Part shown: piece by piece, positions 1-64,000 of the stretch
Layout of the letters: each line of letters opens with the position of its first letter
How positions within the stretch are numbered: the first letter of the stretch is position 1
From: Sphingopyxis sp. MSC1_008
Lineage (GTDB): Bacteria; Pseudomonadota; Alphaproteobacteria; Sphingomonadales; Sphingomonadaceae
Assembly (NCBI RefSeq): GCF_023197165.1
Contig: NZ_JALPRD010000005.1
Span: 124,001 to 188,000, forward strand
Direction: 5' to 3'
DNA: 64,000 nucleotides
Position numbers and translations under genes: made by a program
The notes under the pieces: model-generated
Seen by the model: the letters and a program-made list of their open reading frames with translations, nothing else
Database searches by the model: none
Told to the model about the DNA's origin: nothing

Positions 1-768
1 CTTCAGCAGGCGCAGGCCGAATATGACGCGACGGCGCAGATCGTGCCGCAGATCGAACTCGCCATCGCGCGAACCGAGGATGGTTTGAGCGTGCTGGTCG
101 GCGACACACCGCGCGCGATCGACCGCGGTACGGCGCTCGACGGCCTCACCGTTCCCGGGATCCCCGATGGCCTACCATCCGAACTGCTGCGCCGCCGCCC
201 CGACGTCGCGCAGGCCGAATATCAGCTTGCGGCATCGGACAAGAATCTCGCCGCGGCGCGCAAGCGGTTCTTACCGCAAGTACGCCTGACTTCGGCGGCA
301 GGTGCGGCCTTTTCGACGCTGATCGGCGACCCGATTTCGATCTGGTCGGTCGGCGGCAGCATCCTCGCCCCAATCTTTCAGGGCGGCAGGCTGACCGCGC
401 AGGCCGAAGCCGCGGGCGCGCAGCGCGATCAGGCGGCTTTCGCCTATCGGCGAACGGCATTGACCGCATTTCGCGAAGTCGAGGACGCGCTCGCCGCGGT
501 CAGCCGGATCGACGCGCAGATCGCGTTCGCGAAGTCGCAGCGCGATGCGCTGGCGGAGGGGCTGCGGCTCGCGACCAATCGCTACCGCGAAGGCTATTCG
601 CCCTATCTCGAACAGCTCGACGCCCAGCGCGGGCTGCTCGGCGCCGAACTGTCGCTGATCCAGCTCCGCGCTGACGCGCTCGCTGCGCGAATCCAGCTGT
701 TTCAGGCGATGGGCGGCGGTTGGACGAACTGCACGGCGTCCGAAGCCCCATGCGCTCCAGCGCCTTGA
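1..768 (+). CDS. RND efflux system outer membrane protein, NodT/OprM family (3' part)
   Basis: The reading frame is open from the first base, so the 5' end lies outside the window; about 255 C-terminal residues are present. The sequence carries the second half of the outer membrane efflux protein (OEP) repeat. It has the GLPSELLRRRPDVAQAEYQL segment typical of NodT/OprM/CusC proteins, followed by long helical, Ala/Gln-rich stretches and YREGYSPYLEQLDAQR, which matches the conserved end of the second coiled-coil hairpin. By family, it forms the trimeric outer-membrane exit duct of a tripartite RND pump. The inner-membrane pump and adaptor would be upstream and are not visible. The downstream gene is separated by 380 bases and is unrelated. 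Confidence 0.9.
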   Translation, partial: LQQAQAEYDATAQIVPQIELAIARTEDGLSVLVGDTPRAIDRGTALDGLTVPGIPDGLPSELLRRRPDVAQAEYQLAASDKNLAAARKRFLPQVRLTSAAGAAFSTLIGDPISIWSVGGSILAPIFQGGRLTAQAEAAGAQRDQAAFAYRRTALTAFREVEDALAAVSRIDAQIAFAKSQRDALAEGLRLATNRYREGYSPYLEQLDAQRGLLGAELSLIQLRADALAARIQLFQAMGGGWTNCTASEAPCAPAP

Positions 769-910
769 CGCCGCGCCTCGCTTGAATCGAAATGGCCATT
801 AACAGCCGCGCGCCGTGCGGTGGCGCGGCGCCCCCGTCGCTCGCCCGCATGCGGGAGCAGCGAGATCGGACCATTGAACTCCCGAAAAGATGCCGGTTGA
901 TGAATCCGGA

Positions 911-939
911 TTTTTGAAACATGGATTTTGGTTCAAAAA
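911..939. promoter_or_regulatory. Inverted repeat TTTTTGAA-N13-TTCAAAAA
   Basis: Two perfect 8-base arms (911-918 and 932-939) lie in the AT-rich control region of the TonB receptor gene. The TTGAA/TTCAA half-site recurs in the dyad at 992-1010 and in dyads ahead of the genes starting at 15716 and 17866. Candidate operator; the cognate regulator is inferred, not shown. Confidence 0.4.
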
Positions 940-991
940 CGCGCTGATTCATAGGATTATCGACCCAAGTTGCTAGACTTTCCGACGGCAT

Positions 992-1010
992 ATTTTCAAT
1001 AGTTGAAAAT
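992..1010. promoter_or_regulatory. Perfect dyad ATTTTCAA-TAG-TTGAAAAT
   Basis: Perfect 8-base arms around a 3-base centre, about 140 bases before the receptor start codon. The size and symmetry fit a dimeric helix-turn-helix repressor site. The 8-mer ATTTTCAA also occurs upstream of the DgcN-like operon (15807-15814) and of the serine hydrolase that starts at 17866 (17930-17937). Confidence 0.5.
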
Positions 1011-1148
1011 CATGTCTTGATTAGGGTTGATTTTTCAAAAAAATCCGACTTTATAGAAAATCGCAAACCAGAGGATCGCAGGAGCCTCGGGATAAACATA
1101 AGCGAGCACCGGACAGCGACATGCCGTCCACAGGCGAAGGGGATAATT

Positions 1149-3857
1149 ATGAAGTTCGTTCAATCCGGCTTGTATGCGGGCACCGCCCTGTCGATGCTGG
1201 TCAGCCTGAACCCGGCCTATGCGCAGTCCGCCGACGCCGCGACCGACCTGATTTCGGACGAGGAAATCGTCGTCAGCGGATCGCGCATTCAGCGCGAAGG
1301 TTTCGATGCGCCGACCCCGACCACGGTTATCGGCGAGGCCGAACTGGCGCTGGGCAACCGCCCGAGCATCGCGCAGGTATTGAACGACGCCCCGCAATTT
1401 CGCGCGACGTCGACGCCGTCGACGACCCCGGGCAACACCAGCAGCGGCGTCTCGACCGCCGACATGCGCGGCCTCGGGTCGGTCCGCACCCTCACCCTGC
1501 TCAACGGGCACCGCTTTGCCGGCGCCAACGATCTCAACATCGTGCCGCAAAGCCTGGTCAAGCGTATCGACGTCGTCACCGGCGGCGCATCGGCCGCCTG
1601 GGGCTCGGGCGCGGTCGCGGGCGTCGTCAACATCATCCTCGACGATGACTTCACCGGCTGGCGCATGGGCGTCCAGAGCGGCATCTCGTCGCGCGGCGAC
1701 GCGGCGCGTTATGGCGCCGACATTGCGTGGGGCACCGATTTCGCGGGCGGGCGCGGCCATTTCATGGTCGCGGGCGAATATATGAACGAACGCGGCGCGC
1801 TCAGCCGCGACGACCGCCCCAATCTGGAAGCCGGGCTGTTCCAGCGCGCCGACAACAAGCTCGAACTGGTGCGCGACCCGAATTCAACCCAGCTTTACAA
1901 CGGCGGTTCGATCCTCGGCCTCACCGGCGCGCCCCGCAACCTGGTATTCAATCCCGACGGCAACATCGGCGCCTTCCCGCTCGGCAGCGTGACGAACGGC
2001 GTCACGACGATCGGCGGCGGCGGCCAGAATATCTTCGACTATGTCGCGGTCAGCACGCCCTATGAGCGCATCAACCTCTTTGCCCGCGCCAGCTATGACC
2101 TCACCGACTCGCTGAAGGTCTGGGCCAATTTCAGCTATCACCGCATGTCGGCGGACTATAGCTTCTTCCCCGAAACGCCCGCCGTGGTCATCATGCCCGA
2201 CAATGCCTTCCTGACGCAGGCGAACCGCAATCAGCTCGCCGCCGCCGGCGTCGCGGGTCCGTTCCTCCTCGGCCGCGTCATGGACGATGTCGGCGCCGAC
2301 GGGGTGATGAAGTTCAAATACAGCCGCCGCAACCTCGAGGGCGCGATCGGGCTCGAGGGGAGCTTCGGCGACGGCTGGAAATATGACGCCTATTATAATC
2401 ATGGCGAAATCCGGCTCAACCAGCAGCTCAACAACCAGCGGATCAAGTCGCGCTTCAACAATGGCGTCGATTCGGTCCTGGTGAACGGCACGCCGACGTG
2501 CCGCATCAACGCCGATGCCTCGACGACCAACAACGACCCCAATTGCGTGCCGATCAACCTGTTCGGCAATGGCAGCATTTCGGACGACGCGGCAGCGTGG
2601 GCGTTCGGCGGTTCGCAGCTGATTTACACGATCAAGCTCGATGCGGCGGGCGCCAGCGTTTCGGGTCAGCCCTTCTCGACCTGGGCCGGCCCCGTCGACA
2701 TCGCGTTCGGCACCGACGTCCGCTGGGAAAAGCAGGTCACCAACTTCGTCGACCCGCTGTCGCTCGCCAATGCGCTCGGCACGCTCAATTCGTCGGCGAC
2801 GAACGGCAGCTTCGACGTCAAGGAAGTCTTCGCCGAAGTGAACGTGCCGCTGCTCGATATCACCGACGCGCTGAAGCTCGAAATCAACGGCGCGGCGCGC
2901 TATTCGGATTACAGCACCAGCGGCGGGATCTGGTCGTGGAAGACCGGCGGCACGCTGCGCGTCGTCAACGACCTGCTATTCCGCGCCGTCTATTCGCGCG
3001 ATATCCGGTCGCCCAGCATCACCGAATATTTCCTCAACCGCTCGACGAACATCGGCAGTGTCTTCGATCCGTTCCAGGGTCAGAATGGCACGGTGCAGAA
3101 CAATGTCGTGGTCTATGGCGGCGGCAACGCCAACCTGACGCCCGAAATTTCGCACACGCTGACGCTCGGCGGGTCCTACTCCCCGTCCTTTGCGCGCGGC
3201 CTGCGCCTGTCGGTCGATTATTATGATATCGACATCGACAATGTGATCACCACGGTCACCGCGAACGACTTGCTGAAGCAGTGCTTCGCCACCGCTCCGG
3301 CCGATCCGACCTGCAATGGCATCATCGTCCGCGAAGCAAACGGCACCATCGGATCGATCACGAACGGGTATCGCAACCTCGCCAATTACCGCACGCAGGG
3401 TCTCGACATCGAGGCATCGTACCGCATGCCGCTCGGCGACGGAAACCTGTCGTTCCGCGCGCTGGCCAACCATGTCTTCAACCTGAAGATCAATGGTGCG
3501 GACGTGTCGAGTTACGTCGGCGGCGACACCGCCTTCTCGACCCCGAAATGGCGCGGCACGGGCACGATCGCCTTTGATAACGACAGCTTCGGCGCCAATC
3601 TGCGCATCCGCTACGTCGACGGCGGGCTCGACCGCCCGCTGACGGTCGTGAACGGCGTTCCGGTGGAGATCGTGAACAACAAGGTGGGCAGCCGCACCTA
3701 TGTCGATCTGGGTGCCCAGTTCAAAGCGGGGCCGTTCACGCTGTTCGGCAACGTCAACAACCTGTTCGACCGCGATCCGCCGATCACGCCGTACACCAGT
3801 CCCAATTTCGACGTGATCGGCCGCTATATTTCGGGGGGCGTCAAGCTGAGCTTCTAA
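1149..3857 (+). CDS. TonB-dependent receptor
   Basis: A 902-residue outer-membrane receptor. The ATG at 1149 is preferred over an in-frame upstream start because it follows GAAGGGG and begins a clear signal peptide (MKFVQSGLYAGTALSM, cleavage after AYA). The mature N-terminus has a TonB-box-like EEIVVSGSRIQ. The plug domain has the RGLGSVRTLTLLNGHR and VVTGGASAAWGSGAVAGVVN signatures common in sphingomonad receptors. The rest is beta-barrel, ending in an aromatic C-terminal strand (GVKLSF). Such receptors import scarce large substrates (siderophores, glycans, peptides) using TonB energy; the substrate cannot be read from sequence. Its position, facing a large hydrolase operon, and the shared TTTCAA dyads suggest a peptide or amino-acid-derived ligand (inference). 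A strong terminator follows. Confidence 0.92.
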   Translation: MKFVQSGLYAGTALSMLVSLNPAYAQSADAATDLISDEEIVVSGSRIQREGFDAPTPTTVIGEAELALGNRPSIAQVLNDAPQFRATSTPSTTPGNTSSGVSTADMRGLGSVRTLTLLNGHRFAGANDLNIVPQSLVKRIDVVTGGASAAWGSGAVAGVVNIILDDDFTGWRMGVQSGISSRGDAARYGADIAWGTDFAGGRGHFMVAGEYMNERGALSRDDRPNLEAGLFQRADNKLELVRDPNSTQLYNGGSILGLTGAPRNLVFNPDGNIGAFPLGSVTNGVTTIGGGGQNIFDYVAVSTPYERINLFARASYDLTDSLKVWANFSYHRMSADYSFFPETPAVVIMPDNAFLTQANRNQLAAAGVAGPFLLGRVMDDVGADGVMKFKYSRRNLEGAIGLEGSFGDGWKYDAYYNHGEIRLNQQLNNQRIKSRFNNGVDSVLVNGTPTCRINADASTTNNDPNCVPINLFGNGSISDDAAAWAFGGSQLIYTIKLDAAGASVSGQPFSTWAGPVDIAFGTDVRWEKQVTNFVDPLSLANALGTLNSSATNGSFDVKEVFAEVNVPLLDITDALKLEINGAARYSDYSTSGGIWSWKTGGTLRVVNDLLFRAVYSRDIRSPSITEYFLNRSTNIGSVFDPFQGQNGTVQNNVVVYGGGNANLTPEISHTLTLGGSYSPSFARGLRLSVDYYDIDIDNVITTVTANDLLKQCFATAPADPTCNGIIVREANGTIGSITNGYRNLANYRTQGLDIEASYRMPLGDGNLSFRALANHVFNLKINGADVSSYVGGDTAFSTPKWRGTGTIAFDNDSFGANLRIRYVDGGLDRPLTVVNGVPVEIVNNKVGSRTYVDLGAQFKAGPFTLFGNVNNLFDRDPPITPYTSPNFDVIGRYISGGVKLSF

Positions 3858-3880
3858 CCCTTCTCAACAGCTAGTCCCGG

Positions 3881-3916
3881 GGGCGGCGGTATCGACGATA
3901 CCGCCGCCCTTTTTTT
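3881..3916 (+). terminator. Rho-independent terminator of the TonB receptor gene
   Basis: Perfect 13-base arms (3881-3893 and 3897-3909), GC-rich at the base, with a 3-base loop, followed at once by seven T residues. This is a textbook intrinsic terminator on the plus strand, 23 bases after the receptor stop codon. Confidence 0.95.
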
Positions 3917-3947
3917 GGAAGATGGAATGGCTGGCCGGGATCGGCTT

Positions 3948-4000
3948 AAAGCGACAAAGGATACGCATATGCGTATCGAAACTGTCTCCTTTGTCGCTTT
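3948..4000. repeat. Nested palindromic element (14-bp outer stem plus 16-bp inner palindrome)
   Basis: The outer arms AAAGCGACAAAGGA (3948-3961) and TCCTTTGTCGCTTT (3987-4000) are perfectly complementary. Between them lies the perfect palindrome ATACGCATATGCGTAT (3961-3976). A strong terminator lies just upstream, so a second terminator is not needed here. It could be a REP/MITE-like element, an operator, or an mRNA structure ahead of the following small gene. Confidence 0.6.
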
Positions 4001-4224
4001 TACGGCAGTTTGCGTATCGCCACGATTTCAAAGATCGGACAGCTAGCTGACACGGCGCGATATAGTAGGACAGCCTTTTTCTTCGGCCAATATCCGCAGT
4101 GGTTTGGAAAGTGGACGTTAAACTTCTTTGCGCACAACCCGAGCACTCATTCGCAAGGAGGCGGTTCATCCCAAGTTTGTTGCGGCCATTATTATCACCA
4201 TTTCGCAGGAGAGGATTGATCGCG

Positions 4225-4908
4225 ATGCGCTGGCGCAGTTTCCTGAACCTGATTGCTCTTGCCGTCATGCTCCCCGTCCTATCGCTTCGCTTTATCGGAA
4301 CCGGTTCCGGCTATCGTTTTCGCATGACGATCGAGGTCGATACGCCGTCCGGACCCTGGGCCGGCACGTCGGTGTACGAAGTGCGCGCGTTTTACCGGCT
4401 CGGAATAAATCCCGAAGGAAAGAATCATGTCTGGGATGTACGCGGTGAAGCGCTGATGGTCGATTTGCCGAATGGCGCGACGCTCTTTGCTCTCCTGAAG
4501 ACCGGAAATATTCATGGCGATCTTGCGGGAATGTCGATGCTGGCACTCGATCCGGCTTTTCGGAACGATGTCGTCGAGAGCGCCCGAAGATTGGCCCGCC
4601 GAAAGAATGTTCTGGAGTCGGCCGAAATTGCCCCGGCCGAATATCCGATCATCGCGGTGTTCGGTGATACGGCAGACCCGAGCTCGATCCGGCGCGTGCT
4701 GCCTGCCGATTTTTCCGCGGCATTCGGTCCCGGGCACGCGGTTAAAAGCGTCGCAATCCATTTGACGAGGGACCGCGTGACGAAAGGCATCGGCAAACGA
4801 TTGCCGTGGCTGATCAATTTTCAGAAAATCCGCCGGAAACTTCGTTTTCGGGCCGAGGGCATACCCTTGGGCGATTTTAAACGACTCTTTTCGACGGAGA
4901 TTCGATGA
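4225..4908 (+). CDS. Hypothetical exported or membrane-anchored protein
   Basis: A 227-residue protein of unknown function. The ATG at 4225 is chosen because AGGAGAGG lies about 11 bases upstream and the product then begins with a hydrophobic segment (FLNLIALAVMLPVLSLRF), which is either an uncleaved anchor or a signal peptide. The body has beta-rich N-terminal sequence (YRFRMTIEVDTPSGPWAGTS) and a mixed C-terminal half; I recognise no catalytic motif. It stands alone between the nested palindrome and a bidirectional terminator, so it is probably a single-gene transcript. Codon use resembles the neighbours, though the 5' flank is more AT-rich than the rest of the region. Confidence 0.7.
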   Translation: MRWRSFLNLIALAVMLPVLSLRFIGTGSGYRFRMTIEVDTPSGPWAGTSVYEVRAFYRLGINPEGKNHVWDVRGEALMVDLPNGATLFALLKTGNIHGDLAGMSMLALDPAFRNDVVESARRLARRKNVLESAEIAPAEYPIIAVFGDTADPSSIRRVLPADFSAAFGPGHAVKSVAIHLTRDRVTKGIGKRLPWLINFQKIRRKLRFRAEGIPLGDFKRLFSTEIR

Positions 4909-4941
4909 TCGCGGCCATGCTTTGGCACAGCGCGAGGCGCT

Positions 4942-4970
4942 GACGGAGGGGCCCGGCGGGCCCCTCCGTC
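4942..4970. terminator. Bidirectional hairpin terminator between convergent genes
   Basis: Perfect 13-base arms GACGGAGGGGCCC and GGGCCCCTCCGTC around a GGC loop, located between the plus-strand unknown gene and the end of the minus-strand hydrolase operon. There is no long T-run on either side, so termination may be weaker than the very stable stem suggests, but the position between convergent stops fits a shared terminator. Confidence 0.65.
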
Positions 4971-4983
4971 TTCAGGGAGAGCG

Positions 4984-6975
4984 TCAGTAATTCACCGTCA
5001 TCGCGATCAGTCCAAAGGTCCATGCGACGTACAGCGGCATGATCGTCGCGAAGAGCAGGAACAGCGCCCAGAGGATGCGGAACCAGCCGCGTTTCTCCTG
5101 ACGGACGATCCGGAGGTTCCATGCGGCCAGCACGACGCCGCCGACAAGGACAATCAATCCGGCGATCTGGAGGAACCACAGCCACGGATCATAGGAGGGC
5201 AGCGCCTTCAGTTTCGACATGCTGATCACCCACGCCGCGACCAGCGCGAGCACCAGCCCCGCGCCGACGCGAACGCCGCGATAGACGCGCAGCGAGCGGC
5301 GTTCGAGCGTCAGCGGTGCCTTGTAATGGCGGCGGATCAGCGCCGCGATAGGCCACTGAAGGAGCGTGATCAGCAGGATGCCGAGGCTGACATACATCGC
5401 GGGCATGATCCATGCCGCTGATTTCGACGCCGGGGCGCGGTCGAACACCATGAAAGGCGAGATGCCGTCGATGCTCCAGCGCACAACCTTGCCATCGACC
5501 ACCTGCGCGGCGAGCCGGCCGTGGCCGTCGGCATTGTGCCAGACGAAGGGCGACGTCTCGACCCATTTCGCGGGTTTTCCGTTGAGATCGCGCGCGGCGG
5601 GGACGATCAGTTCGCCCTTCGGCCCGACGCTGACCTTCACCTGCCCGAGCAGCGACGCGATCGCGTAGAAATTCGTCTCCGCGCGGCGGCTGTTCAGCCA
5701 GTTGCCCGCCAGCATCCTGGCATGTTCGGCCGAGGTCTTCGCATCGACGCGCGTCGCAGGCATTTCCTTGCCCGGCAGATAGCGGTCGGCGAAATCCTCG
5801 AACAAGGCGCGGCGCAGCGGGCCGACCGACGCCTGCTCGCCCGTCGCATTGAACGACATATAGATGCCGACATTCTCGTTCGTGAACAGGTGGAGCGCGG
5901 TGTGGAACAGCTGCGTGTCGCCGAGATGCGCGATCACCTGCCGCCCGTTGATGTTGGTTTCGAAAAAGCCGAGTTCCATGCGGTTGAGCGGCGGCAGGAT
6001 CGTCAGCGGCGTGTCGTGCATCGTCCGCGCGGTTTCGGGCTTCATCAGCCCCGCCCCCTGATTGAGATGCGCGATCATGAATTTCGCCATGTCGGCGCCG
6101 GTCGACGAGAGACCGCCCGCGGGCGACGGGCCGACGATCTCGAACTTCGAAGGGCCCGCCGAAAGCTGGCGGTAGCCCGTCGCCATCCACGGCGCGAAGC
6201 CCTTGGGCAGCGGCTGACGAAAGGTCGATTGCGCCATGCCGAGCGACTGGAAAATCCGCTGCTCGACATAGTCGTCGAACGACATTTTGGTCACGCGCTC
6301 GACGATGTAGCCCGCGAGCGCGGTGCCGAAGTTCGAATAGGAGGGCGTGGTTCCGGGCGCATAAATGCGGTTCGGAATACCGCCCTTCACCAGATCGCCG
6401 AGCGGGATCTGGAATTTCCTGTCCTCGAACATGGTGAGCTTGCCATGTTCCTCGAAGCCTGCGGTGTGCGTCATCAACTGGCGCATCGTGACGGGTTTGC
6501 CGTCCTTCAGCGGGATCTTGAAATCGAGGTAGGTGTTGACGTTGGCGTCGAGATCGATCTTCCCGGCCTCGACCTGCTGCATCACCGCGGTCCAGGTGAA
6601 CAGCTTCGACACAGAACCGGGACGGAACAAGGTATGCGCGGGATCGACCGGGGTGCGCTTGGCGGCGTCGGCATAGCCGAACCCGCGCTGCGTCAGCACC
6701 TGCCCGTCCTTGACCACGACGATCACCGCGCCGGCAAGGTCGCCGCGCTTGAGCGCAAAAGGCACGAAGCCGTCAAGCCAGCTGTCGACGTCCTGCTTGG
6801 TCAGCGTTGCCGACGGAGCGAGCGGGGTCGTGACCGGCGTCGCCGTCGTTTGTGCCTCGGCCGCCGGTTTGGGCGCGAGCGCCGGTGCCAGCGGTGTTGC
6901 AGGCTTCGACGCCGCGGTGCCGAGCATCATGACGAGCGGAAGCAGCGCGAACAGCTTGATCGAGCGCATCTTCAT
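4984..6975 (-). CDS. Membrane-anchored serine hydrolase, class C beta-lactamase / D-peptidase family
   Basis: A 663-residue protein with an N-terminal signal peptide, a Pro/Ala-rich linker and a class C beta-lactamase-type catalytic domain (about 55-400). The active-site serine motif is SVSK (Ser121-Lys124), the second motif is YSN (213-215) and the third motif position is HLG (350-352). About 120 residues later come four predicted membrane helices (about 521-546, 568-587, 597-619, 632-655), so the catalytic domain should face the periplasm. Family members are D-alanyl carboxypeptidases, D-aminopeptidases or esterases; the substrate is not certain. The start codon overlaps the preceding stop (ATGA), which couples it to the prolidase-like gene. 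It is the last gene of the operon. The gene ending at 15887 is a paralogue of identical architecture. Confidence 0.88.
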   Translation of the reverse strand: MKMRSIKLFALLPLVMMLGTAASKPATPLAPALAPKPAAEAQTTATPVTTPLAPSATLTKQDVDSWLDGFVPFALKRGDLAGAVIVVVKDGQVLTQRGFGYADAAKRTPVDPAHTLFRPGSVSKLFTWTAVMQQVEAGKIDLDANVNTYLDFKIPLKDGKPVTMRQLMTHTAGFEEHGKLTMFEDRKFQIPLGDLVKGGIPNRIYAPGTTPSYSNFGTALAGYIVERVTKMSFDDYVEQRIFQSLGMAQSTFRQPLPKGFAPWMATGYRQLSAGPSKFEIVGPSPAGGLSSTGADMAKFMIAHLNQGAGLMKPETARTMHDTPLTILPPLNRMELGFFETNINGRQVIAHLGDTQLFHTALHLFTNENVGIYMSFNATGEQASVGPLRRALFEDFADRYLPGKEMPATRVDAKTSAEHARMLAGNWLNSRRAETNFYAIASLLGQVKVSVGPKGELIVPAARDLNGKPAKWVETSPFVWHNADGHGRLAAQVVDGKVVRWSIDGISPFMVFDRAPASKSAAWIMPAMYVSLGILLITLLQWPIAALIRRHYKAPLTLERRSLRVYRGVRVGAGLVLALVAAWVISMSKLKALPSYDPWLWFLQIAGLIVLVGGVVLAAWNLRIVRQEKRGWFRILWALFLLFATIMPLYVAWTFGLIAMTVNY

Positions 6976-8267
6976 TCCCCCGCTGCTCGCACCACGACGC
7001 CGCGCGCCATGACGAAGCCCATGGTTTCAAGGCTGCGCACGTCGGTCAGTGGGTCGCCCGTCACCGCGACGATGTCGGCCGACTTGCCCGCGGCGAGCGT
7101 ACCGATTTCGGTTTCGAGCCCGGCATGTGTTGCTGCCCAGACGGTCGCGGATTTGATCGTATCGAGCGGGGTCAGCCCCGCCTTCACCATCAGCGCAAAT
7201 TCACGGGCGTTTTCGCCATGCGCCGATACCGCGCTATCGGTCCCGAATGCGATACGCACGCCACCCTCATGCGCGCGGCGGAGGGCGTCGACCATCAGCG
7301 GGCCGACGGTGCGCGCCTTGGCGCGAACCGGCGCGGGCATCCAATCGGCGGTTTCGGCCTGACGCGCGACGGTGTCGCCGGCGAGCAAAGTGGGAACCAG
7401 ATAGCTGCCCTTCGCCTTGAACAGCCGGATCGATTCCGCATCCAGATACGTCCCATGCTCGACCGAATCGACGCCGGCGCGCAGCGCCGCGTTGACGCCG
7501 TCGGTGCCGTGCGCGTGCGCGGCGACCTTGCGCCCGAGGCGGTGTGCGGTGTCGACGATCGCGATAAGTTCGGCGTCGCTCATCTGCTGGCCGAGGCCGG
7601 CGGCGGTGTTCGACATCACGCCGCCGGTCGAGGCGGTCTTGATGACGTCGGCGCCCTGCTGCACCGCCAGCCGCACCGCGCGCGCGCAATCGTCGGCGCC
7701 CGAGCACAAGGTCGGCGAACGGAACAGGTCGATGATTTCCTGACGATAGCCGTGGACATCGCCGTGCCCGCCATGCGCGGCGACGCCGCCCGCGGCGACG
7801 ATCCGCGGCCCGACGATCTTGCCCGTGGCGGTCGCATCGCGCAGCGCGTTGATCGCCTGCGGGTCGGAGCCGAGATCGACCACCGTCGTGAACCCCGCGC
7901 GCACTGTGCGCTTGGCGAAGATGACGCCGTCGAAAGCCTGATCGACCGTCGATTTGGTCACCGCGTCGAGGCGGCTCGTCGGGCTCGATTCAAAGGTCAG
8001 GTGGACATGGCTGTCGATGAAGCCCGGCATGACGAACTGGTCGCGAAGGTCGACCACCTTGCCCTCGCCGACGAAGCCGTCGCGGATTTCGGCGATCTTT
8101 CCAGCCGTGACGACAATCGTCTTGTTTGTTTCGACCCGGCCGCTCGCCGGATCGGCCAGCAAACGCCCGGCGTGGATATAAGTCGTCGTCGGCGCCGGAC
8201 TATCTTGCGCCGCGGCCGGCTGGATCAACGCGACCAGCGCCCAACCTGCGAATATCGTCTTTTTCAT
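6972..8267 (-). CDS. Exported metal-dependent amidohydrolase, Xaa-Pro dipeptidase / imidazolonepropionase-like
   Basis: 431 residues from the ATG at 8267, which has AGGGAGAGG upstream and begins a signal peptide (MKKTIFAGWALVALIQPAAA). The TIM-barrel amidohydrolase motifs are all present: HVH (His87, His89) in GFIDSHVHL, the candidate carboxylated lysine in ADVIKTASTGG, AHAHG, SVEHGTYLD and the metal-binding aspartate in FGTDSAV. This arrangement matches the periplasmic prolidase-like group that cleaves dipeptides or N-acyl amino acids with hydrophobic C-terminal residues; exact specificity is not predictable. It starts 28 bases after the epimerase gene and its stop overlaps the next start, so it is inside the operon. 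Confidence 0.87.
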   Translation of the reverse strand: MKKTIFAGWALVALIQPAAAQDSPAPTTTYIHAGRLLADPASGRVETNKTIVVTAGKIAEIRDGFVGEGKVVDLRDQFVMPGFIDSHVHLTFESSPTSRLDAVTKSTVDQAFDGVIFAKRTVRAGFTTVVDLGSDPQAINALRDATATGKIVGPRIVAAGGVAAHGGHGDVHGYRQEIIDLFRSPTLCSGADDCARAVRLAVQQGADVIKTASTGGVMSNTAAGLGQQMSDAELIAIVDTAHRLGRKVAAHAHGTDGVNAALRAGVDSVEHGTYLDAESIRLFKAKGSYLVPTLLAGDTVARQAETADWMPAPVRAKARTVGPLMVDALRRAHEGGVRIAFGTDSAVSAHGENAREFALMVKAGLTPLDTIKSATVWAATHAGLETEIGTLAAGKSADIVAVTGDPLTDVRSLETMGFVMARGVVVRAAGE

Positions 8268-8295
8268 TGTGCCTCTCCCTGTCCCGTTATCGCTA

Positions 8296-9306
8296 TCAGC
8301 CGACTTCGCGGCCCCAGATCGCTTCGCCACACCAGGCGTTGCCGTCGACATATTCGATCGAAGGCGTGCGATCGTCCGCAAGGAAGATCGGGCCGTCGAG
8401 GTCGACGATGTCGCAGAGCTGTCCGACGATGAACGCCGGCGCCATCGCGAGGCTGGAGCCGACCATATTGCCGACCATCACGCCGAGCCCGAGTTCGCGG
8501 GCGCGCCTTGCAATGGCGAGGCCCTCGGTGAGCCCGCCGCATTTATCGAGCTTGATGTTCACGACGTCGAAACGGCCGACCAGCCCGTCGACATCGGCCA
8601 GCGTCAGTGCGCTTTCGTCGGCGGCGATGGGGATCGGGCATTGATAGCCGTCGAGGTCAGCCTCGCGGCCGCGCGCGAGTGGCTGTTCGAGCAATTTGAC
8701 GTCGGCGGCGACGAGCGCCGCAACCAGCGCGTCGAGATCGCCGATCGCGAAACCCTGATTGGCATCGACGCCGATCCAGCATTCGGGCCGCGCCGCGCGT
8801 ACCGCCTGCACGCGGGCGATATCGACGTCGAGATCGCCGGTGAGCTTGAGCTTGAGCGCGCGCGCTTGCGCATAGTGCCGCGCGCCGTCGGCCATCACGT
8901 CGGGATCGTCGGCGCCGAGTGTGAAGGTGGTACGGAGCGGGCGCGGTTCGGCGACGCCAGCGAGTTCCCATACGGGCACGCCGCTTCGCCGCGCTTCGAG
9001 TTCCCACAAGGCGCAGTCGAGCGCATTGCGCGCGCCGCCCGCGGGGAGCAGCGTCTGCAACTGCTCGCGCGTCACGCCGGCCTCGACCGAGGCGCGGACG
9101 CTTTCGATCGCGGCCGTCATCGTGGGCACATCGTCGCCGAGGTAATAGACTCCCGACGCCTCGCCGCGCCCGCTGTGCTCGCCGTCGGAAAGCGTGACGA
9201 GGACCACGGGCGTGTCGGTGAAAACATGCCCCGAGATGCGAAACGGCTTGGCCAGCGGGAGCGATTCAATCGCGAGGTCGAGCGAGAGGGGGGTAAGCGT
9301 CGTCAT
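8296..9306 (-). CDS. dgcA: Enolase-superfamily dipeptide epimerase / N-acetyl-D-glutamate racemase-like (DgcA family)
   Basis: 336 residues, the usual length for the muconate-lactonising-enzyme subgroup. Visible catalytic residues are the KxK acid-base pair (Lys152, Lys154 in LKLKLTGD), metal ligands Asp181 (GVDANQ), Glu207 (LLEQPL) and Asp230 (AADES), and the opposite base Lys252 (NIKLDKCGG). This is the signature of L-Ala-D/L-Glu-type dipeptide epimerases, which invert an alpha carbon next to an amide. Members paired with a DUF1611 protein have been described as N-acetyl-D-Glu racemases (DgcA) in a D-glutamate pathway. A DUF1611 gene heads this same operon, which is why I favour that role over a generic dipeptide epimerase. 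No signal peptide; cytoplasmic. Confidence 0.82.
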   Translation of the reverse strand: MTTLTPLSLDLAIESLPLAKPFRISGHVFTDTPVVLVTLSDGEHSGRGEASGVYYLGDDVPTMTAAIESVRASVEAGVTREQLQTLLPAGGARNALDCALWELEARRSGVPVWELAGVAEPRPLRTTFTLGADDPDVMADGARHYAQARALKLKLTGDLDVDIARVQAVRAARPECWIGVDANQGFAIGDLDALVAALVAADVKLLEQPLARGREADLDGYQCPIPIAADESALTLADVDGLVGRFDVVNIKLDKCGGLTEGLAIARRARELGLGVMVGNMVGSSLAMAPAFIVGQLCDIVDLDGPIFLADDRTPSIEYVDGNAWCGEAIWGREVG

Positions 9307-9326
9307 CGAATTATCCTTCGGTGGGC

Positions 9327-10766
9327 TCAGGGCGCGGGAGCCGCGGGCGCGAGTGCCGCCGCGATCTGCGAGAGATATTTGTTCCAGTCGAATGCTTGCC
9401 CCTCGGGGGTCCAGCCGAGGCGGACGATCACGGCATCCTGCGACGGGATCGCCGCGACGATCTGGAAGCTATGCCCGCGCGCCATCACGGTATCTTCGGG
9501 CAGGTCGGGGTAGAGCTTGCGGCGCTCGCCTACGGCTTCGGCATGGTTCAGCCAGAGCTGCGCGCCATAAACGGGGCGCGGCGCTGCCTTGGTCGGGGTT
9601 ACCGCAAAATCGAGCCATTGCTTCGAGAGCAATTGCTTGCCCCCGGCCCTGCCCTTGTTGAGATGCAGCAGCCCGTAACGCGCCCAGTCGCGCGCGGTGG
9701 CATAGGCGTAGGAACTGCCGACCTGCACGCCCGCTTCGTCGGGCTCTATCAGCGCGCTGGTCATGCCCGTGGGCTCGAACAGCCGCTTTTGCGCAAAGCG
9801 CGTCATGCCCTCCAGCGTGCCGCCGGTCGCCTGAAACACGATGCGTGAGAGGATGTTGGTGGTGCCCGACGAATAGCTCCAGTTCGTGCCGGGCGCGTCC
9901 TTCAGCGGCAAAGCCGCCGCCATCGCACCCATGTCGCCCGCCTCGAACAACATCTTGATCGAGTCATTGCCGGGAACATAGCTTTCGCTGAAAGTCAGGC
10001 CGCTCGACATCGTGAGCAACTGGCGCAGCGTGATCTTTGCGCGCGGATCGCCCTCGCCCCGCCATTCGGGAACCGGCGCCGGATCGTCGAGCTTCAGGAC
10101 ACCGTCATCGACCAGCAGGCCGACCAGCGTTCCCATGATGCTCTTCGACGCCGACCAGCCGAGCAGTTCGGTATTGCGGTCGAACCCTGGCGCATAGCGT
10201 TCGGCGACGATCGCCCCGCCCTGCACGACGACGATCGCGCGGGTGTCGGGGTAGCCGCCTTTATTCTGCTCGTCGAAGGCGGCGCTCACCGCCTGGTCGA
10301 GCGCTGCGCGGTTGAGCTTCGCCTCTGCCGCCGAGGCAAGCTTGGCCACCGGCGCGTCGCCGATCGGCCAAGGCTTTGCGGCGTTCCCGCGCGTCGGCTT
10401 GAGCTTCGCCGCTTGCGCGTCGAGCACAGTCGTCGAAACATCGCCGGTCAGCAGGGTGCAACCCGCGACGGGACGATACAGCGCGGTGCGCGTCGCGGCG
10501 CCGAGCGCCGATGCGGTGACCATGCGCGCCTTGCGGTCGACCGCCAGCGTCACCGCCGTCATGAACGGCGCGAACGCGTGGATGTCGTCGCGCAGCACAT
10601 CGGCCTCGGCGCGCTCCGCCACGAAAATGCTGGCGCAGGCGATCTGCGCTGACACGGCAGTACCGAGGTCTTCAGGCTTCGAAATCGGCGGGGCGGCGGC
10701 GAAGGCCGGCGCCGAAACGGCAAGCGCAAGGCCGGTGAGGCAGAGGCTCGAATACTTCCGTACCAT
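9327..10766 (-). CDS. Exported serine hydrolase, class C beta-lactamase family
   Basis: 479 residues from the ATG at 10766, two bases after the upstream stop codon; a TTG at 10781 is an alternative start with a poorer context. A signal peptide (SLCLTGLALAVSAPAFA) precedes an N-terminal domain of about 150 residues and then the beta-lactamase fold. SASK contains the nucleophile (Ser205) and general base (Lys208), and YSS (298-300) replaces the usual YxN. The C-terminal RGHSFQIV probably supplies the third motif. This 6-aminohexanoate-dimer-hydrolase/EstB-like layout fits amide or ester hydrolysis rather than antibiotic resistance. It sits between the D-aminoacylase and the epimerase in the operon and lacks the C-terminal membrane helices of the two longer paralogues. 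Confidence 0.85.
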   Translation of the reverse strand: MVRKYSSLCLTGLALAVSAPAFAAAPPISKPEDLGTAVSAQIACASIFVAERAEADVLRDDIHAFAPFMTAVTLAVDRKARMVTASALGAATRTALYRPVAGCTLLTGDVSTTVLDAQAAKLKPTRGNAAKPWPIGDAPVAKLASAAEAKLNRAALDQAVSAAFDEQNKGGYPDTRAIVVVQGGAIVAERYAPGFDRNTELLGWSASKSIMGTLVGLLVDDGVLKLDDPAPVPEWRGEGDPRAKITLRQLLTMSSGLTFSESYVPGNDSIKMLFEAGDMGAMAAALPLKDAPGTNWSYSSGTTNILSRIVFQATGGTLEGMTRFAQKRLFEPTGMTSALIEPDEAGVQVGSSYAYATARDWARYGLLHLNKGRAGGKQLLSKQWLDFAVTPTKAAPRPVYGAQLWLNHAEAVGERRKLYPDLPEDTVMARGHSFQIVAAIPSQDAVIVRLGWTPEGQAFDWNKYLSQIAAALAPAAPAP

Positions 10767-10768
10767 CC

Positions 10769-12397
10769 TCAGACGCCGCAACTATGCCGCAGCACCGCGC
10801 CCGCCTTGGCGCCGGTGTGCTTGCCGTTCGCGACCGTGACGACGCCGTTGACGATCACCGTCTCGATCCCCGTTGGCGACGCGGTGGGCTTTTCCCAGCT
10901 CGCGACATCGTCGAGCTTGTCGAGATCGAAGACGACGATATCGGCACGCATCCCGTCACGGATCAGCCCGCGGTCGGTGAGCCCCATGCGCTGCGCCGGC
11001 CAGCCGGTCATCTTGCGCACCGCATCCTCGAGCGACAGTATCGGACGGCGCTTCACATATTCGGCGATGATGCGCGGGAAGGTACCATAAGCGCGCGGAT
11101 GCGGCAGGCCGAGCGCGTCCATCTCGCCCGCTTTTTCGGATGCCGCGGCGTCGCTGCCGATGCTGACCCACGGCTGTTTGATCGCGGTTTCGATGTCTTG
11201 CTCGTTCATCATGAAATAGAGCGCGACCGAACGGTTCGGCAGCCCTTCGAGCAAGATATCCCACGCCACATCGGCGGGATCGCGGTTCAGCGCCTTGCCG
11301 ATCTCGGCGAGGCTCTTGCCGTGATACGGCCGGTATTTGTCGCTGAAGCCGTTGGCGAGCCGCACATTGGCGAAACCGCCCGATGCGTGGACGAGGTTCG
11401 ACCAGCCGGGCATCGAGCCCGCGGCGACCTCCTTCTTCATCCGCTCGCGTACCTTGGGATCGCGCAGCCGTTCAATCCCCTTTTGCACGCCGTCGGCCCA
11501 CACCCAGCTCGGCGCGATGATCTCGAGCCCGGTGCCGCCCGCGGTATAGGGATAGAGGTCCGCCGCGACATCGACGCCGCGCGCGCGCGCCGCGTTGATC
11601 GTCGCCACCGCCTGCGGCATCAGCTTGCCCCAGCCGGGGGCATAAGCGGCTTTGAGATGGAAAATCTCGACCTTCACCCCGCCCTTCTCGCCGATCTCGA
11701 TCGCTTCCTCGATCGCCTTGACCAGCCCCTCGCTCTCGTCGCGCATATGGGTGGCGTAGAAACCGTCGCACTGCGCCGCGACCTTCGCGAGCGTAACGAG
11801 GTCCGCCGTCGTCTGGAAACTGCTCGGCGGATAGATCAGCGCACTGGTGATGCCGAACGCGCCATTCTCCATCGCGATCTTCACCTCGCGGCCCATCGCC
11901 TCGAGTTGCGCCGGGGTCGGTTGCCCGGCGCCGTCGCCCATTACCTTCACCCGCGCCTGTGTCGCCGAATAATAGGTGCCGTAGTTGACCGAGATGCCCT
12001 GCTGTTCGAGCGTCTTGAAATGCGCCGGAATTTCGGCGGCCTCGGCGGGCGGGCCACCTTCGCCGGCGATGACGGTGGTCACGCCCATCAAGAGCTTGTT
12101 CTCGGCCGCGCCGTTTTTGAGCAGCACACGCCCCGACTGGTCCATCATGTCGATGAAGCCGGGCGAGACATAACGACCCTTCGCGTCGATTTCCTTGGTG
12201 CCGCGCCCTGCGACGCGGCCGATGCGCACGACGCGGCCGTCCTTGACCGCGACATCGGCACTGACCCACGGGCTGCCCGCGCCATCGAGCACGCGGCCGC
12301 CGCGGATCACGATGTCATATTCGGGCGCCGGGGTGTTCGCGGCGAGCAGCAGCGGTAACATCGATAGGGCACCAAAGAGGATCTTACGCTTCATCAT
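10769..12397 (-). CDS. Exported N-acyl-D-amino-acid deacylase family amidohydrolase with altered metal motif
   Basis: 542 residues with a signal peptide (KILFGALSMLPLLLAA). Length and overall layout match the D-aminoacylase (AmdA) family, which releases free D-amino acids from N-acyl-D-amino acids or D-peptides: MGVTTVIAGEGG, EIFHLKAAYAPGWG, DLYPYTAGGTGL, SIGSDAA and HPRAYGTFPR are all in place. The odd feature is the first metal motif: where classical enzymes have GFIDxHTHDD, this one reads GFIDMMDQSG (residues 80-88), so HxH is lost, and the family NCG cysteine position is EGG. Related subgroups with a QS motif here may use a single metal. It is a deacylase-like amidohydrolase by context, with activity less certain than the fold. 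Signal, operon and GAGG ribosome site support the start. Confidence 0.8.
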   Translation of the reverse strand: MMKRKILFGALSMLPLLLAANTPAPEYDIVIRGGRVLDGAGSPWVSADVAVKDGRVVRIGRVAGRGTKEIDAKGRYVSPGFIDMMDQSGRVLLKNGAAENKLLMGVTTVIAGEGGPPAEAAEIPAHFKTLEQQGISVNYGTYYSATQARVKVMGDGAGQPTPAQLEAMGREVKIAMENGAFGITSALIYPPSSFQTTADLVTLAKVAAQCDGFYATHMRDESEGLVKAIEEAIEIGEKGGVKVEIFHLKAAYAPGWGKLMPQAVATINAARARGVDVAADLYPYTAGGTGLEIIAPSWVWADGVQKGIERLRDPKVRERMKKEVAAGSMPGWSNLVHASGGFANVRLANGFSDKYRPYHGKSLAEIGKALNRDPADVAWDILLEGLPNRSVALYFMMNEQDIETAIKQPWVSIGSDAAASEKAGEMDALGLPHPRAYGTFPRIIAEYVKRRPILSLEDAVRKMTGWPAQRMGLTDRGLIRDGMRADIVVFDLDKLDDVASWEKPTASPTGIETVIVNGVVTVANGKHTGAKAGAVLRHSCGV

Positions 12398-12439
12398 TCA
12401 TCTCCCTGTCGCCAGCCGGGGGACTGACGGTTTTTGCTT

Positions 12440-13519
12440 TCATTTCTTTGCGGTCGCCTGCGCATCGGCGCGTACCTCGCCCACGACCTCGCGAACCGCG
12501 GCGATCACGACTTCGGGGCGATCGACCTGGATATAATGGGTCGCATCGGGCACGATCTGCTGACGCCCGCGCGTCGAAAAGGCTGCCTGCTCGGTGTGGA
12601 GTGTCTTCCATTCCTGCTTGAAGCGGTCGCCCTCTTCGGCCTTCAGCCCCAGTCCTTTGAGCTGCTCGGGCTTCATTGGAGCCATCGCGGTGAGCACGAC
12701 CAGCGGCCGGTTTCCGAAACTGTGAACCGCGCGCGCCTGATCCATCGTGCGGTCGAAGCCATCGAGTTCGGAGGCCGAACCGCGTATCGACGTGCTGGCA
12801 TAGGCGGCCGATTTGACGAGCGCGTCGCCGAGCCTTTTGGTCTCGGCCGGGGTCCGAAGCTTCGGCTTGTCCCCGCGCGCGATGACGAAGCGGACGATGC
12901 CGGTCCACGCCAGGGCCTTGGCCGTGTGGATCAGCGTCGACGCGCGCTTGGGATGAACGTCGATGCTCACGACTTTCCCGAGCCGCGCGATCTGGTCGGG
13001 GTGCGACGGATCGACCATCACCAGCCCGGCGACCTGTTCGCCATATTTGCCCACATAAGTGCGCGTGTACGGCCCGCCGATCGAGTGGCCGACGAGGACG
13101 AGCGGGTCGGATATCCCCGCCCCCTTGAGCAGCTTGTGCAGATCCTCGGTCACCGCAGCAGCGTCCTGCGGCGTATCCTTGGCGTCGCTCCACATGATGC
13201 CCGCGCGGTCATAGGCGCAGGTGCGCGTGAAGCTGGCAATCTCGTCATGGACCAGCGTCCAGTCGGTCGTCCCGCCGGTGCCGAGGCCCGATTCCAGGAT
13301 GACCGTCGGCGATCCGGTGCCGCGGCAATCGATATGCATCTTGCGCCCGCCGATATCGACCAGCTTTCCGGGCGGCGGGTAGTTCGCCGCGGCGTTCTTG
13401 CGCCCCAGCGCCTCATAGATCGCGCCGACCACAACGAGCAGCACCAACAGCGCGAGCAAGCCCAGCAAGATGCGCTTCACCCAGCGCCGGACCCGCGCCC
13501 AGCCAGTTACTTTCGTCAC
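12440..13519 (-). CDS. Membrane-anchored alpha/beta hydrolase
   Basis: 359 residues from a GTG at 13519 that overlaps the upstream stop as GTGA; longer in-frame extensions run antisense-like through the transporter gene and are rejected. One membrane helix (about 17-34) follows a basic stretch, so the domain is probably periplasmic on an N-terminal anchor. The hydrolase fold has the oxyanion region ILESGLGTGG, the nucleophile elbow GHSIGG (Ser146), MVDPSHP after strand 6 and the catalytic histidine in PDATHYIQVD. This resembles Pro iminopeptidase-like or general esterase members. Coupled translation with the YkvI transporter and its place in a peptide and D-amino-acid operon favour an amidase or esterase acting on N-acyl or peptide substrates (inference). 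Confidence 0.85.
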   Translation of the reverse strand: MTKVTGWARVRRWVKRILLGLLALLVLLVVVGAIYEALGRKNAAANYPPPGKLVDIGGRKMHIDCRGTGSPTVILESGLGTGGTTDWTLVHDEIASFTRTCAYDRAGIMWSDAKDTPQDAAAVTEDLHKLLKGAGISDPLVLVGHSIGGPYTRTYVGKYGEQVAGLVMVDPSHPDQIARLGKVVSIDVHPKRASTLIHTAKALAWTGIVRFVIARGDKPKLRTPAETKRLGDALVKSAAYASTSIRGSASELDGFDRTMDQARAVHSFGNRPLVVLTAMAPMKPEQLKGLGLKAEEGDRFKQEWKTLHTEQAAFSTRGRQQIVPDATHYIQVDRPEVVIAAVREVVGEVRADAQATAKK

Positions 13520-14673
13520 GTCACATTCCCCTGCACGGCGGGTTGAAGCTCTTGTTTCTGCCTGCGAACCAGCCGGTACAGGCCGACCGTCAGCAATGGT
13601 GCGACATAGACGGCGAGGAACACCCAAGACAGAAAGCGATAGCCGCTGGCAATCAGCGTCACGAGGCCGAACCGGTCGGCGAGGAACATGCATCCGATCA
13701 GCAGCGCGCCGGCGATGCCCGCCCGGGCCCGCTTGCCGAGCGGTCCATGACCGCGCGACCGGCGCGCGGCATCGACGCGCTCATTGATCGCGTGGACCGA
13801 ACCCGCTCCGCTTTCGAGCAGCGCCGCAAAGATCATGAACTGGAACAATAGGTGGAACAGCGGCATTTCGAGTTGCCGCAGCATGAAGTCCGACGGCAAA
13901 GTCTCGCCCATGATGCCCGGGTAGAAGGCGATCATCGCGACGAAGAAGAGGATCGCGGGCGCCATCGCGAGCGGTCCGGCGATCAAGCCCGAGACCACCG
14001 CGTCGCGCTGGCTGGTCAGATGGCGGATCACGGGCAGGATCACGACCGCGCCGATGACATTATATCCGGTATAGGTCAGCCCGCCGAGGATCCAGCCGTC
14101 GGACGGCGCCGGAATGGCGAAACGTGCCGCAATCTCGTCGCCGAAACTGCTCAGCGCAAAGACCATGAACAGCGCGTAGACGCCGTAGAGCAGGAACGAG
14201 ACATATTTGAACAGGCCCTCGACCGACGCGTTGCCGAAGGTCACGAACAGCGCGATCGAGGCCGCGAGGAACGCGGTTCCGGCGAGCGGCGGCCAACCGA
14301 AGATCGACGCGCCGATCTCGCCCGCCGCGGCGCCGAACACCGCGAGCACGAGCGTCACGAGGAGGACATAACCGATCTCGAACAGGATCCAAGCGCGCCC
14401 CAGAAGCCCTTCGAAAAAGCTGCGATAATCGAACGCGCCAATCGCGCGCGCGAACGCGAAGGTCGTGGCGCAGATGATGCTCCAGAGCACCATCGCGAGC
14501 AGCATGGCGGCCAATCCGCCCCACGGCCCACTCGGCAGGAAAAATTCCGCGAGCTCGCGTCCGGTGGCGTATCCGCCGCCGATCACGACGGCCTTGAAGG
14601 CGAAACCCGGCAACAGAAAACGCTGGAACCACGAGGATCCCGCCGCGGCTGCCGGGGTGGCCGCTGCGCTCAT
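13516..14673 (-). CDS. YkvI-family membrane transporter
   Basis: 385 residues with about ten hydrophobic helices and no signal peptide. The N-terminal FAFKAVVIGGGYATGRELAEFF, GLTYTGYNVIGAVVILPVI and AINERVDAARRSRGHG segments are characteristic of the uncharacterised YkvI family, which is related to the amino acid/cation symporters of the LeuT-like superfamily. The start codon overlaps the stop of the DUF1611 gene (ATGA) and its own stop overlaps the hydrolase GTG, so the three are translationally coupled. A plausible role is uptake of the amino acid or N-acyl amino acid processed by the operon; no transport substrate is known to me for this family. Confidence 0.85.
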   Translation of the reverse strand: MSAAATPAAAAGSSWFQRFLLPGFAFKAVVIGGGYATGRELAEFFLPSGPWGGLAAMLLAMVLWSIICATTFAFARAIGAFDYRSFFEGLLGRAWILFEIGYVLLVTLVLAVFGAAAGEIGASIFGWPPLAGTAFLAASIALFVTFGNASVEGLFKYVSFLLYGVYALFMVFALSSFGDEIAARFAIPAPSDGWILGGLTYTGYNVIGAVVILPVIRHLTSQRDAVVSGLIAGPLAMAPAILFFVAMIAFYPGIMGETLPSDFMLRQLEMPLFHLLFQFMIFAALLESGAGSVHAINERVDAARRSRGHGPLGKRARAGIAGALLIGCMFLADRFGLVTLIASGYRFLSWVFLAVYVAPLLTVGLYRLVRRQKQELQPAVQGNVT

Positions 14674-15716
14674 GCGAGACAGCTATCCACCAGACGCGCG
14701 AACGCTTCGCCGCCACGGATCGGGTCGGCGACCGGAAGGCCGAGCCGTTCGCTTTCGGCCGCCATCAGCGCAATGGCCTCTTCCTCGCCCAGATGCGCGG
14801 TGTTGAAGGAAACACCCGCGCAACGGATCGCCGGATTGGTCCGCGCGCCAAGCCGCAGGTTGAGATCGATCGTTTCCTCGATGCTCGGCAAGCTGTAGCC
14901 GGGGGAACCCAGTATCTCTTCGCGGCCAGGCTCGTGGCACACGACGATCACGTCGGGCTGGCTTCCGTGGAGCAGGCCCAGCGATACCGCGGCATAGGCG
15001 GGATGGAACAGCGACCCCTGCCCTTCGACGACATCCCAGTGATCATCCGCCGCGTCGGGACTTACCATCTCAGCCGCACCGGCCTCGAAATCCGAGACGA
15101 CCGCGTCCATCGGCACACCGCCACCGGCGATCATGATGCCGGTCTGTCCCGTCGCGCGGAAATCGGCGTCGACGCCGCGGTCGGCAAAAGCGCGCGCTAG
15201 GGCAAGCGCCGTATATTTCTTGCCCAGCGCGCAGTCGGTTCCGACGGTGAGCAGCCGCTTGCCGCTCCGCTTGCGGCCTGTGCCAACCGGCAGACCAGCG
15301 GGCGGATGGCGCACGTCGATCAGCTGGCGACCGAGGCGCTGTGCGCGCGCGGCGAGTTCGGGCATCTCGGCCAGCCGCATGTGCATGCCGCTGACGATAT
15401 CGAGTCCGGCATCGAGCGCTTCGAAGAGCGCGGGCATCCAGCTTTCGGGAATCACCCCGCCGCTGTTCGCGACGCCGATGAGCAGCGAACGCGCGCCCCG
15501 TGCCTTCGCCGCTGCGGGTGCAAGCTGTTCCAGCCCCGCGCTGACCGTCGCACCCGGCAAAGCATATTCGCCGACACATTTCTCGGGCGCCCAGTCGCGA
15601 AGACCGAAAGCGGTCTTCGCATAGCCGCGCACCGTCGTGTCCCCGAGGAACAGCAGATAGGGCTGGGGCAATTGCAATGCGCCGGCGGCGATATCGAGGG
15701 AAGTTTGAATGTTCAC
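14670..15716 (-). CDS. dgcN: DUF1611 family protein, DgcN-like D-glutamate N-acetyltransferase
   Basis: 348 residues from a GTG at 15716; an in-frame ATG at 15767 with a short AGGA would add 17 residues. The family N-terminus PYLLFLGDTTVRGYAKT and IGVANSGGVIPESW are followed by a P-loop-like nucleotide or CoA site (GTDCALGKKYTA, residues 159-170), the TGQTG motif, VVEGQGSLFHPAY and a C-terminal Rossmann-like half. DUF1611 proteins paired with an enolase-superfamily racemase have been shown to acetylate D-Glu (DgcN), the first step of a route D-Glu to N-acetyl-D-Glu to N-acetyl-L-Glu to L-Glu. The partner is present in this operon. Specificity for glutamate rather than another D-amino acid is inference. 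This is the first gene of the operon, behind an AT-rich promoter. Confidence 0.83.
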   Translation of the reverse strand: MNIQTSLDIAAGALQLPQPYLLFLGDTTVRGYAKTAFGLRDWAPEKCVGEYALPGATVSAGLEQLAPAAAKARGARSLLIGVANSGGVIPESWMPALFEALDAGLDIVSGMHMRLAEMPELAARAQRLGRQLIDVRHPPAGLPVGTGRKRSGKRLLTVGTDCALGKKYTALALARAFADRGVDADFRATGQTGIMIAGGGVPMDAVVSDFEAGAAEMVSPDAADDHWDVVEGQGSLFHPAYAAVSLGLLHGSQPDVIVVCHEPGREEILGSPGYSLPSIEETIDLNLRLGARTNPAIRCAGVSFNTAHLGEEEAIALMAAESERLGLPVADPIRGGEAFARLVDSCLA

Positions 15717-15799
15717 GTCTTTCACCAAAAATCCGAAGCGAGGCAGAATCGGGCGCCGTCGCGGCATCGATCCTGCACCTGCTTCTGTTGACCTGTTTG

Positions 15800-15830
15800 A
15801 GACATTATTTTCAAATTTTGATAATTGCAA
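15800..15830 (-). promoter_or_regulatory. AT-rich control region of the DgcN operon with TCAAA-T-TTTGA dyad
   Basis: A sharply AT-rich patch about 90-110 bases upstream of the GTG of the first operon gene. It contains the dyad TCAAATTTTGA (15811-15821) framed by the ATTAT/ATAAT inverted pair (15804-15808, 15821-15825), and the 8-mer ATTTTCAA also found in the TonB receptor promoter. Probable promoter and operator; no precise -35/-10 assigned. Confidence 0.45.
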
Positions 15831-15886
15831 TACGATTGGAGAAGTTTCTTTTGCTGGCGGGCCGGCGCGCGGCCCGCCGTCCTTGA

Positions 15887-17866
15887 TCAGAAGCGGGTGC
15901 CGAAGCCGATCAGGTGGAAACCGACGCCGATCCACAGGAGAACGACCGCGCTCATCAGCAGCACGATGCTCCAGAATTTCGCGAACCGGCCGCGTTTGCT
16001 CGTCCAGACATGCCGGATATTCCAGAGCGCGCTGGCGAGCAGGCCGAGGAAAATGACCGGCGTCGCGATCTGGAGCGTGACGAGCGCCCAGTCGAGTTCG
16101 CCGCTGAGCGACGAGAAATCGGCGAGCAGCTTGGTCGCGAACAACAGCCATCCGACTATCACCGCGACGGCCAGCGCCGCAAAGCCGCGCGTCAGCCGGT
16201 AGCTTTTGAGCGCGGCGGGCGCGAGGTCAGCCTTTACGCCATAGCGGCGACGCGCCAGCGCCGAGACGGGCCAGGCAATCGCGGTGAGCAGGAGCGCGCC
16301 GAGGCTGGCCAGCATCGCGGGTGTGAGCCACGCGCTCGACAGATGCCAGGGCACGCGATCGAACGCGATATAGGGCGACGCCGAATCAACGCTGAAACGC
16401 ACGACGCGGCCCTTTTCCACCTTGGCGGCGAGGCGCATCTTGCCTCCCGCTTCGCGCCATACGAAAGGCGCGATTTCCACCCATTTGCGCGGCTGTCCGC
16501 CGATGCCCGGCACCGTATTGAGCCGGATGCCGCCGTCGCTATCGAGCGAGACCTTCGTCTGCCCGACCAATTCCATCGCCTTCAGAAAGCTCGATTCGAG
16601 CCGGCGCGTCTTGTTGTATGTGCCGACCATCATGCGGGCGTGCTCGCGCGCGGTGGCGGCATCGACGCGGCCGTCGCGCTGTTCGAACGGAAAATAACGA
16701 TCGGCGAAGGCTTCGAACAAATGGGCGCGGATCGGGCCCGACACATTCTGCGTCCCCGCGGCGTTCATCGACATATAGATGCCGACCTTCTCCTCGGGGA
16801 AGATCCAGAGCTGACTGTGGAAATTGAGGCTGTCGCCGGCGTGCGAGAGCGCTTTGCGGCCGTTGATATTCTGTTCGTAGAAACCAAGCGCCATCCCGTT
16901 GAGCGGCGGGATCAGGCGCAGGATCGAATTGTGCATCCGCGCCGCGGTCGCGAGCTTCATGAGAGCGCCGCCATCGCTCAGATGCGCGAGCATGAAGCGG
17001 CCCATGTCGGCGCCCGACGCGGTCATCGCACCCGACGGCGCGAGGCTGCTGAGCTCGAACCGCCCCGGCTTGCCCGACCCGAGCATATAACCGCTCGCCA
17101 TCAAGGGCTGGAGCGCCGCGGGAAGCGGCTGGCGGAAGGTCGATCGCGTCATGCCCGCGGGCGCAAAGATGTGCCGCTCGACATAATCATTATAGGGAAG
17201 CCCCGACACGCGCTCGACGATATAACCCGCCAGCGAGGTGCCATAGTTCGAATAGGCCGGCGTCGTTCCGGGCGCGTAAATGCGGTGCGGCACCTGCCGC
17301 TTCAGCGCGTCGCCGAGCGACGGGATTTTCTTCGGGTCATAGCTGTTGAGCCCGCGCTGCACTTCGTCGAAGCCACCGGTGTGCGTCATCAGGTTGCGCA
17401 TCGTGACCGGCTTGCCGGCGAAGGGCGGAATTTTGAAATCGAGATAGGCGTTAATGTCGCGGTCGAGATCGATCTTGCCCTGCTCGACGAGCTGCATCAC
17501 CGCGGTCCAGGTGATCAGTTTCGACACCGATGCCTGCCGGAAAAGCGTGGTTTCGGGGTCGACGCGCCGGCGCGTTCCGACATCGGCATAGCCGAAGCCG
17601 CGCTGCGTCAGGACCTTGCCGTCCTTGACCACCACCACGACCGCGCCCGCCGCGTCGCCGCGTTTGAGGGCATAGGGCATATAGCCGTCGAGCCATGCGT
17701 CGACGTCGCTCTTCATCATAGCGGGAGCAGGGAGCGCGCTATCGCCGCCGCGCATCGCGGCCGCCGGCGTGGAAGCTGTTTGCGCGGCGGACGGGCTCAC
17801 CGGTGGCGCCGTGACCCCTACCAGCATCGCCGCAGCCAGCATTACGCAAGAACGTACAAACCGCAT
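15887..17866 (-). CDS. Membrane-anchored serine hydrolase, class C beta-lactamase / D-peptidase family (paralogue)
   Basis: 659 residues, with the same build as the gene ending the operon. It has a signal peptide (SCVMLAAAMLVGVTA), an Ala/Pro-rich linker, the catalytic domain with SVSK (Ser113-Lys116), YSN (205-207) and HAG (342-344), then about 120 residues of beta-rich linker and four C-terminal membrane helices. Long stretches are nearly identical in wording (RGFGYAD, NTYLDFKIP/NAYLDFKIP, RIYAPGTTP, STFRQPLP), so the two arose by duplication and have diverged. The catalytic domain should sit in the periplasm. It is separated from the DgcN-like gene by 170 bases that hold a promoter, so it may be a separate transcript. 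A perfect TTGAAA-TAT-TTTCAA dyad sits 57 bases upstream of its start. Confidence 0.88.
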   Translation of the reverse strand: MRFVRSCVMLAAAMLVGVTAPPVSPSAAQTASTPAAAMRGGDSALPAPAMMKSDVDAWLDGYMPYALKRGDAAGAVVVVVKDGKVLTQRGFGYADVGTRRRVDPETTLFRQASVSKLITWTAVMQLVEQGKIDLDRDINAYLDFKIPPFAGKPVTMRNLMTHTGGFDEVQRGLNSYDPKKIPSLGDALKRQVPHRIYAPGTTPAYSNYGTSLAGYIVERVSGLPYNDYVERHIFAPAGMTRSTFRQPLPAALQPLMASGYMLGSGKPGRFELSSLAPSGAMTASGADMGRFMLAHLSDGGALMKLATAARMHNSILRLIPPLNGMALGFYEQNINGRKALSHAGDSLNFHSQLWIFPEEKVGIYMSMNAAGTQNVSGPIRAHLFEAFADRYFPFEQRDGRVDAATAREHARMMVGTYNKTRRLESSFLKAMELVGQTKVSLDSDGGIRLNTVPGIGGQPRKWVEIAPFVWREAGGKMRLAAKVEKGRVVRFSVDSASPYIAFDRVPWHLSSAWLTPAMLASLGALLLTAIAWPVSALARRRYGVKADLAPAALKSYRLTRGFAALAVAVIVGWLLFATKLLADFSSLSGELDWALVTLQIATPVIFLGLLASALWNIRHVWTSKRGRFAKFWSIVLLMSAVVLLWIGVGFHLIGFGTRF

Positions 17867-17922
17867 TCACCCTCCCCTTTCGACCGGCCATCCTCACAGC
17901 CTTGTTATCGAAGTTTCAGTTT

Positions 17923-17937
17923 TTGAAATATTTTCAA
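17923..17937 (-). promoter_or_regulatory. Dyad TTGAAATATTTTCAA upstream of the serine hydrolase
   Basis: Perfect 6-base arms around TAT, 57 bases ahead of the serine hydrolase start and about 150 bases from the end of the XRE-cupin regulator gene. A second half-site-like GTTTCAG lies just upstream (17913-17919). Position and sequence make it a candidate operator shared with the TonB receptor and DgcN operon promoters. Confidence 0.45.
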
Positions 17938-18084
17938 TTCTTGATATAGGCCTCCTGAATGGAAATTTGTCAATGGCGGACGGGGCCATGCAGCCGCGAC
18001 GCGGCGGCGCGGGCAAATTTCAGAAAGGCAGGTTTCTTCGGAAGCGGCCACGAAGGCCGATTACCGGGGCGCTCCGCTAAACGA

Positions 18085-18750
18085 TTATTCGGTTTCGACG
18101 GGATGGAGCGCCGACTTCAGGTCGGCGTCGGTTGCCGAGCAGACCGACAGGATACGGCACGGCCCTTCGCCAACCGCGACATAGCCATGCCCCATCGACG
18201 CGTCGAAATAGGCCGAATCGCCCGTCTTCAGATGCGATGGCGCGTACATGTCGGTGTGAAACTCGCATTCGCCTTCGAGCACGAGGACATATTCCTCGCC
18301 CGAGTGGCGCATCAGGTCGCCGAAATCGTCGATCGACCGCACCTTGATGTCGATGATCATCGGATTGAGCGTCTTGTTGAGCAGATCGGCCGAGGGATAG
18401 GTGTAGTTATAGGTCGCCGTCTTGATCGAAGGCCCTTCGCCGGCGGGGGTGATGCTGCGCCGGCCCGTGGCGGTATGGGTGGCGGCAGGGACCGCCGCGG
18501 CGGCCGCGAACAATTGCGTGATATCGATTTCGAGACCCTGGCTCAGCCGCAGCAGCTTTTCGTAGCTGAGCGACATCTTGCCGGTTTCAATCTTTGACAA
18601 AGTTGAAACCGGAATGCGCGTGCGTTCGCTCACCTCGGCGAGCGTCCACCCCTTTTCGGTCCGCAGTTCCCGCAGGAATACGCCCGGATTGCCGTCGACG
18701 GCGGTCCGCCGATCGCTGCTATTCGGGATGGGCTGGCGCGTTGCCGGCAT
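18085..18750 (-). CDS. XRE-family transcriptional regulator with C-terminal cupin domain
   Basis: 221 residues from the ATG at 18750, which has AAAGGA six bases upstream; an ATG 27 bases further out has no ribosome site. The N-terminal helix-turn-helix is of the Cro/CI type (LRTEKGWTLAEVSERTRIPVS, then STLSKIETGKMSLSYEKLLR). The C-terminal half is a small-molecule-binding cupin (HSGEEYVLVLEGECEFHTD, then LKTGDSAYFDASMGHGYVA). XRE-cupin proteins are typically local regulators of amino-acid or amine catabolism that sense a pathway metabolite. Its position next to the D-amino-acid hydrolase cluster, and the TTTCAA dyads in nearby promoters, suggest it controls that cluster. The coding sequence itself contains a long inverted repeat (18581-18612). 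Confidence 0.88.
   Translation of the reverse strand: MPATRQPIPNSSDRRTAVDGNPGVFLRELRTEKGWTLAEVSERTRIPVSTLSKIETGKMSLSYEKLLRLSQGLEIDITQLFAAAAAVPAATHTATGRRSITPAGEGPSIKTATYNYTYPSADLLNKTLNPMIIDIKVRSIDDFGDLMRHSGEEYVLVLEGECEFHTDMYAPSHLKTGDSAYFDASMGHGYVAVGEGPCRILSVCSATDADLKSALHPVETE
18581..18612. repeat. Inverted repeat CCGGTTTCAA-N12-TTGAAACCGG inside the XRE-cupin gene
   Basis: Two perfect 10-base arms (18581-18590, 18603-18612) with a 12-base centre that itself contains CTTTG/CAAAG. It encodes the end of the helix-turn-helix (VSTLSKIETG). Its TTTCAA/TTGAAA half-sites match those of the promoter dyads, so it could be an autoregulatory site, or a by-product of conserved protein sequence. Confidence 0.5.
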
Positions 18751-18879
18751 CTGGGTCCTTTCAATCGATTTTCTCATCTAGCACATATTTGCGCATTTAT
18801 CGCATCGATCAAGCCGGACGGCACAATCGGCCCGAACAATCGGCAAAGAAAATTTGCGTATCGGATAGGAGCAAGATCA

Positions 18880-19689
18880 TTGCACATAGGCCATGGCGCC
18901 GCCACTGATGCCCCGATTCGCTGGGATGACAGGATGACAAAAAAGCTATCCATTCGCATTTCTCCGGAGTTTACGAGCTTCGTCGGCCGCGGTCCCTGTG
19001 ACGCCGCGTTCCTGCCGCCCGACGCGCTCATCTTCGGCTTTGGCGATATTGGCGAGCCCGCCGTATCGATGCTCCTCCCCGGCGATATCGCGGGCCTCGC
19101 CGACGATCATCTGGTCGTGTTCGCGATCAGCCGCGCCGCGTGCGACCGCCTGTTCGCGCTCCGCCCCAAGGCGGATGGACGCTGGTATCTCCCCGCCAAT
19201 CTTCGCGGTCTCGGCCGCGCGGTGGTCGCGGTCGAGGGCGATAGCGAAGTCGACAATATGCTGCGTAGCGCGCGCAGCCAGGAATTGCTCTGCCAGCTTT
19301 TCGCCGAACTCGCCGCCGACCGCATGGTCGAGGTGGGAGGCAGCACGTCGCTGAGCGAACTCGACATCACACGCGTCGCGGCGGCGCATCAGCTGGTCAA
19401 CGAGAAGTGGCAGGAAAAGCTGACTGTCGGCAATGTCGCGCGCCGCTGCGGCCTCAGCAAAGCCAAGCTGACGCGCGGCTTTCGCGAGCTTTATCAATGC
19501 AGCGTCGCCGAGGCGGTGAGCGAGCGGCGGCTGCAACGCGCGCGCCAGTTGCTCGCGCAGAGCGATCTTCCGATATCGAGCATCGGCTATAATTGCGGCT
19601 ATATGAGCAACGCGAGCTTTACGCGCGCCTTCGCGCGCCGCTTTGGCATGGCGCCGACCAAGATGCGCGGGCGCGAAGCCACGGCCTGA
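18880..19689 (+). CDS. AraC-family transcriptional regulator
   Basis: 269 residues if the TTG at 18880 is used, which has AGGAG eight bases upstream; the ATG at 18934 is the alternative but lacks a good ribosome site. The C-terminal 100 residues hold the double helix-turn-helix of AraC/XylS proteins (LTVGNVARRCGLSKAKLTRGF, then LPISSIGYNCGYMSNASFTRAF and the terminal FGMAPTKMR). The N-terminal domain is not a recognisable cupin and reads as a sensory domain of unknown ligand. It is divergent from the XRE-cupin gene and 98 bases ahead of the aminotransferase gene in the same direction, so it may regulate either side. Confidence 0.88.
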   Translation: MHIGHGAATDAPIRWDDRMTKKLSIRISPEFTSFVGRGPCDAAFLPPDALIFGFGDIGEPAVSMLLPGDIAGLADDHLVVFAISRAACDRLFALRPKADGRWYLPANLRGLGRAVVAVEGDSEVDNMLRSARSQELLCQLFAELAADRMVEVGGSTSLSELDITRVAAAHQLVNEKWQEKLTVGNVARRCGLSKAKLTRGFRELYQCSVAEAVSERRLQRARQLLAQSDLPISSIGYNCGYMSNASFTRAFARRFGMAPTKMRGREATA

Positions 19690-19709
19690 GCGGCGCGGCC
19701 GTAAAGCGG

Positions 19710-19730
19710 CATCCCCCGAAGGAGGGGTGG
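19710..19730 (+). promoter_or_regulatory. 21-bp palindromic site A (CATCCC...GGGGTGG) ahead of the aminotransferase
   Basis: A 21-base imperfect palindrome (CA-TCCCCC at the left, GGAGGGGTGG at the right) ending 58 bases before the aminotransferase start. It aligns without gaps to sites at 21965-21985 and 22718-22738, sharing CCC at positions 4-6, C at 8, GG at 12-13, GGG at 15-17 and TGG at 19-21. Candidate operator of the LuxR-type regulator encoded at 21991. Confidence 0.5.
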
Positions 19731-19787
19731 CACGACAGCGCGCGTTCCAGCATGATCGGACCTCCATATTTATCGAGGTGAGCCGCC

Positions 19788-20888
19788 ATGCGTTACGCAA
19801 GACTTCCGATCGAGGTCGAATCCCCCGAAGAGTTCGGATACGGAAATATCCGCAATAATCTGGCCGAAAGTTCGATTTCGGATCGCAAGCTGTCCGATCT
19901 CGGGCTGACCGTCCCCGACCTGACCCTGCTCTACACCGAACATCGCGGCAGCACGTCGCTGCGTGCGCTGATCGCGCGCGACGGCGCGGGACTCTCCGCC
20001 GACGATGTGCTCGTCACGACGGGGGCCGCGGGCGCTTTGTTCATCATCGCGACGGCACTGCTTTCGCCGGGCGATCATATCGTTGTCGTGCGCCCCAATT
20101 ACGGGCTCAACCTCGAGACGCCGCGCGCGATCGGGTGCGAGATCAGCTATATCGACCTGACCTTCGACACCGGCTTTCGCACCGACGTCGACCAGGTCGC
20201 CGCCGCGGTGATGCCGAAGACCAAGGTCATCAGCATCACCCACCCGCACAACCCGAGCGGCATCTTGTCCGACGAGGCCGAACTGCGCCGCCTCGCGCAG
20301 ATCGCCGCCGACGCCGGCGCTTATCTGGTCGTCGACGAAACCTATCGCGAGCTGTGCTTCGGCACGCTGACCCCGCTCGCCGCGACGCTCGGCAGCCATG
20401 TCATCAGCGTGTCGTCGCTGTCGAAGGCCTATGGCATTCCCGGCACGCGCATGGGCTGGCTGATCGTCCAGAACCCCGAACTGCACGAAATCTTCCTCGC
20501 CGCGAAGGAGCAGATCGCGATCTGCGGCAGCGTCGTCGACGAATGGATCGCCGAGCAATTGCTGTCGCAAAAGGACAAGGTGCTCGCCGAGACGCTCGCC
20601 GAAATGGGTAGCCGCCGCGCGCGCGTGATCGAATGGATGGCGGGCGAGGAGTTGCTCGAATGGAACGAGCCTTCGGGCGGCGTCGTCGGTTTCGTCCGGA
20701 TGCGCGGCGAACCGGCAGGCGGCGTCGCCGCTTTTTACGAGCGGCTGCTCAATGCGCACGGGACCTATGTGGCGCCGGGCCATTGGTTCGACCTGCCCGA
20801 CACCTATTTTCGCCTTGGCTATGGCTGGCCGACGCGCGACGAAATGGAAGCGGGGCTGGTCGCGATTTCGGCGGCGCTGCGCGGCTGA
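19788..20888 (+). CDS. PLP-dependent class I/II aminotransferase
   Basis: 366 residues, fold-type I. The cofactor lysine is in SSLSKAYGIPGTRMGW, the substrate and phosphate contacts in THPHNPSGIL, and the aspartate/tyrosine pair in VVDETYREL. No signal peptide; cytoplasmic. Such enzymes transaminate or beta-eliminate amino acids; specificity is not visible. It lies downstream of the AraC gene and behind palindromic site A, and its neighbours are a cyclodeaminase-like reductase and a threonine-dehydratase-like lyase that carry the same site, so the three probably act on one amino-acid derivative. A REP-like hairpin lies just after its stop, shared with the convergent gene. Confidence 0.9.
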   Translation: MRYARLPIEVESPEEFGYGNIRNNLAESSISDRKLSDLGLTVPDLTLLYTEHRGSTSLRALIARDGAGLSADDVLVTTGAAGALFIIATALLSPGDHIVVVRPNYGLNLETPRAIGCEISYIDLTFDTGFRTDVDQVAAAVMPKTKVISITHPHNPSGILSDEAELRRLAQIAADAGAYLVVDETYRELCFGTLTPLAATLGSHVISVSSLSKAYGIPGTRMGWLIVQNPELHEIFLAAKEQIAICGSVVDEWIAEQLLSQKDKVLAETLAEMGSRRARVIEWMAGEELLEWNEPSGGVVGFVRMRGEPAGGVAAFYERLLNAHGTYVAPGHWFDLPDTYFRLGYGWPTRDEMEAGLVAISAALRG

Positions 20889-20900
20889 CGATCATTTGAA

Positions 20901-20978
20901 CGTCGCCCCCGCGGAGGCGGGGGCCGCTGTCGGCATAGCGCAAGGCTTCCAGCGGCCCCCGCCTTCGCGGGGGCGACG
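20901..20978. repeat. REP-like inverted pair between convergent genes
   Basis: Two 28-base arms (20901-20928, 20951-20978) are reverse complements with one mismatch (tolerable as G-U in RNA), and each arm is itself a small hairpin (CCCCCGC/GCGGGGG). This is the form of paired repetitive extragenic palindromes common in sphingomonads. It sits between two convergent stop codons and probably also acts as a bidirectional terminator. Confidence 0.8.
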
Positions 20979-20990
20979 AACTTTTCCGCT

Positions 20991-21911
20991 CTAGTACTTC
21001 AGCCGTTCCCACACCGTCTTGGCAATCGCGATGTCCTGCACCGCGACGCCCGTGAGATCGGCGACGACGATGTCGTCGTCGGTGAAAGGGACCGGATTTT
21101 CGAGCAGTGCGCCGAGCTCGACGAGCGCATCGGGCGCGACCAGCCCGGCGCGGATCGGCCAGCCCGCCTCGCCATGATGCGCGCATTGCACCGCGGAATC
21201 GACGATGAGGCGCGCCTTTGCGGTGAGCGCGGTTTCGAGTTCCTGCTTGCCCGGCGTGTCGGCGCCGACCGCGACGATCCTTGTTCCGGACCGTATCAGA
21301 TCAGCAGTCAACACGGGCGACGTCGATGGCGTCGTGGTGACGATCAGGTCGGCGCGAGCGCACAGTTCGGCCAGATCGACCGCCTCGCCGCCCAACTCGT
21401 CGGCCAGCGCCGTCGCCTTGTCCGCGCTGCGGCCATAGACGAGGATTTCACCCAGACCGAGCAGGCGCGCGACCATCTCGCCCTGCATCTTCGCCTGGAT
21501 GCCCGTGCCGACAATGCCGAGCACCTTCGACCCCGGCCGGGCAATCGCGCGCGCGGCGATCGCGCCCGCCATCGCGGTGCGCGTATCGGTGAGCACGCCC
21601 TGATCCTTCAGCATCGCAAGCTGTTCGCCGGTCTTTGCGCTCACGACGATCATGCAGCCGTTGCTCGACGACAGCCCCTGTTCGGGGTTGCGATAGAAAC
21701 TCGTAGCGAATTTGAAGACGAAGACGTCGTCGCCCGCGATGTAGCCGCCTTTGACGTGACAATCACCGGGGGGGGCCTCGAAATTGAGATGCGCGACCTC
21801 GGCCAGTTGCACGCTGCCGCGATGGAGACGGCGAAACCCGTCCTCGACCGCAGCGAGTGCGGCCTCTTCGTCCAGCGCGTCCAGTATCTCGGGCAATTCG
21901 ACGATCCGCAT
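20991..21911 (-). CDS. Ornithine cyclodeaminase / mu-crystallin family protein
   Basis: 306 residues from the ATG at 21911, preceded by AGGAAGGA; the longer reading frame upstream runs antisense into the LuxR gene and is rejected. The family signatures are visible: CHVKGGYIAGDDVFVFKFATSFY with the substrate-binding lysine, the Rossmann motif LGIVGTGIQAKMQ, TTTPSTSPVL and VGADTPGKQELE. Members are NAD-dependent cyclodeaminases, alanine dehydrogenases or ketimine reductases. Those found next to a threonine-dehydratase-like protein include EutC of hydroxyectoine breakdown, but no ectoine hydrolase is present here. Palindromic site B lies 55 bases upstream and is shared with the divergent LuxR gene. 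Confidence 0.87.
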   Translation of the reverse strand: MRIVELPEILDALDEEAALAAVEDGFRRLHRGSVQLAEVAHLNFEAPPGDCHVKGGYIAGDDVFVFKFATSFYRNPEQGLSSSNGCMIVVSAKTGEQLAMLKDQGVLTDTRTAMAGAIAARAIARPGSKVLGIVGTGIQAKMQGEMVARLLGLGEILVYGRSADKATALADELGGEAVDLAELCARADLIVTTTPSTSPVLTADLIRSGTRIVAVGADTPGKQELETALTAKARLIVDSAVQCAHHGEAGWPIRAGLVAPDALVELGALLENPVPFTDDDIVVADLTGVAVQDIAIAKTVWERLKY

Positions 21912-21964
21912 GGCATCCTTCCTGCTGTTACGCGACAAGTTCGTGTCAGCTTTCGCGCGATAGT

Positions 21965-21985
21965 CCATCCCCCCCAGGAGGGATG
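21965..21985 (-). promoter_or_regulatory. 21-bp palindromic site B between cyclodeaminase-like gene and luxR
   Basis: Read on the minus strand it begins CATCCCTCC and ends GGGGATGG. It is located 55 bases ahead of the cyclodeaminase-like start and only 5 bases ahead of the LuxR GTG, where its AGGAGGG doubles as the LuxR ribosome binding site. A regulator bound here could act on both divergent genes. Confidence 0.55.
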
Positions 21986-21990
21986 AGGCC

Positions 21991-22719
21991 GTGACGATGC
22001 AATCCGCACTGACCGAAATGATCGGCGCGATCGGCGAAGACGGCTTTATGGCGGCCACCGCCGAGAGCCTGCGTATGGCGATCGGCTTCGACCTCGCGGC
22101 CGCCGTCCTGCACCGCGCCGACGCGCGCGCCGAACTGCTGTTCGACGGCTTCGCACCCGCGGGCTTCGGCCAGGGCCTCGCCAATTATGTCCATCATACG
22201 CACGGCATGAGCCCGATGGTCCATCCTGTCCCGATGCTGGGCGCGGTGCGCGCGAGCGATTTCGCGATCGACGGCGGCAGCCGGACCGATACCTATCTGG
22301 TATGGACCAGCGACGAGGAAATGGGATTCCGCACGCTCGGCTGGCCCGAACGCTGCGAGGAAATCGGGCTCTATATCGCGGCATGGAGCGGCGTCGTCGA
22401 GCTCAGCTTCTACCGCGAACGCGCGCGCGCTTCGCTGTCTTCGGGCGAGCTGCAGGCGCTAGGCGAACTGTCGGGTGCGGTAGCCGCGGCTTTCGAACGG
22501 CATCGCCGTTTTTCGCGCCCCGCCCCGGCAAACGAGCATCTGTCGGCGCGCGAGTGCGAGGTCTATGAATTGATGGTCGCGGGCTGTTCGAGCGAAGCGA
22601 TCGCGCTGCGGCTCGGGATCAGCCGCCACACCGTCAAGGATCATCGCAAGCAGATTTTCCGCAGGCTCCGCGTCGGCTCGCTCGCCGAACTGTTCGCGCG
22701 CAGCCACCGCGCGAACTGA
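21991..22719 (+). CDS. LuxR-family transcriptional regulator (solo)
   Basis: 242 residues from a GTG at 21991, nine bases after AGGAGG; the ATG six bases on is too far from it. The N-terminal 170 residues resemble an autoinducer-binding-type domain (TWSDEEMGF-like segment TSDEEMGFRTLGWPERC), and the C-terminus is a LuxR helix-turn-helix (LSARECEVYELMVAGCSSEA, then LRLGISRHTVKDHRKQIFRRL). No LuxI-type synthase is in the window, so it is a solo, possibly sensing a catabolic metabolite. Palindromic site B overlaps its translation start, and copies lie ahead of the aminotransferase and the lyase. I infer it is the regulator of all three. Confidence 0.85.
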   Translation: MTMQSALTEMIGAIGEDGFMAATAESLRMAIGFDLAAAVLHRADARAELLFDGFAPAGFGQGLANYVHHTHGMSPMVHPVPMLGAVRASDFAIDGGSRTDTYLVWTSDEEMGFRTLGWPERCEEIGLYIAAWSGVVELSFYRERARASLSSGELQALGELSGAVAAAFERHRRFSRPAPANEHLSARECEVYELMVAGCSSEAIALRLGISRHTVKDHRKQIFRRLRVGSLAELFARSHRAN

Positions 22720-22738
22720 CCCCTCCAAGGAGGGATGG
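22718..22738 (+). promoter_or_regulatory. 21-bp palindromic site C ahead of the threonine-dehydratase-like gene
   Basis: Core dyad CCCTCC-AA-GGAGGG (22721-22726, 22729-22734), extended on the right to ATGG, starting at the LuxR stop codon and ending 60 bases before the lyase start. It aligns base for base with sites A and B over 21 positions. Confidence 0.55.
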
Positions 22739-22798
22739 CCCGCCCGCGCGGAAACGGGCAGGTCTGGCCCATCACGCAATTGAACGATGGAGCGCAGC

Positions 22799-23755
22799 AT
22801 GGACCCCTTTTTCGATCAGATCCGCGAGGCGCACGCAGCCATCCGGCCACAGGTTTCGGTCACGCCGCTGGAGCCGAGCCCGGTGCTGTCGAAACTGCTC
22901 GGCTGCGATGTCTCGCTCAAACTCGATTTCCAGCAGCCGACCGGATCGTTCAAAATCCGCGGCGCGACGAACAAGGTCCGCACACTGGATGACGAAGCGC
23001 GGCGGCGCGGCGTGCTGACCGCCTCGACGGGCAATCACGGCATGGCGGTCGCGCGCGCGGGGGCGCTCGCCGGGGTTCCGGTGACGGTCTATGTCGGCAA
23101 TGACGCGCTGCAGATGAAGGTCGACGGCATCAAGGCGCGCGGCGCCGAAGTCGTCGTGATCGACGGCCCGGCGGGCGACGCCGAACTCGCCGCGCGCCGC
23201 GCCGGCGAGGAACAGGGCCGCACCTATATCTCGCCCTACAACGACCCCGCGGTGATGGCGGGCCAGGGCACGATCGGCATCGAAATCGCCGAGCAGGACC
23301 CCGATCTCGACGCGGTGTTCATCGCGGTCGGCGCGGGCGGGTTGATGGGCGGCGCGGGAACCGCGCTCCATGCGCTGCGCCCTGGCATCGAGGTCGTCGG
23401 CGTCTGGCCCGAAGCGTCGCTCTGTATGCTGCGCGCATTGGAGGCCGGCAAGATCGTCCCGACGCAGGAATTCCCTACCCTGTCCGACGGCACGCTCGGC
23501 GCGATCGAGCCCGGGTCGATCACCTTCCCCGCGTGCCAGAAAGCGATCGATACGCGGATTGTCGTCGACGAGGCCGAGATCGCGGCGGCGATGAAGCGCA
23601 TCGCCGAAACCGAACGCTGGATGATCGAGGGTGCCGCAGGCGTCGCCTTCGCCGGGCTCGTCCAGCAGGCCGAAAAATACCGCGGGCGCAAGGTCGCCGT
23701 CGTCCTGTGCGGCCGCAATATCGCGCTCGACCTGTTCTTGCGGACGATTGCCTGA
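22799..23755 (+). CDS. Threonine dehydratase-like PLP-dependent lyase (fold type II)
   Basis: 318 residues from the ATG at 22799, six bases after GGAG; the ATG 12 bases upstream has no ribosome site. The PLP lysine lies in QPTGSFKIRGATNK, the phosphate-binding loop is AVGAGGLMGGAGTAL, and STGNHGMAVA and VVLCGRNIALD complete the serine/threonine dehydratase core. There is no C-terminal ACT domain, so it is of the catabolic, single-domain type. The family includes threonine/serine dehydratase and EutB of hydroxyectoine use. With the cyclodeaminase-like and aminotransferase genes under the same candidate operator, it probably removes ammonia from a beta-hydroxy or cyclic amino-acid derivative (inference). 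Confidence 0.87.
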   Translation: MDPFFDQIREAHAAIRPQVSVTPLEPSPVLSKLLGCDVSLKLDFQQPTGSFKIRGATNKVRTLDDEARRRGVLTASTGNHGMAVARAGALAGVPVTVYVGNDALQMKVDGIKARGAEVVVIDGPAGDAELAARRAGEEQGRTYISPYNDPAVMAGQGTIGIEIAEQDPDLDAVFIAVGAGGLMGGAGTALHALRPGIEVVGVWPEASLCMLRALEAGKIVPTQEFPTLSDGTLGAIEPGSITFPACQKAIDTRIVVDEAEIAAAMKRIAETERWMIEGAAGVAFAGLVQQAEKYRGRKVAVVLCGRNIALDLFLRTIA

Positions 23756-23760
23756 GCGGC

Positions 23761-24546
23761 TCAGCCGGGCGAGTGCGCGATGTACAGCGGTGTCTGGAAG
23801 ACGCGCTCGAACCGCTCGCCGCGTTCGCGCAGCGCCTGCGCTTCCACCGCGCCCAGCCGCGCCTCGCGCTGCTCCGCCGGCAATTGCCGGACGGCCGAGA
23901 AGGTCGCGAAGAGCGCGCGCAATGACGCGGGCGTCATCGCGATGCGGCGCTCCAACATGACATGCTCGATCGCGGTCAGCCCGGCGGCGGCGAGGTCGGC
24001 GGTGCGCGCATCGGCATCGAGCGAATAATGCTGATCCGACAGCATCGACGGCGGACGCGCCAGCCCGTCGAACAGGGCATCGAACAGCGGGTCTTCGCCG
24101 GGCTCGCGAAAGACGTTCCACCACATCGCAAAATGGCCGCCGGGTTTCAGCAGCCGCCGCACGTCGCCCAGTGCCGGTCCGGCCTCGAGCCAGTGGAAGG
24201 CGGTCGCGGCGACGATCAGGTCGAAGCTCCCATCGCCGGGTACGGCGGGGCCGAACGGCATGTTCGCGACCTCGAGCCGTGCCTCACCCCATTGGCGAAG
24301 ATGCGCGGACAATTCGGGATCGGGTTCGACCGCGACGACCCGCGCCGCGCCGGCATCGAGCAGTTCGCGTGTAGCCTGCCCCGTGCCCGGTCCGATTTCG
24401 AGTATACTTGCGCCCGTCACCAGACCACCGCGTTCGGCGAGGAAGGCGAAGACTTCGCCCGGATAGTCGAGCCGTCCCGCCGCATAACCCGCGACATCGG
24501 CGCCGAATGCAGTGGTGCCCACCGCGCGATCCAGGGCTTTGCTCAT
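23761..24546 (-). CDS. Class I SAM-dependent methyltransferase
   Basis: 261 residues. AAGGAG precedes a double ATG, and the second (24546) has better spacing; the open frame further upstream is antisense to the M20 gene and is rejected. Motif I is ILEIGPGTGQATREL, motif II VVAVEPDPE, then FDLIVAATAFHWLE and LLKPGGHFAMWW. This is the generic small-molecule class I methyltransferase domain, acceptor unknown. It is divergent from the M20 peptidase and shares an intergenic region with a 16-base perfect palindrome. There is no visible link to the amino-acid genes beyond position. Confidence 0.85.
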   Translation of the reverse strand: MSKALDRAVGTTAFGADVAGYAAGRLDYPGEVFAFLAERGGLVTGASILEIGPGTGQATRELLDAGAARVVAVEPDPELSAHLRQWGEARLEVANMPFGPAVPGDGSFDLIVAATAFHWLEAGPALGDVRRLLKPGGHFAMWWNVFREPGEDPLFDALFDGLARPPSMLSDQHYSLDADARTADLAAAGLTAIEHVMLERRIAMTPASLRALFATFSAVRQLPAEQREARLGAVEAQALRERGERFERVFQTPLYIAHSPG

Positions 24547-24589
24547 CATCACTCCTTGCCCTTCATCTAGAACCCCAATTCTGTCCTGT

Positions 24590-24605
24590 CGCTGTCGCGA
24601 CAGCG
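24590..24605. promoter_or_regulatory. Perfect 16-bp palindrome CGCTGTCGCGACAGCG
   Basis: Perfectly self-complementary, in the 90-base gap between the divergent methyltransferase and M20 peptidase genes, 31 bases before the peptidase start. Candidate operator for a dimeric repressor; regulator unknown. Confidence 0.4.
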
Positions 24606-24636
24606 GGATGAAAGCGGCCGAACTTAGGACAAAATT

Positions 24637-25890
24637 ATGACGATCACCGACATTAGCCGCGACGAAGCCGAAGCCCTTGCCTGGATCGATACGCTCGGTC
24701 CGGTGCTGCTCGAACGGACGCTCGCCTGGTCGGCGATCAATTCGGGGAGCTTCAACCTGGCCGGGCTCGGCCATATGGCCGAACTGATCGGCGGCGAGAT
24801 GGACCGGCTCGGCGGAACGACGTCGCTCCGCGATCCCGCGCCCTTTGCCTATCCCGATGCGCGCGGCGATTTGCAGCCAGTGCAGCATGGTCGGAACCTC
24901 CATTTCCGCCGCGACGCCGGGGGAGCCGCGAACCGCGTGCTGCTCGTCGGGCATATGGATACGGTGTTCGGGGTCGATCATCCGTTTCAGAGTCCGGACT
25001 GGATCGACGACAAGACGGTGCGCGGCCCCGGCGTCGCCGACATGAAAGGCGGCATCGTCGTAATGCTGACCGCTATCGAGGCGCTGTTGCAAACCTCGCT
25101 CGCCGACCGGCTCGGGATCGAGGTGATCGTCAATGCCGACGAGGAAGTCTCCTCGGTCGGGTCCGAACCCCTACTCGCCGAGGTCGCGCAACGCTGCACC
25201 GTCGGTTTGGCTTACGAACCCTCGGCGACCCCCGAAGGCGTGCTTGCGGGCGCGCGCAAGGGGTGCGCCAATTTCGCCGTGGCGATCACCGGCCGCGCCG
25301 CGCACGCCGGACGCAATCCGCACGACGGCCGCAATGCGATCGTCGCGGCAGCCGAGCTGGCCGGACGCATTGCCGCACTGACCGGCGCGCGGCCCGACCT
25401 CACCGCCAATCCCGCGCGGATCGACGGCGGTGGGCCAGAGAATATCGTCCCCGATCGCGCCGTGCTGCGCTTTAACGTCCGACTTGCCGATCCGGCGGAC
25501 CAGCCGTGGCTGCTCGGTACGCTCAACCGGCTCGTCGATGAAATCGCGGCGCGTCACGATGTCGGGATCACGCTGCATGGAGGGATTCAGCGCCCGCCGA
25601 AGCCGATGGATGCGCATCAGCGGCAATTGTTCGACCTCGTCCGCGACTGCGGCGCGGCGCTCGACCTCGATATCGCATGGCAAGCTACGGGTGGCGCGTG
25701 CGACGGCAACAATCTGGCCGCACACGGGCTGGCGGTCGTCGACACGCTTGGCGTCCGCGGCGGGGCGATTCACTCCGACCGCGAGTTTATGATCGTCGAC
25801 TCGCTCGTCGAACGCGCAAAGCTGTCGGCGCTGCTGCTGATGCGCCTCGCGCGGATGGAAGAAAGCTTCTCAGCGCCCCGCGGCAAGTGA
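24637..25890 (+). CDS. M20 family metallopeptidase / amidohydrolase (CPG2-like)
   Basis: 417 residues, cytoplasmic (no signal peptide). Zinc ligands and catalytic acids are in the expected order: GHMDTVFG, GPGVADMKGG, NADEEVSSVGS and the C-terminal GAIHSDREFM; GRAAHAG marks the dimerisation-domain histidine. This is the carboxypeptidase G2/ArgE/DapE type, which removes an acyl group from N-acylated amino acids or cleaves dipeptides. It could supply the deacylation step missing from the DgcN-DgcA route (N-acetyl-L-Glu to L-Glu), or act on the LuxR-linked substrate; neither is shown. Its 3' end overlaps the convergent esterase gene by 21 bases. Confidence 0.9.
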   Translation: MTITDISRDEAEALAWIDTLGPVLLERTLAWSAINSGSFNLAGLGHMAELIGGEMDRLGGTTSLRDPAPFAYPDARGDLQPVQHGRNLHFRRDAGGAANRVLLVGHMDTVFGVDHPFQSPDWIDDKTVRGPGVADMKGGIVVMLTAIEALLQTSLADRLGIEVIVNADEEVSSVGSEPLLAEVAQRCTVGLAYEPSATPEGVLAGARKGCANFAVAITGRAAHAGRNPHDGRNAIVAAAELAGRIAALTGARPDLTANPARIDGGGPENIVPDRAVLRFNVRLADPADQPWLLGTLNRLVDEIAARHDVGITLHGGIQRPPKPMDAHQRQLFDLVRDCGAALDLDIAWQATGGACDGNNLAAHGLAVVDTLGVRGGAIHSDREFMIVDSLVERAKLSALLLMRLARMEESFSAPRGK

Positions 25891-26877
25891 TTCAAAAAAG
25901 GCGAAGGTCCGGCGGAGCGCGAGCAGATTGGCGTCACGTGTAATTTGGGGTGTGCTCCCCGTCAGCCCGTGATCGACGTCGAGGATGAGCAGCAATTCGG
26001 CCTTGGCACCCGCTGCCTGCAGCGCCGCCGCCATCGCTTTCGATTGCGACACGTCGACCGTCTCGTCCTTCGTCCCGTGGATCAGCAGCATCGGCGGCAG
26101 ATTCTTGCCTATGCGATAAAGCGGGCTCGCCGCGCGCGCGACGTCGCGACATGCTGCGGGATCGCAGCCGAGCAGGCCCGCGACATTGACGCTGGGGACA
26201 TGCTCGAGATCGAAGACACCGTACCAGAGCGCCGCGCCCTGCACGCAATCGTCAACCGGCGGCGCCTTGCTGCCTTTCAACGCGTTGATCTGGCTCCGCG
26301 AAAGCCGGCCGGTCGATGGCTGCGGGTCATATTCGGCGGCGCCGCAAGTGACTGCCGCGAGCGAGGCGAGATGCCCGCCCGCCGAACCACCCCACAGATA
26401 GACGCGCGACGGATCGACCCCGAGCGCCCCGCTCTGCGTGCGAAGGTGACGGATCGCGGCCTTCACATCCTGTATCTGCGCCGGAAACTTCGCCTCGCCG
26501 CTCAGCCGGTAATCGAGCGAGGCGACGACGAAACCCCGCGCCGCCAGCGAAGCGAGCACCGCCGGCCAGTTCGCATAGGCACCCGATGTCCGCGCATCGC
26601 CGCGGCTCCATCCGCCGCCATGAACCCACAGGACCGCCGGGCGCGACTGGCTGCGATCGCGCGGGGCATAAATGTCCATGCGCACCGGGCGGAATCCGTC
26701 GAGGTTCGAAATCTCGACCTGCGGATATGCGACGACATGGCCGCGTAAGCCGACCTCCGCCTGCGGAAAGACATCCTCGCGCGCGCTTTTTTCAGAGATT
26801 TCCGCCTCGACCGGCGGCTGTGCCACAGCGGGTGCGGCGAGCAGCAGGGCAGCGAACGACAGGCAGATATTCCTCAT
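25870..26877 (-). CDS. Exported alpha/beta hydrolase (carboxylesterase, BD-FAE/HSL-like)
   Basis: 335 residues from the ATG at 26877, which overlaps the aconitase stop as ATGA. A signal peptide (NICLSFAALLLAAPAVAQ) is followed by an alpha/beta hydrolase of the carboxylesterase type: oxyanion motif VHGGGWSRGD, nucleophile elbow WGGSAGGHLA, catalytic aspartate near IHGTKDETV and histidine in DVDHGLTG. It is predicted to be periplasmic. Translational coupling to a TCA-type enzyme is unexpected for a secreted esterase; it may release a tricarboxylate or hydroxy acid from an ester that the aconitase module then uses (inference). Confidence 0.87.
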   Translation of the reverse strand: MRNICLSFAALLLAAPAVAQPPVEAEISEKSAREDVFPQAEVGLRGHVVAYPQVEISNLDGFRPVRMDIYAPRDRSQSRPAVLWVHGGGWSRGDARTSGAYANWPAVLASLAARGFVVASLDYRLSGEAKFPAQIQDVKAAIRHLRTQSGALGVDPSRVYLWGGSAGGHLASLAAVTCGAAEYDPQPSTGRLSRSQINALKGSKAPPVDDCVQGAALWYGVFDLEHVPSVNVAGLLGCDPAACRDVARAASPLYRIGKNLPPMLLIHGTKDETVDVSQSKAMAAALQAAGAKAELLLILDVDHGLTGSTPQITRDANLLALRRTFAFFESLAAGR

Positions 26878-29441
26878 GCGACTTTCTCCACTTCGGCAAG
26901 CAGGCGTTGCAACAGCGCGGGGAGCATGCCGCCGCGCGACAAAATATCGCATTCGGCCTGCGTGTCGGCCGCTAGGCGCGCGGCATAGTGTCGAACTTCC
27001 CCGCGGTCCTCGACGCGCAGCGTGACGAGCGCGCCGGGTTCGAGCGGCACGGTCTCGGGGAAGCCGATCAGCGCGCCCGGCGAAAGCCTCCGCAGCGCGA
27101 TCGCGTCTTCGCGCGCGACGGTCAGCGGCAAGACCGCCATGTTGATCAAATTGCTGCGATGGATGCGTTCGAAGCTCGATGCGATCACCGCGCGCACGCC
27201 GAGCAATTGCGGGCCCTTGGCGGCCCAGTCGCGCGACGATCCGGTGCCGTAACGGTCGCCGGCGACGATCACCAGCGGGGTGCCGTCGGCGGCGTAGCGT
27301 TCGGCCGCGTCCCACAAGGTCATCTCGGCCCCGCTCGGCGCGTGAACCGTTCGCCCGGGCGCGATACCCGGGCGCAGCAGATTGTCGACCGAGGGGTTGG
27401 TGAACAGCCCGCGCACCATTGCCTCCCAATTGCCGCGCCGTGCGGCGAAGACATTGAGGTCACCGGGCGTCTCGCCGCGCTCGATCAGATAGCGTGCGGC
27501 GGGCGTGCCCGCGGGAATGGCGCCCGCAGGCGAAATATGATCGGTCGTGATATCGTCGCCGAGCACGAGAAGCGGCCGCGCCACGGCGCCGTCGAGGGCC
27601 GGCCGCGCATCGGGGCGAACGAAGGTCGGCGGGCGGAGATAGGTCGAGCCCGCGTCCCACGGGAATAAGGCGGCGTCGGGGGCATCGAGCGCGGCCCACG
27701 CCGGGTTCGCTTCAGCGGCGTCATAGCGAAGCTGCACATCGTCCGGCGCGCGCGCATCGGCGAGTAGGCGGTCGATCTCCTCCGCATCGGGCCATATCCC
27801 GTCGAGTGTGACGATCGTGCCGTCGCCGCGATGGCCGATCGGATCGCGCAAAATGTCGCGCGCCGCATCGCCGGCGATCGCAAAGGCGACGACCATCGGC
27901 GGCGACAGAAGGAAGCTTTCGCGCACTTCCGGATGGACGCGGCCGGGGAAGTTGCGATTGCCCGAGAGAACCGCGACCGGCACGACACCCCCGGCAATGG
28001 CATCGTACATTTGCGGCACGAGTGGTCCCGAATTGCCGATGCAGGTCGTGCAGCCGACACCGACGATGCCGAAACCAAGGTCTTCGAGCGGTTCCATCAG
28101 CCCGGCACGGCGCAGCAGCGCCTCGGCGGCGGGCGACCCCGGCGCGAGCGATGTCTTCACCCAATCGGGGACCGTCAGCCCCGCCGCGACCGCATTGCGC
28201 GCGAGCAGTCCCGCCGCGACGAGCATCCGCGGATCGCTGGTGTTGGTGCAACTGGTAATCGCGGCGATCGCGATCGCGCCCGCTGGGATGTCGCTCGCGG
28301 CGACACCTGCGGTGATGTGGGCGGCGGTGTCTCCTGCGGCGCGCAAATCTTGCGGGCGCAATGGCCCGGCGGCGGCGCGCGTAACGTCGGCGAGGTCGAT
28401 CGTCAGCATCTCGGTGTAATCGGGCTCGGCGGCGGGATCGAACCACAGTCCCTGCTGGCGGCAATAATCCTCGACCAGCGCGACAGCGTCCGCCGGGCGG
28501 CCTGTTTCGCGTAGATAGGCGATCGTTCGCGCATCGACCGGAAAAAAGCCCGTCGTCGCGCCATATTCGGGTGCCATATTGGCGACCGCCGCGCGTGTGT
28601 CGGCCGACAGCGTCGCGACGCCGGGGCCGAAATATTCGACGAAGCGCCCCGCGACGCCGTGCGCGCGCAACCTTTGCGTCACGAGCAGCGCAAGATCGGC
28701 GCCGAACACATCGGCCGGCAATTCACCGACCAGCCGTACGCCGACGACATCGGGCACGCGCAGGACAACGGGTAGCCCGAGCATCGCCGCCTCGGCCTCC
28801 AGCCCGCCGACGCCCCAGCCGAGCACGCCGATGCCATTCACCATCGGCGTGTGGCTGTCGGTGCCGATCAGCGTGTCGGGCACCGCCCAGTCGGCGCCGT
28901 CGCGCCGTTCGATGCGCACCACACTCGCCAGCCGTTCGAGGTTGAGCGTGTGCATGATGCCCGTGCCGGGCGGGTGGACGGTCAGCTTTTCAAATGCGCC
29001 GCTCGCCCATTTCATCAACCGCAATCGCTCGGCATTGCGCTCGCGTTCGCGCGCCATGTTGAGCCGCGCCGCATCGGGATCGGCAAAATGGTCGACCGCG
29101 AGCGAATGGTCGGTCGATACGTCGACAGGCACCACCGGATCGATCCGCGCCGGATCGCCGCCCTCGGCCGCCAGCACATCGCGCGCCGCGGCGAGGTCGA
29201 CGAGCGCGGGGACACAGGTCGTGTCGTGCATCATGATGCGCCCGGGATGGAACGGCAGCTCCACGTCGCGCTGTCCGCCGTCGATCCACGCCGCGAACGC
29301 CGCCGCGCCATCGGCGCCGCCCGCACGCAGCAGGTTCTCCGCTACCAGCCGGTGGATCACCGGCATCGTCGCATGCCGCGTACCCAATCGAGCGGGAAGA
29401 TCGATGAAGCGAAGCTGCTGCCCCGCGGTGTCGAGAATCAT
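26874..29441 (-). CDS. Aconitate hydratase family protein (AcnA-like)
   Basis: 855 residues, slightly shorter than the usual housekeeping AcnA (about 890). The [4Fe-4S] cluster cysteines are in TSCTNTSDPRM and GCTTCIGNSGPL, the swivelling fourth domain has DDITTDHISPAG and DRYGTGSSRDWAAKG, and IGTDSHTPMVNGIGVLGWG matches the core. It should interconvert citrate, cis-aconitate and isocitrate or a close homologue such as 2-methylcitrate. As it sits behind a dedicated GntR regulator and its probable box, and opposite a dehydrogenase operon, it is probably a catabolic paralogue rather than the TCA-cycle enzyme. GAGG precedes the start. Confidence 0.9.
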   Translation of the reverse strand: MILDTAGQQLRFIDLPARLGTRHATMPVIHRLVAENLLRAGGADGAAAFAAWIDGGQRDVELPFHPGRIMMHDTTCVPALVDLAAARDVLAAEGGDPARIDPVVPVDVSTDHSLAVDHFADPDAARLNMARERERNAERLRLMKWASGAFEKLTVHPPGTGIMHTLNLERLASVVRIERRDGADWAVPDTLIGTDSHTPMVNGIGVLGWGVGGLEAEAAMLGLPVVLRVPDVVGVRLVGELPADVFGADLALLVTQRLRAHGVAGRFVEYFGPGVATLSADTRAAVANMAPEYGATTGFFPVDARTIAYLRETGRPADAVALVEDYCRQQGLWFDPAAEPDYTEMLTIDLADVTRAAAGPLRPQDLRAAGDTAAHITAGVAASDIPAGAIAIAAITSCTNTSDPRMLVAAGLLARNAVAAGLTVPDWVKTSLAPGSPAAEALLRRAGLMEPLEDLGFGIVGVGCTTCIGNSGPLVPQMYDAIAGGVVPVAVLSGNRNFPGRVHPEVRESFLLSPPMVVAFAIAGDAARDILRDPIGHRGDGTIVTLDGIWPDAEEIDRLLADARAPDDVQLRYDAAEANPAWAALDAPDAALFPWDAGSTYLRPPTFVRPDARPALDGAVARPLLVLGDDITTDHISPAGAIPAGTPAARYLIERGETPGDLNVFAARRGNWEAMVRGLFTNPSVDNLLRPGIAPGRTVHAPSGAEMTLWDAAERYAADGTPLVIVAGDRYGTGSSRDWAAKGPQLLGVRAVIASSFERIHRSNLINMAVLPLTVAREDAIALRRLSPGALIGFPETVPLEPGALVTLRVEDRGEVRHYAARLAADTQAECDILSRGGMLPALLQRLLAEVEKVA

Positions 29442-29498
29442 GTTGCGCCTCGTCGGTTATCCGATCTCAGCTGGGTTGATTCATGATTTTTGTCAATT

Positions 29499-29510
29499 CA
29501 AAATGCAATT
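29499..29510 (-). promoter_or_regulatory. GntR box 1: CAAAATGCAATT
   Basis: A 12-mer in the 67-base gap between the GntR gene and the aconitase gene, overlapping the GntR stop codon and preceded by TTTTTGTCAATT. The identical 12-mer occurs in the GntR/dehydrogenase divergent promoter (30391-30402). Candidate GntR operator controlling aconitase. Confidence 0.55.
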
Positions 29511-30372
29511 ATTCGACCAGCCCAACCTTCTGATCGAGCGCCTGACCGATGTGACGGCGCAGGAAGTCGGCGGCGAGCAGCATATCGCCGCGCTCGATCA
29601 GGTCGAGCAGCGCCAAATGTTCACGGCATTGCTGGTCGAGCCGGGCGCGATCGGCGGTGGCGCGAAGCTCGATCAACCGGCGCAAGCGGTTCACGCGTCG
29701 GATCGCATCAAGGAAGAAGCGGTTGCCCGACCAGGCGACGAGCGTTTCGTGAAGGCCGGCGTTGATTTCATACAGGCCGGCGCGCGGCAGGCTGGCGATG
29801 CCGCCTGCCAGCAACCGGTTCTGGCCGGCGCGCAATTCCTCCAGTTCGGCGGGCACGAAGCGGTAGCCGGGCTGGAGCAAGGCCTCGGTCTCGATCGTTG
29901 CGCGGAACCGATAGGCCTGCTCATAGGCCTCGGCCGAATGGAGCGTCGCGAGGAACAGCCAGCCATGCCCTGGAAGGCGTTCGACCCAGCCCTCCTCGGC
30001 GATCTGCGCGAGCACGCGCTGAAGCCGCGCGCGGGTTGCGCCGAAGCGGCGCATCATTTCATTCTCGCTCGCCCGGTCGGGCAGCGCGCCCGACAATCGC
30101 GCCTCGACAATCGCGCCATAGAGCGGGTCGTCGCCTTGCTGCGCCTCCGCGGCGCTATCAGGGGGGCGCCTGACGAAAAACCCGCGGTTCGCTTGCGCTC
30201 CGACGATACCCGCCGCAGCCAGTGCCTTCAGCGCCGCCGTCACTGGCGCGCGCGATACGCGGAAGCGGTCGGCAAGCGCCTGCGCGACCAGATGCTCGCC
30301 CTCGCCCAGCCCCTCGGTACGGATATGGTCGGCGATCTGGCGCGCGATCCGGTCTGCCAAGCGTTCGGTCAT
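29509..30372 (-). CDS. GntR-family transcriptional regulator, FCD subfamily
   Basis: 287 residues from the ATG at 30372; a start 39 bases upstream would run through the operator. The N-terminal winged helix is clear (IRTEGLGEGEHLVAQALADR, VSRAPVTAALKALAAAGIV, NRGFFVRRP), followed by an all-helical FCD effector domain in which acidic and histidine residues usually bind a metal and a carboxylate. FCD regulators mostly control genes for organic-acid, amino-acid or sugar-acid breakdown, which fits the aconitase on one side and the dehydrogenase operon on the other. Two copies of a shared 12-mer mark its probable sites. Confidence 0.9.
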   Translation of the reverse strand: MTERLADRIARQIADHIRTEGLGEGEHLVAQALADRFRVSRAPVTAALKALAAAGIVGAQANRGFFVRRPPDSAAEAQQGDDPLYGAIVEARLSGALPDRASENEMMRRFGATRARLQRVLAQIAEEGWVERLPGHGWLFLATLHSAEAYEQAYRFRATIETEALLQPGYRFVPAELEELRAGQNRLLAGGIASLPRAGLYEINAGLHETLVAWSGNRFFLDAIRRVNRLRRLIELRATADRARLDQQCREHLALLDLIERGDMLLAADFLRRHIGQALDQKVGLVE

Positions 30373-30380
30373 GCCAAAGA

Positions 30381-30408
30381 CTTGAATCGACAAAATGCAA
30401 TTTTCAAG
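30381..30408. promoter_or_regulatory. GntR box 2: CTTGAA-N16-TTCAAG containing AAAAT-GCA-ATTTT
   Basis: In the divergent promoter of the GntR gene and the dehydrogenase operon. Outer 6-base arms (30381-30386, 30403-30408) enclose the dyad AAAATGCAATTTT (30392-30404), which contains the same CAAAATGCAATT as box 1. Suggests autoregulation plus control of both flanking metabolic units. Confidence 0.6.
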
Positions 30409-30464
30409 CAAAAACGGCGTGGCGTGTCAGCGACATGACAGCCAAGGGAGTGCAACAGGCGCGT

Positions 30465-31505
30465 ATGACCCATATCCTCACACTTCCCGGCGACGGCATC
30501 GGTCCCGAAATCACCGAAGCCACGCTCGCCATCGCCCGCGCCGCCGGCGTCGACTCGCTCCGCTTCGAAACGATGGACATCGGCCTTGCCAGCCTTGCCG
30601 CACAGGGCAGTACGCTTCCCGACGCGGTGCTGGACGCAATTCCGGGCGCAGATGGCGTGATTCTCGGTCCCGTGTCGCACTACGACTATCCTGCGGGTCA
30701 GCCCAATCCGTCGGCGAAGCTGCGCACCCATTTCAACCTCTTCGCCAACATCCGCCCGTGCCGCGCGCGCGAAGGGCTGTCGATCCTGCGCAAACCGATG
30801 GACCTGGTGATCGTGCGCGAGAATACCGAGGGCTTCTACGCCGACCGGTCGATGCATATGGGGCCGGGCGAGTTCATGCCCGATCCCGACAGTGCCTTTG
30901 CGATCCGCAAGATCACCGCGTCCGCGGTGCGCCGCGTCGCGCGCGCTGCGTTCGAATTGGCGGCCGAGCGCCGCCGCAAGGTGACCGCGGTGCACAAGGC
31001 GAACGTCCTCAAGCTGACCGACGGGCTGTTCCTGCGCGAGGTGCGCGCGGTGGCGGCGGATTTCCCTGATGTGACGCTCGACGAGGTAATCGTCGACGCC
31101 GCGGCGGCGCTGCTGATCCGTAGTCCCGACCGCTTCGACGTCATCGTCACAACCAACATGTTCGGCGACATATTGTCGGACGAGGCGTCGGAACTGAGCG
31201 GCAGCCTCGGCCTCGGCGGTTCGATCAACGCGAGCGACGATATTTGTGTGGCGCAGGCGCAGCATGGGTCGGCGCCCGACATCGCGGGCCAGGGCATCGC
31301 CAATCCGACCTCGCTGATCCTGTCGGCGGCGATGCTGTTCGACTGGCTCGGCCGCAAGCACGGCGATGCGGCGCTCGGTGATGTGGCGCGGCGGATCGAA
31401 GCGGCGGTCGAGGTCGCGCTCGCCGATCCCGCGACGCGCACGCGCGACATCGGTGGGCCGCTCGATACGCGCGGTTTCACCGAAGCGGTGATCGCCGCGC
31501 TATGA
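30465..31505 (+). CDS. Isocitrate/isopropylmalate dehydrogenase family protein
   Basis: 346 residues from the ATG at 30465, where the family N-terminus begins (THILTLPGDGIGPEITEAT); an upstream GTG at 30450 sits on the AAGGGAG itself. The beta-decarboxylating dehydrogenase core is present: VRENTEGFYADR, TAVHKANVLKLTDGLF, NMFGDILSDEASELSGSLGL and the cofactor loop HGSAPDIAGQGIANPTS, whose composition suggests NAD. RENTEGFYADR differs from both classical isocitrate dehydrogenase and LeuB, so the 2-hydroxy diacid oxidised is open. It is the first gene of a coupled three-gene operon regulated with aconitase, suggesting successive isomerisation, oxidation and decarboxylation of one tricarboxylate-like compound. 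Confidence 0.88.
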   Translation: MTHILTLPGDGIGPEITEATLAIARAAGVDSLRFETMDIGLASLAAQGSTLPDAVLDAIPGADGVILGPVSHYDYPAGQPNPSAKLRTHFNLFANIRPCRAREGLSILRKPMDLVIVRENTEGFYADRSMHMGPGEFMPDPDSAFAIRKITASAVRRVARAAFELAAERRRKVTAVHKANVLKLTDGLFLREVRAVAADFPDVTLDEVIVDAAAALLIRSPDRFDVIVTTNMFGDILSDEASELSGSLGLGGSINASDDICVAQAQHGSAPDIAGQGIANPTSLILSAAMLFDWLGRKHGDAALGDVARRIEAAVEVALADPATRTRDIGGPLDTRGFTEAVIAAL

Positions 31506-32869
31506 TCGCGACGATCAACCCCGCTACTGGCGAGACGCTCGCACGTTTCGACGTCCACAGCCCTACCGAAATCGACGCGCGGCTCGAACGCGCGGCGCGC
31601 GCGCAGGCGGCGTGGCGGTGGCAGCCCGCCGACGAGCGCGCAGTATTGCTTCCGCGCCTCGCTGCGCTGCTTCGCGCCGAAAAGGACGCGCTCGCCGTGC
31701 TGATCACGAGCGAGATGGGCAAGCCGATCGCCGAGGCGACGGCCGAGGTCGAGAAATGCGCGCTCAACTGCGATTTCTACGCCGAGCACGCCCCCGCGAT
31801 GCTTGCCGACGCGCCGGTCGCCGCGGTTCCGGGTGCCACCCTCGCCTTCGAGCCGCTCGGCGTCATCCTAGCAATCATGCCGTGGAATTATCCGCTGTGG
31901 CAGGTCGTGCGTTTCCTCGCCCCCGCGCTCGCCGCGGGCAATGGCGCGATCCTGAAGCATGCCGCCAACGTCCCGCAATCGGCGCTCGCGCTTGAGCGGC
32001 TGGTGACCGAGGCGGGCTTCCCCGACGGGCTGTTCGCCAATCTGTTCGTCGAGCCCGCCGAGATTGCCGGCATCATCGCCGACCAGCGCATCGCGGGCGT
32101 CACCCTCACCGGGTCGACCGAGGTCGGCGCGATCGTCGCAGGGCAAGCAGGCACCGCGCTCAAGAAGCAGGTGCTCGAACTTGGCGGCTCGGACCCGTTC
32201 GTCGTGCTCGCCGATGCCGATCTCGACCGCGCCGCACAGGTCGCGGTGACCGCGCGCTTTACCAATGCCGGGCAAAGCTGCGTCAATGCCAAGCGCTTCA
32301 TCGTCGAAGCTAGCGTCGCCGACGCTTTTACCGAACGCTTCCTTGCGGGCATCGCCGAACTCAGGCTCGGCGATCCGCGCGATCCCGCGACGACGCTGGG
32401 CCCGCTCGCACGCGGCAATCTGCGCGCCGCGATCGATGATCAGGTCCAGCGCAGCATCGCATCGGGCGCAGAGCTCCGCACCGGGGGCATAATACCCGAT
32501 GGTGCGGGTTTCTATTACCCCGCGACACTGGTCGATCATGTCACGCCCGGCATGGCGGCGTTCGACGAGGAAACCTTCGGCCCCGCCGCCGCGATCGTTC
32601 GCGCCGCCGATGCCGACGAAGCGATCGCGCTCGCCAACCGCACCAGCTTCGGCCTCGGCGCCTCGATCTGGACCGTCGACACCGACCGTGGCCGCACGCT
32701 TGCGCGGCGGATCGATGCGGGGGCGGTGTTCGTCAACGCGATGGTCGCGTCCGACCCGCGCGTGCCGTTTGGAGGGATCAAACGCTCGGGCTACGGCCGC
32801 GAACTCGGCGAGGCCGGAATGAAGGAGTTCACCAATATGAAGACCATCCGCGTGGCGGACGCCGCATGA
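31502..32869 (+). CDS. NAD(P)-dependent aldehyde dehydrogenase, succinate-semialdehyde dehydrogenase-like
   Basis: 455 residues, coupled to the gene before by ATGA and to the cupin after by ATGA. The aldehyde dehydrogenase residues are visible: catalytic cysteine in NAGQSCVNAKRF, base glutamate in LELGGSDPF, Rossmann TLTGSTEVGAIVAG, MPWNYPLWQVVRF and the C-terminal PFGGIKRSGYGRELG. The length and NAGQSC motif match the GabD/YneI succinate-semialdehyde group. It would oxidise a semialdehyde to the acid, delivering succinate or a homologue to the TCA cycle. The exact aldehyde depends on the dehydrogenase substrate, which is unknown. Confidence 0.9.
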   Translation: MIATINPATGETLARFDVHSPTEIDARLERAARAQAAWRWQPADERAVLLPRLAALLRAEKDALAVLITSEMGKPIAEATAEVEKCALNCDFYAEHAPAMLADAPVAAVPGATLAFEPLGVILAIMPWNYPLWQVVRFLAPALAAGNGAILKHAANVPQSALALERLVTEAGFPDGLFANLFVEPAEIAGIIADQRIAGVTLTGSTEVGAIVAGQAGTALKKQVLELGGSDPFVVLADADLDRAAQVAVTARFTNAGQSCVNAKRFIVEASVADAFTERFLAGIAELRLGDPRDPATTLGPLARGNLRAAIDDQVQRSIASGAELRTGGIIPDGAGFYYPATLVDHVTPGMAAFDEETFGPAAAIVRAADADEAIALANRTSFGLGASIWTVDTDRGRTLARRIDAGAVFVNAMVASDPRVPFGGIKRSGYGRELGEAGMKEFTNMKTIRVADAA

Positions 32870-33258
32870 GCGCGCCGCAGGTTCTCGTCCCCGAAGGGCT
32901 GCCGGTGAAGGATCGCGGCAATGGCGTCGTCACGACGCCGCTGGTCACCGCCGGCCGCGGGTCGAAATCGATGCTCAATGGCATCACGCGGATCGCGCCC
33001 GGCGCCGCGGTGCCGCTCCACATCCACAATTGCGAGGAAAGCGTCGTCGTGATGTCGGGCACCGGCAAGGTGCATATCGACGGCGTCGAAACCCCCGTCG
33101 CGGCGGGCGTAACGAGCTGGATCCCGCCCGAGGTGCCGCATTGCTTCCTCAACCTCGATGGCAGCGAGCCGCTGGTGATCTTCTGGACCTATGCGTCGAT
33201 CGACGCGACGCGGACGGTGATCGCCACCGGCGTCACCACCCGCATCGACGAGGAATAA
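32866..33258 (+). CDS. Small cupin-domain protein
   Basis: 130 residues, a single cupin. Motif 1 is PLHIHNCEESVVVMSGTGKV with two histidines and a glutamate as metal ligands, and motif 2 is PPEVPHCFLN with the third histidine. No signal peptide. Small cupins at the end of catabolic operons are often isomerases, epimerases or dioxygenase-like; here no reaction can be assigned. The start overlaps the aldehyde dehydrogenase stop (ATGA). Its stop abuts the stop of the convergent AstD gene without any space or terminator. Confidence 0.85.
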   Translation: MSAPQVLVPEGLPVKDRGNGVVTTPLVTAGRGSKSMLNGITRIAPGAAVPLHIHNCEESVVVMSGTGKVHIDGVETPVAAGVTSWIPPEVPHCFLNLDGSEPLVIFWTYASIDATRTVIATGVTTRIDEE

Positions 33259-34674
33259 TTAGGCGACGCCCTTGAGCGTCGCCAGCTGGTCGACCACGCG
33301 GTCGGCTTCGAGGCTGGCCACCGGATAGGCGCAATAGTCAGCGGCATAATAAGCGCTGGGCCGGTGATTGCCGGAGTCGCCGACACCGCCGAAAGGCATA
33401 TCCGACGATGCACCGGTCGTCGCACGGTTACGGTTCACGACACCCGCGCGCGCTTCGACGCGGAAGCGCGCCCAGAGTGCGTCATTGTCGCTGATAAGGC
33501 CAGCCGACAGGCCGAAGCGCGTCGCGTTGGCGGCCGCGAGCGCGGCGTCGAAATCGGCAACGCGGCGGACTTGCAGCACCGGCGCGAAAATCTCCTCATC
33601 GGGGACATCGAGCCCGGTCACGTCGAGGATCGCTGGGCGCACAAACGCCGCCGAACGCCCGGCCACAGGTTCGAATGCGCGGATGACCCGCGCACCCAGC
33701 CCAACCAGGGTTTCGACCTGCACCGCCGCGCGCTCGGCGGCGACCCCAGAGATCAGGGGTCCCATGAAGGGCTCGGGCGAGTCGTCCCACGCACCGATGC
33801 GCAATCGGTCGGTCAGCGCCGCGACGGCATCGACGATGGCATCGCCGCCGGCGCCGGCCGGCACGATCAGGCGCCGCGCGCACGAGCAGCGCTGCCCTGC
33901 GGTAATGAAAGCCGAGCCCACGATGATCGAAGCCGCGGCATCGGGATCGCCTTCCCACGCGATCAGCGGATTGTTGCCGCCGAGCTCGAGCGCGAGGATC
34001 ACCGCGGGCCGGTCGGCGAACAGGCGGCGGAAATGCGCCCCAGCACCCGCCGAGCCCGTGAACAATAGCCCATCGATATCCTGCGCGACCAATGCCGCAC
34101 CGGTATCGCGCCCGCCCTGGACGAGGATCGCGGCATCGGCGGGCACGCCCGCGGCGTGGAGCGCCTCGACGAGCAATTGACCGACCAACGGTGTCTCTTC
34201 CGAAGGTTTGAACACCACTGAATTGCCCGCGAGCAGCGCGGGCACGATATGGCCGTTGGGCAGGTGCCCGGGGAAGTTATACGGGCCAAGCACCGCCATC
34301 ACGCCATGCGGCCGATGATTGAGCCGCGCGCGGCCGAAGGTGGTTTCGCTTTCGCGCGCGCCGGCGCGTTCGGTCATCGCCTTCACCGAGATCGCGACCT
34401 TGCCGATCATCGAGGCGACCTCGGTCTGCGCCTCCCACAAGGGCTTGCCCGTTTCGCGAGCAATGGCTTCGGCGAGCGCAGCCTGTCGTTCGCCCAGCAC
34501 CGCGGCATAACGCTGCAGGACGGCGATGCGTGCGTCCGCGGACTGCCCGGCCCAGGCGGGAAACGCCATCCGTGCTGCCGCAACCGCGCGCACGCAATCG
34601 TCGGCCGACGCCGCGGCGCCTTCCCAGACGATATCGCCGCGCGCCGGGTCGATCGAAGTGAAGGCGGTACTCAT
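33259..34674 (-). CDS. astD: N-succinylglutamate 5-semialdehyde dehydrogenase
   Basis: 471 residues from the ATG at 34674, which overlaps the transaminase stop (ATGA). The AstD-type features are TFGRARLNHRPHGVMAVLGP, YNFPGHLPNGHIVPALLAGN, the base glutamate in LALELGGNNPLIAWEG, the catalytic cysteine in TAGQRCSCARRL and the C-terminal TGASSDMPFGGVGDSGNHRP, which separates AstD from other aldehyde dehydrogenases. It performs the fourth step of the arginine succinyltransferase pathway, oxidising succinylglutamate semialdehyde to succinylglutamate. It forms a coupled pair with the transaminase. The final enzyme, AstE, is not in the window. Confidence 0.93.
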   Translation of the reverse strand: MSTAFTSIDPARGDIVWEGAAASADDCVRAVAAARMAFPAWAGQSADARIAVLQRYAAVLGERQAALAEAIARETGKPLWEAQTEVASMIGKVAISVKAMTERAGARESETTFGRARLNHRPHGVMAVLGPYNFPGHLPNGHIVPALLAGNSVVFKPSEETPLVGQLLVEALHAAGVPADAAILVQGGRDTGAALVAQDIDGLLFTGSAGAGAHFRRLFADRPAVILALELGGNNPLIAWEGDPDAAASIIVGSAFITAGQRCSCARRLIVPAGAGGDAIVDAVAALTDRLRIGAWDDSPEPFMGPLISGVAAERAAVQVETLVGLGARVIRAFEPVAGRSAAFVRPAILDVTGLDVPDEEIFAPVLQVRRVADFDAALAAANATRFGLSAGLISDNDALWARFRVEARAGVVNRNRATTGASSDMPFGGVGDSGNHRPSAYYAADYCAYPVASLEADRVVDQLATLKGVA

Positions 34675-35870
34675 GCCGCGACCTCGACCGCAGCCGTCAT
34701 CGCCGCACAGGTCGCGTCGAGCCGCGCGATGACTTCGTCGGCTTCGGCGAAGCTCATCGTCAGCGGCGGCAGCAGCCGCACACAATTGTCGCCGCCCCCC
34801 GCGACGAGCAGGCGCTGATCGCGCGCCGCGGCGATGAAGGCGCGGTTGTTGGGAACGAGTTTCAGTCCGATCAGCAGCCCCTTGCCGCGCACTTCGGCGA
34901 TTACGTTCGGCCAGCCGGCGGCGAGCGTTTCAAGGCTGGCGCGCAGCCGGTCGGACAGCGCCCTCGCATGATCGAGCGTCTCGGGCTTCGCAATTTCGTC
35001 GAACGCCGCGATCGCGACCGCCATTGCGAGCGGGTTGCCGCCAAAGGTCGATCCGTGGCCGCCCGGCTGCATTCCCGAGGCCGCATCGGTCGTGGCAAGA
35101 CAGGCGGCGACCGGAAGCCCCGAGCCCAGCGCCTTGGCGACCGCCATGATGTCGGGTTCGGTGCCCGGAAACCACTGATGCGCGAACAACTGGCCCGTGC
35201 GCCCCATGCCGCTCTGCACTTCGTCATAGATCAGAAGCACGCCGGCCGCGGTGCAGGCCGCGCGCAGGCTTTCGAGGAAGCCGCGCGTCATCGCGCGCGC
35301 GCCGCCCTCGCCCTGCACGGGTTCGATCAGCACCGCGGCGGTCGCGGGATCGGCGATTGCGGTGGCGAGCGCGGCCCAGTCGTCGGGCGACAGATGGACG
35401 AAGCCCGCCATCGGCTCGCCGAACCCGTCGAGGTGCGCGGCGTTGCCCGCGGCATTGAGCGCGGCGTAGGTGCGGCCGTGGAAAGCGCCATGGAAGCCGA
35501 TGATCGTCTGGCGCTGCGGCGCGCCGCGCGCGGCGTGATAGCGGCGTGCGACCTTGATCGCGCATTCGACGGCCTCGGTCCCGGTGTTGGCGAAAAAGAC
35601 CGTATCGGCGAAGCTGGCATCGGTGAGGCGGGCTGCCAGCGCATCCTGCCCCGGCACCTGGAACATGTTCGACACATGCCAGAGCTTGTTCCCCTGCTCG
35701 GTCAGCGCCGCGACGAGCGCGGGGTGGCAGTGTCCAAGCGCGTTCGACGCAACCCCGGCGACGCAATCGAGATAGGGTTCGCCGCCTTCGGAGCTGTAAA
35801 GCCAGGGACCTTCGCCCTTGACGAAAGCCAGCGGAGCGCGGGCGTAAACATTCATGAGCGGGCTGGTCAT
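34671..35870 (-). CDS. astC: Succinylornithine/acetylornithine transaminase
   Basis: 399 residues from the ATG at 35870, six bases after GGAG; a TTG 12 bases upstream is not needed. A class III (ornithine-type) aminotransferase: FANTGTEAVECAIKVAR for phosphate binding, FHGAFHGRTYAAL, IYDEVQSGMGRTG with the PLP aspartate, the Schiff-base lysine in AVAKALGSGLP and STFGGNPLAMAV. Sequence alone does not separate ArgD from AstC, but coupling to AstD and the presence of AstA in the window favour succinylornithine catabolism. The promoter region upstream has two nested dyads. Confidence 0.88.
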   Translation of the reverse strand: MTSPLMNVYARAPLAFVKGEGPWLYSSEGGEPYLDCVAGVASNALGHCHPALVAALTEQGNKLWHVSNMFQVPGQDALAARLTDASFADTVFFANTGTEAVECAIKVARRYHAARGAPQRQTIIGFHGAFHGRTYAALNAAGNAAHLDGFGEPMAGFVHLSPDDWAALATAIADPATAAVLIEPVQGEGGARAMTRGFLESLRAACTAAGVLLIYDEVQSGMGRTGQLFAHQWFPGTEPDIMAVAKALGSGLPVAACLATTDAASGMQPGGHGSTFGGNPLAMAVAIAAFDEIAKPETLDHARALSDRLRASLETLAAGWPNVIAEVRGKGLLIGLKLVPNNRAFIAAARDQRLLVAGGGDNCVRLLPPLTMSFAEADEVIARLDATCAAMTAAVEVAA

Positions 35871-35921
35871 CGCATTCTCCAAAGGCTGTGCGATGCCCGG
35901 ATTATATTCTTAATGATCAAT

Positions 35922-35976
35922 ATGGAATGGCATATTTTCCGCGAATTTCGTACTTATTCGCGCTTTTATATTCCAT
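35922..35976 (-). promoter_or_regulatory. Nested dyads upstream of the astCD operon
   Basis: Outer arms ATGGAAT (35922-35928) and ATTCCAT (35970-35976) enclose the inner arms CGCGAAT (35940-35946) and ATTCGCG (35956-35962); the two dyad centres are within two bases of each other. The region is AT-rich and starts 52 bases before the AstC start, after the end of the upstream receptor gene. Candidate promoter and operator. Confidence 0.45.
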
Positions 35977-36026
35977 TTGAGAATGAACCGGGGCGAGTCT
36001 GCCGCCCGCCCCGGCCCTCGGGAGAC

Positions 36027-38282
36027 CTAGAAGAATTTGGTCTCGATCGAGAATTTCACCGTCGACGGCGCAGCCTGCGAGAGCAACAACCCGCCGGTCG
36101 ACGCCCAGTGGCGCTTGCCGGTGATATTCTCGGCGCTGATGCGGAAAATCGTGTCGACGCCCGCAATGTCGGTGACATAGCCCGCGCCGAGGTCGAACAG
36201 CGTATGCCCCGGGATGAACGCCTGGTTGCGCGAGTTAATCGCCCTGTTGCCGGTATGATAGACCGCGCCGTTAATGCTGAATCCCGGCAGCATGTCGGTG
36301 AAGCGATATTCGGTCGCGAGCGAGAAGGTGCGCTTCGGCGCATTCTCGACCCGGTTTCCGACGATCGTCGGCGAGATCGTCGGCGTCAGGATCGTCGGTG
36401 CGCCCGATGAATAGGTCGCGTCGAGGAAAAGCGCGCTGGCATAGACCGACCAGTCGGGGGTGACATTGCCCGTCGCGCTCAGTTCGACACCCTTGTACGT
36501 CGAACGCCCGTCCTTCACCCAGCGGTTGGCGCCGTTGAGGACGGCGGAATCGCGCTTGATGTTGAAATAGGCGGCCTGGAAAAGAAAGCCGCGCCACGGT
36601 TCCCACTTTACGCCGCCTTCGTACTGCGTCGACGCGCTCGGTGGGAGCTGTTCGTTGGCGTTGACCGCAGTGGTCGGCGCGCCTGGGGTCGATTCCAGCC
36701 CCTCGATATAGGTGCCGTAGATGCTGACCGATTCCACCGGCTTGAGGACCCCGCCGAACGACAGCGAGACAGGCGATGCCGAGAAGGTCTTCACGCCGGT
36801 ATCGAGGCGCTTTTCCTGATATTTGGAAATGCGGACCCCGCCGAGGATCTGGAGCCATTCGGAAATCTTCATGCGGTCGAACACGAAGATCCCCTTGTCG
36901 GTGATCTGCGTCGGATTATTCTGCCCCGCAAGCGGCTCGCCGAGCTGCGGAATGTCGTGCGGGTCGGTGATGCTCTGGCGGCAGGTTTGCCGTGTCGCAC
37001 CCGCCGGGATCGGCGTCGTCGGGAAACCCGCGCCGAGCAGCGCACCCGTCGCGCTGTAGAAACAGGTCTGCGCCGTGCTGGCCGACGAGCGGTTCGCACG
37101 GATGTTGATCGACCCGCCGATCAGCAGTTCATGTTCGACGCCAAAGGTGTCGAATGCGCCCGCAATCTCGATCCGGTAATTCTGGTTCTTGAACTTCGCG
37201 ACGGGCTGATAGCTGATCGACAGCGGGGATTCGCCGACCGGGCCCGTCGCCGGATTGGTGTTGATCACATTCGGATCGATCGTGTTGAAGTGACGCGCAC
37301 GCTCAAGCTGCGAGATGCCCGCGCTCGCAACGATTTCCCATGCCTGGCTGAACTTCCAGATCGCCTTGCCGAGCAGGTTGGTCGACTCGGTGCGGTTGAA
37401 CGCCCAGTCGGGACCGAAATTGGTGCTGGGATCGATCAGGTCCGGAATAGCGATCTCCGGATTGAGATTGGTTGGCGTCGCCGCCGGCACCGAAATGAAG
37501 CGATAGATGCCGGGCTCGTTGATCTTCTTGAAGATATGCTCGCCGTCGAGCTGGATCGTCAGATTGTCGGTCGGCTTGATGTCGAACGACCCCGCGATCA
37601 GCGTGCGGGTCCCGCGCGTATGGTCGATGCCCGAATCGGGGCGGTCGTATACGGCATTGATGCGATAGCCGAGGATGCCCGTCGTGCCGCCGAAGTCGAC
37701 ATGCCCGCCGATCCGGCCATGGCTGTTGCCGAAGACCTTCAGCGCGAGCAGCGGATCCTGCGTCGGCCGCTTCATCGTCAGGTTGATGATGCCCGACGGC
37801 GTCGTGAAGCCATAATAGAGCGCCGACGCGCCCTTCAACGCCTCGACGCGTTCCTTGTCCTCGAGCGGCAGGTCGGTGAGGTTGATGATCGGCAGCGTGC
37901 CGTTGAGGCGGTAGTTGCCGCGGTTCTCGACAAGGATGCCGCGGATCGCGAGATTGTTGTAGACCGTCGGCGCGGTTTCGGCGGTGGTCACACCCGCGGT
38001 GTTGCGCAGCGCGTCGATCAGGCTGGTCGACTGCTGCGTGTCGAGCACGTCGCGCGGGATGACCGCGATGGTCAGCGGGGTATCGAGCTGCTTCGCACCG
38101 CGAAAGCTGCCGACCTGGACCAGTTCGGTGCCCGTCTTGTCGGCGGTGACGACGATCTCGTCGAGCGCCGGTCCGTCGCGTTCGCTGGTCGCGCCGCCGT
38201 CCTGCGCAAAGGCGGCGCACGGCGCAAGAAGCGCACCGAAAGCAGCGCCGGCGAGAAACAGCGATTTAGGCATATGCGTCAT
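36027..38282 (-). CDS. TonB-dependent siderophore-type receptor
   Basis: 751 residues with a signal peptide (SLFLAGAAFGALLAPCAAFAQ), preceded by GGAAGGGG. The N-terminus contains a TonB-box-like LDEIVVTADKTG, then a plug domain with the siderophore-receptor wording TPLTIAVIPRDVLDTQQSTS, GILVENRGNYRLNG and VEALKGASALYYGFTTPSGI. A barrel follows, ending in an aromatic residue (FSIETKFF). The GPSALLYG-type plug motif is a feature of ferrichrome/ferric-coprogen receptors, but such receptors in sphingomonads also import other ligands. It lies directly downstream of a paralogue, with a hairpin in the 195-base gap, and upstream of the AstC gene. Confidence 0.92.
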   Translation of the reverse strand: MTHMPKSLFLAGAAFGALLAPCAAFAQDGGATSERDGPALDEIVVTADKTGTELVQVGSFRGAKQLDTPLTIAVIPRDVLDTQQSTSLIDALRNTAGVTTAETAPTVYNNLAIRGILVENRGNYRLNGTLPIINLTDLPLEDKERVEALKGASALYYGFTTPSGIINLTMKRPTQDPLLALKVFGNSHGRIGGHVDFGGTTGILGYRINAVYDRPDSGIDHTRGTRTLIAGSFDIKPTDNLTIQLDGEHIFKKINEPGIYRFISVPAATPTNLNPEIAIPDLIDPSTNFGPDWAFNRTESTNLLGKAIWKFSQAWEIVASAGISQLERARHFNTIDPNVINTNPATGPVGESPLSISYQPVAKFKNQNYRIEIAGAFDTFGVEHELLIGGSINIRANRSSASTAQTCFYSATGALLGAGFPTTPIPAGATRQTCRQSITDPHDIPQLGEPLAGQNNPTQITDKGIFVFDRMKISEWLQILGGVRISKYQEKRLDTGVKTFSASPVSLSFGGVLKPVESVSIYGTYIEGLESTPGAPTTAVNANEQLPPSASTQYEGGVKWEPWRGFLFQAAYFNIKRDSAVLNGANRWVKDGRSTYKGVELSATGNVTPDWSVYASALFLDATYSSGAPTILTPTISPTIVGNRVENAPKRTFSLATEYRFTDMLPGFSINGAVYHTGNRAINSRNQAFIPGHTLFDLGAGYVTDIAGVDTIFRISAENITGKRHWASTGGLLLSQAAPSTVKFSIETKFF

Positions 38283-38406
38283 AGTCCAACCCCTTCCACT
38301 TGTTTTACCCTCGCGCGTTCCGGCAGCCTTTCGCGCATGGCAAAAGGACCGCCGCCGGCAGGCCGGTGCGCGAAAACTGACTTCAGAAAGGCTCTTTGAT
38401 CGTGCG

Positions 38407-38440
38407 GTGCCGCGGACGGTTCCCCCTCCGTCCGCGGCAC
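38407..38440 (-). other. Stable hairpin between the tandem receptor genes
   Basis: Perfect 13-base GC-rich arms GTGCCGCGGACGG and CCGTCCGCGGCAC with an 8-base loop, 37 bases after the stop of the upstream receptor. There is no T-run, so it may be an mRNA-stabilising or partial read-through structure that sets different levels of the two receptors rather than a full terminator. Confidence 0.55.
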
Positions 38441-38477
38441 GACAGGGCGGTCGAGCCTCGACTACCGCCTTTCAAGC

Positions 38478-40736
38478 CTAGAAGTTCGTCGTGACCGAGA
38501 ACTTCACCGTGGACGGCGCGCCCTGCGCCAGGAAGTCCAGGCCGGTGGTCCCCCAGTAACGCTTGTCGCCGACATTTTCCCACGTCAGGCGGAAGGTTGT
38601 GTCGGTTCCCGCCACCTCGGTGTTGTAGCCGAGACCCAGATTGTAGGTCGTGTAGCTTGGCACCATGATATAGTTCTGCGGGTTGAGCGGACGCTTGCCG
38701 ACATGATAGGCGGCGGCGTTGACAATCAGCCCCGGGACGAACGACGTGAACCGGTAATCCGCCGCAAGCGAGAAGGTCGATCGTGGCGCGCCGTCGACGC
38801 GGTTGCCGACATTGCTCGTCGCCTGACACCGCAAGGCTGCGGCGTTCGCGCCGGGCACGGCGGTCGTGCAGCGATTGGTTGCCGTATTGAGGTAGGTCGG
38901 CAGGCCGCCCGACGACAGCAAGACGGTGTCCTGTCCTTCCTTATACTTCGCGTTCAGCAGCAGGCCGGTCGCATAGACCGTCAGTTCGGGCGTAACCTGG
39001 CCAGTCGCGCTGAATTCGAAGCCGCGATAGACTTGGCGACCGTCCTTCACATAATCATTGTTGCCGTTCACGAACGCCGCGCCGCGGTTGATGTCGAAAT
39101 AGCTCGCGGTGAGCAGGACACCGCGCTTCGGTTCATATTTGATGCCCGCTTCATATTGGCGGCTTTCCGACGGCGGCAGGATCGCGCCCGAATTGTTCGC
39201 GGTCGTCGGCGCGAGCGGTGTCGCTTCGAGGCCCTCGATATAGGTGCCGTAGATGCTGAGCGAGCGGAACGGCTTGACCACCGCGCCATAGGAGAAGGAG
39301 GTCGGCTTGCCCGAGAAGGTCTCGACGCCCGTCACGCGCTGCTTTTCGGTATAGTCGGAGAAGCGCACGCCGCCGAGCAGGTCGAGGAACGAGCCGATGC
39401 TGACGCGGTTGAAGACATAGAAGCCGATGTCGTTGACCTGCACCTTGCGGCTGTCGTTGGCGCCATAGTTCGGGTTGGCGAAGGGCACTTCGGTGAAATC
39501 GAGCGGATCGGCGATATTCTGGACAAAGGTCGCGTTGATCGTGTTCGGATTGTCGCGGTTGCGGACATTCTGCGACGCGCCGATCAGGATATTGTTCTTC
39601 ACGAACCCCAGGTCGATCACACCCGCCAGTTCGGCGCGGATATTCTTGTTGAGGTTGCGTTCGCGCGGCGCATTGCCGACGGTCAGCGTATAGCGATCGC
39701 CGCCGAGCGGAGCGCCGAAATCGATGAAGCCCGACTTGCGATAGCGGAAGGAGTCGGACTGGCCGACGCTGCCGCTCAATTCCCAGTTGTCCGCAAATTT
39801 CCAGCGCGCGGCGAGCAACAGATTGGTTTCGGTCGCGCGCGTCCGCATCCAGTCGCCGGCGCCGAAGTTCAGCTTGTTGCTGCGGAAAACCGGCAAGGCG
39901 GCAGTCGGGTTGGGCGTGCCCACCGTCTGCGGCGTCTTCGTCGCAAAGCGATAGGTCGCGGGCTCGCCGGCGCGGTTCGAAATATATTCGGCGTCGAACG
40001 AGATGGTGAGGTTATCGGTCGGCTTCAAATCGAACGCGCCGCTGACCAGCGAGCGCCGGCCCGCGGTATTGTCGATGCCTGAATCGAGATGCGCATAGAC
40101 GGCATTGAGGCGCGCGCCGAACAGGCCGTCGCCGAAGGTGTTGCCATAGTCGGCGCTGCCGCCGATCTGGCCGTGCGCATTGCCGAAGATCGATCCCGAG
40201 AAGGTCGGCGTTTCGGTCGGACGCTCCATCACCATGTTGATGATGCCCGACGGCGTGGTGAAGCCGTAATAGAGCGCCGACGCGCCCTTCAGCGCCTCGA
40301 CACGTTCCTTGTTCTCGAGCGGCAGGCCGACGAGGTTGACGATCGGCAGCGAGCCGTTGAGGCGATAATTGCCGCGGTTGTCGACGTCGATGCCGCGGAT
40401 CGCGAGGCTGCTGTAGAAGGTCGAGGTGATCTGCGAGCTGGTGACCCCCGCCGAGTTGCGGAGTGCATCGCTGAGCGTGACCGCCTGCTGGCTTTCGAGC
40501 AGCGTCTTCGGGATGACCGAGATCGTCAGCGGCACGTCAAGCTGGCGCGCGCCGCGAAAGCTGCCGACCTGAACCGCTTCGGTGCCGGTACGGTCGGCGG
40601 TGACGACGATTTCCTCGAGGCCCGAGGTTTCGGCTTCGGGGGCCGCATCGGCCTCCTGCGCGAAGGCTGCCGACGGGGCCAGAACCGCGCCGAGCGCGGC
40701 ACCGGCAAACAACAGTGATTTATGCATCTTGATCAT
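38478..40736 (-). CDS. TonB-dependent siderophore-type receptor (paralogue)
   Basis: 752 residues from the ATG at 40736, six bases after GGAGGGAA; an earlier in-frame start is unlikely because the signal peptide (MHKSLLFAGAALGAVLAPSAAFAQ) begins here. It has the same architecture as the next gene and shares long wording (EIVVTAD, VQVGSFRGA, GNYRLNGSLPI, VEALKGASALYYGFTTPSGI, SIYGTYIEGLE), so the pair is a tandem duplication with diverged barrels, probably for related ligands. It is divergent from the LysR gene, which is the natural candidate regulator. The nearby PepSY membrane protein, often tied to ferric-siderophore reduction, supports an iron link. Confidence 0.92.
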   Translation of the reverse strand: MIKMHKSLLFAGAALGAVLAPSAAFAQEADAAPEAETSGLEEIVVTADRTGTEAVQVGSFRGARQLDVPLTISVIPKTLLESQQAVTLSDALRNSAGVTSSQITSTFYSSLAIRGIDVDNRGNYRLNGSLPIVNLVGLPLENKERVEALKGASALYYGFTTPSGIINMVMERPTETPTFSGSIFGNAHGQIGGSADYGNTFGDGLFGARLNAVYAHLDSGIDNTAGRRSLVSGAFDLKPTDNLTISFDAEYISNRAGEPATYRFATKTPQTVGTPNPTAALPVFRSNKLNFGAGDWMRTRATETNLLLAARWKFADNWELSGSVGQSDSFRYRKSGFIDFGAPLGGDRYTLTVGNAPRERNLNKNIRAELAGVIDLGFVKNNILIGASQNVRNRDNPNTINATFVQNIADPLDFTEVPFANPNYGANDSRKVQVNDIGFYVFNRVSIGSFLDLLGGVRFSDYTEKQRVTGVETFSGKPTSFSYGAVVKPFRSLSIYGTYIEGLEATPLAPTTANNSGAILPPSESRQYEAGIKYEPKRGVLLTASYFDINRGAAFVNGNNDYVKDGRQVYRGFEFSATGQVTPELTVYATGLLLNAKYKEGQDTVLLSSGGLPTYLNTATNRCTTAVPGANAAALRCQATSNVGNRVDGAPRSTFSLAADYRFTSFVPGLIVNAAAYHVGKRPLNPQNYIMVPSYTTYNLGLGYNTEVAGTDTTFRLTWENVGDKRYWGTTGLDFLAQGAPSTVKFSVTTNF

Positions 40737-40874
40737 AACAACTTCCCTCCAAATTCCCTGGACTTGCAATTGAGGGGGCGCTTTTCGCGTTTTTCCCTAC
40801 CAAAACCCTTTTGAATTTCATATTTTGCGCGTCGCGTCTTGCGATCTTTTCATGTTTAAGTATGACGTTTGCTC

Positions 40875-41777
40875 ATGAACGAGCACGCCCGCCGCTTGCT
40901 GCCGCCGATGGCCGCACTTCACTCTTTCATGGCCGCCGCGCGCCATGGCAGTTTCTCCAAAGCCGCCGCGGAAATCGGCCTGACGCAGAGCGCGGTGAGC
41001 CGGCAGGTCGCGACGCTCGAAGAGTGGCTGCAAACCTCGCTGTTCGACCGCAACGGCCGCCGCGTTCAGCTGAGTGCCGATGGCCGCGCCTATGCCGATG
41101 CGATCGGCCCGGCGCTCGCGGCGATCCGTGTCGCAACCGCGCGGGCGCTCGCCGAGCCCGCCGAAATGGTGCTGCGCATCGCGACGCTGCCGACTTTTGG
41201 CATGCGCTGGCTGGGGCCGAAGCTGGGCCAGCTGACCCGCGACATGCCCGATCTGGAGATCGAGTTCGCCGCGCGCACGCACGAGTTTGATTTCGACGAA
41301 GACGGGTTCGACGCCGCGATCCACTACGGCCTCCCGACCTGGCCCGGCGCCGAGCACGACCTCTTGTTTCGCGAACGCGCCATCCCGGTGATCGCGCCGC
41401 GCCTGCTCGAAGAACATCCCGTGGCGGCGCCGCGCGACCTGCTGCAATTCCCGCTGCTCGTGCAGGCGGAGCGCCGCGATGCGTGGCGTTTGTGGCTGCA
41501 CCATATGGGCGTGCCCGTCGACCGTATGATCGCCGGTCCGACCTTCGAACATTTCCTGATGCTGGCGCAGGCCGCCGCCAGCGGCGCCGGCGTCGCGCTG
41601 CTGCCCAGTTTCATGATCGAGCCCGAACTCGAGACGGGCGCACTTGTCTGCCCCTTCGATCAGGCGGTGGTCGGCGAGGCCGCCTATTATCTCGTCTATC
41701 CGGCCGAACGGCTGAACAACCCCCGCTTCGCGCGGCTGCGCGAATGGATTCTCGCCGAGGCGGCCGGGCAACGTTGA
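40875..41777 (+). CDS. LysR-family transcriptional regulator, GcvA-like
   Basis: 300 residues from the ATG at 40875; no good ribosome site is visible and a TTG two codons earlier is possible. The N-terminal winged helix is standard for the family (LHSFMAAARHGSFSKAAAEI, LTQSAVSRQVATLEEWLQTS). The effector domain begins RIATLPTFGMRWLGPKL and contains FDAAIHYGLPTWPGAEHDLL, the wording of the GcvA/AmpR subgroup. It is divergent from the tandem receptor genes across a 138-base gap and runs towards the AstA gene. Probably it controls the receptors and perhaps senses an amino acid (family knowledge). Confidence 0.9.
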   Translation: MNEHARRLLPPMAALHSFMAAARHGSFSKAAAEIGLTQSAVSRQVATLEEWLQTSLFDRNGRRVQLSADGRAYADAIGPALAAIRVATARALAEPAEMVLRIATLPTFGMRWLGPKLGQLTRDMPDLEIEFAARTHEFDFDEDGFDAAIHYGLPTWPGAEHDLLFRERAIPVIAPRLLEEHPVAAPRDLLQFPLLVQAERRDAWRLWLHHMGVPVDRMIAGPTFEHFLMLAQAAASGAGVALLPSFMIEPELETGALVCPFDQAVVGEAAYYLVYPAERLNNPRFARLREWILAEAAGQR

Positions 41778-41788
41778 TCGCCGCGCGG

Positions 41789-42820
41789 TCATGCGACCAT
41801 GTCCAGCCCTGCGGGCGAGGAGCGGAGCTGCTCGCCGCGATCGGCGCCGAGCGCGCGGACCACATCGTCGCCGAGCGCAATCTCGCCCGGAGCGGGGCGC
41901 GCCGCGGCCAGCGTGACGCGGAAGCGGTTGAGGTCGCCGGTACAGACCAGATAGTCGCGCGCGCCGGGCGCAAAATTGGGCGAGATTGTCACCGGAAGGC
42001 CGCAGCGCGACTGCCGCACGGTGGCGATCTGGTCGCGGTCGCAATGCACCTGCGGCCCGACGTCGAACACATCGACATAGCCTTCGTAACGAAAGCCCTC
42101 CTGCATCAGCATCGCCCGTGCCGGCGCGCTGGCATCGTGCGGGCGGCCGATCACCGCGCGTGCCGCGTCGGGGAGCAGGTCGATATAGATCGGGTGCTTG
42201 GGCAGCAGGTCGGCGATGAAATCGGCGCCGCGCACCGCGCTCAGCCGGTCGGCGGTGGCGAAATCCATGTTGAAGAAGCGCGCGCCGACCGCATCCCAGA
42301 ACGGATTGCGGCCGTTCGCATCCTGCCAACCGCGCATTTCCGCCATCAAAAGCGGCGCGAACAGGTCGGGCCGCGTCGCGACCAGCATGTAGCGCGCGCG
42401 TGCAAGCAGGCGTCCGGCGCCGCTCCCCTTCTCGCTCGGCCGGACCGCGAGCGTCCCGACCTCGGTCGTGCCCGTATAATCATTGGCGAGCGTCAGCATC
42501 TCGACGTCGCAGCTCGCGCCGACTGCCTGGCTGCGCTGGACGAGCCGGATACGCTTGTACGAAAAGAAGCCGAAGGGCGCACCGACCGAGGGATAGAGCG
42601 CCGAGGTCCCGAGCAGCCGTCCCTCGGCATCCTCGAGCACCAGCATATAATGCGCGTCGGCGCGATCGATGTTTCCGGCAAAGCTGGCGACCGACCGCTC
42701 CACCTTTTCGGCGAGCGCGGTGCGGTCGGCGGGCAGCGTCGTCATGCCCGGGCCGAGGCTGTCGGCAAGGTCGACGAGCGCCGTAAGGTCGCGTGTTTCG
42801 ATCGGGCGGACGACACGCAT
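41789..42820 (-). CDS. astA: Arginine N-succinyltransferase
   Basis: 343 residues, the usual AstA length. The start ATG overlaps the PepSY stop by one base (TGATG). Characteristic AstA wording is VVRPIETRDLTALVDLADS, GMTTLPADRTALAEKVERSV, the GNAT-like core LTLANDYTGTTEVGTL, LLMAEMRGWQDANGRNPFWD and the C-terminal half with EGFRYEGYVDVFDVGPQVHC. It transfers succinate from succinyl-CoA to the alpha-amino group of arginine, step one of the AST pathway. AstB (succinylarginine dihydrolase) is absent, so the pathway must be completed elsewhere, or the enzyme handles ornithine or another amino acid. It is the third gene of a coupled operon with an M20 peptidase and a PepSY protein. Confidence 0.93.
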   Translation of the reverse strand: MRVVRPIETRDLTALVDLADSLGPGMTTLPADRTALAEKVERSVASFAGNIDRADAHYMLVLEDAEGRLLGTSALYPSVGAPFGFFSYKRIRLVQRSQAVGASCDVEMLTLANDYTGTTEVGTLAVRPSEKGSGAGRLLARARYMLVATRPDLFAPLLMAEMRGWQDANGRNPFWDAVGARFFNMDFATADRLSAVRGADFIADLLPKHPIYIDLLPDAARAVIGRPHDASAPARAMLMQEGFRYEGYVDVFDVGPQVHCDRDQIATVRQSRCGLPVTISPNFAPGARDYLVCTGDLNRFRVTLAAARPAPGEIALGDDVVRALGADRGEQLRSSPAGLDMVA

Positions 42821-43944
42821 CAGACGCCCTCCGCCATCGCGTGCGCGCGCGCTGCCGGCGCCCGCTTGCGCTGGCGCGACGTGCGCGAAAACCAGAGCCA
42901 CAGCCCGCTCGCCGAAAGCCCGGCGAGCGTGGCGCCCGCGATCAGCATGAGCAGGCGGGTGGCCGTGCCGCCGAACATGCCCGTATGGAGCGTGATCAAC
43001 CAGTCGACGATCTCGGTCCCCACGGGCAGCGCCCCCGAGACATAATGGCCAACGTCGCTGCCGTCGTAGCGGCTGTAATAGATTTGCTTGGCGCCCTCGG
43101 CGCGGACCGTGAGGTCGCTTTCGAGGAAGATCGCCGCGACGCGACCTTCGTCGGAAAAACGGATCTGGCGAAGCGCTGTTGCGCCATATTCGGCGCGCGC
43201 CTTTGCCACCAGCCGGTCGAGCGGCACCATCGTCGCGCCGGATTGCTCGCCGACTTTCGGCGTCGGCTTGTCAGTCACCGGCGTGACGATGCGAAGCACG
43301 TCGCGAAACTCGGGCTTCCAGACCATCAGCACGCCAGTCGTCGCCGACATCACAAGCACGACAGCAATCGACGCGCCGACTGCACGGTGCAAGGTGCGCC
43401 ATTTGAGATCGGCGCCCCGGTCGGTGATCAGCTTGAATCCCTGCTTCAACCGCTTGCGCCCAGGCCACCATACGAGGGGGCCCGTTAGCGCGAGAAACAG
43501 GAGGCCAAGGCCCTCGATCCCGACGATGGTTTCGCCGAACGGACCTGCGAGCAGGCTGTCGTGGATCAGGAACATCCATTCGCCCGGCCATGCCGCGAGC
43601 GACCCGTCGCGGACGATCACGCCGCGATAGGGATCGACCGCGGTCAGCCAGCGCGTTCCGTCCTTCGCGGTCAGCTTGAACAGCACCGCACCGTCGTCCC
43701 ACGCCGGAAATTCGGCGCGGCTGACCGGTACGCCCGGATGCCATGCCTCGACGGCGTCCATCAACGCTTGGACGGGCACGCGGCGGGCCTCCGGTTCGAC
43801 CACCAGCGCCGGATGGATCACCCGGTCGATCTCGTCGCGAAAGACGAGCGACATCCCGCTGAGCCCCTGAATCGTCAGCAACACCGCGAGGGTCAGGCCG
43901 ACCCAGCGGTGAAGCTTGAGAAATTGGGGCTTCAGTGCCTTCAT
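42820..43944 (-). CDS. PepSY-associated transmembrane protein
   Basis: 374 residues with four membrane helices: an N-terminal LHRWVGLTLAVLLTIQGLSG, two in the middle (GLGLLFLALTGPLVWWPG and VGASIAVVLVMSATTGVLMV) and one at the end (LLMLIAGATLAGLSASGLWL). Two periplasmic PepSY-like stretches lie between them, and conserved histidines in the helices (LHRWVG, LHRAVG, LHTGMFGG) suggest haem or iron binding. Relatives are inner-membrane ferric-siderophore reductases or accessory proteins next to TonB receptors. It is coupled to the peptidase (ATGA) and to AstA (TGATG), an unusual mixture of iron and arginine functions. Confidence 0.88.
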   Translation of the reverse strand: MKALKPQFLKLHRWVGLTLAVLLTIQGLSGMSLVFRDEIDRVIHPALVVEPEARRVPVQALMDAVEAWHPGVPVSRAEFPAWDDGAVLFKLTAKDGTRWLTAVDPYRGVIVRDGSLAAWPGEWMFLIHDSLLAGPFGETIVGIEGLGLLFLALTGPLVWWPGRKRLKQGFKLITDRGADLKWRTLHRAVGASIAVVLVMSATTGVLMVWKPEFRDVLRIVTPVTDKPTPKVGEQSGATMVPLDRLVAKARAEYGATALRQIRFSDEGRVAAIFLESDLTVRAEGAKQIYYSRYDGSDVGHYVSGALPVGTEIVDWLITLHTGMFGGTATRLLMLIAGATLAGLSASGLWLWFSRTSRQRKRAPAARAHAMAEGV

Positions 43945-45371
43945 CGCGCGCTCGAGTAGGTCTTGACGAGACGATAGAGGAACTGGCGCGCGTCATAGAG
44001 CGACTTCACACGCACGCGTTCGTTGAGCCCGTGGACGCCATTGCCGTCGGGATCGACGAAAATCGCCGAAATGCCATAGGTCGGGATGCCTGCGCTGTTC
44101 AGGAAACGGCCGTCGGTCGCGCCGGTGCTGATATTCGGGATCACCGGCACGCCGGGCCACATTTCGGCCACCAGCTTTTCCACCGGCTTCATGATTTCGG
44201 GGGTGAGCGGCGGCGGCGGCGGCACCGGGCTGGGTTCATCGAAGGGTTCGACCGAAATTCGCGGATCGGCGACGACCTGGGTCAACGCCTTGTGGATCGT
44301 ATCGATGCTCGTGCCCGGCAGGATGCGGCAATTGACGTTCGCCTCGGCGCGTTGCGGCACGGCATTATGCGCATGGCCGCCCGTCACCTGCGTGTTTGTG
44401 CATGTGGTGCGGATCATCGCATTCCAGACCGGATCGGCCTTGCTCAAAAGCTCGAGCGCCGCGGCATCGTCCTTGCCCGCACCGGCGAGGCGCATCGCAT
44501 CGCCCTTCTCGCCCGGATAGAGCGGCGCCGAGCGGGCAAAGAAATTGCGCACAGCATCGCCGGGCATCGCGGGGAAGTGATAATTGCCCACGCGCGCCAG
44601 CGCTTCCGACAGCCGGGTGATCGGATTGTCGGGGTGCGGCCGCGCGCTGTGCCCGCCCGGTCCCGTCGTCGCGAGCGTGAAGTCCTGATAGACTTTTTCG
44701 CCCACCTGGATGCCGAAGGTGCGCGGCGCGCCTTTGTCGTCGAGCCAGCCCTTGCCGCCCTCGTTGATCGCGAAGCCCGCCTTCAGCGTGTCGGGCTCGG
44801 TCGCGAGCAGATATTCGACCCCGTCGAACACGACGTCGGTCTCCTCGCCGCACGTCAGCGCGAGCTTGATCGTGCGGCGCGGCTTGAACTTCTCTTCGCG
44901 GTAGCGGACCAGCGAGTCGACGAAGATCGACGCCATCGCCTTGTCATCGATCGCGCCGCGCGCAAAGAAATAGCCATTTTCCTCGACCAGCTTGAACGGG
45001 TCGCGCTCCCAATCCTCGCGCTTCGCCTCGACGACGTCGATATGCGCGACGAGCAGGATTGCCGGCGCCTTGGGGTCGCTGCCGGAGATTTCACCGACAA
45101 GATTGCCGAATTTCGGGAACTTCTCGGGAACGACGACGCGGAACTGATTTTCGGGATAACCCGCCGCGACGAGCCGCGCCTTCATCCGGTTCGAAGCAAG
45201 GGTGCAATCGCCGTTCGAGAGCGAGGTGTCGGTCTCGATCAGTTCCTTATAGGTTTCGCGAAACCGGTCGCGGCCGGCATCGGTCTGCGCCTGCGCCGAG
45301 ACGGGCAGCAGCAGGCAGGCGGCGAGCGCCGCGTGTGACAATGAGTTGCGAATGACGCCGAATGGACGCAC
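43941..45371 (-). CDS. Exported M20 family metallopeptidase
   Basis: 476 residues from a GTG at 45371 with GGGAGGGAG eight bases upstream. A signal peptide (LSHAALAACLLLPVSAQA) places it in the periplasm, unlike the M20 protein at 24.6 kb. Metal and catalytic residues are in VAHIDVVEAKREDW, GAIDDKAMAS and CGEETDVVFDG, with the second-domain motif GGHSARPHPDNP. Such exported M20 enzymes are dipeptidases or aminoacylases and would feed free amino acids to the cell. It heads the operon with PepSY and AstA, and a CTGTCAC-N4-CTGTCAC repeat lies about 103 bases upstream, tying it to the two-component system next door. Confidence 0.9.
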   Translation of the reverse strand: MRPFGVIRNSLSHAALAACLLLPVSAQAQTDAGRDRFRETYKELIETDTSLSNGDCTLASNRMKARLVAAGYPENQFRVVVPEKFPKFGNLVGEISGSDPKAPAILLVAHIDVVEAKREDWERDPFKLVEENGYFFARGAIDDKAMASIFVDSLVRYREEKFKPRRTIKLALTCGEETDVVFDGVEYLLATEPDTLKAGFAINEGGKGWLDDKGAPRTFGIQVGEKVYQDFTLATTGPGGHSARPHPDNPITRLSEALARVGNYHFPAMPGDAVRNFFARSAPLYPGEKGDAMRLAGAGKDDAAALELLSKADPVWNAMIRTTCTNTQVTGGHAHNAVPQRAEANVNCRILPGTSIDTIHKALTQVVADPRISVEPFDEPSPVPPPPPLTPEIMKPVEKLVAEMWPGVPVIPNISTGATDGRFLNSAGIPTYGISAIFVDPDGNGVHGLNERVRVKSLYDARQFLYRLVKTYSSAR

Positions 45372-45473
45372 GAAAAGCTCCCTCCCAGAAGGTCTAACAA
45401 GACTGATGTGCGGGCTGCGTCCCGCGCTCGCCCTTTCCGGGCGATGCTTATGGGGAGAGACTATGCCGCCTTC

Positions 45474-45502
45474 CTGTCACGGCGCTGTCACGTTGCTGAC
45501 AG
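45474..45502 (-). promoter_or_regulatory. Direct repeat CTGTCAC-N4-CTGTCAC (site 1, peptidase-PepSY-astA operon)
   Basis: Perfect 7-base repeats (45474-45480, 45485-45491) spaced by four bases, followed after another four bases by CTGACAG (45496-45502). It lies between the sensor kinase stop and the M20 peptidase start. The 11-base period fits a tandem OmpR-family response-regulator dimer. The same layout recurs at three other promoters nearby. Confidence 0.65.
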
Positions 45503-45503
45503 G

Positions 45504-46910
45504 TTATGAAGTCGTGTCGACGCCCGTCGAAACCGTCGGAAAACGGACGGTTACGCGGAGCCCCGGCAGGGCGCCGCGGTCGGCGAGTTCGACCTCTGCG
45601 CCAAGGCTGTCGGCCAGCGCGCGCACGATCGCCAGCCCCAGCCCGCTGCCCTCGCGCCCGCGATCGGGCGCCAGCCGCCCGAACCGCTCGAACGCCGTCG
45701 CGCGGGCATCGGGCGGAATGCCGGGACCTTCGTCCTCGACGATCACGGCGCCGTCGCCCAGCACCGTCACCGTGACCACGCCCTTGGCGCGATTGTAGCG
45801 GATCGCATTGTCGATCAGATTGCCGACAAGCTCGCCCGCCAGATCGGGTTGCGAGAGGATCGCGACCGCCTGTTCGGGCGCCTCGAAATGCAGGTCGATC
45901 CCCATCTTCACCGCTTGCGGTGCATGTTCGACGCTCGCGGCGCGTGCGATTTCGGCAAGGTCGGCGGGCCGCCGCAGATCGGGCCCGCCCTCGCGTGCGC
46001 CCTCGGCGCGCGCGAGGGCGAGAAGCTGGGTGAGCAGGCGCTGGAGCCGCCCCGTCGCGGCGTCGATGTCGGTGAGCGACTGCTGCGCCGGCCCTGCGGG
46101 CAGCTTTGCCGAGCGCAGTGCCGCGACATGCGCGCGCAGGATCGACAGCGGCGTGCGCATCTGGTGCGACGCATCGGCGGTGAACCGCCGGATCCCCTGC
46201 ATCGCGGCGTCGAGGCGCCCGAGCAGGCCGTTGAACGCGCCGACGAGCCCGCGCAGTTCGACCGGCACATAGTCGAGCGACAAAGGCGTGAAATCGGCCT
46301 CGCGCCGCGTCCCCATCGCGCTCAGCACGCGCTTGAGCGGCGCGAGCCCCCAGCGCACCGCGAGCGGCAACAGTCCGAGCGACACGGCGATCAGCAACAC
46401 TTCGAGGATGGCGAGCGCGACGAGCATCCGGTCGCGCAGCGCGTGGCGCGCCTCGAGCGTTTCGGCGACTTCGACGATGACCGGCCGGTTGATCCGTGGG
46501 ACCTTGCGTGCGACCGCGGCGATGCGGATGCGATAATCGCGATAATAGGCATATTGATAGACCATCTCGCCATCGTCGTCGGGCAGCGTGCTGACACGCG
46601 GAAGGTCGGGATAGCCCGTGAGCAATTCGCCGTTCGCCCACACGCTGTAATAGACATTATCGCGCGCGTCGTTTTCGAGCATGCCGAGCGCCGACGCCGG
46701 CAGGTCGAGCGTCACCTCGTCATTTTCGAGTGCAAGCGTTTCGGCGATCGCGCGCGCGGAGGCGCCGAGCAGGCGGTCGTTCACGCCCTCGACGACTTCG
46801 TTGATCGTCACCGCACCGCCGACGCCGAGCAGCAGCGCGAGCGCGGCCAACGGGAACCCCATCCCCACCATCATCCGGCGTGTGATCGAACTGACGCGCC
46901 GCGCGGGCAC
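45504..46910 (-). CDS. Sensor histidine kinase, TctE-like
   Basis: 468 residues. The GTG start at 46910 abuts the response-regulator stop codon. Two membrane helices (about 15-36 and 161-185) bracket a periplasmic sensor domain of about 125 residues of the 2CSK_N/TctE type. A HAMP-like stretch, the phosphorylated histidine in ADASHQMRTPLS (His249), the N box NLIDNAIRYNRAKG, G1 VEDEGPGIP and G2 GSGLGLAIV follow. TctE kinases respond to tricarboxylates such as citrate. The adjacent CitMHS transporter and orphan binding protein support this. It forms a complete pair with the next regulator. Confidence 0.9.
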   Translation of the reverse strand: MPARRVSSITRRMMVGMGFPLAALALLLGVGGAVTINEVVEGVNDRLLGASARAIAETLALENDEVTLDLPASALGMLENDARDNVYYSVWANGELLTGYPDLPRVSTLPDDDGEMVYQYAYYRDYRIRIAAVARKVPRINRPVIVEVAETLEARHALRDRMLVALAILEVLLIAVSLGLLPLAVRWGLAPLKRVLSAMGTRREADFTPLSLDYVPVELRGLVGAFNGLLGRLDAAMQGIRRFTADASHQMRTPLSILRAHVAALRSAKLPAGPAQQSLTDIDAATGRLQRLLTQLLALARAEGAREGGPDLRRPADLAEIARAASVEHAPQAVKMGIDLHFEAPEQAVAILSQPDLAGELVGNLIDNAIRYNRAKGVVTVTVLGDGAVIVEDEGPGIPPDARATAFERFGRLAPDRGREGSGLGLAIVRALADSLGAEVELADRGALPGLRVTVRFPTVSTGVDTTS

Positions 46911-47579
46911 CTATTCGTCTTCCATCAGATAGCCAAGGCCGCGCAGCGTCCGGATCGTCGGGCCATCGGGTTCGAGCTTCTTGCGCAGCCGGGCGATATA
47001 GACCTCGATCGCATTGGGCGCGACGGGCTCGTCATAGCCGAAGACCTCGGACGCCAGCCGGTCCTTCGACACTACCTGCCCGACGCGCGAGAGCAGCCGT
47101 TCGAGCACGACCCATTCGCGGCGGCGGAGGTCGAGGTCGCGCCCGTCGATTCGCGCGACATGGTGCGAACGGTCGAATTCGAGCTTACCGACGCGGATAA
47201 CCGGCGCCGGATCGACCTGCGGCCGCCGCAGCAGCGCGCGGATGCGCGCGGCGAGCTCGCGCGGCTCGAAGGGTTTCAGCAGATAATCGTCGGCGCCAAG
47301 GTCGAGGCCCCTCACCCGGTCGTCGATCTCGTCGCGCGCGGTCAGGATCAGCACCGGCGCATGACAGCCTTTGGCGCGGAGCGATTTCAGCACATCGAAC
47401 CCCGACATGTCGGGAAGCCCGACGTCGAGCGTGATAATCGCATAGGGCTCGTCCGACGCCATCATCAGCGCCGACGCCCCATCAGGCGCGGGATCGACCG
47501 AATAGCCCTCGGCCGTCAGCGCCGCGACCAGCCCACGCGACAGAGCGGCATCGTCTTCGATCAGTAATATGCGCGCCAT
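46911..47579 (-). CDS. OmpR-family response regulator, TctD-like
   Basis: 222 residues from the ATG at 47579; the longer upstream frame crosses the promoter and is rejected. The receiver domain has the acidic pair Asp9-Asp10, the phospho-acceptor Asp52 (LDVGLPDMSG), Thr80 and Lys102 (LLKPFEPREL). The C-terminal winged helix contains LDLRRREWVVLERLLSRVGQ and AIEVYIARLRKKLEP. TctD-type regulators activate tricarboxylate uptake genes. The divergent promoter in front of it contains the CTGTCAC repeat, so autoregulation is likely. Confidence 0.92.
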   Translation of the reverse strand: MARILLIEDDAALSRGLVAALTAEGYSVDPAPDGASALMMASDEPYAIITLDVGLPDMSGFDVLKSLRAKGCHAPVLILTARDEIDDRVRGLDLGADDYLLKPFEPRELAARIRALLRRPQVDPAPVIRVGKLEFDRSHHVARIDGRDLDLRRREWVVLERLLSRVGQVVSKDRLASEVFGYDEPVAPNAIEVYIARLRKKLEPDGPTIRTLRGLGYLMEDE

Positions 47580-47590
47580 TGTCTCGATCC

Positions 47591-47608
47591 GTGACAGCCG
47601 GTTGACAG
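47591..47608. promoter_or_regulatory. Direct repeat site 2 (regulator / binding-protein divergent promoter)
   Basis: On the minus strand this reads CTGTCAA-CCGG-CTGTCAC; on the plus strand GTGACAG-N4-TTGACAG. It lies between the response-regulator start and the binding-protein start. Same 7-4-7 spacing as the other three sites, with one mismatch. Confidence 0.65.
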
Positions 47609-47662
47609 GTTGACCATGTTTCCCTTGGCCATAAACATAAGCGAAATTGGGGAGAAGAACAC

Positions 47663-48778
47663 GTGGTGCATTTCGCGGGGCGAAGGAAGTTTGCAGCAAC
47701 ACTCTTGCTGGCGCTCCTCGGCCCGGCGCTGCTCACCTCTGCCGCCAAGCCGCTCAGCGATCCGCCGAAAGGCTATCCGCGCTCCTATCGAACGATCATG
47801 GACGCGGCGCGCGCCGAACGGACGCTGGTTGTCTATTCGACGACCGACCGGCGCGAGGCGGCTGGCCTGATCGCCGCGTTCGAGAAACGCTATCCCTTCG
47901 TCCGCGTCGATTATCGCGAAATCACCACGGCGGTCCTGCACAACCGCGTCATCGCCGAAGCGCGCGCGAAGCGGCCCGGCGCCGACCTGTTGTGGAGCGC
48001 GGCGATGGATCTGCAGACCAAGCTGGTCAACGACGGCTATGCGCAGGCCTATGCCTCGCCCGAAAAACCGTATCTGCCGCCGTGGGCGGTGTGGAAGAAC
48101 GAAGCGTGGGGCACGACCGCCGAGCCCGTCGTCTTCGCCTATAACCGCAAGCTGGTGCCCGCCGCCGACGTGCCGCGCACCCACGCCGACCTCACCCGCC
48201 TGCTCCGCGCCAAGGCGCGCTATTACCGCGGGCGCATCGCCACCTATGACCCCGCCCGGTCGAGCGCCGGCTATCTGTTCCTGAGCCAAGACCTGCAGGT
48301 CAGCCGCGACACCGTGCCGTTGATGGCGGCGCTGGGACAGACGAAGGTCACGACCTATCCCACCAGTTCGGAAATGCTGACGCGGCTCGGCGACGGGCGG
48401 CTGGCCTTCGTCTACAATATGATCGGTTCCTATGCGCTCGAACGCCAGTCGCACGATGCGAACATCGGCGTCGTGATGCCGAGCGACTATACGCTGATCA
48501 TGTCGCGGATCGCGATCATTCCCGATCAGGCACGGCATCCCAACGCCGCGAAGCTGTTCCTCGATTTCATGCTGTCGCGTGCGGGTCAGGCCCAGCTTTC
48601 CTATCGCTATATGACCCCCGTGCGCGCCGATGTGCGCGCCCGGGCGGGTGCCCGCGCGCCCGCCAGCGCCGCGCGCACCTTGCGCATCGGTCCGGCGCTG
48701 ATCGCCAATCTCGATCAGATGAAACGCCGCCGTATCATGAACCAATGGCACGCCGCGGTCGGCACGCCCAAAAAATAG
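47663..48778 (+). CDS. Orphan ABC-type periplasmic substrate-binding protein (family 1)
   Basis: 371 residues from a GTG at 47663 preceded by GGGGAGAAG. A signal peptide (FAATLLLALLGPALLTSAA) is followed by a type II binding-protein fold: TLVVYSTTDRREAAGLIAAF, YREITTAVLHNRVIAEARA, ADLLWSAAMDLQTKLVND, WGTTAEPVVFAYN. This wording is close to iron(III)- or 2-aminoethylphosphonate-type binding proteins. No permease or ATPase gene is nearby. The position opposite a TctDE-like pair, and the shared repeat, suggest it may present its ligand to the sensor kinase, as described for some tricarboxylate systems, rather than serve an ABC importer (inference). Confidence 0.85.
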   Translation: MVHFAGRRKFAATLLLALLGPALLTSAAKPLSDPPKGYPRSYRTIMDAARAERTLVVYSTTDRREAAGLIAAFEKRYPFVRVDYREITTAVLHNRVIAEARAKRPGADLLWSAAMDLQTKLVNDGYAQAYASPEKPYLPPWAVWKNEAWGTTAEPVVFAYNRKLVPAADVPRTHADLTRLLRAKARYYRGRIATYDPARSSAGYLFLSQDLQVSRDTVPLMAALGQTKVTTYPTSSEMLTRLGDGRLAFVYNMIGSYALERQSHDANIGVVMPSDYTLIMSRIAIIPDQARHPNAAKLFLDFMLSRAGQAQLSYRYMTPVRADVRARAGARAPASAARTLRIGPALIANLDQMKRRRIMNQWHAAVGTPKK

Positions 48779-48789
48779 CGTCCGCCGCG

Positions 48790-50139
48790 TCATCCAGCGT
48801 GGAGCGGGAATATGCCGGTCAACAGGCATGTCGCCATGAAGACGAAGCATGCGCCGACCGCCCAGCGGAAGATATATTTCTGATGATCGCCCAGCTCGAT
48901 GCCCGACATGCCGACGAGCAGATAGGTCGAGGCGACGAGCGGGCTGAGCAAATGGATTTGCTGTCCGACGAGTGACGCGCGCGCCATTTCCATCGGCGTC
49001 ACGCCATATTCGGTCCCCGTCGCGGCGAGAATGGGCAGCATGCCGAAATAGAAGGCGTCGTTCGAGATCAGCACCGTGAAGGGCATGCTGATCAGCGCGG
49101 TGATCGGCGCCATATAGGGGCCCAGCGCATCGGGGATGACCGCGACCACCGACCCCGCCATCGCATCGACCATCTTCGTCCCCGACAAGATGCCGGTGAA
49201 GATACCCGCCGCGAACACGAGGCTGACGGTCGCCATCGCATTGCCCGCGTGCGCCGCGATGCGATCCTTCTGCTGTTGAAGATTGGGATAGTTGACCGCC
49301 GCCGCGATCGCGAAGGCACCCATGAACAGGATGACGAGCGGGATCGAACCACCGATCAGCAGGCCGAGCAGGCCGAGGGTGAGCGCGAGGTTGAACCAGA
49401 AGAGCCCCGGACGGCGATGGTCGTCGCCATCCATCTGTTCGCGGATCACTTCCTCGCCCGTCGCATCCTCGTCGACCGCGTCGGCCGGCAGCATCGCCAG
49501 CCGCTTGCGTTCGCGGCGGCCAAAGACCCACGCGACGAACAGGACCCAGATCGCGGTGGTGATCATCGCCGGGATCAGCGAGACGAACAGCGCGCGCGGA
49601 TCGACCCCCAGAGCGAGCGCGGCGCGTGTCGTCGGGCCGCCCCACGGAACGACATTCATCACCGCGACCGACATCATGATCAGGCACGCCATGATGCGGA
49701 CGTCCATTTTCATATGGCGATAGAGCGGCAGCAGCGCCGAGACGGTGATCATGTACGTGGTGGTGCCGTCGCCATCGAGCGCGACGATCAATGTCATCAC
49801 CGCGGTGCCGATGCAGATGCGCATCGGGTCGCCATGGACGATGCGGACGATCGTCTTCACCAGCGGATCGAACAGCCCGACGTCGATCATGAGCCCGAAA
49901 TAGAGGATCGCGAAGAGCAGCATCACGCCCGTCGGCGCCAGGTCGCGGACCCCCGTCAGCATCATCTCGCCGAGCCCTGCGCCAAAGCCGGCGATCAGCG
50001 CAAAGATCGTCGGGACGACGATCAGTGCGATCAGTGCCGACAGCCGCTTCGTCATGATCAGCGTCATGAACGTGGCGACCATCAAAAATGCCAGAAGTGT
50101 GAGCATCATCCCCGTCTCGATTACAGGTGCCTGTTTCAT
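48790..50139 (-). CDS. CitMHS-family citrate / carboxylate transporter
   Basis: 449 residues, about twelve hydrophobic helices, no cleaved signal. Family wording includes LAPTGVMLLFAILYFGLMID, ALDGDGTTTYMITVSALLPL, VVPWGGPTTRAALALG, AAGIFTGILSGTKMVDAMA and LISNDAFYFGMLPILAATG. CitMHS proteins carry citrate, usually as a metal complex, with protons. It sits 39 bases from direct-repeat site 3 and next to a TctDE-like system, the classical control for citrate uptake. The imported tricarboxylate could enter the aconitase module at 26.9 kb. The loop around residues 225-245 (DEDATGEEVIREQMDGDDH) is strongly acidic. Confidence 0.92.
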   Translation of the reverse strand: MKQAPVIETGMMLTLLAFLMVATFMTLIMTKRLSALIALIVVPTIFALIAGFGAGLGEMMLTGVRDLAPTGVMLLFAILYFGLMIDVGLFDPLVKTIVRIVHGDPMRICIGTAVMTLIVALDGDGTTTYMITVSALLPLYRHMKMDVRIMACLIMMSVAVMNVVPWGGPTTRAALALGVDPRALFVSLIPAMITTAIWVLFVAWVFGRRERKRLAMLPADAVDEDATGEEVIREQMDGDDHRRPGLFWFNLALTLGLLGLLIGGSIPLVILFMGAFAIAAAVNYPNLQQQKDRIAAHAGNAMATVSLVFAAGIFTGILSGTKMVDAMAGSVVAVIPDALGPYMAPITALISMPFTVLISNDAFYFGMLPILAATGTEYGVTPMEMARASLVGQQIHLLSPLVASTYLLVGMSGIELGDHQKYIFRWAVGACFVFMATCLLTGIFPLHAG

Positions 50140-50177
50140 CGTGCACCTTGTTTCATGCTCTGGCTAAGAGGCGATGC

Positions 50178-50195
50178 CTGTCATGCTGCTGTCAC
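50178..50195 (-). promoter_or_regulatory. Direct repeat site 3 (CitMHS transporter promoter)
   Basis: CTGTCAT (50178-50184), four bases, CTGTCAC (50189-50195), 39 bases ahead of the transporter start. One mismatch from the consensus, with identical spacing. Confidence 0.65.
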
Positions 50196-50252
50196 GGGAC
50201 AGAGAGTCTTTTCCGGCAATGTTTCCAGACCGATGGACTGGCCTTCGCAACG

Positions 50253-50283
50253 AAAAAACCCCCGGCGCGCCGTGCGCCGGGGG
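50253..50283 (-). terminator. Rho-independent terminator of the serine hydrolase gene
   Basis: On the minus strand: perfect 10-base arms CCCCCGGCGC and GCGCCGGGGG with a 5-base loop, followed by six T residues. It lies 49 bases after the stop codon of the minus-strand serine hydrolase and separates it from the CitMHS promoter. Confidence 0.92.
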
Positions 50284-50331
50284 AAGGATTTCGGGTGCTG
50301 GTGTCAGGTCAGCACCTTCGATCTGGTTCGA

Positions 50332-51912
50332 TTAGCCGATCCGGCCCTTCAGGGTCGGCAACCGCATCTCGGCCGAATTGACGTTCACGCTGCGATCGAC
50401 CGTCACGCCGCCGTCGCCCGCGAAGGTGCAGACGAGCGTGTCGCGGAAGGCCGTTTCGACGAACTGCCAGGTCATCTCCAGCGTCTGCGGCGAAGTCCAG
50501 CGCGCACCCGCGACGACGCGCTGGCTCGGCGGGCGATATTCATGGTGCAGCCGGTTGCCCGTCATGCTCGTATCCTGTTCGAGATAGTCGGCGAAGCCCG
50601 CGGTGACGGCATGCTCGCCGTGCGCGTCGCGCATCCGGTAGGTGCAGCGATCGCCGGCAAAATCGAATGACAGCCATTCGACATCCTGATCGTTCGTCTC
50701 GACCATCAGCCGCTTGCCGCTGATGCCCGGCGGGACCGGCAGATTGCTTCCCGCGAGCGCGGGCAACAGCCGCAGGCCCGCCGTCTTGCGCTTGAGCACC
50801 ACGGCGTCGGGATCGGCCGGCAGCTTGTTCGCGGCGAAGGCCGCGGGGAAATGTTTCCAGATAAAGGGCTTGATCATCTTGCTGCGGTCGATCGCCGAAA
50901 AAATCGCGAGAACGGCATTATGTTCGGGGAAAACGATCGAGAATTGGCTGAACTTGCCGAGCGCCAGATAGGATTTCCCAGGCCCCATCCACCATTGATA
51001 GCCATAGGCGCCGTCATTATCGCCCGCCGTCTGCCGCGTCGTCGCGGCCTGCACCCATTTTTCGGAAAGGATGCGATGGCCGTTCCATTCGCCGCCAGCG
51101 GCGTGAAGCGCACCGAGCTTGAGCGACGCCGCCGTATTCCACGTCAACCCGTTGCCGCCGGGGCTAACGCCGCCGGGGCTGGTGTCCCAATGCCAGCGGT
51201 CGATGCCCATCGGTTCGAAGAAACGCGGCTTGAGGTAGTCCGCCATCGACTGGCCCGTGGTCTTGCCGACGATCGCCGAGAGCATGAAGCTGGCCGCGCT
51301 GGTATATTGGAAATGCCCGCCCGGCTGATGCACCACCGGGATTTTGAAGAATTCGGCCGCCCATGGCGTCTCGATCGGCCGCCACACCGAACCCGATGTT
51401 TCCGCATCGTGCCCGCACTGCATCGTCAGCAAGTTGCGCACCGTCATCGCGCGCATATTCTCGCTGGCGTCGGCGGGCACATATTCGGGGAAGAAGGACA
51501 CGACCTTGTCGTCGAAGCCAAAGCGCCCCTCGTCGATCGCAAGGCCAACGGCAACTGCGGTGGCGCTCTTGGTCAGCGAGTGCGTCGCATGGATTCGGCT
51601 GGGCGAATAGGGCCACCACCATCCTTCGGCGACGACATGGCGGTTACGCATGAGCATGAAGGAATGAACCTCGAGCCCCGCGCCTTCGACGTCGGCGAGG
51701 AAGGCGAGGATCGCATCGGACGACACACCCTGTGCCTCGGGCGTACTGCGCAGCAGGCCGTCCTTATAAGTGTCGGGCTGGACCGGACCGACGCCGGGGG
51801 GCGCCGCCGAGACGCGGCCGAGACGCTCGACACAGCCGCCGAGCATCACAAAGGCGCTGGCGCCCATCACAAGCTGCCCGGCCCGCCGCCGCGTCACATT
51901 CATCTCATTCAC
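50332..51912 (-). CDS. Exported lipoprotein-type serine hydrolase, class C beta-lactamase family
   Basis: 526 residues if the GTG at 51912 is used, which sits seven bases after GGGGAG; the ATG at 51927 contains that ribosome site and is less likely. The N-terminus has TRRRAGQLVMGASAFVMLGGC, a twin-arginine-like signal ending in a lipobox, so the enzyme is probably a lipoprotein. The catalytic motifs are SLTK (Ser112, Lys115) and YTS, with a C-terminal beta-rich extension of about 170 residues. It is a D-peptidase or esterase relative. Direct-repeat site 4 lies 51 bases upstream, so it appears to belong to the two-component regulon, and a strong terminator ends the transcript. Confidence 0.86.
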   Translation of the reverse strand: MNEMNVTRRRAGQLVMGASAFVMLGGCVERLGRVSAAPPGVGPVQPDTYKDGLLRSTPEAQGVSSDAILAFLADVEGAGLEVHSFMLMRNRHVVAEGWWWPYSPSRIHATHSLTKSATAVAVGLAIDEGRFGFDDKVVSFFPEYVPADASENMRAMTVRNLLTMQCGHDAETSGSVWRPIETPWAAEFFKIPVVHQPGGHFQYTSAASFMLSAIVGKTTGQSMADYLKPRFFEPMGIDRWHWDTSPGGVSPGGNGLTWNTAASLKLGALHAAGGEWNGHRILSEKWVQAATTRQTAGDNDGAYGYQWWMGPGKSYLALGKFSQFSIVFPEHNAVLAIFSAIDRSKMIKPFIWKHFPAAFAANKLPADPDAVVLKRKTAGLRLLPALAGSNLPVPPGISGKRLMVETNDQDVEWLSFDFAGDRCTYRMRDAHGEHAVTAGFADYLEQDTSMTGNRLHHEYRPPSQRVVAGARWTSPQTLEMTWQFVETAFRDTLVCTFAGDGGVTVDRSVNVNSAEMRLPTLKGRIG

Positions 51913-51962
51913 GGCGTCACTCCCCATATCTTTCGATCACGGCCGCATGGTGCGGCACCCGG

Positions 51963-51980
51963 CTGTCACCACGCTGTCAC
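51963..51980 (-). promoter_or_regulatory. Direct repeat CTGTCAC-N4-CTGTCAC (site 4, serine hydrolase promoter)
   Basis: Two perfect copies (51963-51969, 51974-51980), 51 bases ahead of the serine hydrolase start. Spacing and sequence match site 1 exactly. Confidence 0.7.
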
Positions 51981-52200
51981 AGGGGCAATACAGAATAAAA
52001 GGGGCCCATCCGGCGCGGTCAGAGCACGACCGTCGGTGTGGTCGAGACTTCCCATACATCCGAACTCGTCAAGGCCAAACTTCATAGGGGTGCCATAAGA
52101 TGGTCCCGTCGCGCGGCGTCGCGCTGGACCGCACGCCGCTTCCGTTCCGCGCTATACCTCCGATGCTGAAAATCGATTTGGGAAAAGGAGGTCTCGTCGC

Positions 52201-53388
52201 ATGATCCCGTTGCTGCAGGGGACCCGGATTATCGAGGTCGGCGCGGTCGTCCTCGGCCCCTATGCGGGCCAGTTGCTCGCCGACCTTGGCGCCGAGGTGA
52301 TCAAGGTCGAGCCGCTCGAAGGCGACATCGCGCGCGATGCCCATCCACAGGGAGCAGGCGGCGGCGCGCTGTTCGTGAACAACAACCGCAACAAGCAGAT
52401 GCTCGCTATCGACCTCAAGGCGCCCGAAGGCCGCGCGGCGCTGGCGCGGCTGATCGGGACCGCCGATGTGCTGTTCCACAACATGCGCGTCGATGCGGCC
52501 CAACGGCTGGGGCTGGGTTTCGAGGCGGTTGCCCAAATCAACCCGCGCATCGTCCACTGCGCCGCGATCGGTTTCGGACAGCGCGGCCCCTATCGCGACC
52601 GCCCCGCGTTCGACGACATCATCCAGGCGGCGAGCGGCATCGCCGGGCTCGGCACCGCGACGGGCGGCGATCCGCGCTTTGTCCCGACGATCCTCGCCGA
52701 CAAGGTCGCGGCGCTGCATGCCGTTTATGGCATCCTTGCCGCGCTGCTCGCGCGCGCGAACGGACGCGAAGGACCGATCAAGGTCGAGGTGCCGATGTTC
52801 GAGGCGCTCACCGCCTTCCTCCTCAACGAACATCTTGCCGGCGCGACCTTCGCCGACGACGGAGCCGTCGGCTATCCGCGCATCCTGTCGGCCCATCGTC
52901 GCCCCTTTCGCACCCTTGATGGCTGGATCGCCGTGCTGCCCTATACCGACCGGCAATGGCGCGCCTTCCTGGCCGAGACCGGGCGCGAAGATGTCGCCGA
53001 ACAGGAGTGGTTCCGCGACCCGCGGCAGCGGCCGGCGCATATCGACGAACTTTATGCGCTGGTCGCCGAGAGCCTGTCGGCCCGAACCACAGCCGAGTGG
53101 ATGGCGGCGCTGGCAGCGCGCGATATTCCCTGCTCCGAAGTGCCCGATTTCAAGGCGTTGCTGAACGATCCTCATCTGAGTGAGGTCGGCTTTTTCGACG
53201 TCCCCGGAACCTATCCCGAGGGGATCGTTCGCACCATTCCGCAGCCGGTGCTGTTCGACGGGATCGAACCGCAGCAGGACGTCGCCCCGCGGGCGCTGGG
53301 GGCGGACAGCCGCGCGATCCTGCGCGGGAGCGGGATGGACAACGCGGAGATCGACGCGCTGATCGATCGCGGCGTCGTCGCGGCCTGA
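52201..53388 (+). CDS. CoA-transferase family III (CaiB/BaiF/Frc)
   Basis: 395 residues, preceded by an excellent AAGGAGG. The family III signatures are GTRIIEVGAVVLGPYAGQLL, LGAEVIKVEPLEGD, NNNRNKQMLAIDLK and the active-site aspartate in DRPAFDDIIQAASG, which forms the acyl-aspartyl intermediate. It would move CoA between an acyl-CoA and a carboxylic acid or carnitine-like acceptor. It has no partner gene (dehydrogenase or racemase) in the window and stands alone between two minus-strand units; the gene it faces ends 28 bases away. Confidence 0.9.
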   Translation: MIPLLQGTRIIEVGAVVLGPYAGQLLADLGAEVIKVEPLEGDIARDAHPQGAGGGALFVNNNRNKQMLAIDLKAPEGRAALARLIGTADVLFHNMRVDAAQRLGLGFEAVAQINPRIVHCAAIGFGQRGPYRDRPAFDDIIQAASGIAGLGTATGGDPRFVPTILADKVAALHAVYGILAALLARANGREGPIKVEVPMFEALTAFLLNEHLAGATFADDGAVGYPRILSAHRRPFRTLDGWIAVLPYTDRQWRAFLAETGREDVAEQEWFRDPRQRPAHIDELYALVAESLSARTTAEWMAALAARDIPCSEVPDFKALLNDPHLSEVGFFDVPGTYPEGIVRTIPQPVLFDGIEPQQDVAPRALGADSRAILRGSGMDNAEIDALIDRGVVAA

Positions 53389-53416
53389 CACGCGGCCTCG
53401 ACGCGCCGCCCGCCCA

Positions 53417-56400
53417 TCATTCAGCCGGCAGCCACTGCGCTTTCTTCGCGTCATCGGCGAACCACGGCGCGGGCAGCTTGCGTTCGACCGGCCAGAGTTC
53501 GCTCAGCGTTTCGGCATCGAACAACTGCCCGCCGCGCATCACCAGCTTCACCGATTTCGTATTGCGGATGTCGGCGAGCGGATCGGCGTCGAAGACGACA
53601 AGGTCGGCATATTTCCCGGGTTCGAGCGTGCCCATATCGCCGAGCCGGCCGATCGTTTCGGCGGCGCCGGCGGTGGCGGCATGGAGCACCGCAGCCGGCT
53701 TCATGCCGCCGAGCACATGCGCCTCCATCTCGTAATGATAGCCGATGCCCGGCTCGTCGCCGTGCGATCCCATGCCGACGAGGGCGCCGCTTTCGGCAAG
53801 CGTCGCCGCATCCGCCGCCAGCGCCGGAAGGCGCGACGCGTCGAGCGAAGCCCATTCGCGCCGGCCCAGCTTGTGCGCGATCGCGGATGGCGACCAGAAA
53901 CGCTTCACCTTGGGGTCGAGTGCCGGGTCATATTTAGCGACGTAATAATGCCGCCCTGCCGGCCCACTCGTGTTGACGAGCAGGGTCGAGACATAGCTGG
54001 TACGCATCAATTGATAGAGCTTCACGACATCTTCGCCAAAGGGCGCGATCGGCAGCGCATGTTCGTTGCCGGCATAACCGTCGAGGATCTGCGTGAGGAT
54101 CAGCTTGGCATTATGACTGCCCTCAGTTGTCGGAAGCAGCCCCTGCTCGCGCGCCGCCATCGCGATCCATTGCCGCACGACACGACTTTCGCCGCGATAT
54201 TGCTTGATGTTGCGCAGCCCCCACGCATCGCGATAGCGGCGCAGCACCGCGCGCACCTGATCGAGCGAGGTGAAACGCTCCTTGGAAAAGAGCGCGGGGC
54301 CGGTCGAGCGCAGCCGCGGCCCGACGACCAGTCCCGCATCGATCAAATCCTGATAGGCAATCTGGTCGATCCCGAGCGTCGAAGGATCGAACGACGTCGT
54401 GACGCCAAAGGCGAGCCGCGCGCGCAGCCCCCATTCCTCGTAACCGATGACGTTGCGGCGCACGCCGCCGATATGATCATGGTCGTCGATGAAGCCGGGC
54501 GTGACGGTCTTGCCGCCGAGCTCGCGCTCGGGGGTGCCTGCGGGCACTGCAAGGCTGCCGCGCGGACCGATCGCGGCGATCCGGTCGCCGGTGATCAAGA
54601 TGTCGGCATCCTCGACGGCCTTGTCGCCATCCGCCATCGTCAACGCGCGCGCGCCGCGCAGCAGGAGGCTCCCCGCCAGCCGGGCGCGCGGCAATTCGGC
54701 GACCAGTTCGACATGGCTGGTCGGGAGCGAAGCCGCCGCATCGGGCAGCATTTGCAGATAATTGCCGACCGACCAGATCAGGCTGCCGTCGGCGCGCCAA
54801 TCGAAGAAATCGGCACCCATGTCGGTGACCTTGCGCGCGGGGCCGGCGGGCGCGGTCAGGTCGACTGGCACCTTCGGATCGGCGGGCACCGGCAGCACAT
54901 AGAGCTGTTCGCTCGTCTGCGCGGCGAGCCATTTGCCGTCGGGGCTGATGCGGATATCGTCGGCGTCAGCGGGTTGATCGGTGAAATAATAGCCCTGCGC
55001 CTTCACGCTGGCGACTGCACGCTGCGCCCCGCTCGCGAGGTCGATCGCGACGAGCCCGTCGTCACCGACCATATAAGCGGTGCCGGGTTGGCCCCGCACG
55101 AAATGCGGGCGCTGCCCCAGCGTTCCGCGCGTCACCACGCGCGCCGCACCGCCCACCGCCGGGATCGCTACCAACTCGCCCCGGCGCACCGTACCGAATT
55201 CGAAGCTCGATTGCTGGCGCGCTGCGGCGGGGGAGCGCACGGCGAGGATCGTCGTGCCGTCGGGGGTAAAAGCGGGGTGGGTGTAAAAGGCCGGCAGATC
55301 GCTCACCCGCACCGGAGCAGCCGAGCCATCGGCGGCGATCGTCCACACCGACCCGCCCGCTTGCTCGCTCCACGTCACATAGGTGATGCGCGACCCGTCT
55401 GGGCTCCAGTCGGGCAATGACGGCGCGTCGCCGGTGATCGGCAGTCGCACCGCGGCGGCGCTATCGACGGCCTGTACATAGACGCTGCCGAGCGCTGCGT
55501 AGGCGACGCGCTTGCCGTCGGGCGATGGACTGGTCCCCTGCAGCAATTTGGCGCGCACCGGCCCCGTCTCTTCGCGAAAGCCGATCCGCGTGCTCGCGCC
55601 GACCGCGAGTTGCAGCCGCGCCTTGAACGGGATGGGGGTCACCGCAGCCCCGTCGACCGGGCGGCGCTCGATCTTGCCCTGCCAGGCGATCAGGATCGCC
55701 TTGCTGTCGGGCGTGAAACCGTAGCGCGGAATGAGGTCGAGCCACGCCGCGCCGTTCATCAGGTCGAGCGGCGCCGGGCCCAGATCGCGGTCGATGCCGG
55801 TTGCAAGCTCGCGGACACGCAGCCGCGTTTCGGCCATCCGCCGCGTCGCATAAGCGAGCAGCTTGCCGTCGGGCGAGATCGCGGGGCGGAAGAAGGTTTC
55901 GCCCCCCGCCTCGCGCCCCCCCGAACTGCCGATGACCGTCTCTTCGGCGCCGGTCGCGAGGGTACGGCGGACGATCGTCCAGGGCACCGGCTCGTCGAAC
56001 GACAGGTCGCCGGTGCGCCGCGCATAATAGAGATATTGGCCATCGCGCGATGCCGAGGCGCCGAGTGTGCTTTGCCACGCCGCGCGCGGCGCGTCGTCCT
56101 TCAGCTTCGCGGGCGCGACCAGTTCGCCCGGCCCGCCATCAACCGGATGGCGCCACAATTCGTAGCGGTCGATGCGGATGCGATAGCGGCTGACATAGAC
56201 CGACTTGCCGTCGGCGCTCCATTCGGGCGAGGTGCGCACCGCGCCGTCATCCTCGTCGCTAATCCGCCGCGCGCCGCTGCCGTCGGTGCGCGCGATCCAG
56301 ACATTGTCGCCGCCCGAGCGGTCGCTGACATAGGCGATCCATTTGCCGTCGGGCGAAAAGGTCGGCTGGACCTCGAACGCCATACCCGTCGCGACCGGCA

Positions 56401-56632
56401 CCGCGCGGCCGCCCTTCGCGGGCACCGCATAGATTTCGCCGAGCATATCGAAAAGGATCGTCTTGCCGTCGGGCGAGATGGCCAGCGACATGAAGGTGCC
56501 GCTCGACACCTCATAATCGAGTGTGCGCGCGGGCTTCATCGGCAGCGCGGTCGGCTCTTTAGCCTGCGCGGGAGGCATCGCAAGCGCGAGTCCTGAAACC
56601 AGTCCCAATGCAGCCCAAACCGCCCGCTTCAT
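53417..56632 (-). CDS. Exported PD40 (TolB-like) propeller-amidohydrolase fusion protein
   Basis: 1071 residues from the ATG at 56632, where a signal peptide starts (KRAVWAALGLVSGLALAMPPAQA). The first about 650 residues contain repeated ISPDGK, FSPDGKWIAYVSD, WSPDGSRITYV and FTPDG units, a WD40-like (PD40) beta-propeller as in TolB and tricorn-type peptidases. The last 400 residues are an amidohydrolase with HDH in FIDDHDHIGG, then VLGGMKPAAVLHAATAGAAE and GTLEPGKYADLVVFDADPLAD. The propeller probably gates a periplasmic peptidase-like metal enzyme. It is the last gene of the five-gene operon, 49 bases after the permease. Confidence 0.9.
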   Translation of the reverse strand: MKRAVWAALGLVSGLALAMPPAQAKEPTALPMKPARTLDYEVSSGTFMSLAISPDGKTILFDMLGEIYAVPAKGGRAVPVATGMAFEVQPTFSPDGKWIAYVSDRSGGDNVWIARTDGSGARRISDEDDGAVRTSPEWSADGKSVYVSRYRIRIDRYELWRHPVDGGPGELVAPAKLKDDAPRAAWQSTLGASASRDGQYLYYARRTGDLSFDEPVPWTIVRRTLATGAEETVIGSSGGREAGGETFFRPAISPDGKLLAYATRRMAETRLRVRELATGIDRDLGPAPLDLMNGAAWLDLIPRYGFTPDSKAILIAWQGKIERRPVDGAAVTPIPFKARLQLAVGASTRIGFREETGPVRAKLLQGTSPSPDGKRVAYAALGSVYVQAVDSAAAVRLPITGDAPSLPDWSPDGSRITYVTWSEQAGGSVWTIAADGSAAPVRVSDLPAFYTHPAFTPDGTTILAVRSPAAARQQSSFEFGTVRRGELVAIPAVGGAARVVTRGTLGQRPHFVRGQPGTAYMVGDDGLVAIDLASGAQRAVASVKAQGYYFTDQPADADDIRISPDGKWLAAQTSEQLYVLPVPADPKVPVDLTAPAGPARKVTDMGADFFDWRADGSLIWSVGNYLQMLPDAAASLPTSHVELVAELPRARLAGSLLLRGARALTMADGDKAVEDADILITGDRIAAIGPRGSLAVPAGTPERELGGKTVTPGFIDDHDHIGGVRRNVIGYEEWGLRARLAFGVTTSFDPSTLGIDQIAYQDLIDAGLVVGPRLRSTGPALFSKERFTSLDQVRAVLRRYRDAWGLRNIKQYRGESRVVRQWIAMAAREQGLLPTTEGSHNAKLILTQILDGYAGNEHALPIAPFGEDVVKLYQLMRTSYVSTLLVNTSGPAGRHYYVAKYDPALDPKVKRFWSPSAIAHKLGRREWASLDASRLPALAADAATLAESGALVGMGSHGDEPGIGYHYEMEAHVLGGMKPAAVLHAATAGAAETIGRLGDMGTLEPGKYADLVVFDADPLADIRNTKSVKLVMRGGQLFDAETLSELWPVERKLPAPWFADDAKKAQWLPAE

Positions 56633-56681
56633 ATTCCTGCCCCTTCGGCTGCGCCGGTGATTCATATCGATCATCCCTTAA

Positions 56682-58019
56682 TCAGTGAAGATGGCCGTGC
56701 GCGCGCGGCTCTTTCATCCGCAGCGCGACGATGAAAGCGACCGCGCAGATCGCGGAAACATACCAGGCAAAGGCCTGCTCATGCCCCATCTGCTTGAGCA
56801 GCAGCGCCGCATATTCGGCGGTCCCGCCAAAGATCGCCGACGCGATCGCATGGCCGAGCCCGACGCCGAGCGCGCGCACGCTGGCAGGGAAAAGCTCGGC
56901 TTTGAAGAGCCCCGAGACCGAGGTGTAGAAGCTCATGATCGCGAGCGCAGCGAACACCAGCAGTCCCGCGGCCCAAACCGTCTGCGCCTTACCGATCGCG
57001 CCGAGCAGCGGCACCGCGAACAAGGTCATTCCGCCACTGAAGATCAACAGGTTGGTTCGCCGCCCGATCCGGTCCGACAATATCCCGAGAACGGGCTGGA
57101 GCAGCAGGAAGGCGAAAGTGACGACGAGCATGATCCGGCTCGCCGTCGCGACGTCCATGCCCGCGGTGTTGACCAGATATTTCTGCATATAGGTGGTGAA
57201 AGTATAGAGCGTCACCGCCCCTGCGGCGCTGAGTGCCATCACCGTCAGCATCGCGCGCGGATGCTTCATGAGCGTCTTGAGCGACCCCGCATCCTCGCCC
57301 TTGCCTGCCGGTTCGGCGGTCTCGTGCATCGCGTCGCGAAACAGGATGAACACGCCCGCCAGCACCGCGCCCAGAATGAACGGAATGCGCCAGCCCCATT
57401 CGCGGATCGCCTCGTCCGACATGGCGGTCTGGAGCAGGAAGATCGTCAGCAGCGCGAACAATTGCCCGCCGATCAACGTCACGAACTGGAACGAGGCGTA
57501 AAAGCCCCGCTTCCCCGGCTCGGCGATCTCGCTGAGGTATGTCGCCGCCGCGCCATATTGGCCGCCGGTCGAAAACCCCTGCATCAACCGCGCGACGAGC
57601 AGCAGCGCCGGGGCCGCGGCGCCGATCGTCGAATAGGTCGGAAGCACCGCAACAAGCAGCGACCCCGCGCCCATCAACAGCACCGATGCGATCATCGCCG
57701 CGCGGCGCCCGTGGCGGTCGGCGTAACGGCCGAAGAACCAGCCACCGAGCGGGCGGATCAGGAAACCCGCCGCATAGATGGCGGCAACGTTCAAAAGCTG
57801 TGCCGTCCGATCGCCCTCGGGAAAGAAGGCCGACGCAAAATAGAGCGCGGTATAGGCATAGGCGTAGAAGTCGTACCATTCGATCAGATTGCCCGCCGAC
57901 CCCGCGACCGCGGCGCGCGCGCGCGTCTTGCGGTCGAGCTGGGCCGGGATCGCGGGGCGCGTGTCGAGGGGGGCGTCCCCGTCCGCGGGCACGCCGATCA
58001 TTCCAGGAATCTGGGTCAT
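56682..58019 (-). CDS. MFS transporter, metabolite:H+ symporter (KgtP/ShiA-like) family
   Basis: 445 residues, twelve predicted helices. GNLIEWYDFYAYAYTALYFA at the start of helix 1 and GRYADRHGRR (motif A) are diagnostic for the metabolite:H+ symporter family, which moves dicarboxylates, 2-oxoglutarate, shikimate, proline/betaine or citrate. It lies in an operon of amidohydrolases, so it may import the acid or amino acid they release. The start follows 58 bases after the amidohydrolase stop. Confidence 0.92.
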   Translation of the reverse strand: MTQIPGMIGVPADGDAPLDTRPAIPAQLDRKTRARAAVAGSAGNLIEWYDFYAYAYTALYFASAFFPEGDRTAQLLNVAAIYAAGFLIRPLGGWFFGRYADRHGRRAAMIASVLLMGAGSLLVAVLPTYSTIGAAAPALLLVARLMQGFSTGGQYGAAATYLSEIAEPGKRGFYASFQFVTLIGGQLFALLTIFLLQTAMSDEAIREWGWRIPFILGAVLAGVFILFRDAMHETAEPAGKGEDAGSLKTLMKHPRAMLTVMALSAAGAVTLYTFTTYMQKYLVNTAGMDVATASRIMLVVTFAFLLLQPVLGILSDRIGRRTNLLIFSGGMTLFAVPLLGAIGKAQTVWAAGLLVFAALAIMSFYTSVSGLFKAELFPASVRALGVGLGHAIASAIFGGTAEYAALLLKQMGHEQAFAWYVSAICAVAFIVALRMKEPRAHGHLH

Positions 58020-58077
58020 TCTTCTCTCCAGGTGCCGGCGCCGTGCGCCGATCTGTTGGTTCGATCAGCGCCGCGGT

Positions 58078-59340
58078 TCAGCGCACATCCTTGTAGCGTT
58101 CGGCGAGCATGTCCTGCCGCGACCAGTTCGACACCTGCCGGCCTTCGATGATGACGCTCCTGGCATTGGTCGACGGTTCGAGCGGATCGCCGTCCCACAC
58201 GACGAGGTCGGCATCGGCGCCCGGCGCCAGCGTCCCGCCGCCGCGGCCCCATATCGCGAGCGGGTTCACCGTCACCGCGCGAAGTGCTTCGATATAGGGC
58301 AGCCCGTTGGCGACCGCGATTCCGGCGCCTTCGCGCAGGCCCATGCCCGCATTGTAATTGGCGTGAATGGCGCCGCCCGCCTGCCCGATCGCAATCGACA
58401 CCCCTGCCCTCGTCAGGATCGCGGCATTGTCCCGCCGCGCGCCAAGCTGGTCGAAATTGAGCGGTAAATTGACCTGTGGGTCGAGGACGACAGCGATCTT
58501 TGCCGCCGCGAGCATATCCGCCGCGCGCCACGCCTCGGTGCCGCCGACGATGATCACCTTGATCCCAAGGTCGGAAGCGAGCGCTGCGGCCTGCCGGATG
58601 TCGGACTCGCGATGCGTCTGGATGGCGAGCGGCAGCTTGCCCGCCACGACATCGTGGATGGTGTCGTCTGGTCCACCACGCGGGCCGCCGGGCCCGCCAC
58701 TGCGACGCTTGTCCTTTTTCCTGTCGGTCTCGGCCGGCGGCGGCGTACCGCGCTTCGCCTCGCCCAGCAGCTTGCGCAGTGCCGCCCATTGCTGCGCGCG
58801 CGCACCCAGCCGCTCCCACGCACCGCCGCCGATCACCGCATAGAGTGCGATGCCGCCGCGATCGAGAATGTCGACCCCGTCGCGAAGTCGCGCGAACACC
58901 GGCTCGCCGCTCGTCGGCGCATGGCGTGAAGGCGACGGATAGATGAGTGCGCGCGTGACGCCATCGGCGCGTGCGAGGCTGACCAGCGTCGAATTGCCAT
59001 TGAGCGCGCGGCTCGGGTCATAGCCGGGCGTCCGTTCATCGGTCGAGGCGTCGTCGCGCGTGTCGGGTGATCCCGACACCTCGACCAGCCCGATCTGCGT
59101 CGCACCATTGACCAGCCCCGGGGTCACGGGCTTGCCGCCCGCATCGATCACCGTCGCCCCGGGCGGAACGCCGCCCGCCGCGGTCACCGATACGATCCGG
59201 CCGTTCTCGATGACGATCGTCGCGTCCCTGACGGGCTCGGCGCCTTCCATCGTCCAGGCTTCGGCATGGGTGACGGCGAGCGTTTGCGCCGCGGCGGGGG
59301 TCGCGACCATCAGCGCGATCAGGCTTGCCATCGTCCTCAT
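58078..59340 (-). CDS. Exported amidohydrolase-like protein lacking the HxH metal motif
   Basis: 420 residues with a signal peptide (MASLIALMVATPAAAQ). The amidohydrolase frame is complete, from the N-terminal beta-sandwich (VIDAGGKPVTPGL) to the C-terminal GTLAPGADADLVVWDGDPLE. But the first metal motif reads GLVNGATQIGLVEV (residues 76-88) instead of GxxDxHxH, and the late aspartate position reads AIGQAGG. A histidine survives in IQTHRESD. It also has a Gly/Arg/Lys-rich insertion (RKKDKRRSGGPGGPRGGPDD). Its start overlaps the stop of the neighbouring canonical amidohydrolase, so it may be a non-catalytic partner subunit. A different mechanism cannot be excluded. Confidence 0.82.
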   Translation of the reverse strand: MRTMASLIALMVATPAAAQTLAVTHAEAWTMEGAEPVRDATIVIENGRIVSVTAAGGVPPGATVIDAGGKPVTPGLVNGATQIGLVEVSGSPDTRDDASTDERTPGYDPSRALNGNSTLVSLARADGVTRALIYPSPSRHAPTSGEPVFARLRDGVDILDRGGIALYAVIGGGAWERLGARAQQWAALRKLLGEAKRGTPPPAETDRKKDKRRSGGPGGPRGGPDDTIHDVVAGKLPLAIQTHRESDIRQAAALASDLGIKVIIVGGTEAWRAADMLAAAKIAVVLDPQVNLPLNFDQLGARRDNAAILTRAGVSIAIGQAGGAIHANYNAGMGLREGAGIAVANGLPYIEALRAVTVNPLAIWGRGGGTLAPGADADLVVWDGDPLEPSTNARSVIIEGRQVSNWSRQDMLAERYKDVR

Positions 59341-60722
59341 TGGCCCGCTCCCGCGCGGCCGATCTCGAAATCGGATACCGGCTCGCCCGGCGGTCTCGAC
59401 CGGTCGCGGACCACCGCGCCGTCGATCAACACCAGGTCGGCCTTGCTATAGATGCTGAACGGATTGCCCGACCACAGCACGACATCGGCCTGATAGCCGG
59501 GTGCCAGCGTGCCGATGCGTTTTTCCATCCCCAGCAGCCTGGCGGGATTGCTCGTCGTCCACTTGATCATGCGTTCGGGCGGAATGTCGATGCCGATCCG
59601 CTGTCCCGCAGCGGCTGCCTTGGCGGCGGCGATGTTCAGCCGCTGACCGTCGGCCGCCGAATCCGAATGCATCATCACGCACACGCCCGCGCGTTCGAGC
59701 ATCGGTGCCTCGGCGCGCACCGCGTCCTGCGCCTCCATCTTGAACCCCCACCAGTCGGCCCACACCGCGGCGCAGGTTCCGGCGTCGCGCAACAGACCGG
59801 GGATTTTGTACGCCTCGGTCGCGTGATGGACCGCGCCGATGCGGAACCCGAACTCCTTGGCGATCGACAGCACGGCGGCGATGTCGCCGGCCCGGTAGCA
59901 ATGGAGGTTCACCCTTATATCGCCGGCGAGGATGCCCGCGAGCGCCTCCAGCTTCAGGTCGCGCGGCGGCATCGCGCCGGTGCCCGCGCGCGCCTGTTCG
60001 ACCGCGCGCTTGTAGCGCTGCGCATCGAGGAAGGCCTGGCGCATATAGGAAATGACGCCTTGCCGGCTCGTTGGCCCCTCATTGTCGTCGTCGGCGCCCC
60101 ATGATTTGGGGTTCTCGCCGCACGCCATCTTGAATCCCTGGACATTGCCCGTCGCTTTCATGCCCCAAACGGTCGGCGCGCGAACGGGCTTCACGACGAC
60201 CGACCGGCCCGCAAAGATCGGCGTCGATCCGGGCAGAATCTGGATGGTCGTGACTCCCGCCGACAGCGCGCGGTCGAAACCCATATCCTGCGCGTTGACC
60301 GCGGTTTCGATCCAGGTGTCGGCAACATTCGGCGCGCTCGTTTCGGACACGTCGGACGCTTCGCGATCGATCGCGGTCAGCGGTAGGACAAAGGTGCCGT
60401 CATGGCTGTGGACGTCGATTACACCGGGGGTCACCCAGCCGCCGCGCGCATCGACTTCGCGCACCCCGGGATTGGCGAGTCCTTTGCCAACCATGGCGAT
60501 CTTGCCGCCGCGGATCAGCACATCGCCGTCGTCGATACGGCCGCCCGCCCCGTCGAGGATTGTTGCGCCTTTCAGCAGCATGTCCTGTGCCGGGGGCGCG
60601 TGATAGCGGCTGGGAAACGGATCTTCCTTCCATGGCAGCGGCGCCGCGCGCTGCGCGCCCGCGGGGCCGGCCAATGCCAGCGCACCCGCCGCGATCGATC
60701 CGAACAGCATCGCCTTCGCCAT
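59337..60722 (-). CDS. Exported metal-dependent amidohydrolase
   Basis: 461 residues from the ATG at 60722, where a signal peptide starts (AMLFGSIAAGALALAGPAGA). Metal residues are the HSH of GVIDVHSHDG (His105, His107), NLHCYRAGDI, GAVHHATEAYKIP and MMHSDSAADG, and the C-terminus has GTLAPGYQADVVLWSGNPF. It matches the periplasmic imidazolonepropionase/prolidase-like group found with peptide catabolism genes in sphingomonads and xanthomonads. It is coupled to the degenerate paralogue by ATGA and follows the PaiB-like gene by 14 bases. Confidence 0.88.
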   Translation of the reverse strand: MAKAMLFGSIAAGALALAGPAGAQRAAPLPWKEDPFPSRYHAPPAQDMLLKGATILDGAGGRIDDGDVLIRGGKIAMVGKGLANPGVREVDARGGWVTPGVIDVHSHDGTFVLPLTAIDREASDVSETSAPNVADTWIETAVNAQDMGFDRALSAGVTTIQILPGSTPIFAGRSVVVKPVRAPTVWGMKATGNVQGFKMACGENPKSWGADDDNEGPTSRQGVISYMRQAFLDAQRYKRAVEQARAGTGAMPPRDLKLEALAGILAGDIRVNLHCYRAGDIAAVLSIAKEFGFRIGAVHHATEAYKIPGLLRDAGTCAAVWADWWGFKMEAQDAVRAEAPMLERAGVCVMMHSDSAADGQRLNIAAAKAAAAGQRIGIDIPPERMIKWTTSNPARLLGMEKRIGTLAPGYQADVVLWSGNPFSIYSKADLVLIDGAVVRDRSRPPGEPVSDFEIGRAGAGQ

Positions 60723-60736
60723 GATTATCGCCCCCT

Positions 60737-61333
60737 TCAGCGCCCCGGGTTGAACCGTCGCATCCATGCCGTCGTCGTGGCATCGGGCAACGCATCGAGG
60801 ATGCTGTGCAACGTCTCGACCTTCTCGTCCTGCCCCAGCTTGAACTTGCCCGAAAGCTGCGTAACGGTCGCGCGAAAACCGATGATGTGGCCGAGCATGG
60901 AGCGATAGCGCGCACCCAGTTCTTCGACCGTCCACGGTTCGGCGCGCCCCGCCTCCATCGCGTCGATCAATATCTGCAGCGACGGCTCGGTCAGCGCGTC
61001 GTCGAACCGGATGTCGGCCCGGATTTTCAGCTGCGCATAGTTCCAGGTCGGCGCCCAATCGCGCTTTCCGGCGTGCTCGGGGCTGACATAGGCACCGGGG
61101 CCGGTGAAGAGGATCGTCGCGCGCGGATCCTGTTCGAGCGCGGCGTAAAGCGGGTTCGAACGCATCAGATGCCCGATCAGCTCGACCAGCCGTCCGTCCG
61201 CGTCATACACGCCGACAAGCGGGAGCAGGCTTGCGTCGAGCGTCGCCGCCGGACCGCCGCTGACCCACGCCAGCGGAAACTCCTCGATCAGCGCCTTCAC
61301 GTCCGCATTTTCGAACCGCTCGAACAGCGTCAC
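60737..61333 (-). CDS. FMN-binding negative transcriptional regulator, PaiB family
   Basis: 198 residues from a GTG at 61333 preceded by GGGGG; the longer frame upstream is not supported. The PaiB wording is ALIEEFPLAWVSGG, LVELIGHLMRSNPLYAAL, ATILFTGPGAYVSPEHAGK and DWAPTWNYAQLKIRADIRF, a split-barrel flavin-reductase-like fold. Some members bind FMN and were first noted as repressors of sporulation genes; their biochemical role is unclear. Such genes are frequently found opposite a MocR-type regulator, exactly as here. It is the first gene of the five-gene amidohydrolase operon. Confidence 0.85.
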   Translation of the reverse strand: MTLFERFENADVKALIEEFPLAWVSGGPAATLDASLLPLVGVYDADGRLVELIGHLMRSNPLYAALEQDPRATILFTGPGAYVSPEHAGKRDWAPTWNYAQLKIRADIRFDDALTEPSLQILIDAMEAGRAEPWTVEELGARYRSMLGHIIGFRATVTQLSGKFKLGQDEKVETLHSILDALPDATTTAWMRRFNPGR

Positions 61334-61388
61334 ACTACCCCCTGCCTGACAATCTCGATCCGGCACGCATCCGGCCAGCTTCCTTCGT

Positions 61389-61418
61389 CTTGTCCCCCAA
61401 CCTTGGGACCGCGACAAG
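61389..61418. promoter_or_regulatory. Nested dyad in the PaiB/MocR divergent promoter
   Basis: Outer arms CTTGTC (61389-61394) and GACAAG (61413-61418) enclose CCCAA-CC-TTGGG (61396-61407). It lies between the divergent PaiB and MocR genes, 56 bases before the PaiB start. Candidate MocR operator. Confidence 0.4.
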
Positions 61419-61454
61419 CACCAAAACACAAAAGTTCGGGGGTCCAGTGCCTGC

Positions 61455-61483
61455 TTGCGACAGCGGATCGCCGGCGCTACGCT
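61455..61483 (+). promoter_or_regulatory. Probable sigma70-type promoter of the MocR gene
   Basis: TTGCGA (61455-61460), a 17-base spacer and TACGCT (61478-61483), about 43 bases ahead of the MocR start codon. Good spacing, moderate match to the consensus. Confidence 0.4.
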
Positions 61484-61525
61484 TGGCCCCCATGCGATTC
61501 GATTTTTTCGAAACAGGAGGATCCA

Positions 61526-62986
61526 ATGCTCCGTCCATGGCAAGTCACTCTCGGTAAACGGATCGATCCGGCCCGCGATGTTCCGATCTATATGCAGATC
61601 ATCCAGGCGCTGATCCGCGACATCGAGCGCGGCCGGCTGACGTCGGGAACCTTCCTTCCCAGCAGCCGCGAACTGGCGCAGATTTTGGGCGTCAATCGCA
61701 AGACGGTGGTGCTCGCTTATGAGGATCTGATCGCGCAGGGATGGCTCGATTCAGCCGGAACGCGTGGCACGATGGTGGCCAGCGCGCTGCCCGATCCGGT
61801 GAAACGCCACCAGAGCGAAGCCGAAGCGACGATGAGCAGCGCCGCGATCGACTATCGCTTTGCGGTGCCGCCGGCGCGGCCGATCGCGGTCCCCGCGGGT
61901 CCGGGGCTCAAGATCGACGAGGGCGCACCCGACGGCCGCCTCTTTCCGGCGGAACTGCTCGCCCGCGCTTATCGTGTCGCCGCGCACCGCGCGTCGCGCG
62001 ACAATGGCTTCCAGTATCGCGATCCGCGCGGCTCGCCGGCGCTGCGCGAGGCGATCGCGACGATGCTCAAGAGCCAGCGCGGCCTGCCCGTGACGGCCGA
62101 GAACATCTGTATCACGCGCGGCAGCCAGAACGGCATCTTCCTCGCTGCGCAGGTGCTGGTCCAGCCGGGCGATTCGGTCATCGTCGAGGCGCTGACGTAC
62201 GAACCCGCGGTCGCGGCTTTTCGCGCGATGGGGGCCAATATCGTCCCCGTTGGGCTCGACGAGGACGGCATCGACATCGAAGCGGTCGAGCATGCCTGCC
62301 GCCGCAATGCAGTGCGCGCGGTGTTCGTGACGCCGCATCACCAGTTTCCGACCACCGTTTCGCTGCGCCCCGAACGCCGCCTGCGCCTGCTCGAACTCGC
62401 GCGCCAGTTCGGCTTTGCAATCATCGAAGACGATTACGACCATGAGTTCCATTTTGAATCTCAGCCGCTGCTGCCGATGGCCGGCTATGGCCCGGGCCTC
62501 GTGCTCTATGTCGGATCGATGTCGAAGCTTTTGTTGCCCGCATTGCGGATCGGTTATGTCGCGGCGCCGCCCGCGGTGATCGACGCGATCGCGCACCGGG
62601 TTTCGCTGACCGACGGCATGGGCAACACGTTGACCGAAGATGCCGCCGCCGAGCTGATCGACAATGGCGAGTTGCGCCGTCACGCGCGCAAGGTGCGGCA
62701 AATTTATGCGCGGCGGCGACTGGACTTCGCCGCCGAAATCGACCGCGCACTGGGCGACATCGTCGATTACCGGATGCCCGACGGCGGCCTCGCCTTCTGG
62801 CTGCGCGTCGATACCGATCTCGACCAGATGGAAGTACGCGCCGCGGCGATGGGTCTGCGCTTCGCCTCGTCGCGCTCCTTCATGACGCGCGACGATGCGC
62901 CGCGCGGACTGCGCATCGGTTTCGCCAGCCTCAACGGGCACGAAGCGCGCACCGCGCTCGCGGCGCTGCGCGAGGCCGCCGGGTGA
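61526..62986 (+). CDS. MocR-family (GntR helix-turn-helix plus aminotransferase-like) transcriptional regulator
   Basis: 486 residues from the ATG at 61526 after an ideal CAGGAGG. The N-terminal winged helix has IDPARDVPIYMQIIQALIRD and FLPSSRELAQILGVNRKTVV. The C-terminal 370 residues are a class I aminotransferase fold with the PLP lysine in GSMSKLLLPALRIGY and the aspartate in IIEDDYDHEFHF. MocR proteins use PLP as co-effector, often with an amino acid ligand such as GABA, taurine or ectoine derivatives. It is divergent from the PaiB-led operon and probably controls it. Confidence 0.92.
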   Translation: MLRPWQVTLGKRIDPARDVPIYMQIIQALIRDIERGRLTSGTFLPSSRELAQILGVNRKTVVLAYEDLIAQGWLDSAGTRGTMVASALPDPVKRHQSEAEATMSSAAIDYRFAVPPARPIAVPAGPGLKIDEGAPDGRLFPAELLARAYRVAAHRASRDNGFQYRDPRGSPALREAIATMLKSQRGLPVTAENICITRGSQNGIFLAAQVLVQPGDSVIVEALTYEPAVAAFRAMGANIVPVGLDEDGIDIEAVEHACRRNAVRAVFVTPHHQFPTTVSLRPERRLRLLELARQFGFAIIEDDYDHEFHFESQPLLPMAGYGPGLVLYVGSMSKLLLPALRIGYVAAPPAVIDAIAHRVSLTDGMGNTLTEDAAAELIDNGELRRHARKVRQIYARRRLDFAAEIDRALGDIVDYRMPDGGLAFWLRVDTDLDQMEVRAAAMGLRFASSRSFMTRDDAPRGLRIGFASLNGHEARTALAALREAAG

Positions 62987-63072
62987 TTCTTGGTCCCTTC
63001 GTGCCGCCGGTTATTGGATGTTTTCCGATCCATGCCAAGCGCAGACCCTGACGCCGTACAGGAGGGAAAATC

Positions 63073-63567
63073 ATGAAATATTCTTTCGCATTGGTTCTAG
63101 CCGCCGCGGCGCTGCCGCTTGCTCCCGCGCACGCGCAACAGGCCCCCGCCGCCACACCCGCCGCGGCGGACGCCCCATGGCCCGAAGCCTGGTTCGAAAT
63201 CTTCAAGCTCGCCCCCGGCAAGCAGGAAGAATTCATCCGCCGGATCGGCCAAGCCGATGAAGTCGCGGCCGCGGGCGGCTTTCCGCCAATCCAGCTGTTT
63301 TTCCACGAAAATGGCGCCGACTTCGACGTCATCCTGTTCAAACCGGTGACAGGCATCAAGCCGACGCCCGAACAGGAAGCGGCGATGACGAAGAAGCGCA
63401 AGGAACTCGGCCTGCCGAGCGGTCCCGCCTATTTCGTCAACATCCGCGAACTCGTCGCCGACCACACCGACAGCAAGACCTATGGCCCGCTGTCGGCGGC
63501 GACATGGCTTGCCAAGCTCGACAAATGGCGCGCCGAAAATCCGCCGCGCAAGGCGGCGGGCAAATGA
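63073..63567 (+). CDS. Hypothetical exported protein
   Basis: 164 residues with a signal peptide (YSFALVLAAAALPLAPAHAQ) and CAGGAGGG upstream. The mature part, about 140 residues, has the wording WFEIFKLAPGKQEEFIRRIG and PPIQLFFHENGADFDVILFK, suggestive of a dimeric alpha/beta-barrel (NIPSNAP-like) fold, and ends in basic residues. No catalytic motif. It is translationally coupled to the following amidohydrolase (ATGA), so it may be an accessory factor of that enzyme. Confidence 0.8.
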   Translation: MKYSFALVLAAAALPLAPAHAQQAPAATPAAADAPWPEAWFEIFKLAPGKQEEFIRRIGQADEVAAAGGFPPIQLFFHENGADFDVILFKPVTGIKPTPEQEAAMTKKRKELGLPSGPAYFVNIRELVADHTDSKTYGPLSAATWLAKLDKWRAENPPRKAAGK

Positions 63568-64000
63568 TGCTCGGCCGCCGCACGCTCCTCGCCTTTGCCG
63601 GTGGAACCGCAGCGGCGGCCGTCTCCCGCACGGCTTTTGCCGGGGCGGGAGACGACCTCGACATCGCTTATATCAACGCGCGGGTGTGGACGGGCGCAGG
63701 TCCCGATATTCGCACCGACGCGATCGGGGTGAAGGGCGACCGCATCGCCGCGATCGGCGCCGATGCGGTGCGCGCGCGTACCGGCAAGCGCACGCAGGTC
63801 ATTGACCTGCAGGGCACCTTCGTCACCCCGGGCTTCATCGATCCGCACGTCCATTTCGTCAAAGCGTCGCGGATGCTGTCGCAGCCGTCGCTGCGCGATG
63901 CCGCCGATCCCAAGGAATTTGTCGCGCGGATCGCGGCGGCCGCCAAGTCGCTTCCCAAAGGCCAGTGGCTCGAGGGCGGCAATTGGGATCAGGATCGCTG
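63564..64000 (+). CDS. YtcJ-like amidohydrolase (5' part)
   Basis: The frame starts at ATG 63564 (a second ATG follows directly) and is still open at the window edge, giving about 145 residues. The N-terminus has a twin-arginine-like signal (GRRTLLAFAGGTAAAAVSRT), so export of a folded metalloenzyme is likely. The amidohydrolase core starts with IAYINARVWTG, the metal pair HVH in GFIDPHVHF and ends with GQWLEGGNWDQD, which is typical of the amidohydrolase 3/YtcJ group. The ATG overlaps the stop of the small exported protein upstream. The rest of the active site is outside the window. Confidence 0.88.
   Translation, partial: MMLGRRTLLAFAGGTAAAAVSRTAFAGAGDDLDIAYINARVWTGAGPDIRTDAIGVKGDRIAAIGADAVRARTGKRTQVIDLQGTFVTPGFIDPHVHFVKASRMLSQPSLRDAADPKEFVARIAAAAKSLPKGQWLEGGNWDQDR

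Follow-up and report, generated by a model that had tools for sequence, protein, structure and literature searches.

A directional direct repeat at a putative citrate locus of Sphingopyxis as the probable binding site of the adjacent TctD-like response regulator

Introduction

Which regulator reads the direct repeat that lies ahead of four transcription units in Sphingopyxis sp. MSC1_008, and to which signal would these genes respond together? The window, i.e., the whole stretch of 64,000 nucleotides analyzed here, carries at this locus an AstA-like acyltransferase (41789..42901), a PepSY_TM membrane protein (42820..43944) and an M20 metallopeptidase (43941..45371), all encoded on the minus strand and recognized by profile matches, followed on the same strand by a TctE-like sensor histidine kinase (45504..46910) and a TctD-like response regulator of the OmpR/PhoB type (46911..47579). 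A periplasmic solute-binding protein, closest to the metal-citrate-binding protein MctA, is encoded next on the plus strand (47663..48778), then on the minus strand a CitMHS citrate:proton symporter (48790..50139; TIGR00784, 587.7 bits, passing the cut-off of 259.7) and a serine hydrolase of the beta-lactamase fold (50332..51927; PF00144), and finally a CoA-transferase on the plus strand. Gene starts were taken from a simple script-based caller and are often too early: the family match of the AstA-like protein begins at residues 28-30, so that its true start is probably near 42820, and orthologues suggest a start for CitMHS downstream of 50139.

A first-pass annotation, made from the DNA letters, had called this a TctDE-like system. 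This description holds, given a kinase with a 2CSK_N sensor domain (PF08521, 112.1 bits) beside an OmpR-type regulator whose best NCBIfam match is TctD, although at 208.1 bits the regulator stays below the equivalog cut-off of 337. No tripartite tricarboxylate transporter was found beside the pair, the position being taken by CitMHS instead.

Results

The annotation had placed copies of CTGTCAC-N4-CTGTCAC at 45474, 47591 (reverse), 50178 and 51963, and all four are present, with 0, 1, 1 and 0 mismatches, respectively. Its choice of strand did not hold up: the box is better read from the opposite strand, as GTGACAG-N4-GTGACAG running towards the target gene. Box 1 (45474..45491, minus strand) is perfect in this reading and points towards the M20 operon; its half-sites do not change across five orthologous promoters, and the TA of a candidate -10 element, TAGTCT (45458..45463, minus strand), which lies 10 bp past the box, is likewise unchanged in the five orthologues. 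An overlapping match with two mismatches (45485..45502, minus strand) continues the same 11-bp period into a degenerate third half-site, CTGACAG (45496-45502). Box 2 (47591..47608, plus strand; one mismatch) lies between the genes for the TctD-like regulator and the binding protein, starts just 12 bp ahead of the start codon of the regulator, and lacks a TA at 11-12 bp; judged by direction its target might be the binding-protein gene rather than the regulator, an assignment that is uncertain. Box 3 (50178..50195, minus strand; one mismatch) precedes CitMHS and is followed after 11 bp by a candidate -10 element, TAGCCA (50161..50166, minus strand), unchanged in five orthologues. Box 4 (51963..51980, minus strand) is perfect, has CACCAT in place of a TA at 11-12 bp, and precedes the serine hydrolase gene, as do its orthologues in four other genomes (G020, G032, G451, G463).

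The further claim that the window holds no other copy is correct at one mismatch or fewer and fails at two mismatches, where two more sites appear (45485-45502 and 30424-30441). The resulting six matches at up to two mismatches compare with 0.16 expected from dinucleotide shuffles (largest value 2 in 100). We rejected 30424..30441 as a fifth member: it carries two mismatches, is really a TGTCA-N6-TGACA inverted repeat, and starts 23 nt before the ATG of an isocitrate-dehydrogenase-like gene, which leaves no space for a -10 element. It adjoins a GntR gene, and its position between this regulator and the isocitrate-dehydrogenase-like gene makes it likely a GntR operator, which fits the retention of its half-sites in G020 and G032.

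The genome-wide search that the annotation had recommended shows exact boxes to be confined to the locus. Among 4,751,798 bases, CTGTCAY-N4-CTGTCAY occurs at three places, all three here (reversed control pattern, 0), and CTGTCAC-N4-CTGTCAC with at most one mismatch at five, four of them here. Relaxing the limit to two mismatches gave 25 places versus 18 for the reversed control, so that the two-mismatch sites outside the locus are near background; 8 of the 14 that were annotated from these 25 fall within coding sequence. Scatter through coding sequence at an equal rate, named beforehand as an outcome that would count against the regulon, is thus not what the genome displays, exact boxes being found only here and the others near the control level. 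A wide regulon in this genome was considered and rejected, as only the local group among the 25 sites pairs a box of at most one mismatch with a promoter position. The other genome sites with TA at 11-12 bp are the box at pst (L007) and one further site (L021) among the 25.

In architecture the box matches a Pho box, i.e., two CTGTCAT-like direct repeats of 7 bp with a CTGTCA core and a 4-bp spacer, so that PhoB is the obvious rival reader and the locus could belong to the phosphate regulon. P. aeruginosa PhoB is described as binding head-to-tail GTCA(C/T) half-sites (PMC8041468), the genome studied here encodes a PhoB (339 bits, above the cut-off), and of its boxes with an AT-rich spacer the closest one precedes the pst operon. 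What separates the two kinds of site is their direction. Across 38 TctD-type regions, GTGACAG-N4-GTGACAG points towards the gene at 42 of the 44 sites that are flanked by a gene start on a single side, and the opposite way at 2; the 42 take in orthologues and the overlapping match at 45485, and besides these there were 32 two-sided sites and three with no gene start nearby. The one-sided boxes of the window, 1 and 3, conform, their CTGTCA not facing the gene. For comparison we used 30 loci listed from a family-wide scan for the pattern, with no regulator criterion, and here CTGTCA faces the gene at 17 of 18 one-sided main sites. Boxes at pst/pho genes are forward at eight family loci as well as at the pst and DUF47/PhoU_div genes of the genome itself, the sole exception among them being a reverse box at a PhoR-like gene (L073:12489). 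While a Pho box and the boxes of the window share two 7-bp direct repeats, a 4-bp spacer and identical letters on one strand, they differ in direction relative to the gene, in the GC-rich spacers of the window and, in the boxes compared, in the spacing to the -10 element. None of the 20 window proteins scanned is a phosphate gene product, and we regard control of the locus by PhoB as very improbable.

The spacing to the promoter separates the two kinds further. At 34 of 43 reversed boxes a TA resembling that of a -10 element stands 11-12 bp downstream (24 of 29 when each clade and target is counted once), compared with 11 of 43 for the next-best pair of positions and none of 22 forward boxes. 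Together, direction and -10 geometry argue for the TctD-like regulator, and against PhoB, as the protein that would sit in the -35 region. Class II activators of the OmpR/PhoB family occupy positions where the box ends 10-11 bp before the -10 element, and the recurrence of a -10-like TA at 11-12 bp past the box at many promoters suggests that the regulator would act as such an activator. Bound to a repeat that spans the -35 region, the same protein could instead repress: GTGACA is similar to TTGACA, the hexamer of that region, and TctD of P. aeruginosa is reported to counteract PhoB at shared promoters (PMC4513871). With the fixed distance of 10-11 bp between box and TA, however, a half-site serving as -35 hexamer would lie 10-11 bp from the -10 element, and with no normally spaced -35 hexamer these promoters should need an activator. 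A Salmonella PhoP box situated 12 nt upstream of the -10 element is moreover described as activating, and in one orientation only (PMC3335776). Repression is in our judgment improbable.

Since the TA rule was derived from these 43 sites, it was tested on loci of the genus fetched later. Boxes of at most one mismatch obeyed it in 15 of 22 cases within TctD-type regions versus 0 of 20 elsewhere (Fisher 1.9e-6), the comparison loci being viewed over their 3 kb; removing seven orthologues of the window promoters left 11 of 15. One region of this test set (L263) is itself devoid of a TctD gene and has one about 25 kb away on the same contig. In the window the rule applies to boxes 1 and 3 and to neither box 2 nor box 4, nor to the genus orthologues of these two. 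When the five orthologous promoters are aligned, the columns of the box and the -10 element are kept amid variable flanks, most clearly at CitMHS. The composite pattern of box plus TA matches at 13 places, spread over 9 genomes out of the 397 of the family, versus 3 for the control.

Is the box a property of loci with this regulator? With the regulator protein as query, the 397 genomes of the family gave 19 hits at E <=1e-75, the query genome included, and hence 18 other loci, selected by the TctD-like protein alone and with no reference to the box. Fourteen of the 18 carry N4 boxes at up to two mismatches, 20 in all, as compared with 0-5 matches for each of 12 other spacers (N0 to N12) and a mean of 2.39 for permuted half-sites (300 permutations; repeated with 200). 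The best permuted half-sites were mostly shifted forms of the same box; the best one unrelated by shift, TTCGCAC, gave 17 matches in 12 loci. Four loci are boxless (L091, L092, L097, L099) and a single one (L100) supplies 6 of the 20 boxes; many of the sites scored in this study are orthologous and hence not independent. Of the 18 loci, 16 were seen to encode CitMHS and 15 the binding protein, and in eight a box lies between the regulator and binding-protein genes. Other genes preceded by a box in relatives encode CitMHS, TonB-dependent receptors, sodium:dicarboxylate symporters, serine hydrolases and PGA_cap proteins.

The box by itself is not diagnostic; the family set gave a match somewhere in 81 of its 298 genomes, and the genus set in 38 of 60. 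Eighty named TctD homologues at a greater distance (40-51% identity) showed no enrichment (6 matches versus a permuted mean of 4.37), and the code thus seems limited to this family or regulator subgroup. Six of these 80 loci encode a related binding protein, two of which (L170, L173) have a weak box (2 and 3 mismatches) with TA at 11-12 bp, too few to draw a conclusion. No description of the box in this bacterial family was found in a literature search that was judged mostly at listing level.

An OmpR-type regulator other than the neighboring one could also be the reader. At least 10 other response regulators of the genome share 33-48% identity with the TctD-like protein, boxes lie near TctD paralogs of about 40% identity in some relatives (L258, L261, L264), and for 4 of the 13 composite sites the 15 kb retrieved contain no TctD homologue, one of these sites adjoining a PstS gene. 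Yet the boxes recur in loci chosen by TctD alone though the neighbors vary, and the loci of the other 9 composite sites do include a TctD homologue, so we consider a different reader highly unlikely. The first-pass proposal of a local regulon is supported: the direct repeat, with its period of 11 bp, fits an OmpR/PhoB-type dimer, and the recurrence of the box at TctD-type loci of other genomes gives it a probable link to the TctD-like regulator.

The theme of that proposal, a link between carboxylate uptake and the use of peptides and arginine, is unproven. The M20 protein belongs to an uncharacterized M20 subfamily, and the AstA-like protein scores 323.5 against an AstA equivalog cut-off of 391, while exceeding the cut-off of the broader arginine/ornithine succinyltransferase subfamily. 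An AstD gene and an ArgD/AstC-like gene at 33259-35882 have no box, which makes the arginine link weak. Literature listings present PepSY_TM proteins as siderophore or metal reductases, and TonB-dependent receptors encoded nearby come just short of the siderophore-receptor cut-off; taken together, these make the handling of metal-citrate or siderophores an equally fair guess for the operon.

Better supported as the theme of the locus is (metal-)citrate. Among solved structures, 3c9h and the 7f6 series are nearest to the binding protein in sequence. In a structural comparison of its model (mean pLDDT 71.0, weak at 316-351) the MctA entries of the 7f6 series came first (Z 34.2-36.5, 36% identity, 316-318 residues), ahead of 3c9h (Z 32.3) and the next structure (Z 26.3), so that in sequence and predicted fold the protein appears more similar to MctA than to other binding proteins. 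Of the six residues mutated in MctA entries and named in the entry titles, D62, S200 and Y257 are identical, T60 and S235 are conservatively replaced and A113 is changed, the position of the last holding serine in 12 of 14 relatives; the positions were assigned manually from the sequence alignment, using a numbering offset deduced from the S79A entry. Our literature search found no paper on MctA.

Discussion

We suggest that the repeat is quite probably the binding site of the adjacent TctD-like response regulator, and that the boxes define a local (metal-)citrate regulon. Extracellular citrate is the probable inducer of this local gene set. In the proposed sequence of events, (metal-)citrate would be bound by the periplasmic MctA-like protein which would signal to the TctE-like kinase; at the promoters a pair of GTGACAG half-sites with an 11-bp period, both facing the target gene, would place the regulator in the -35 region. 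The outputs would be the CitMHS symporter, the binding protein itself (a positive feedback), the M20-PepSY-AstA operon and the serine hydrolase. Binding by the regulator, activation over repression and citrate as the signal are the steps that we infer from the DNA and from related systems.

By analogy with the PhoP box of Salmonella, GTGACAG would be the TctD-like regulator's own direct half-site, with the Pho-box likeness falling on the opposite strand. In an alignment the regulator and PhoB differ at several positions of the recognition helix, which would allow a different half-site and does not prove one. A more speculative and, on balance, unlikely extension is that PhoB and the TctD-like regulator share a near-identical 18-bp code and are separated by its direction, so that PhoB could occupy citrate boxes unproductively and damp citrate uptake under phosphate starvation. 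If true, PhoB would activate with CTGTCA facing the gene and the TctD-like regulator with CTGTCA facing away, an orientation-coded version of the antagonism between PhoB and TctD in P. aeruginosa.

The locus supplies a group of TctD-like regulators with a DNA code open to testing, together with a promoter model that can be scanned for (box, 10-11 bp, TA), and it links a citrate symporter with an MctA-like binding protein that may act as co-sensor. Searches for Pho boxes in this family will catch citrate promoters unless direction is considered. Direction and its geometry to the -10 element had been absent from the first-pass annotation.

Several known systems resemble parts of this arrangement. 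The PhoP-box promoters of Salmonella, as described, likewise place the box roughly one turn ahead of the -10 element and depend on its orientation for function (PMC3335776), and differ in half-site and regulator. MctA is matched in overall fold at 36% identity, three of the six mutated residues being identical and two conservatively replaced; the MctA entries, however, represent a component of an ABC transporter, whereas no ABC permease or ATPase was present among the 20 window proteins scanned. Compared here by gene content and regulon are the TctDE systems of Salmonella and P. aeruginosa, where an OmpR-type regulator and its kinase are reported to control adjacent citrate uptake genes; the regulon in P. 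aeruginosa is described as small, including tctD and the opdH-tctCBA operon (PMC4513871, PMC10865840). Here, CitMHS stands in for TctCBA and an MctA-like protein for TctC, and the regulator falls short of the TctD equivalog score. In BctDE/BctC of Bordetella pertussis, a two-component system is reported to need a periplasmic citrate-binding protein for full induction (PMC5812351); BctC is of the TctC type, from the tripartite tricarboxylate family, unlike the ABC-type binding protein of the MctA group found here. With CitMHS adjoining, the latter is likely to be a co-sensor of citrate or metal-citrate in the manner of BctC, and the regulon is best read as a variant of the TctDE/BctDE kind.

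Further boxes of the CTGTCAC-N4-CTGTCAC type, with the -10-like TA at 11-12 bp, were evident in the related genome G451 at both a second CitMHS gene and a TonB-receptor gene pair. These genes lie in locus L257 (11109-18892), and the second CitMHS shares 84% identity with that of the window. In one relative (L087, 10954-14852), CitMHS is found next to an aconitase gene, with a box in between. The annotated start codon of the window CitMHS (50139) is not conserved in the orthologues, and the true start probably lies further downstream.

Among the four boxed promoters of the window, only that of box 1 carries a degenerate third half-site (45485-45502), placed upstream of the box with the 11-bp period kept. 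AstD and an ArgD/AstC-like aminotransferase are encoded at 33259-35882, close to the AstA-like gene and not boxed with it.

A forward box, CTGTCAC-N4-CTGTCAT, recurs in six loci of related genomes (L039, L047, L049, L051, L056, L057), where a TA follows about 7 bp past it and genes of about 207-243 codons lie behind it, with no relation to TctD. It may represent the code of another regulator or an unrecognised Pho target.

An inverted repeat, TGTCA-N6-TGACA (30424-30441), has a GntR gene on one side and a gene resembling isocitrate dehydrogenase on the other, in a region adjoined by an AcnA-type aconitase gene (26874-29441). Its half-sites are conserved in the relatives G020 and G032, and the repeat is likely a GntR operator.
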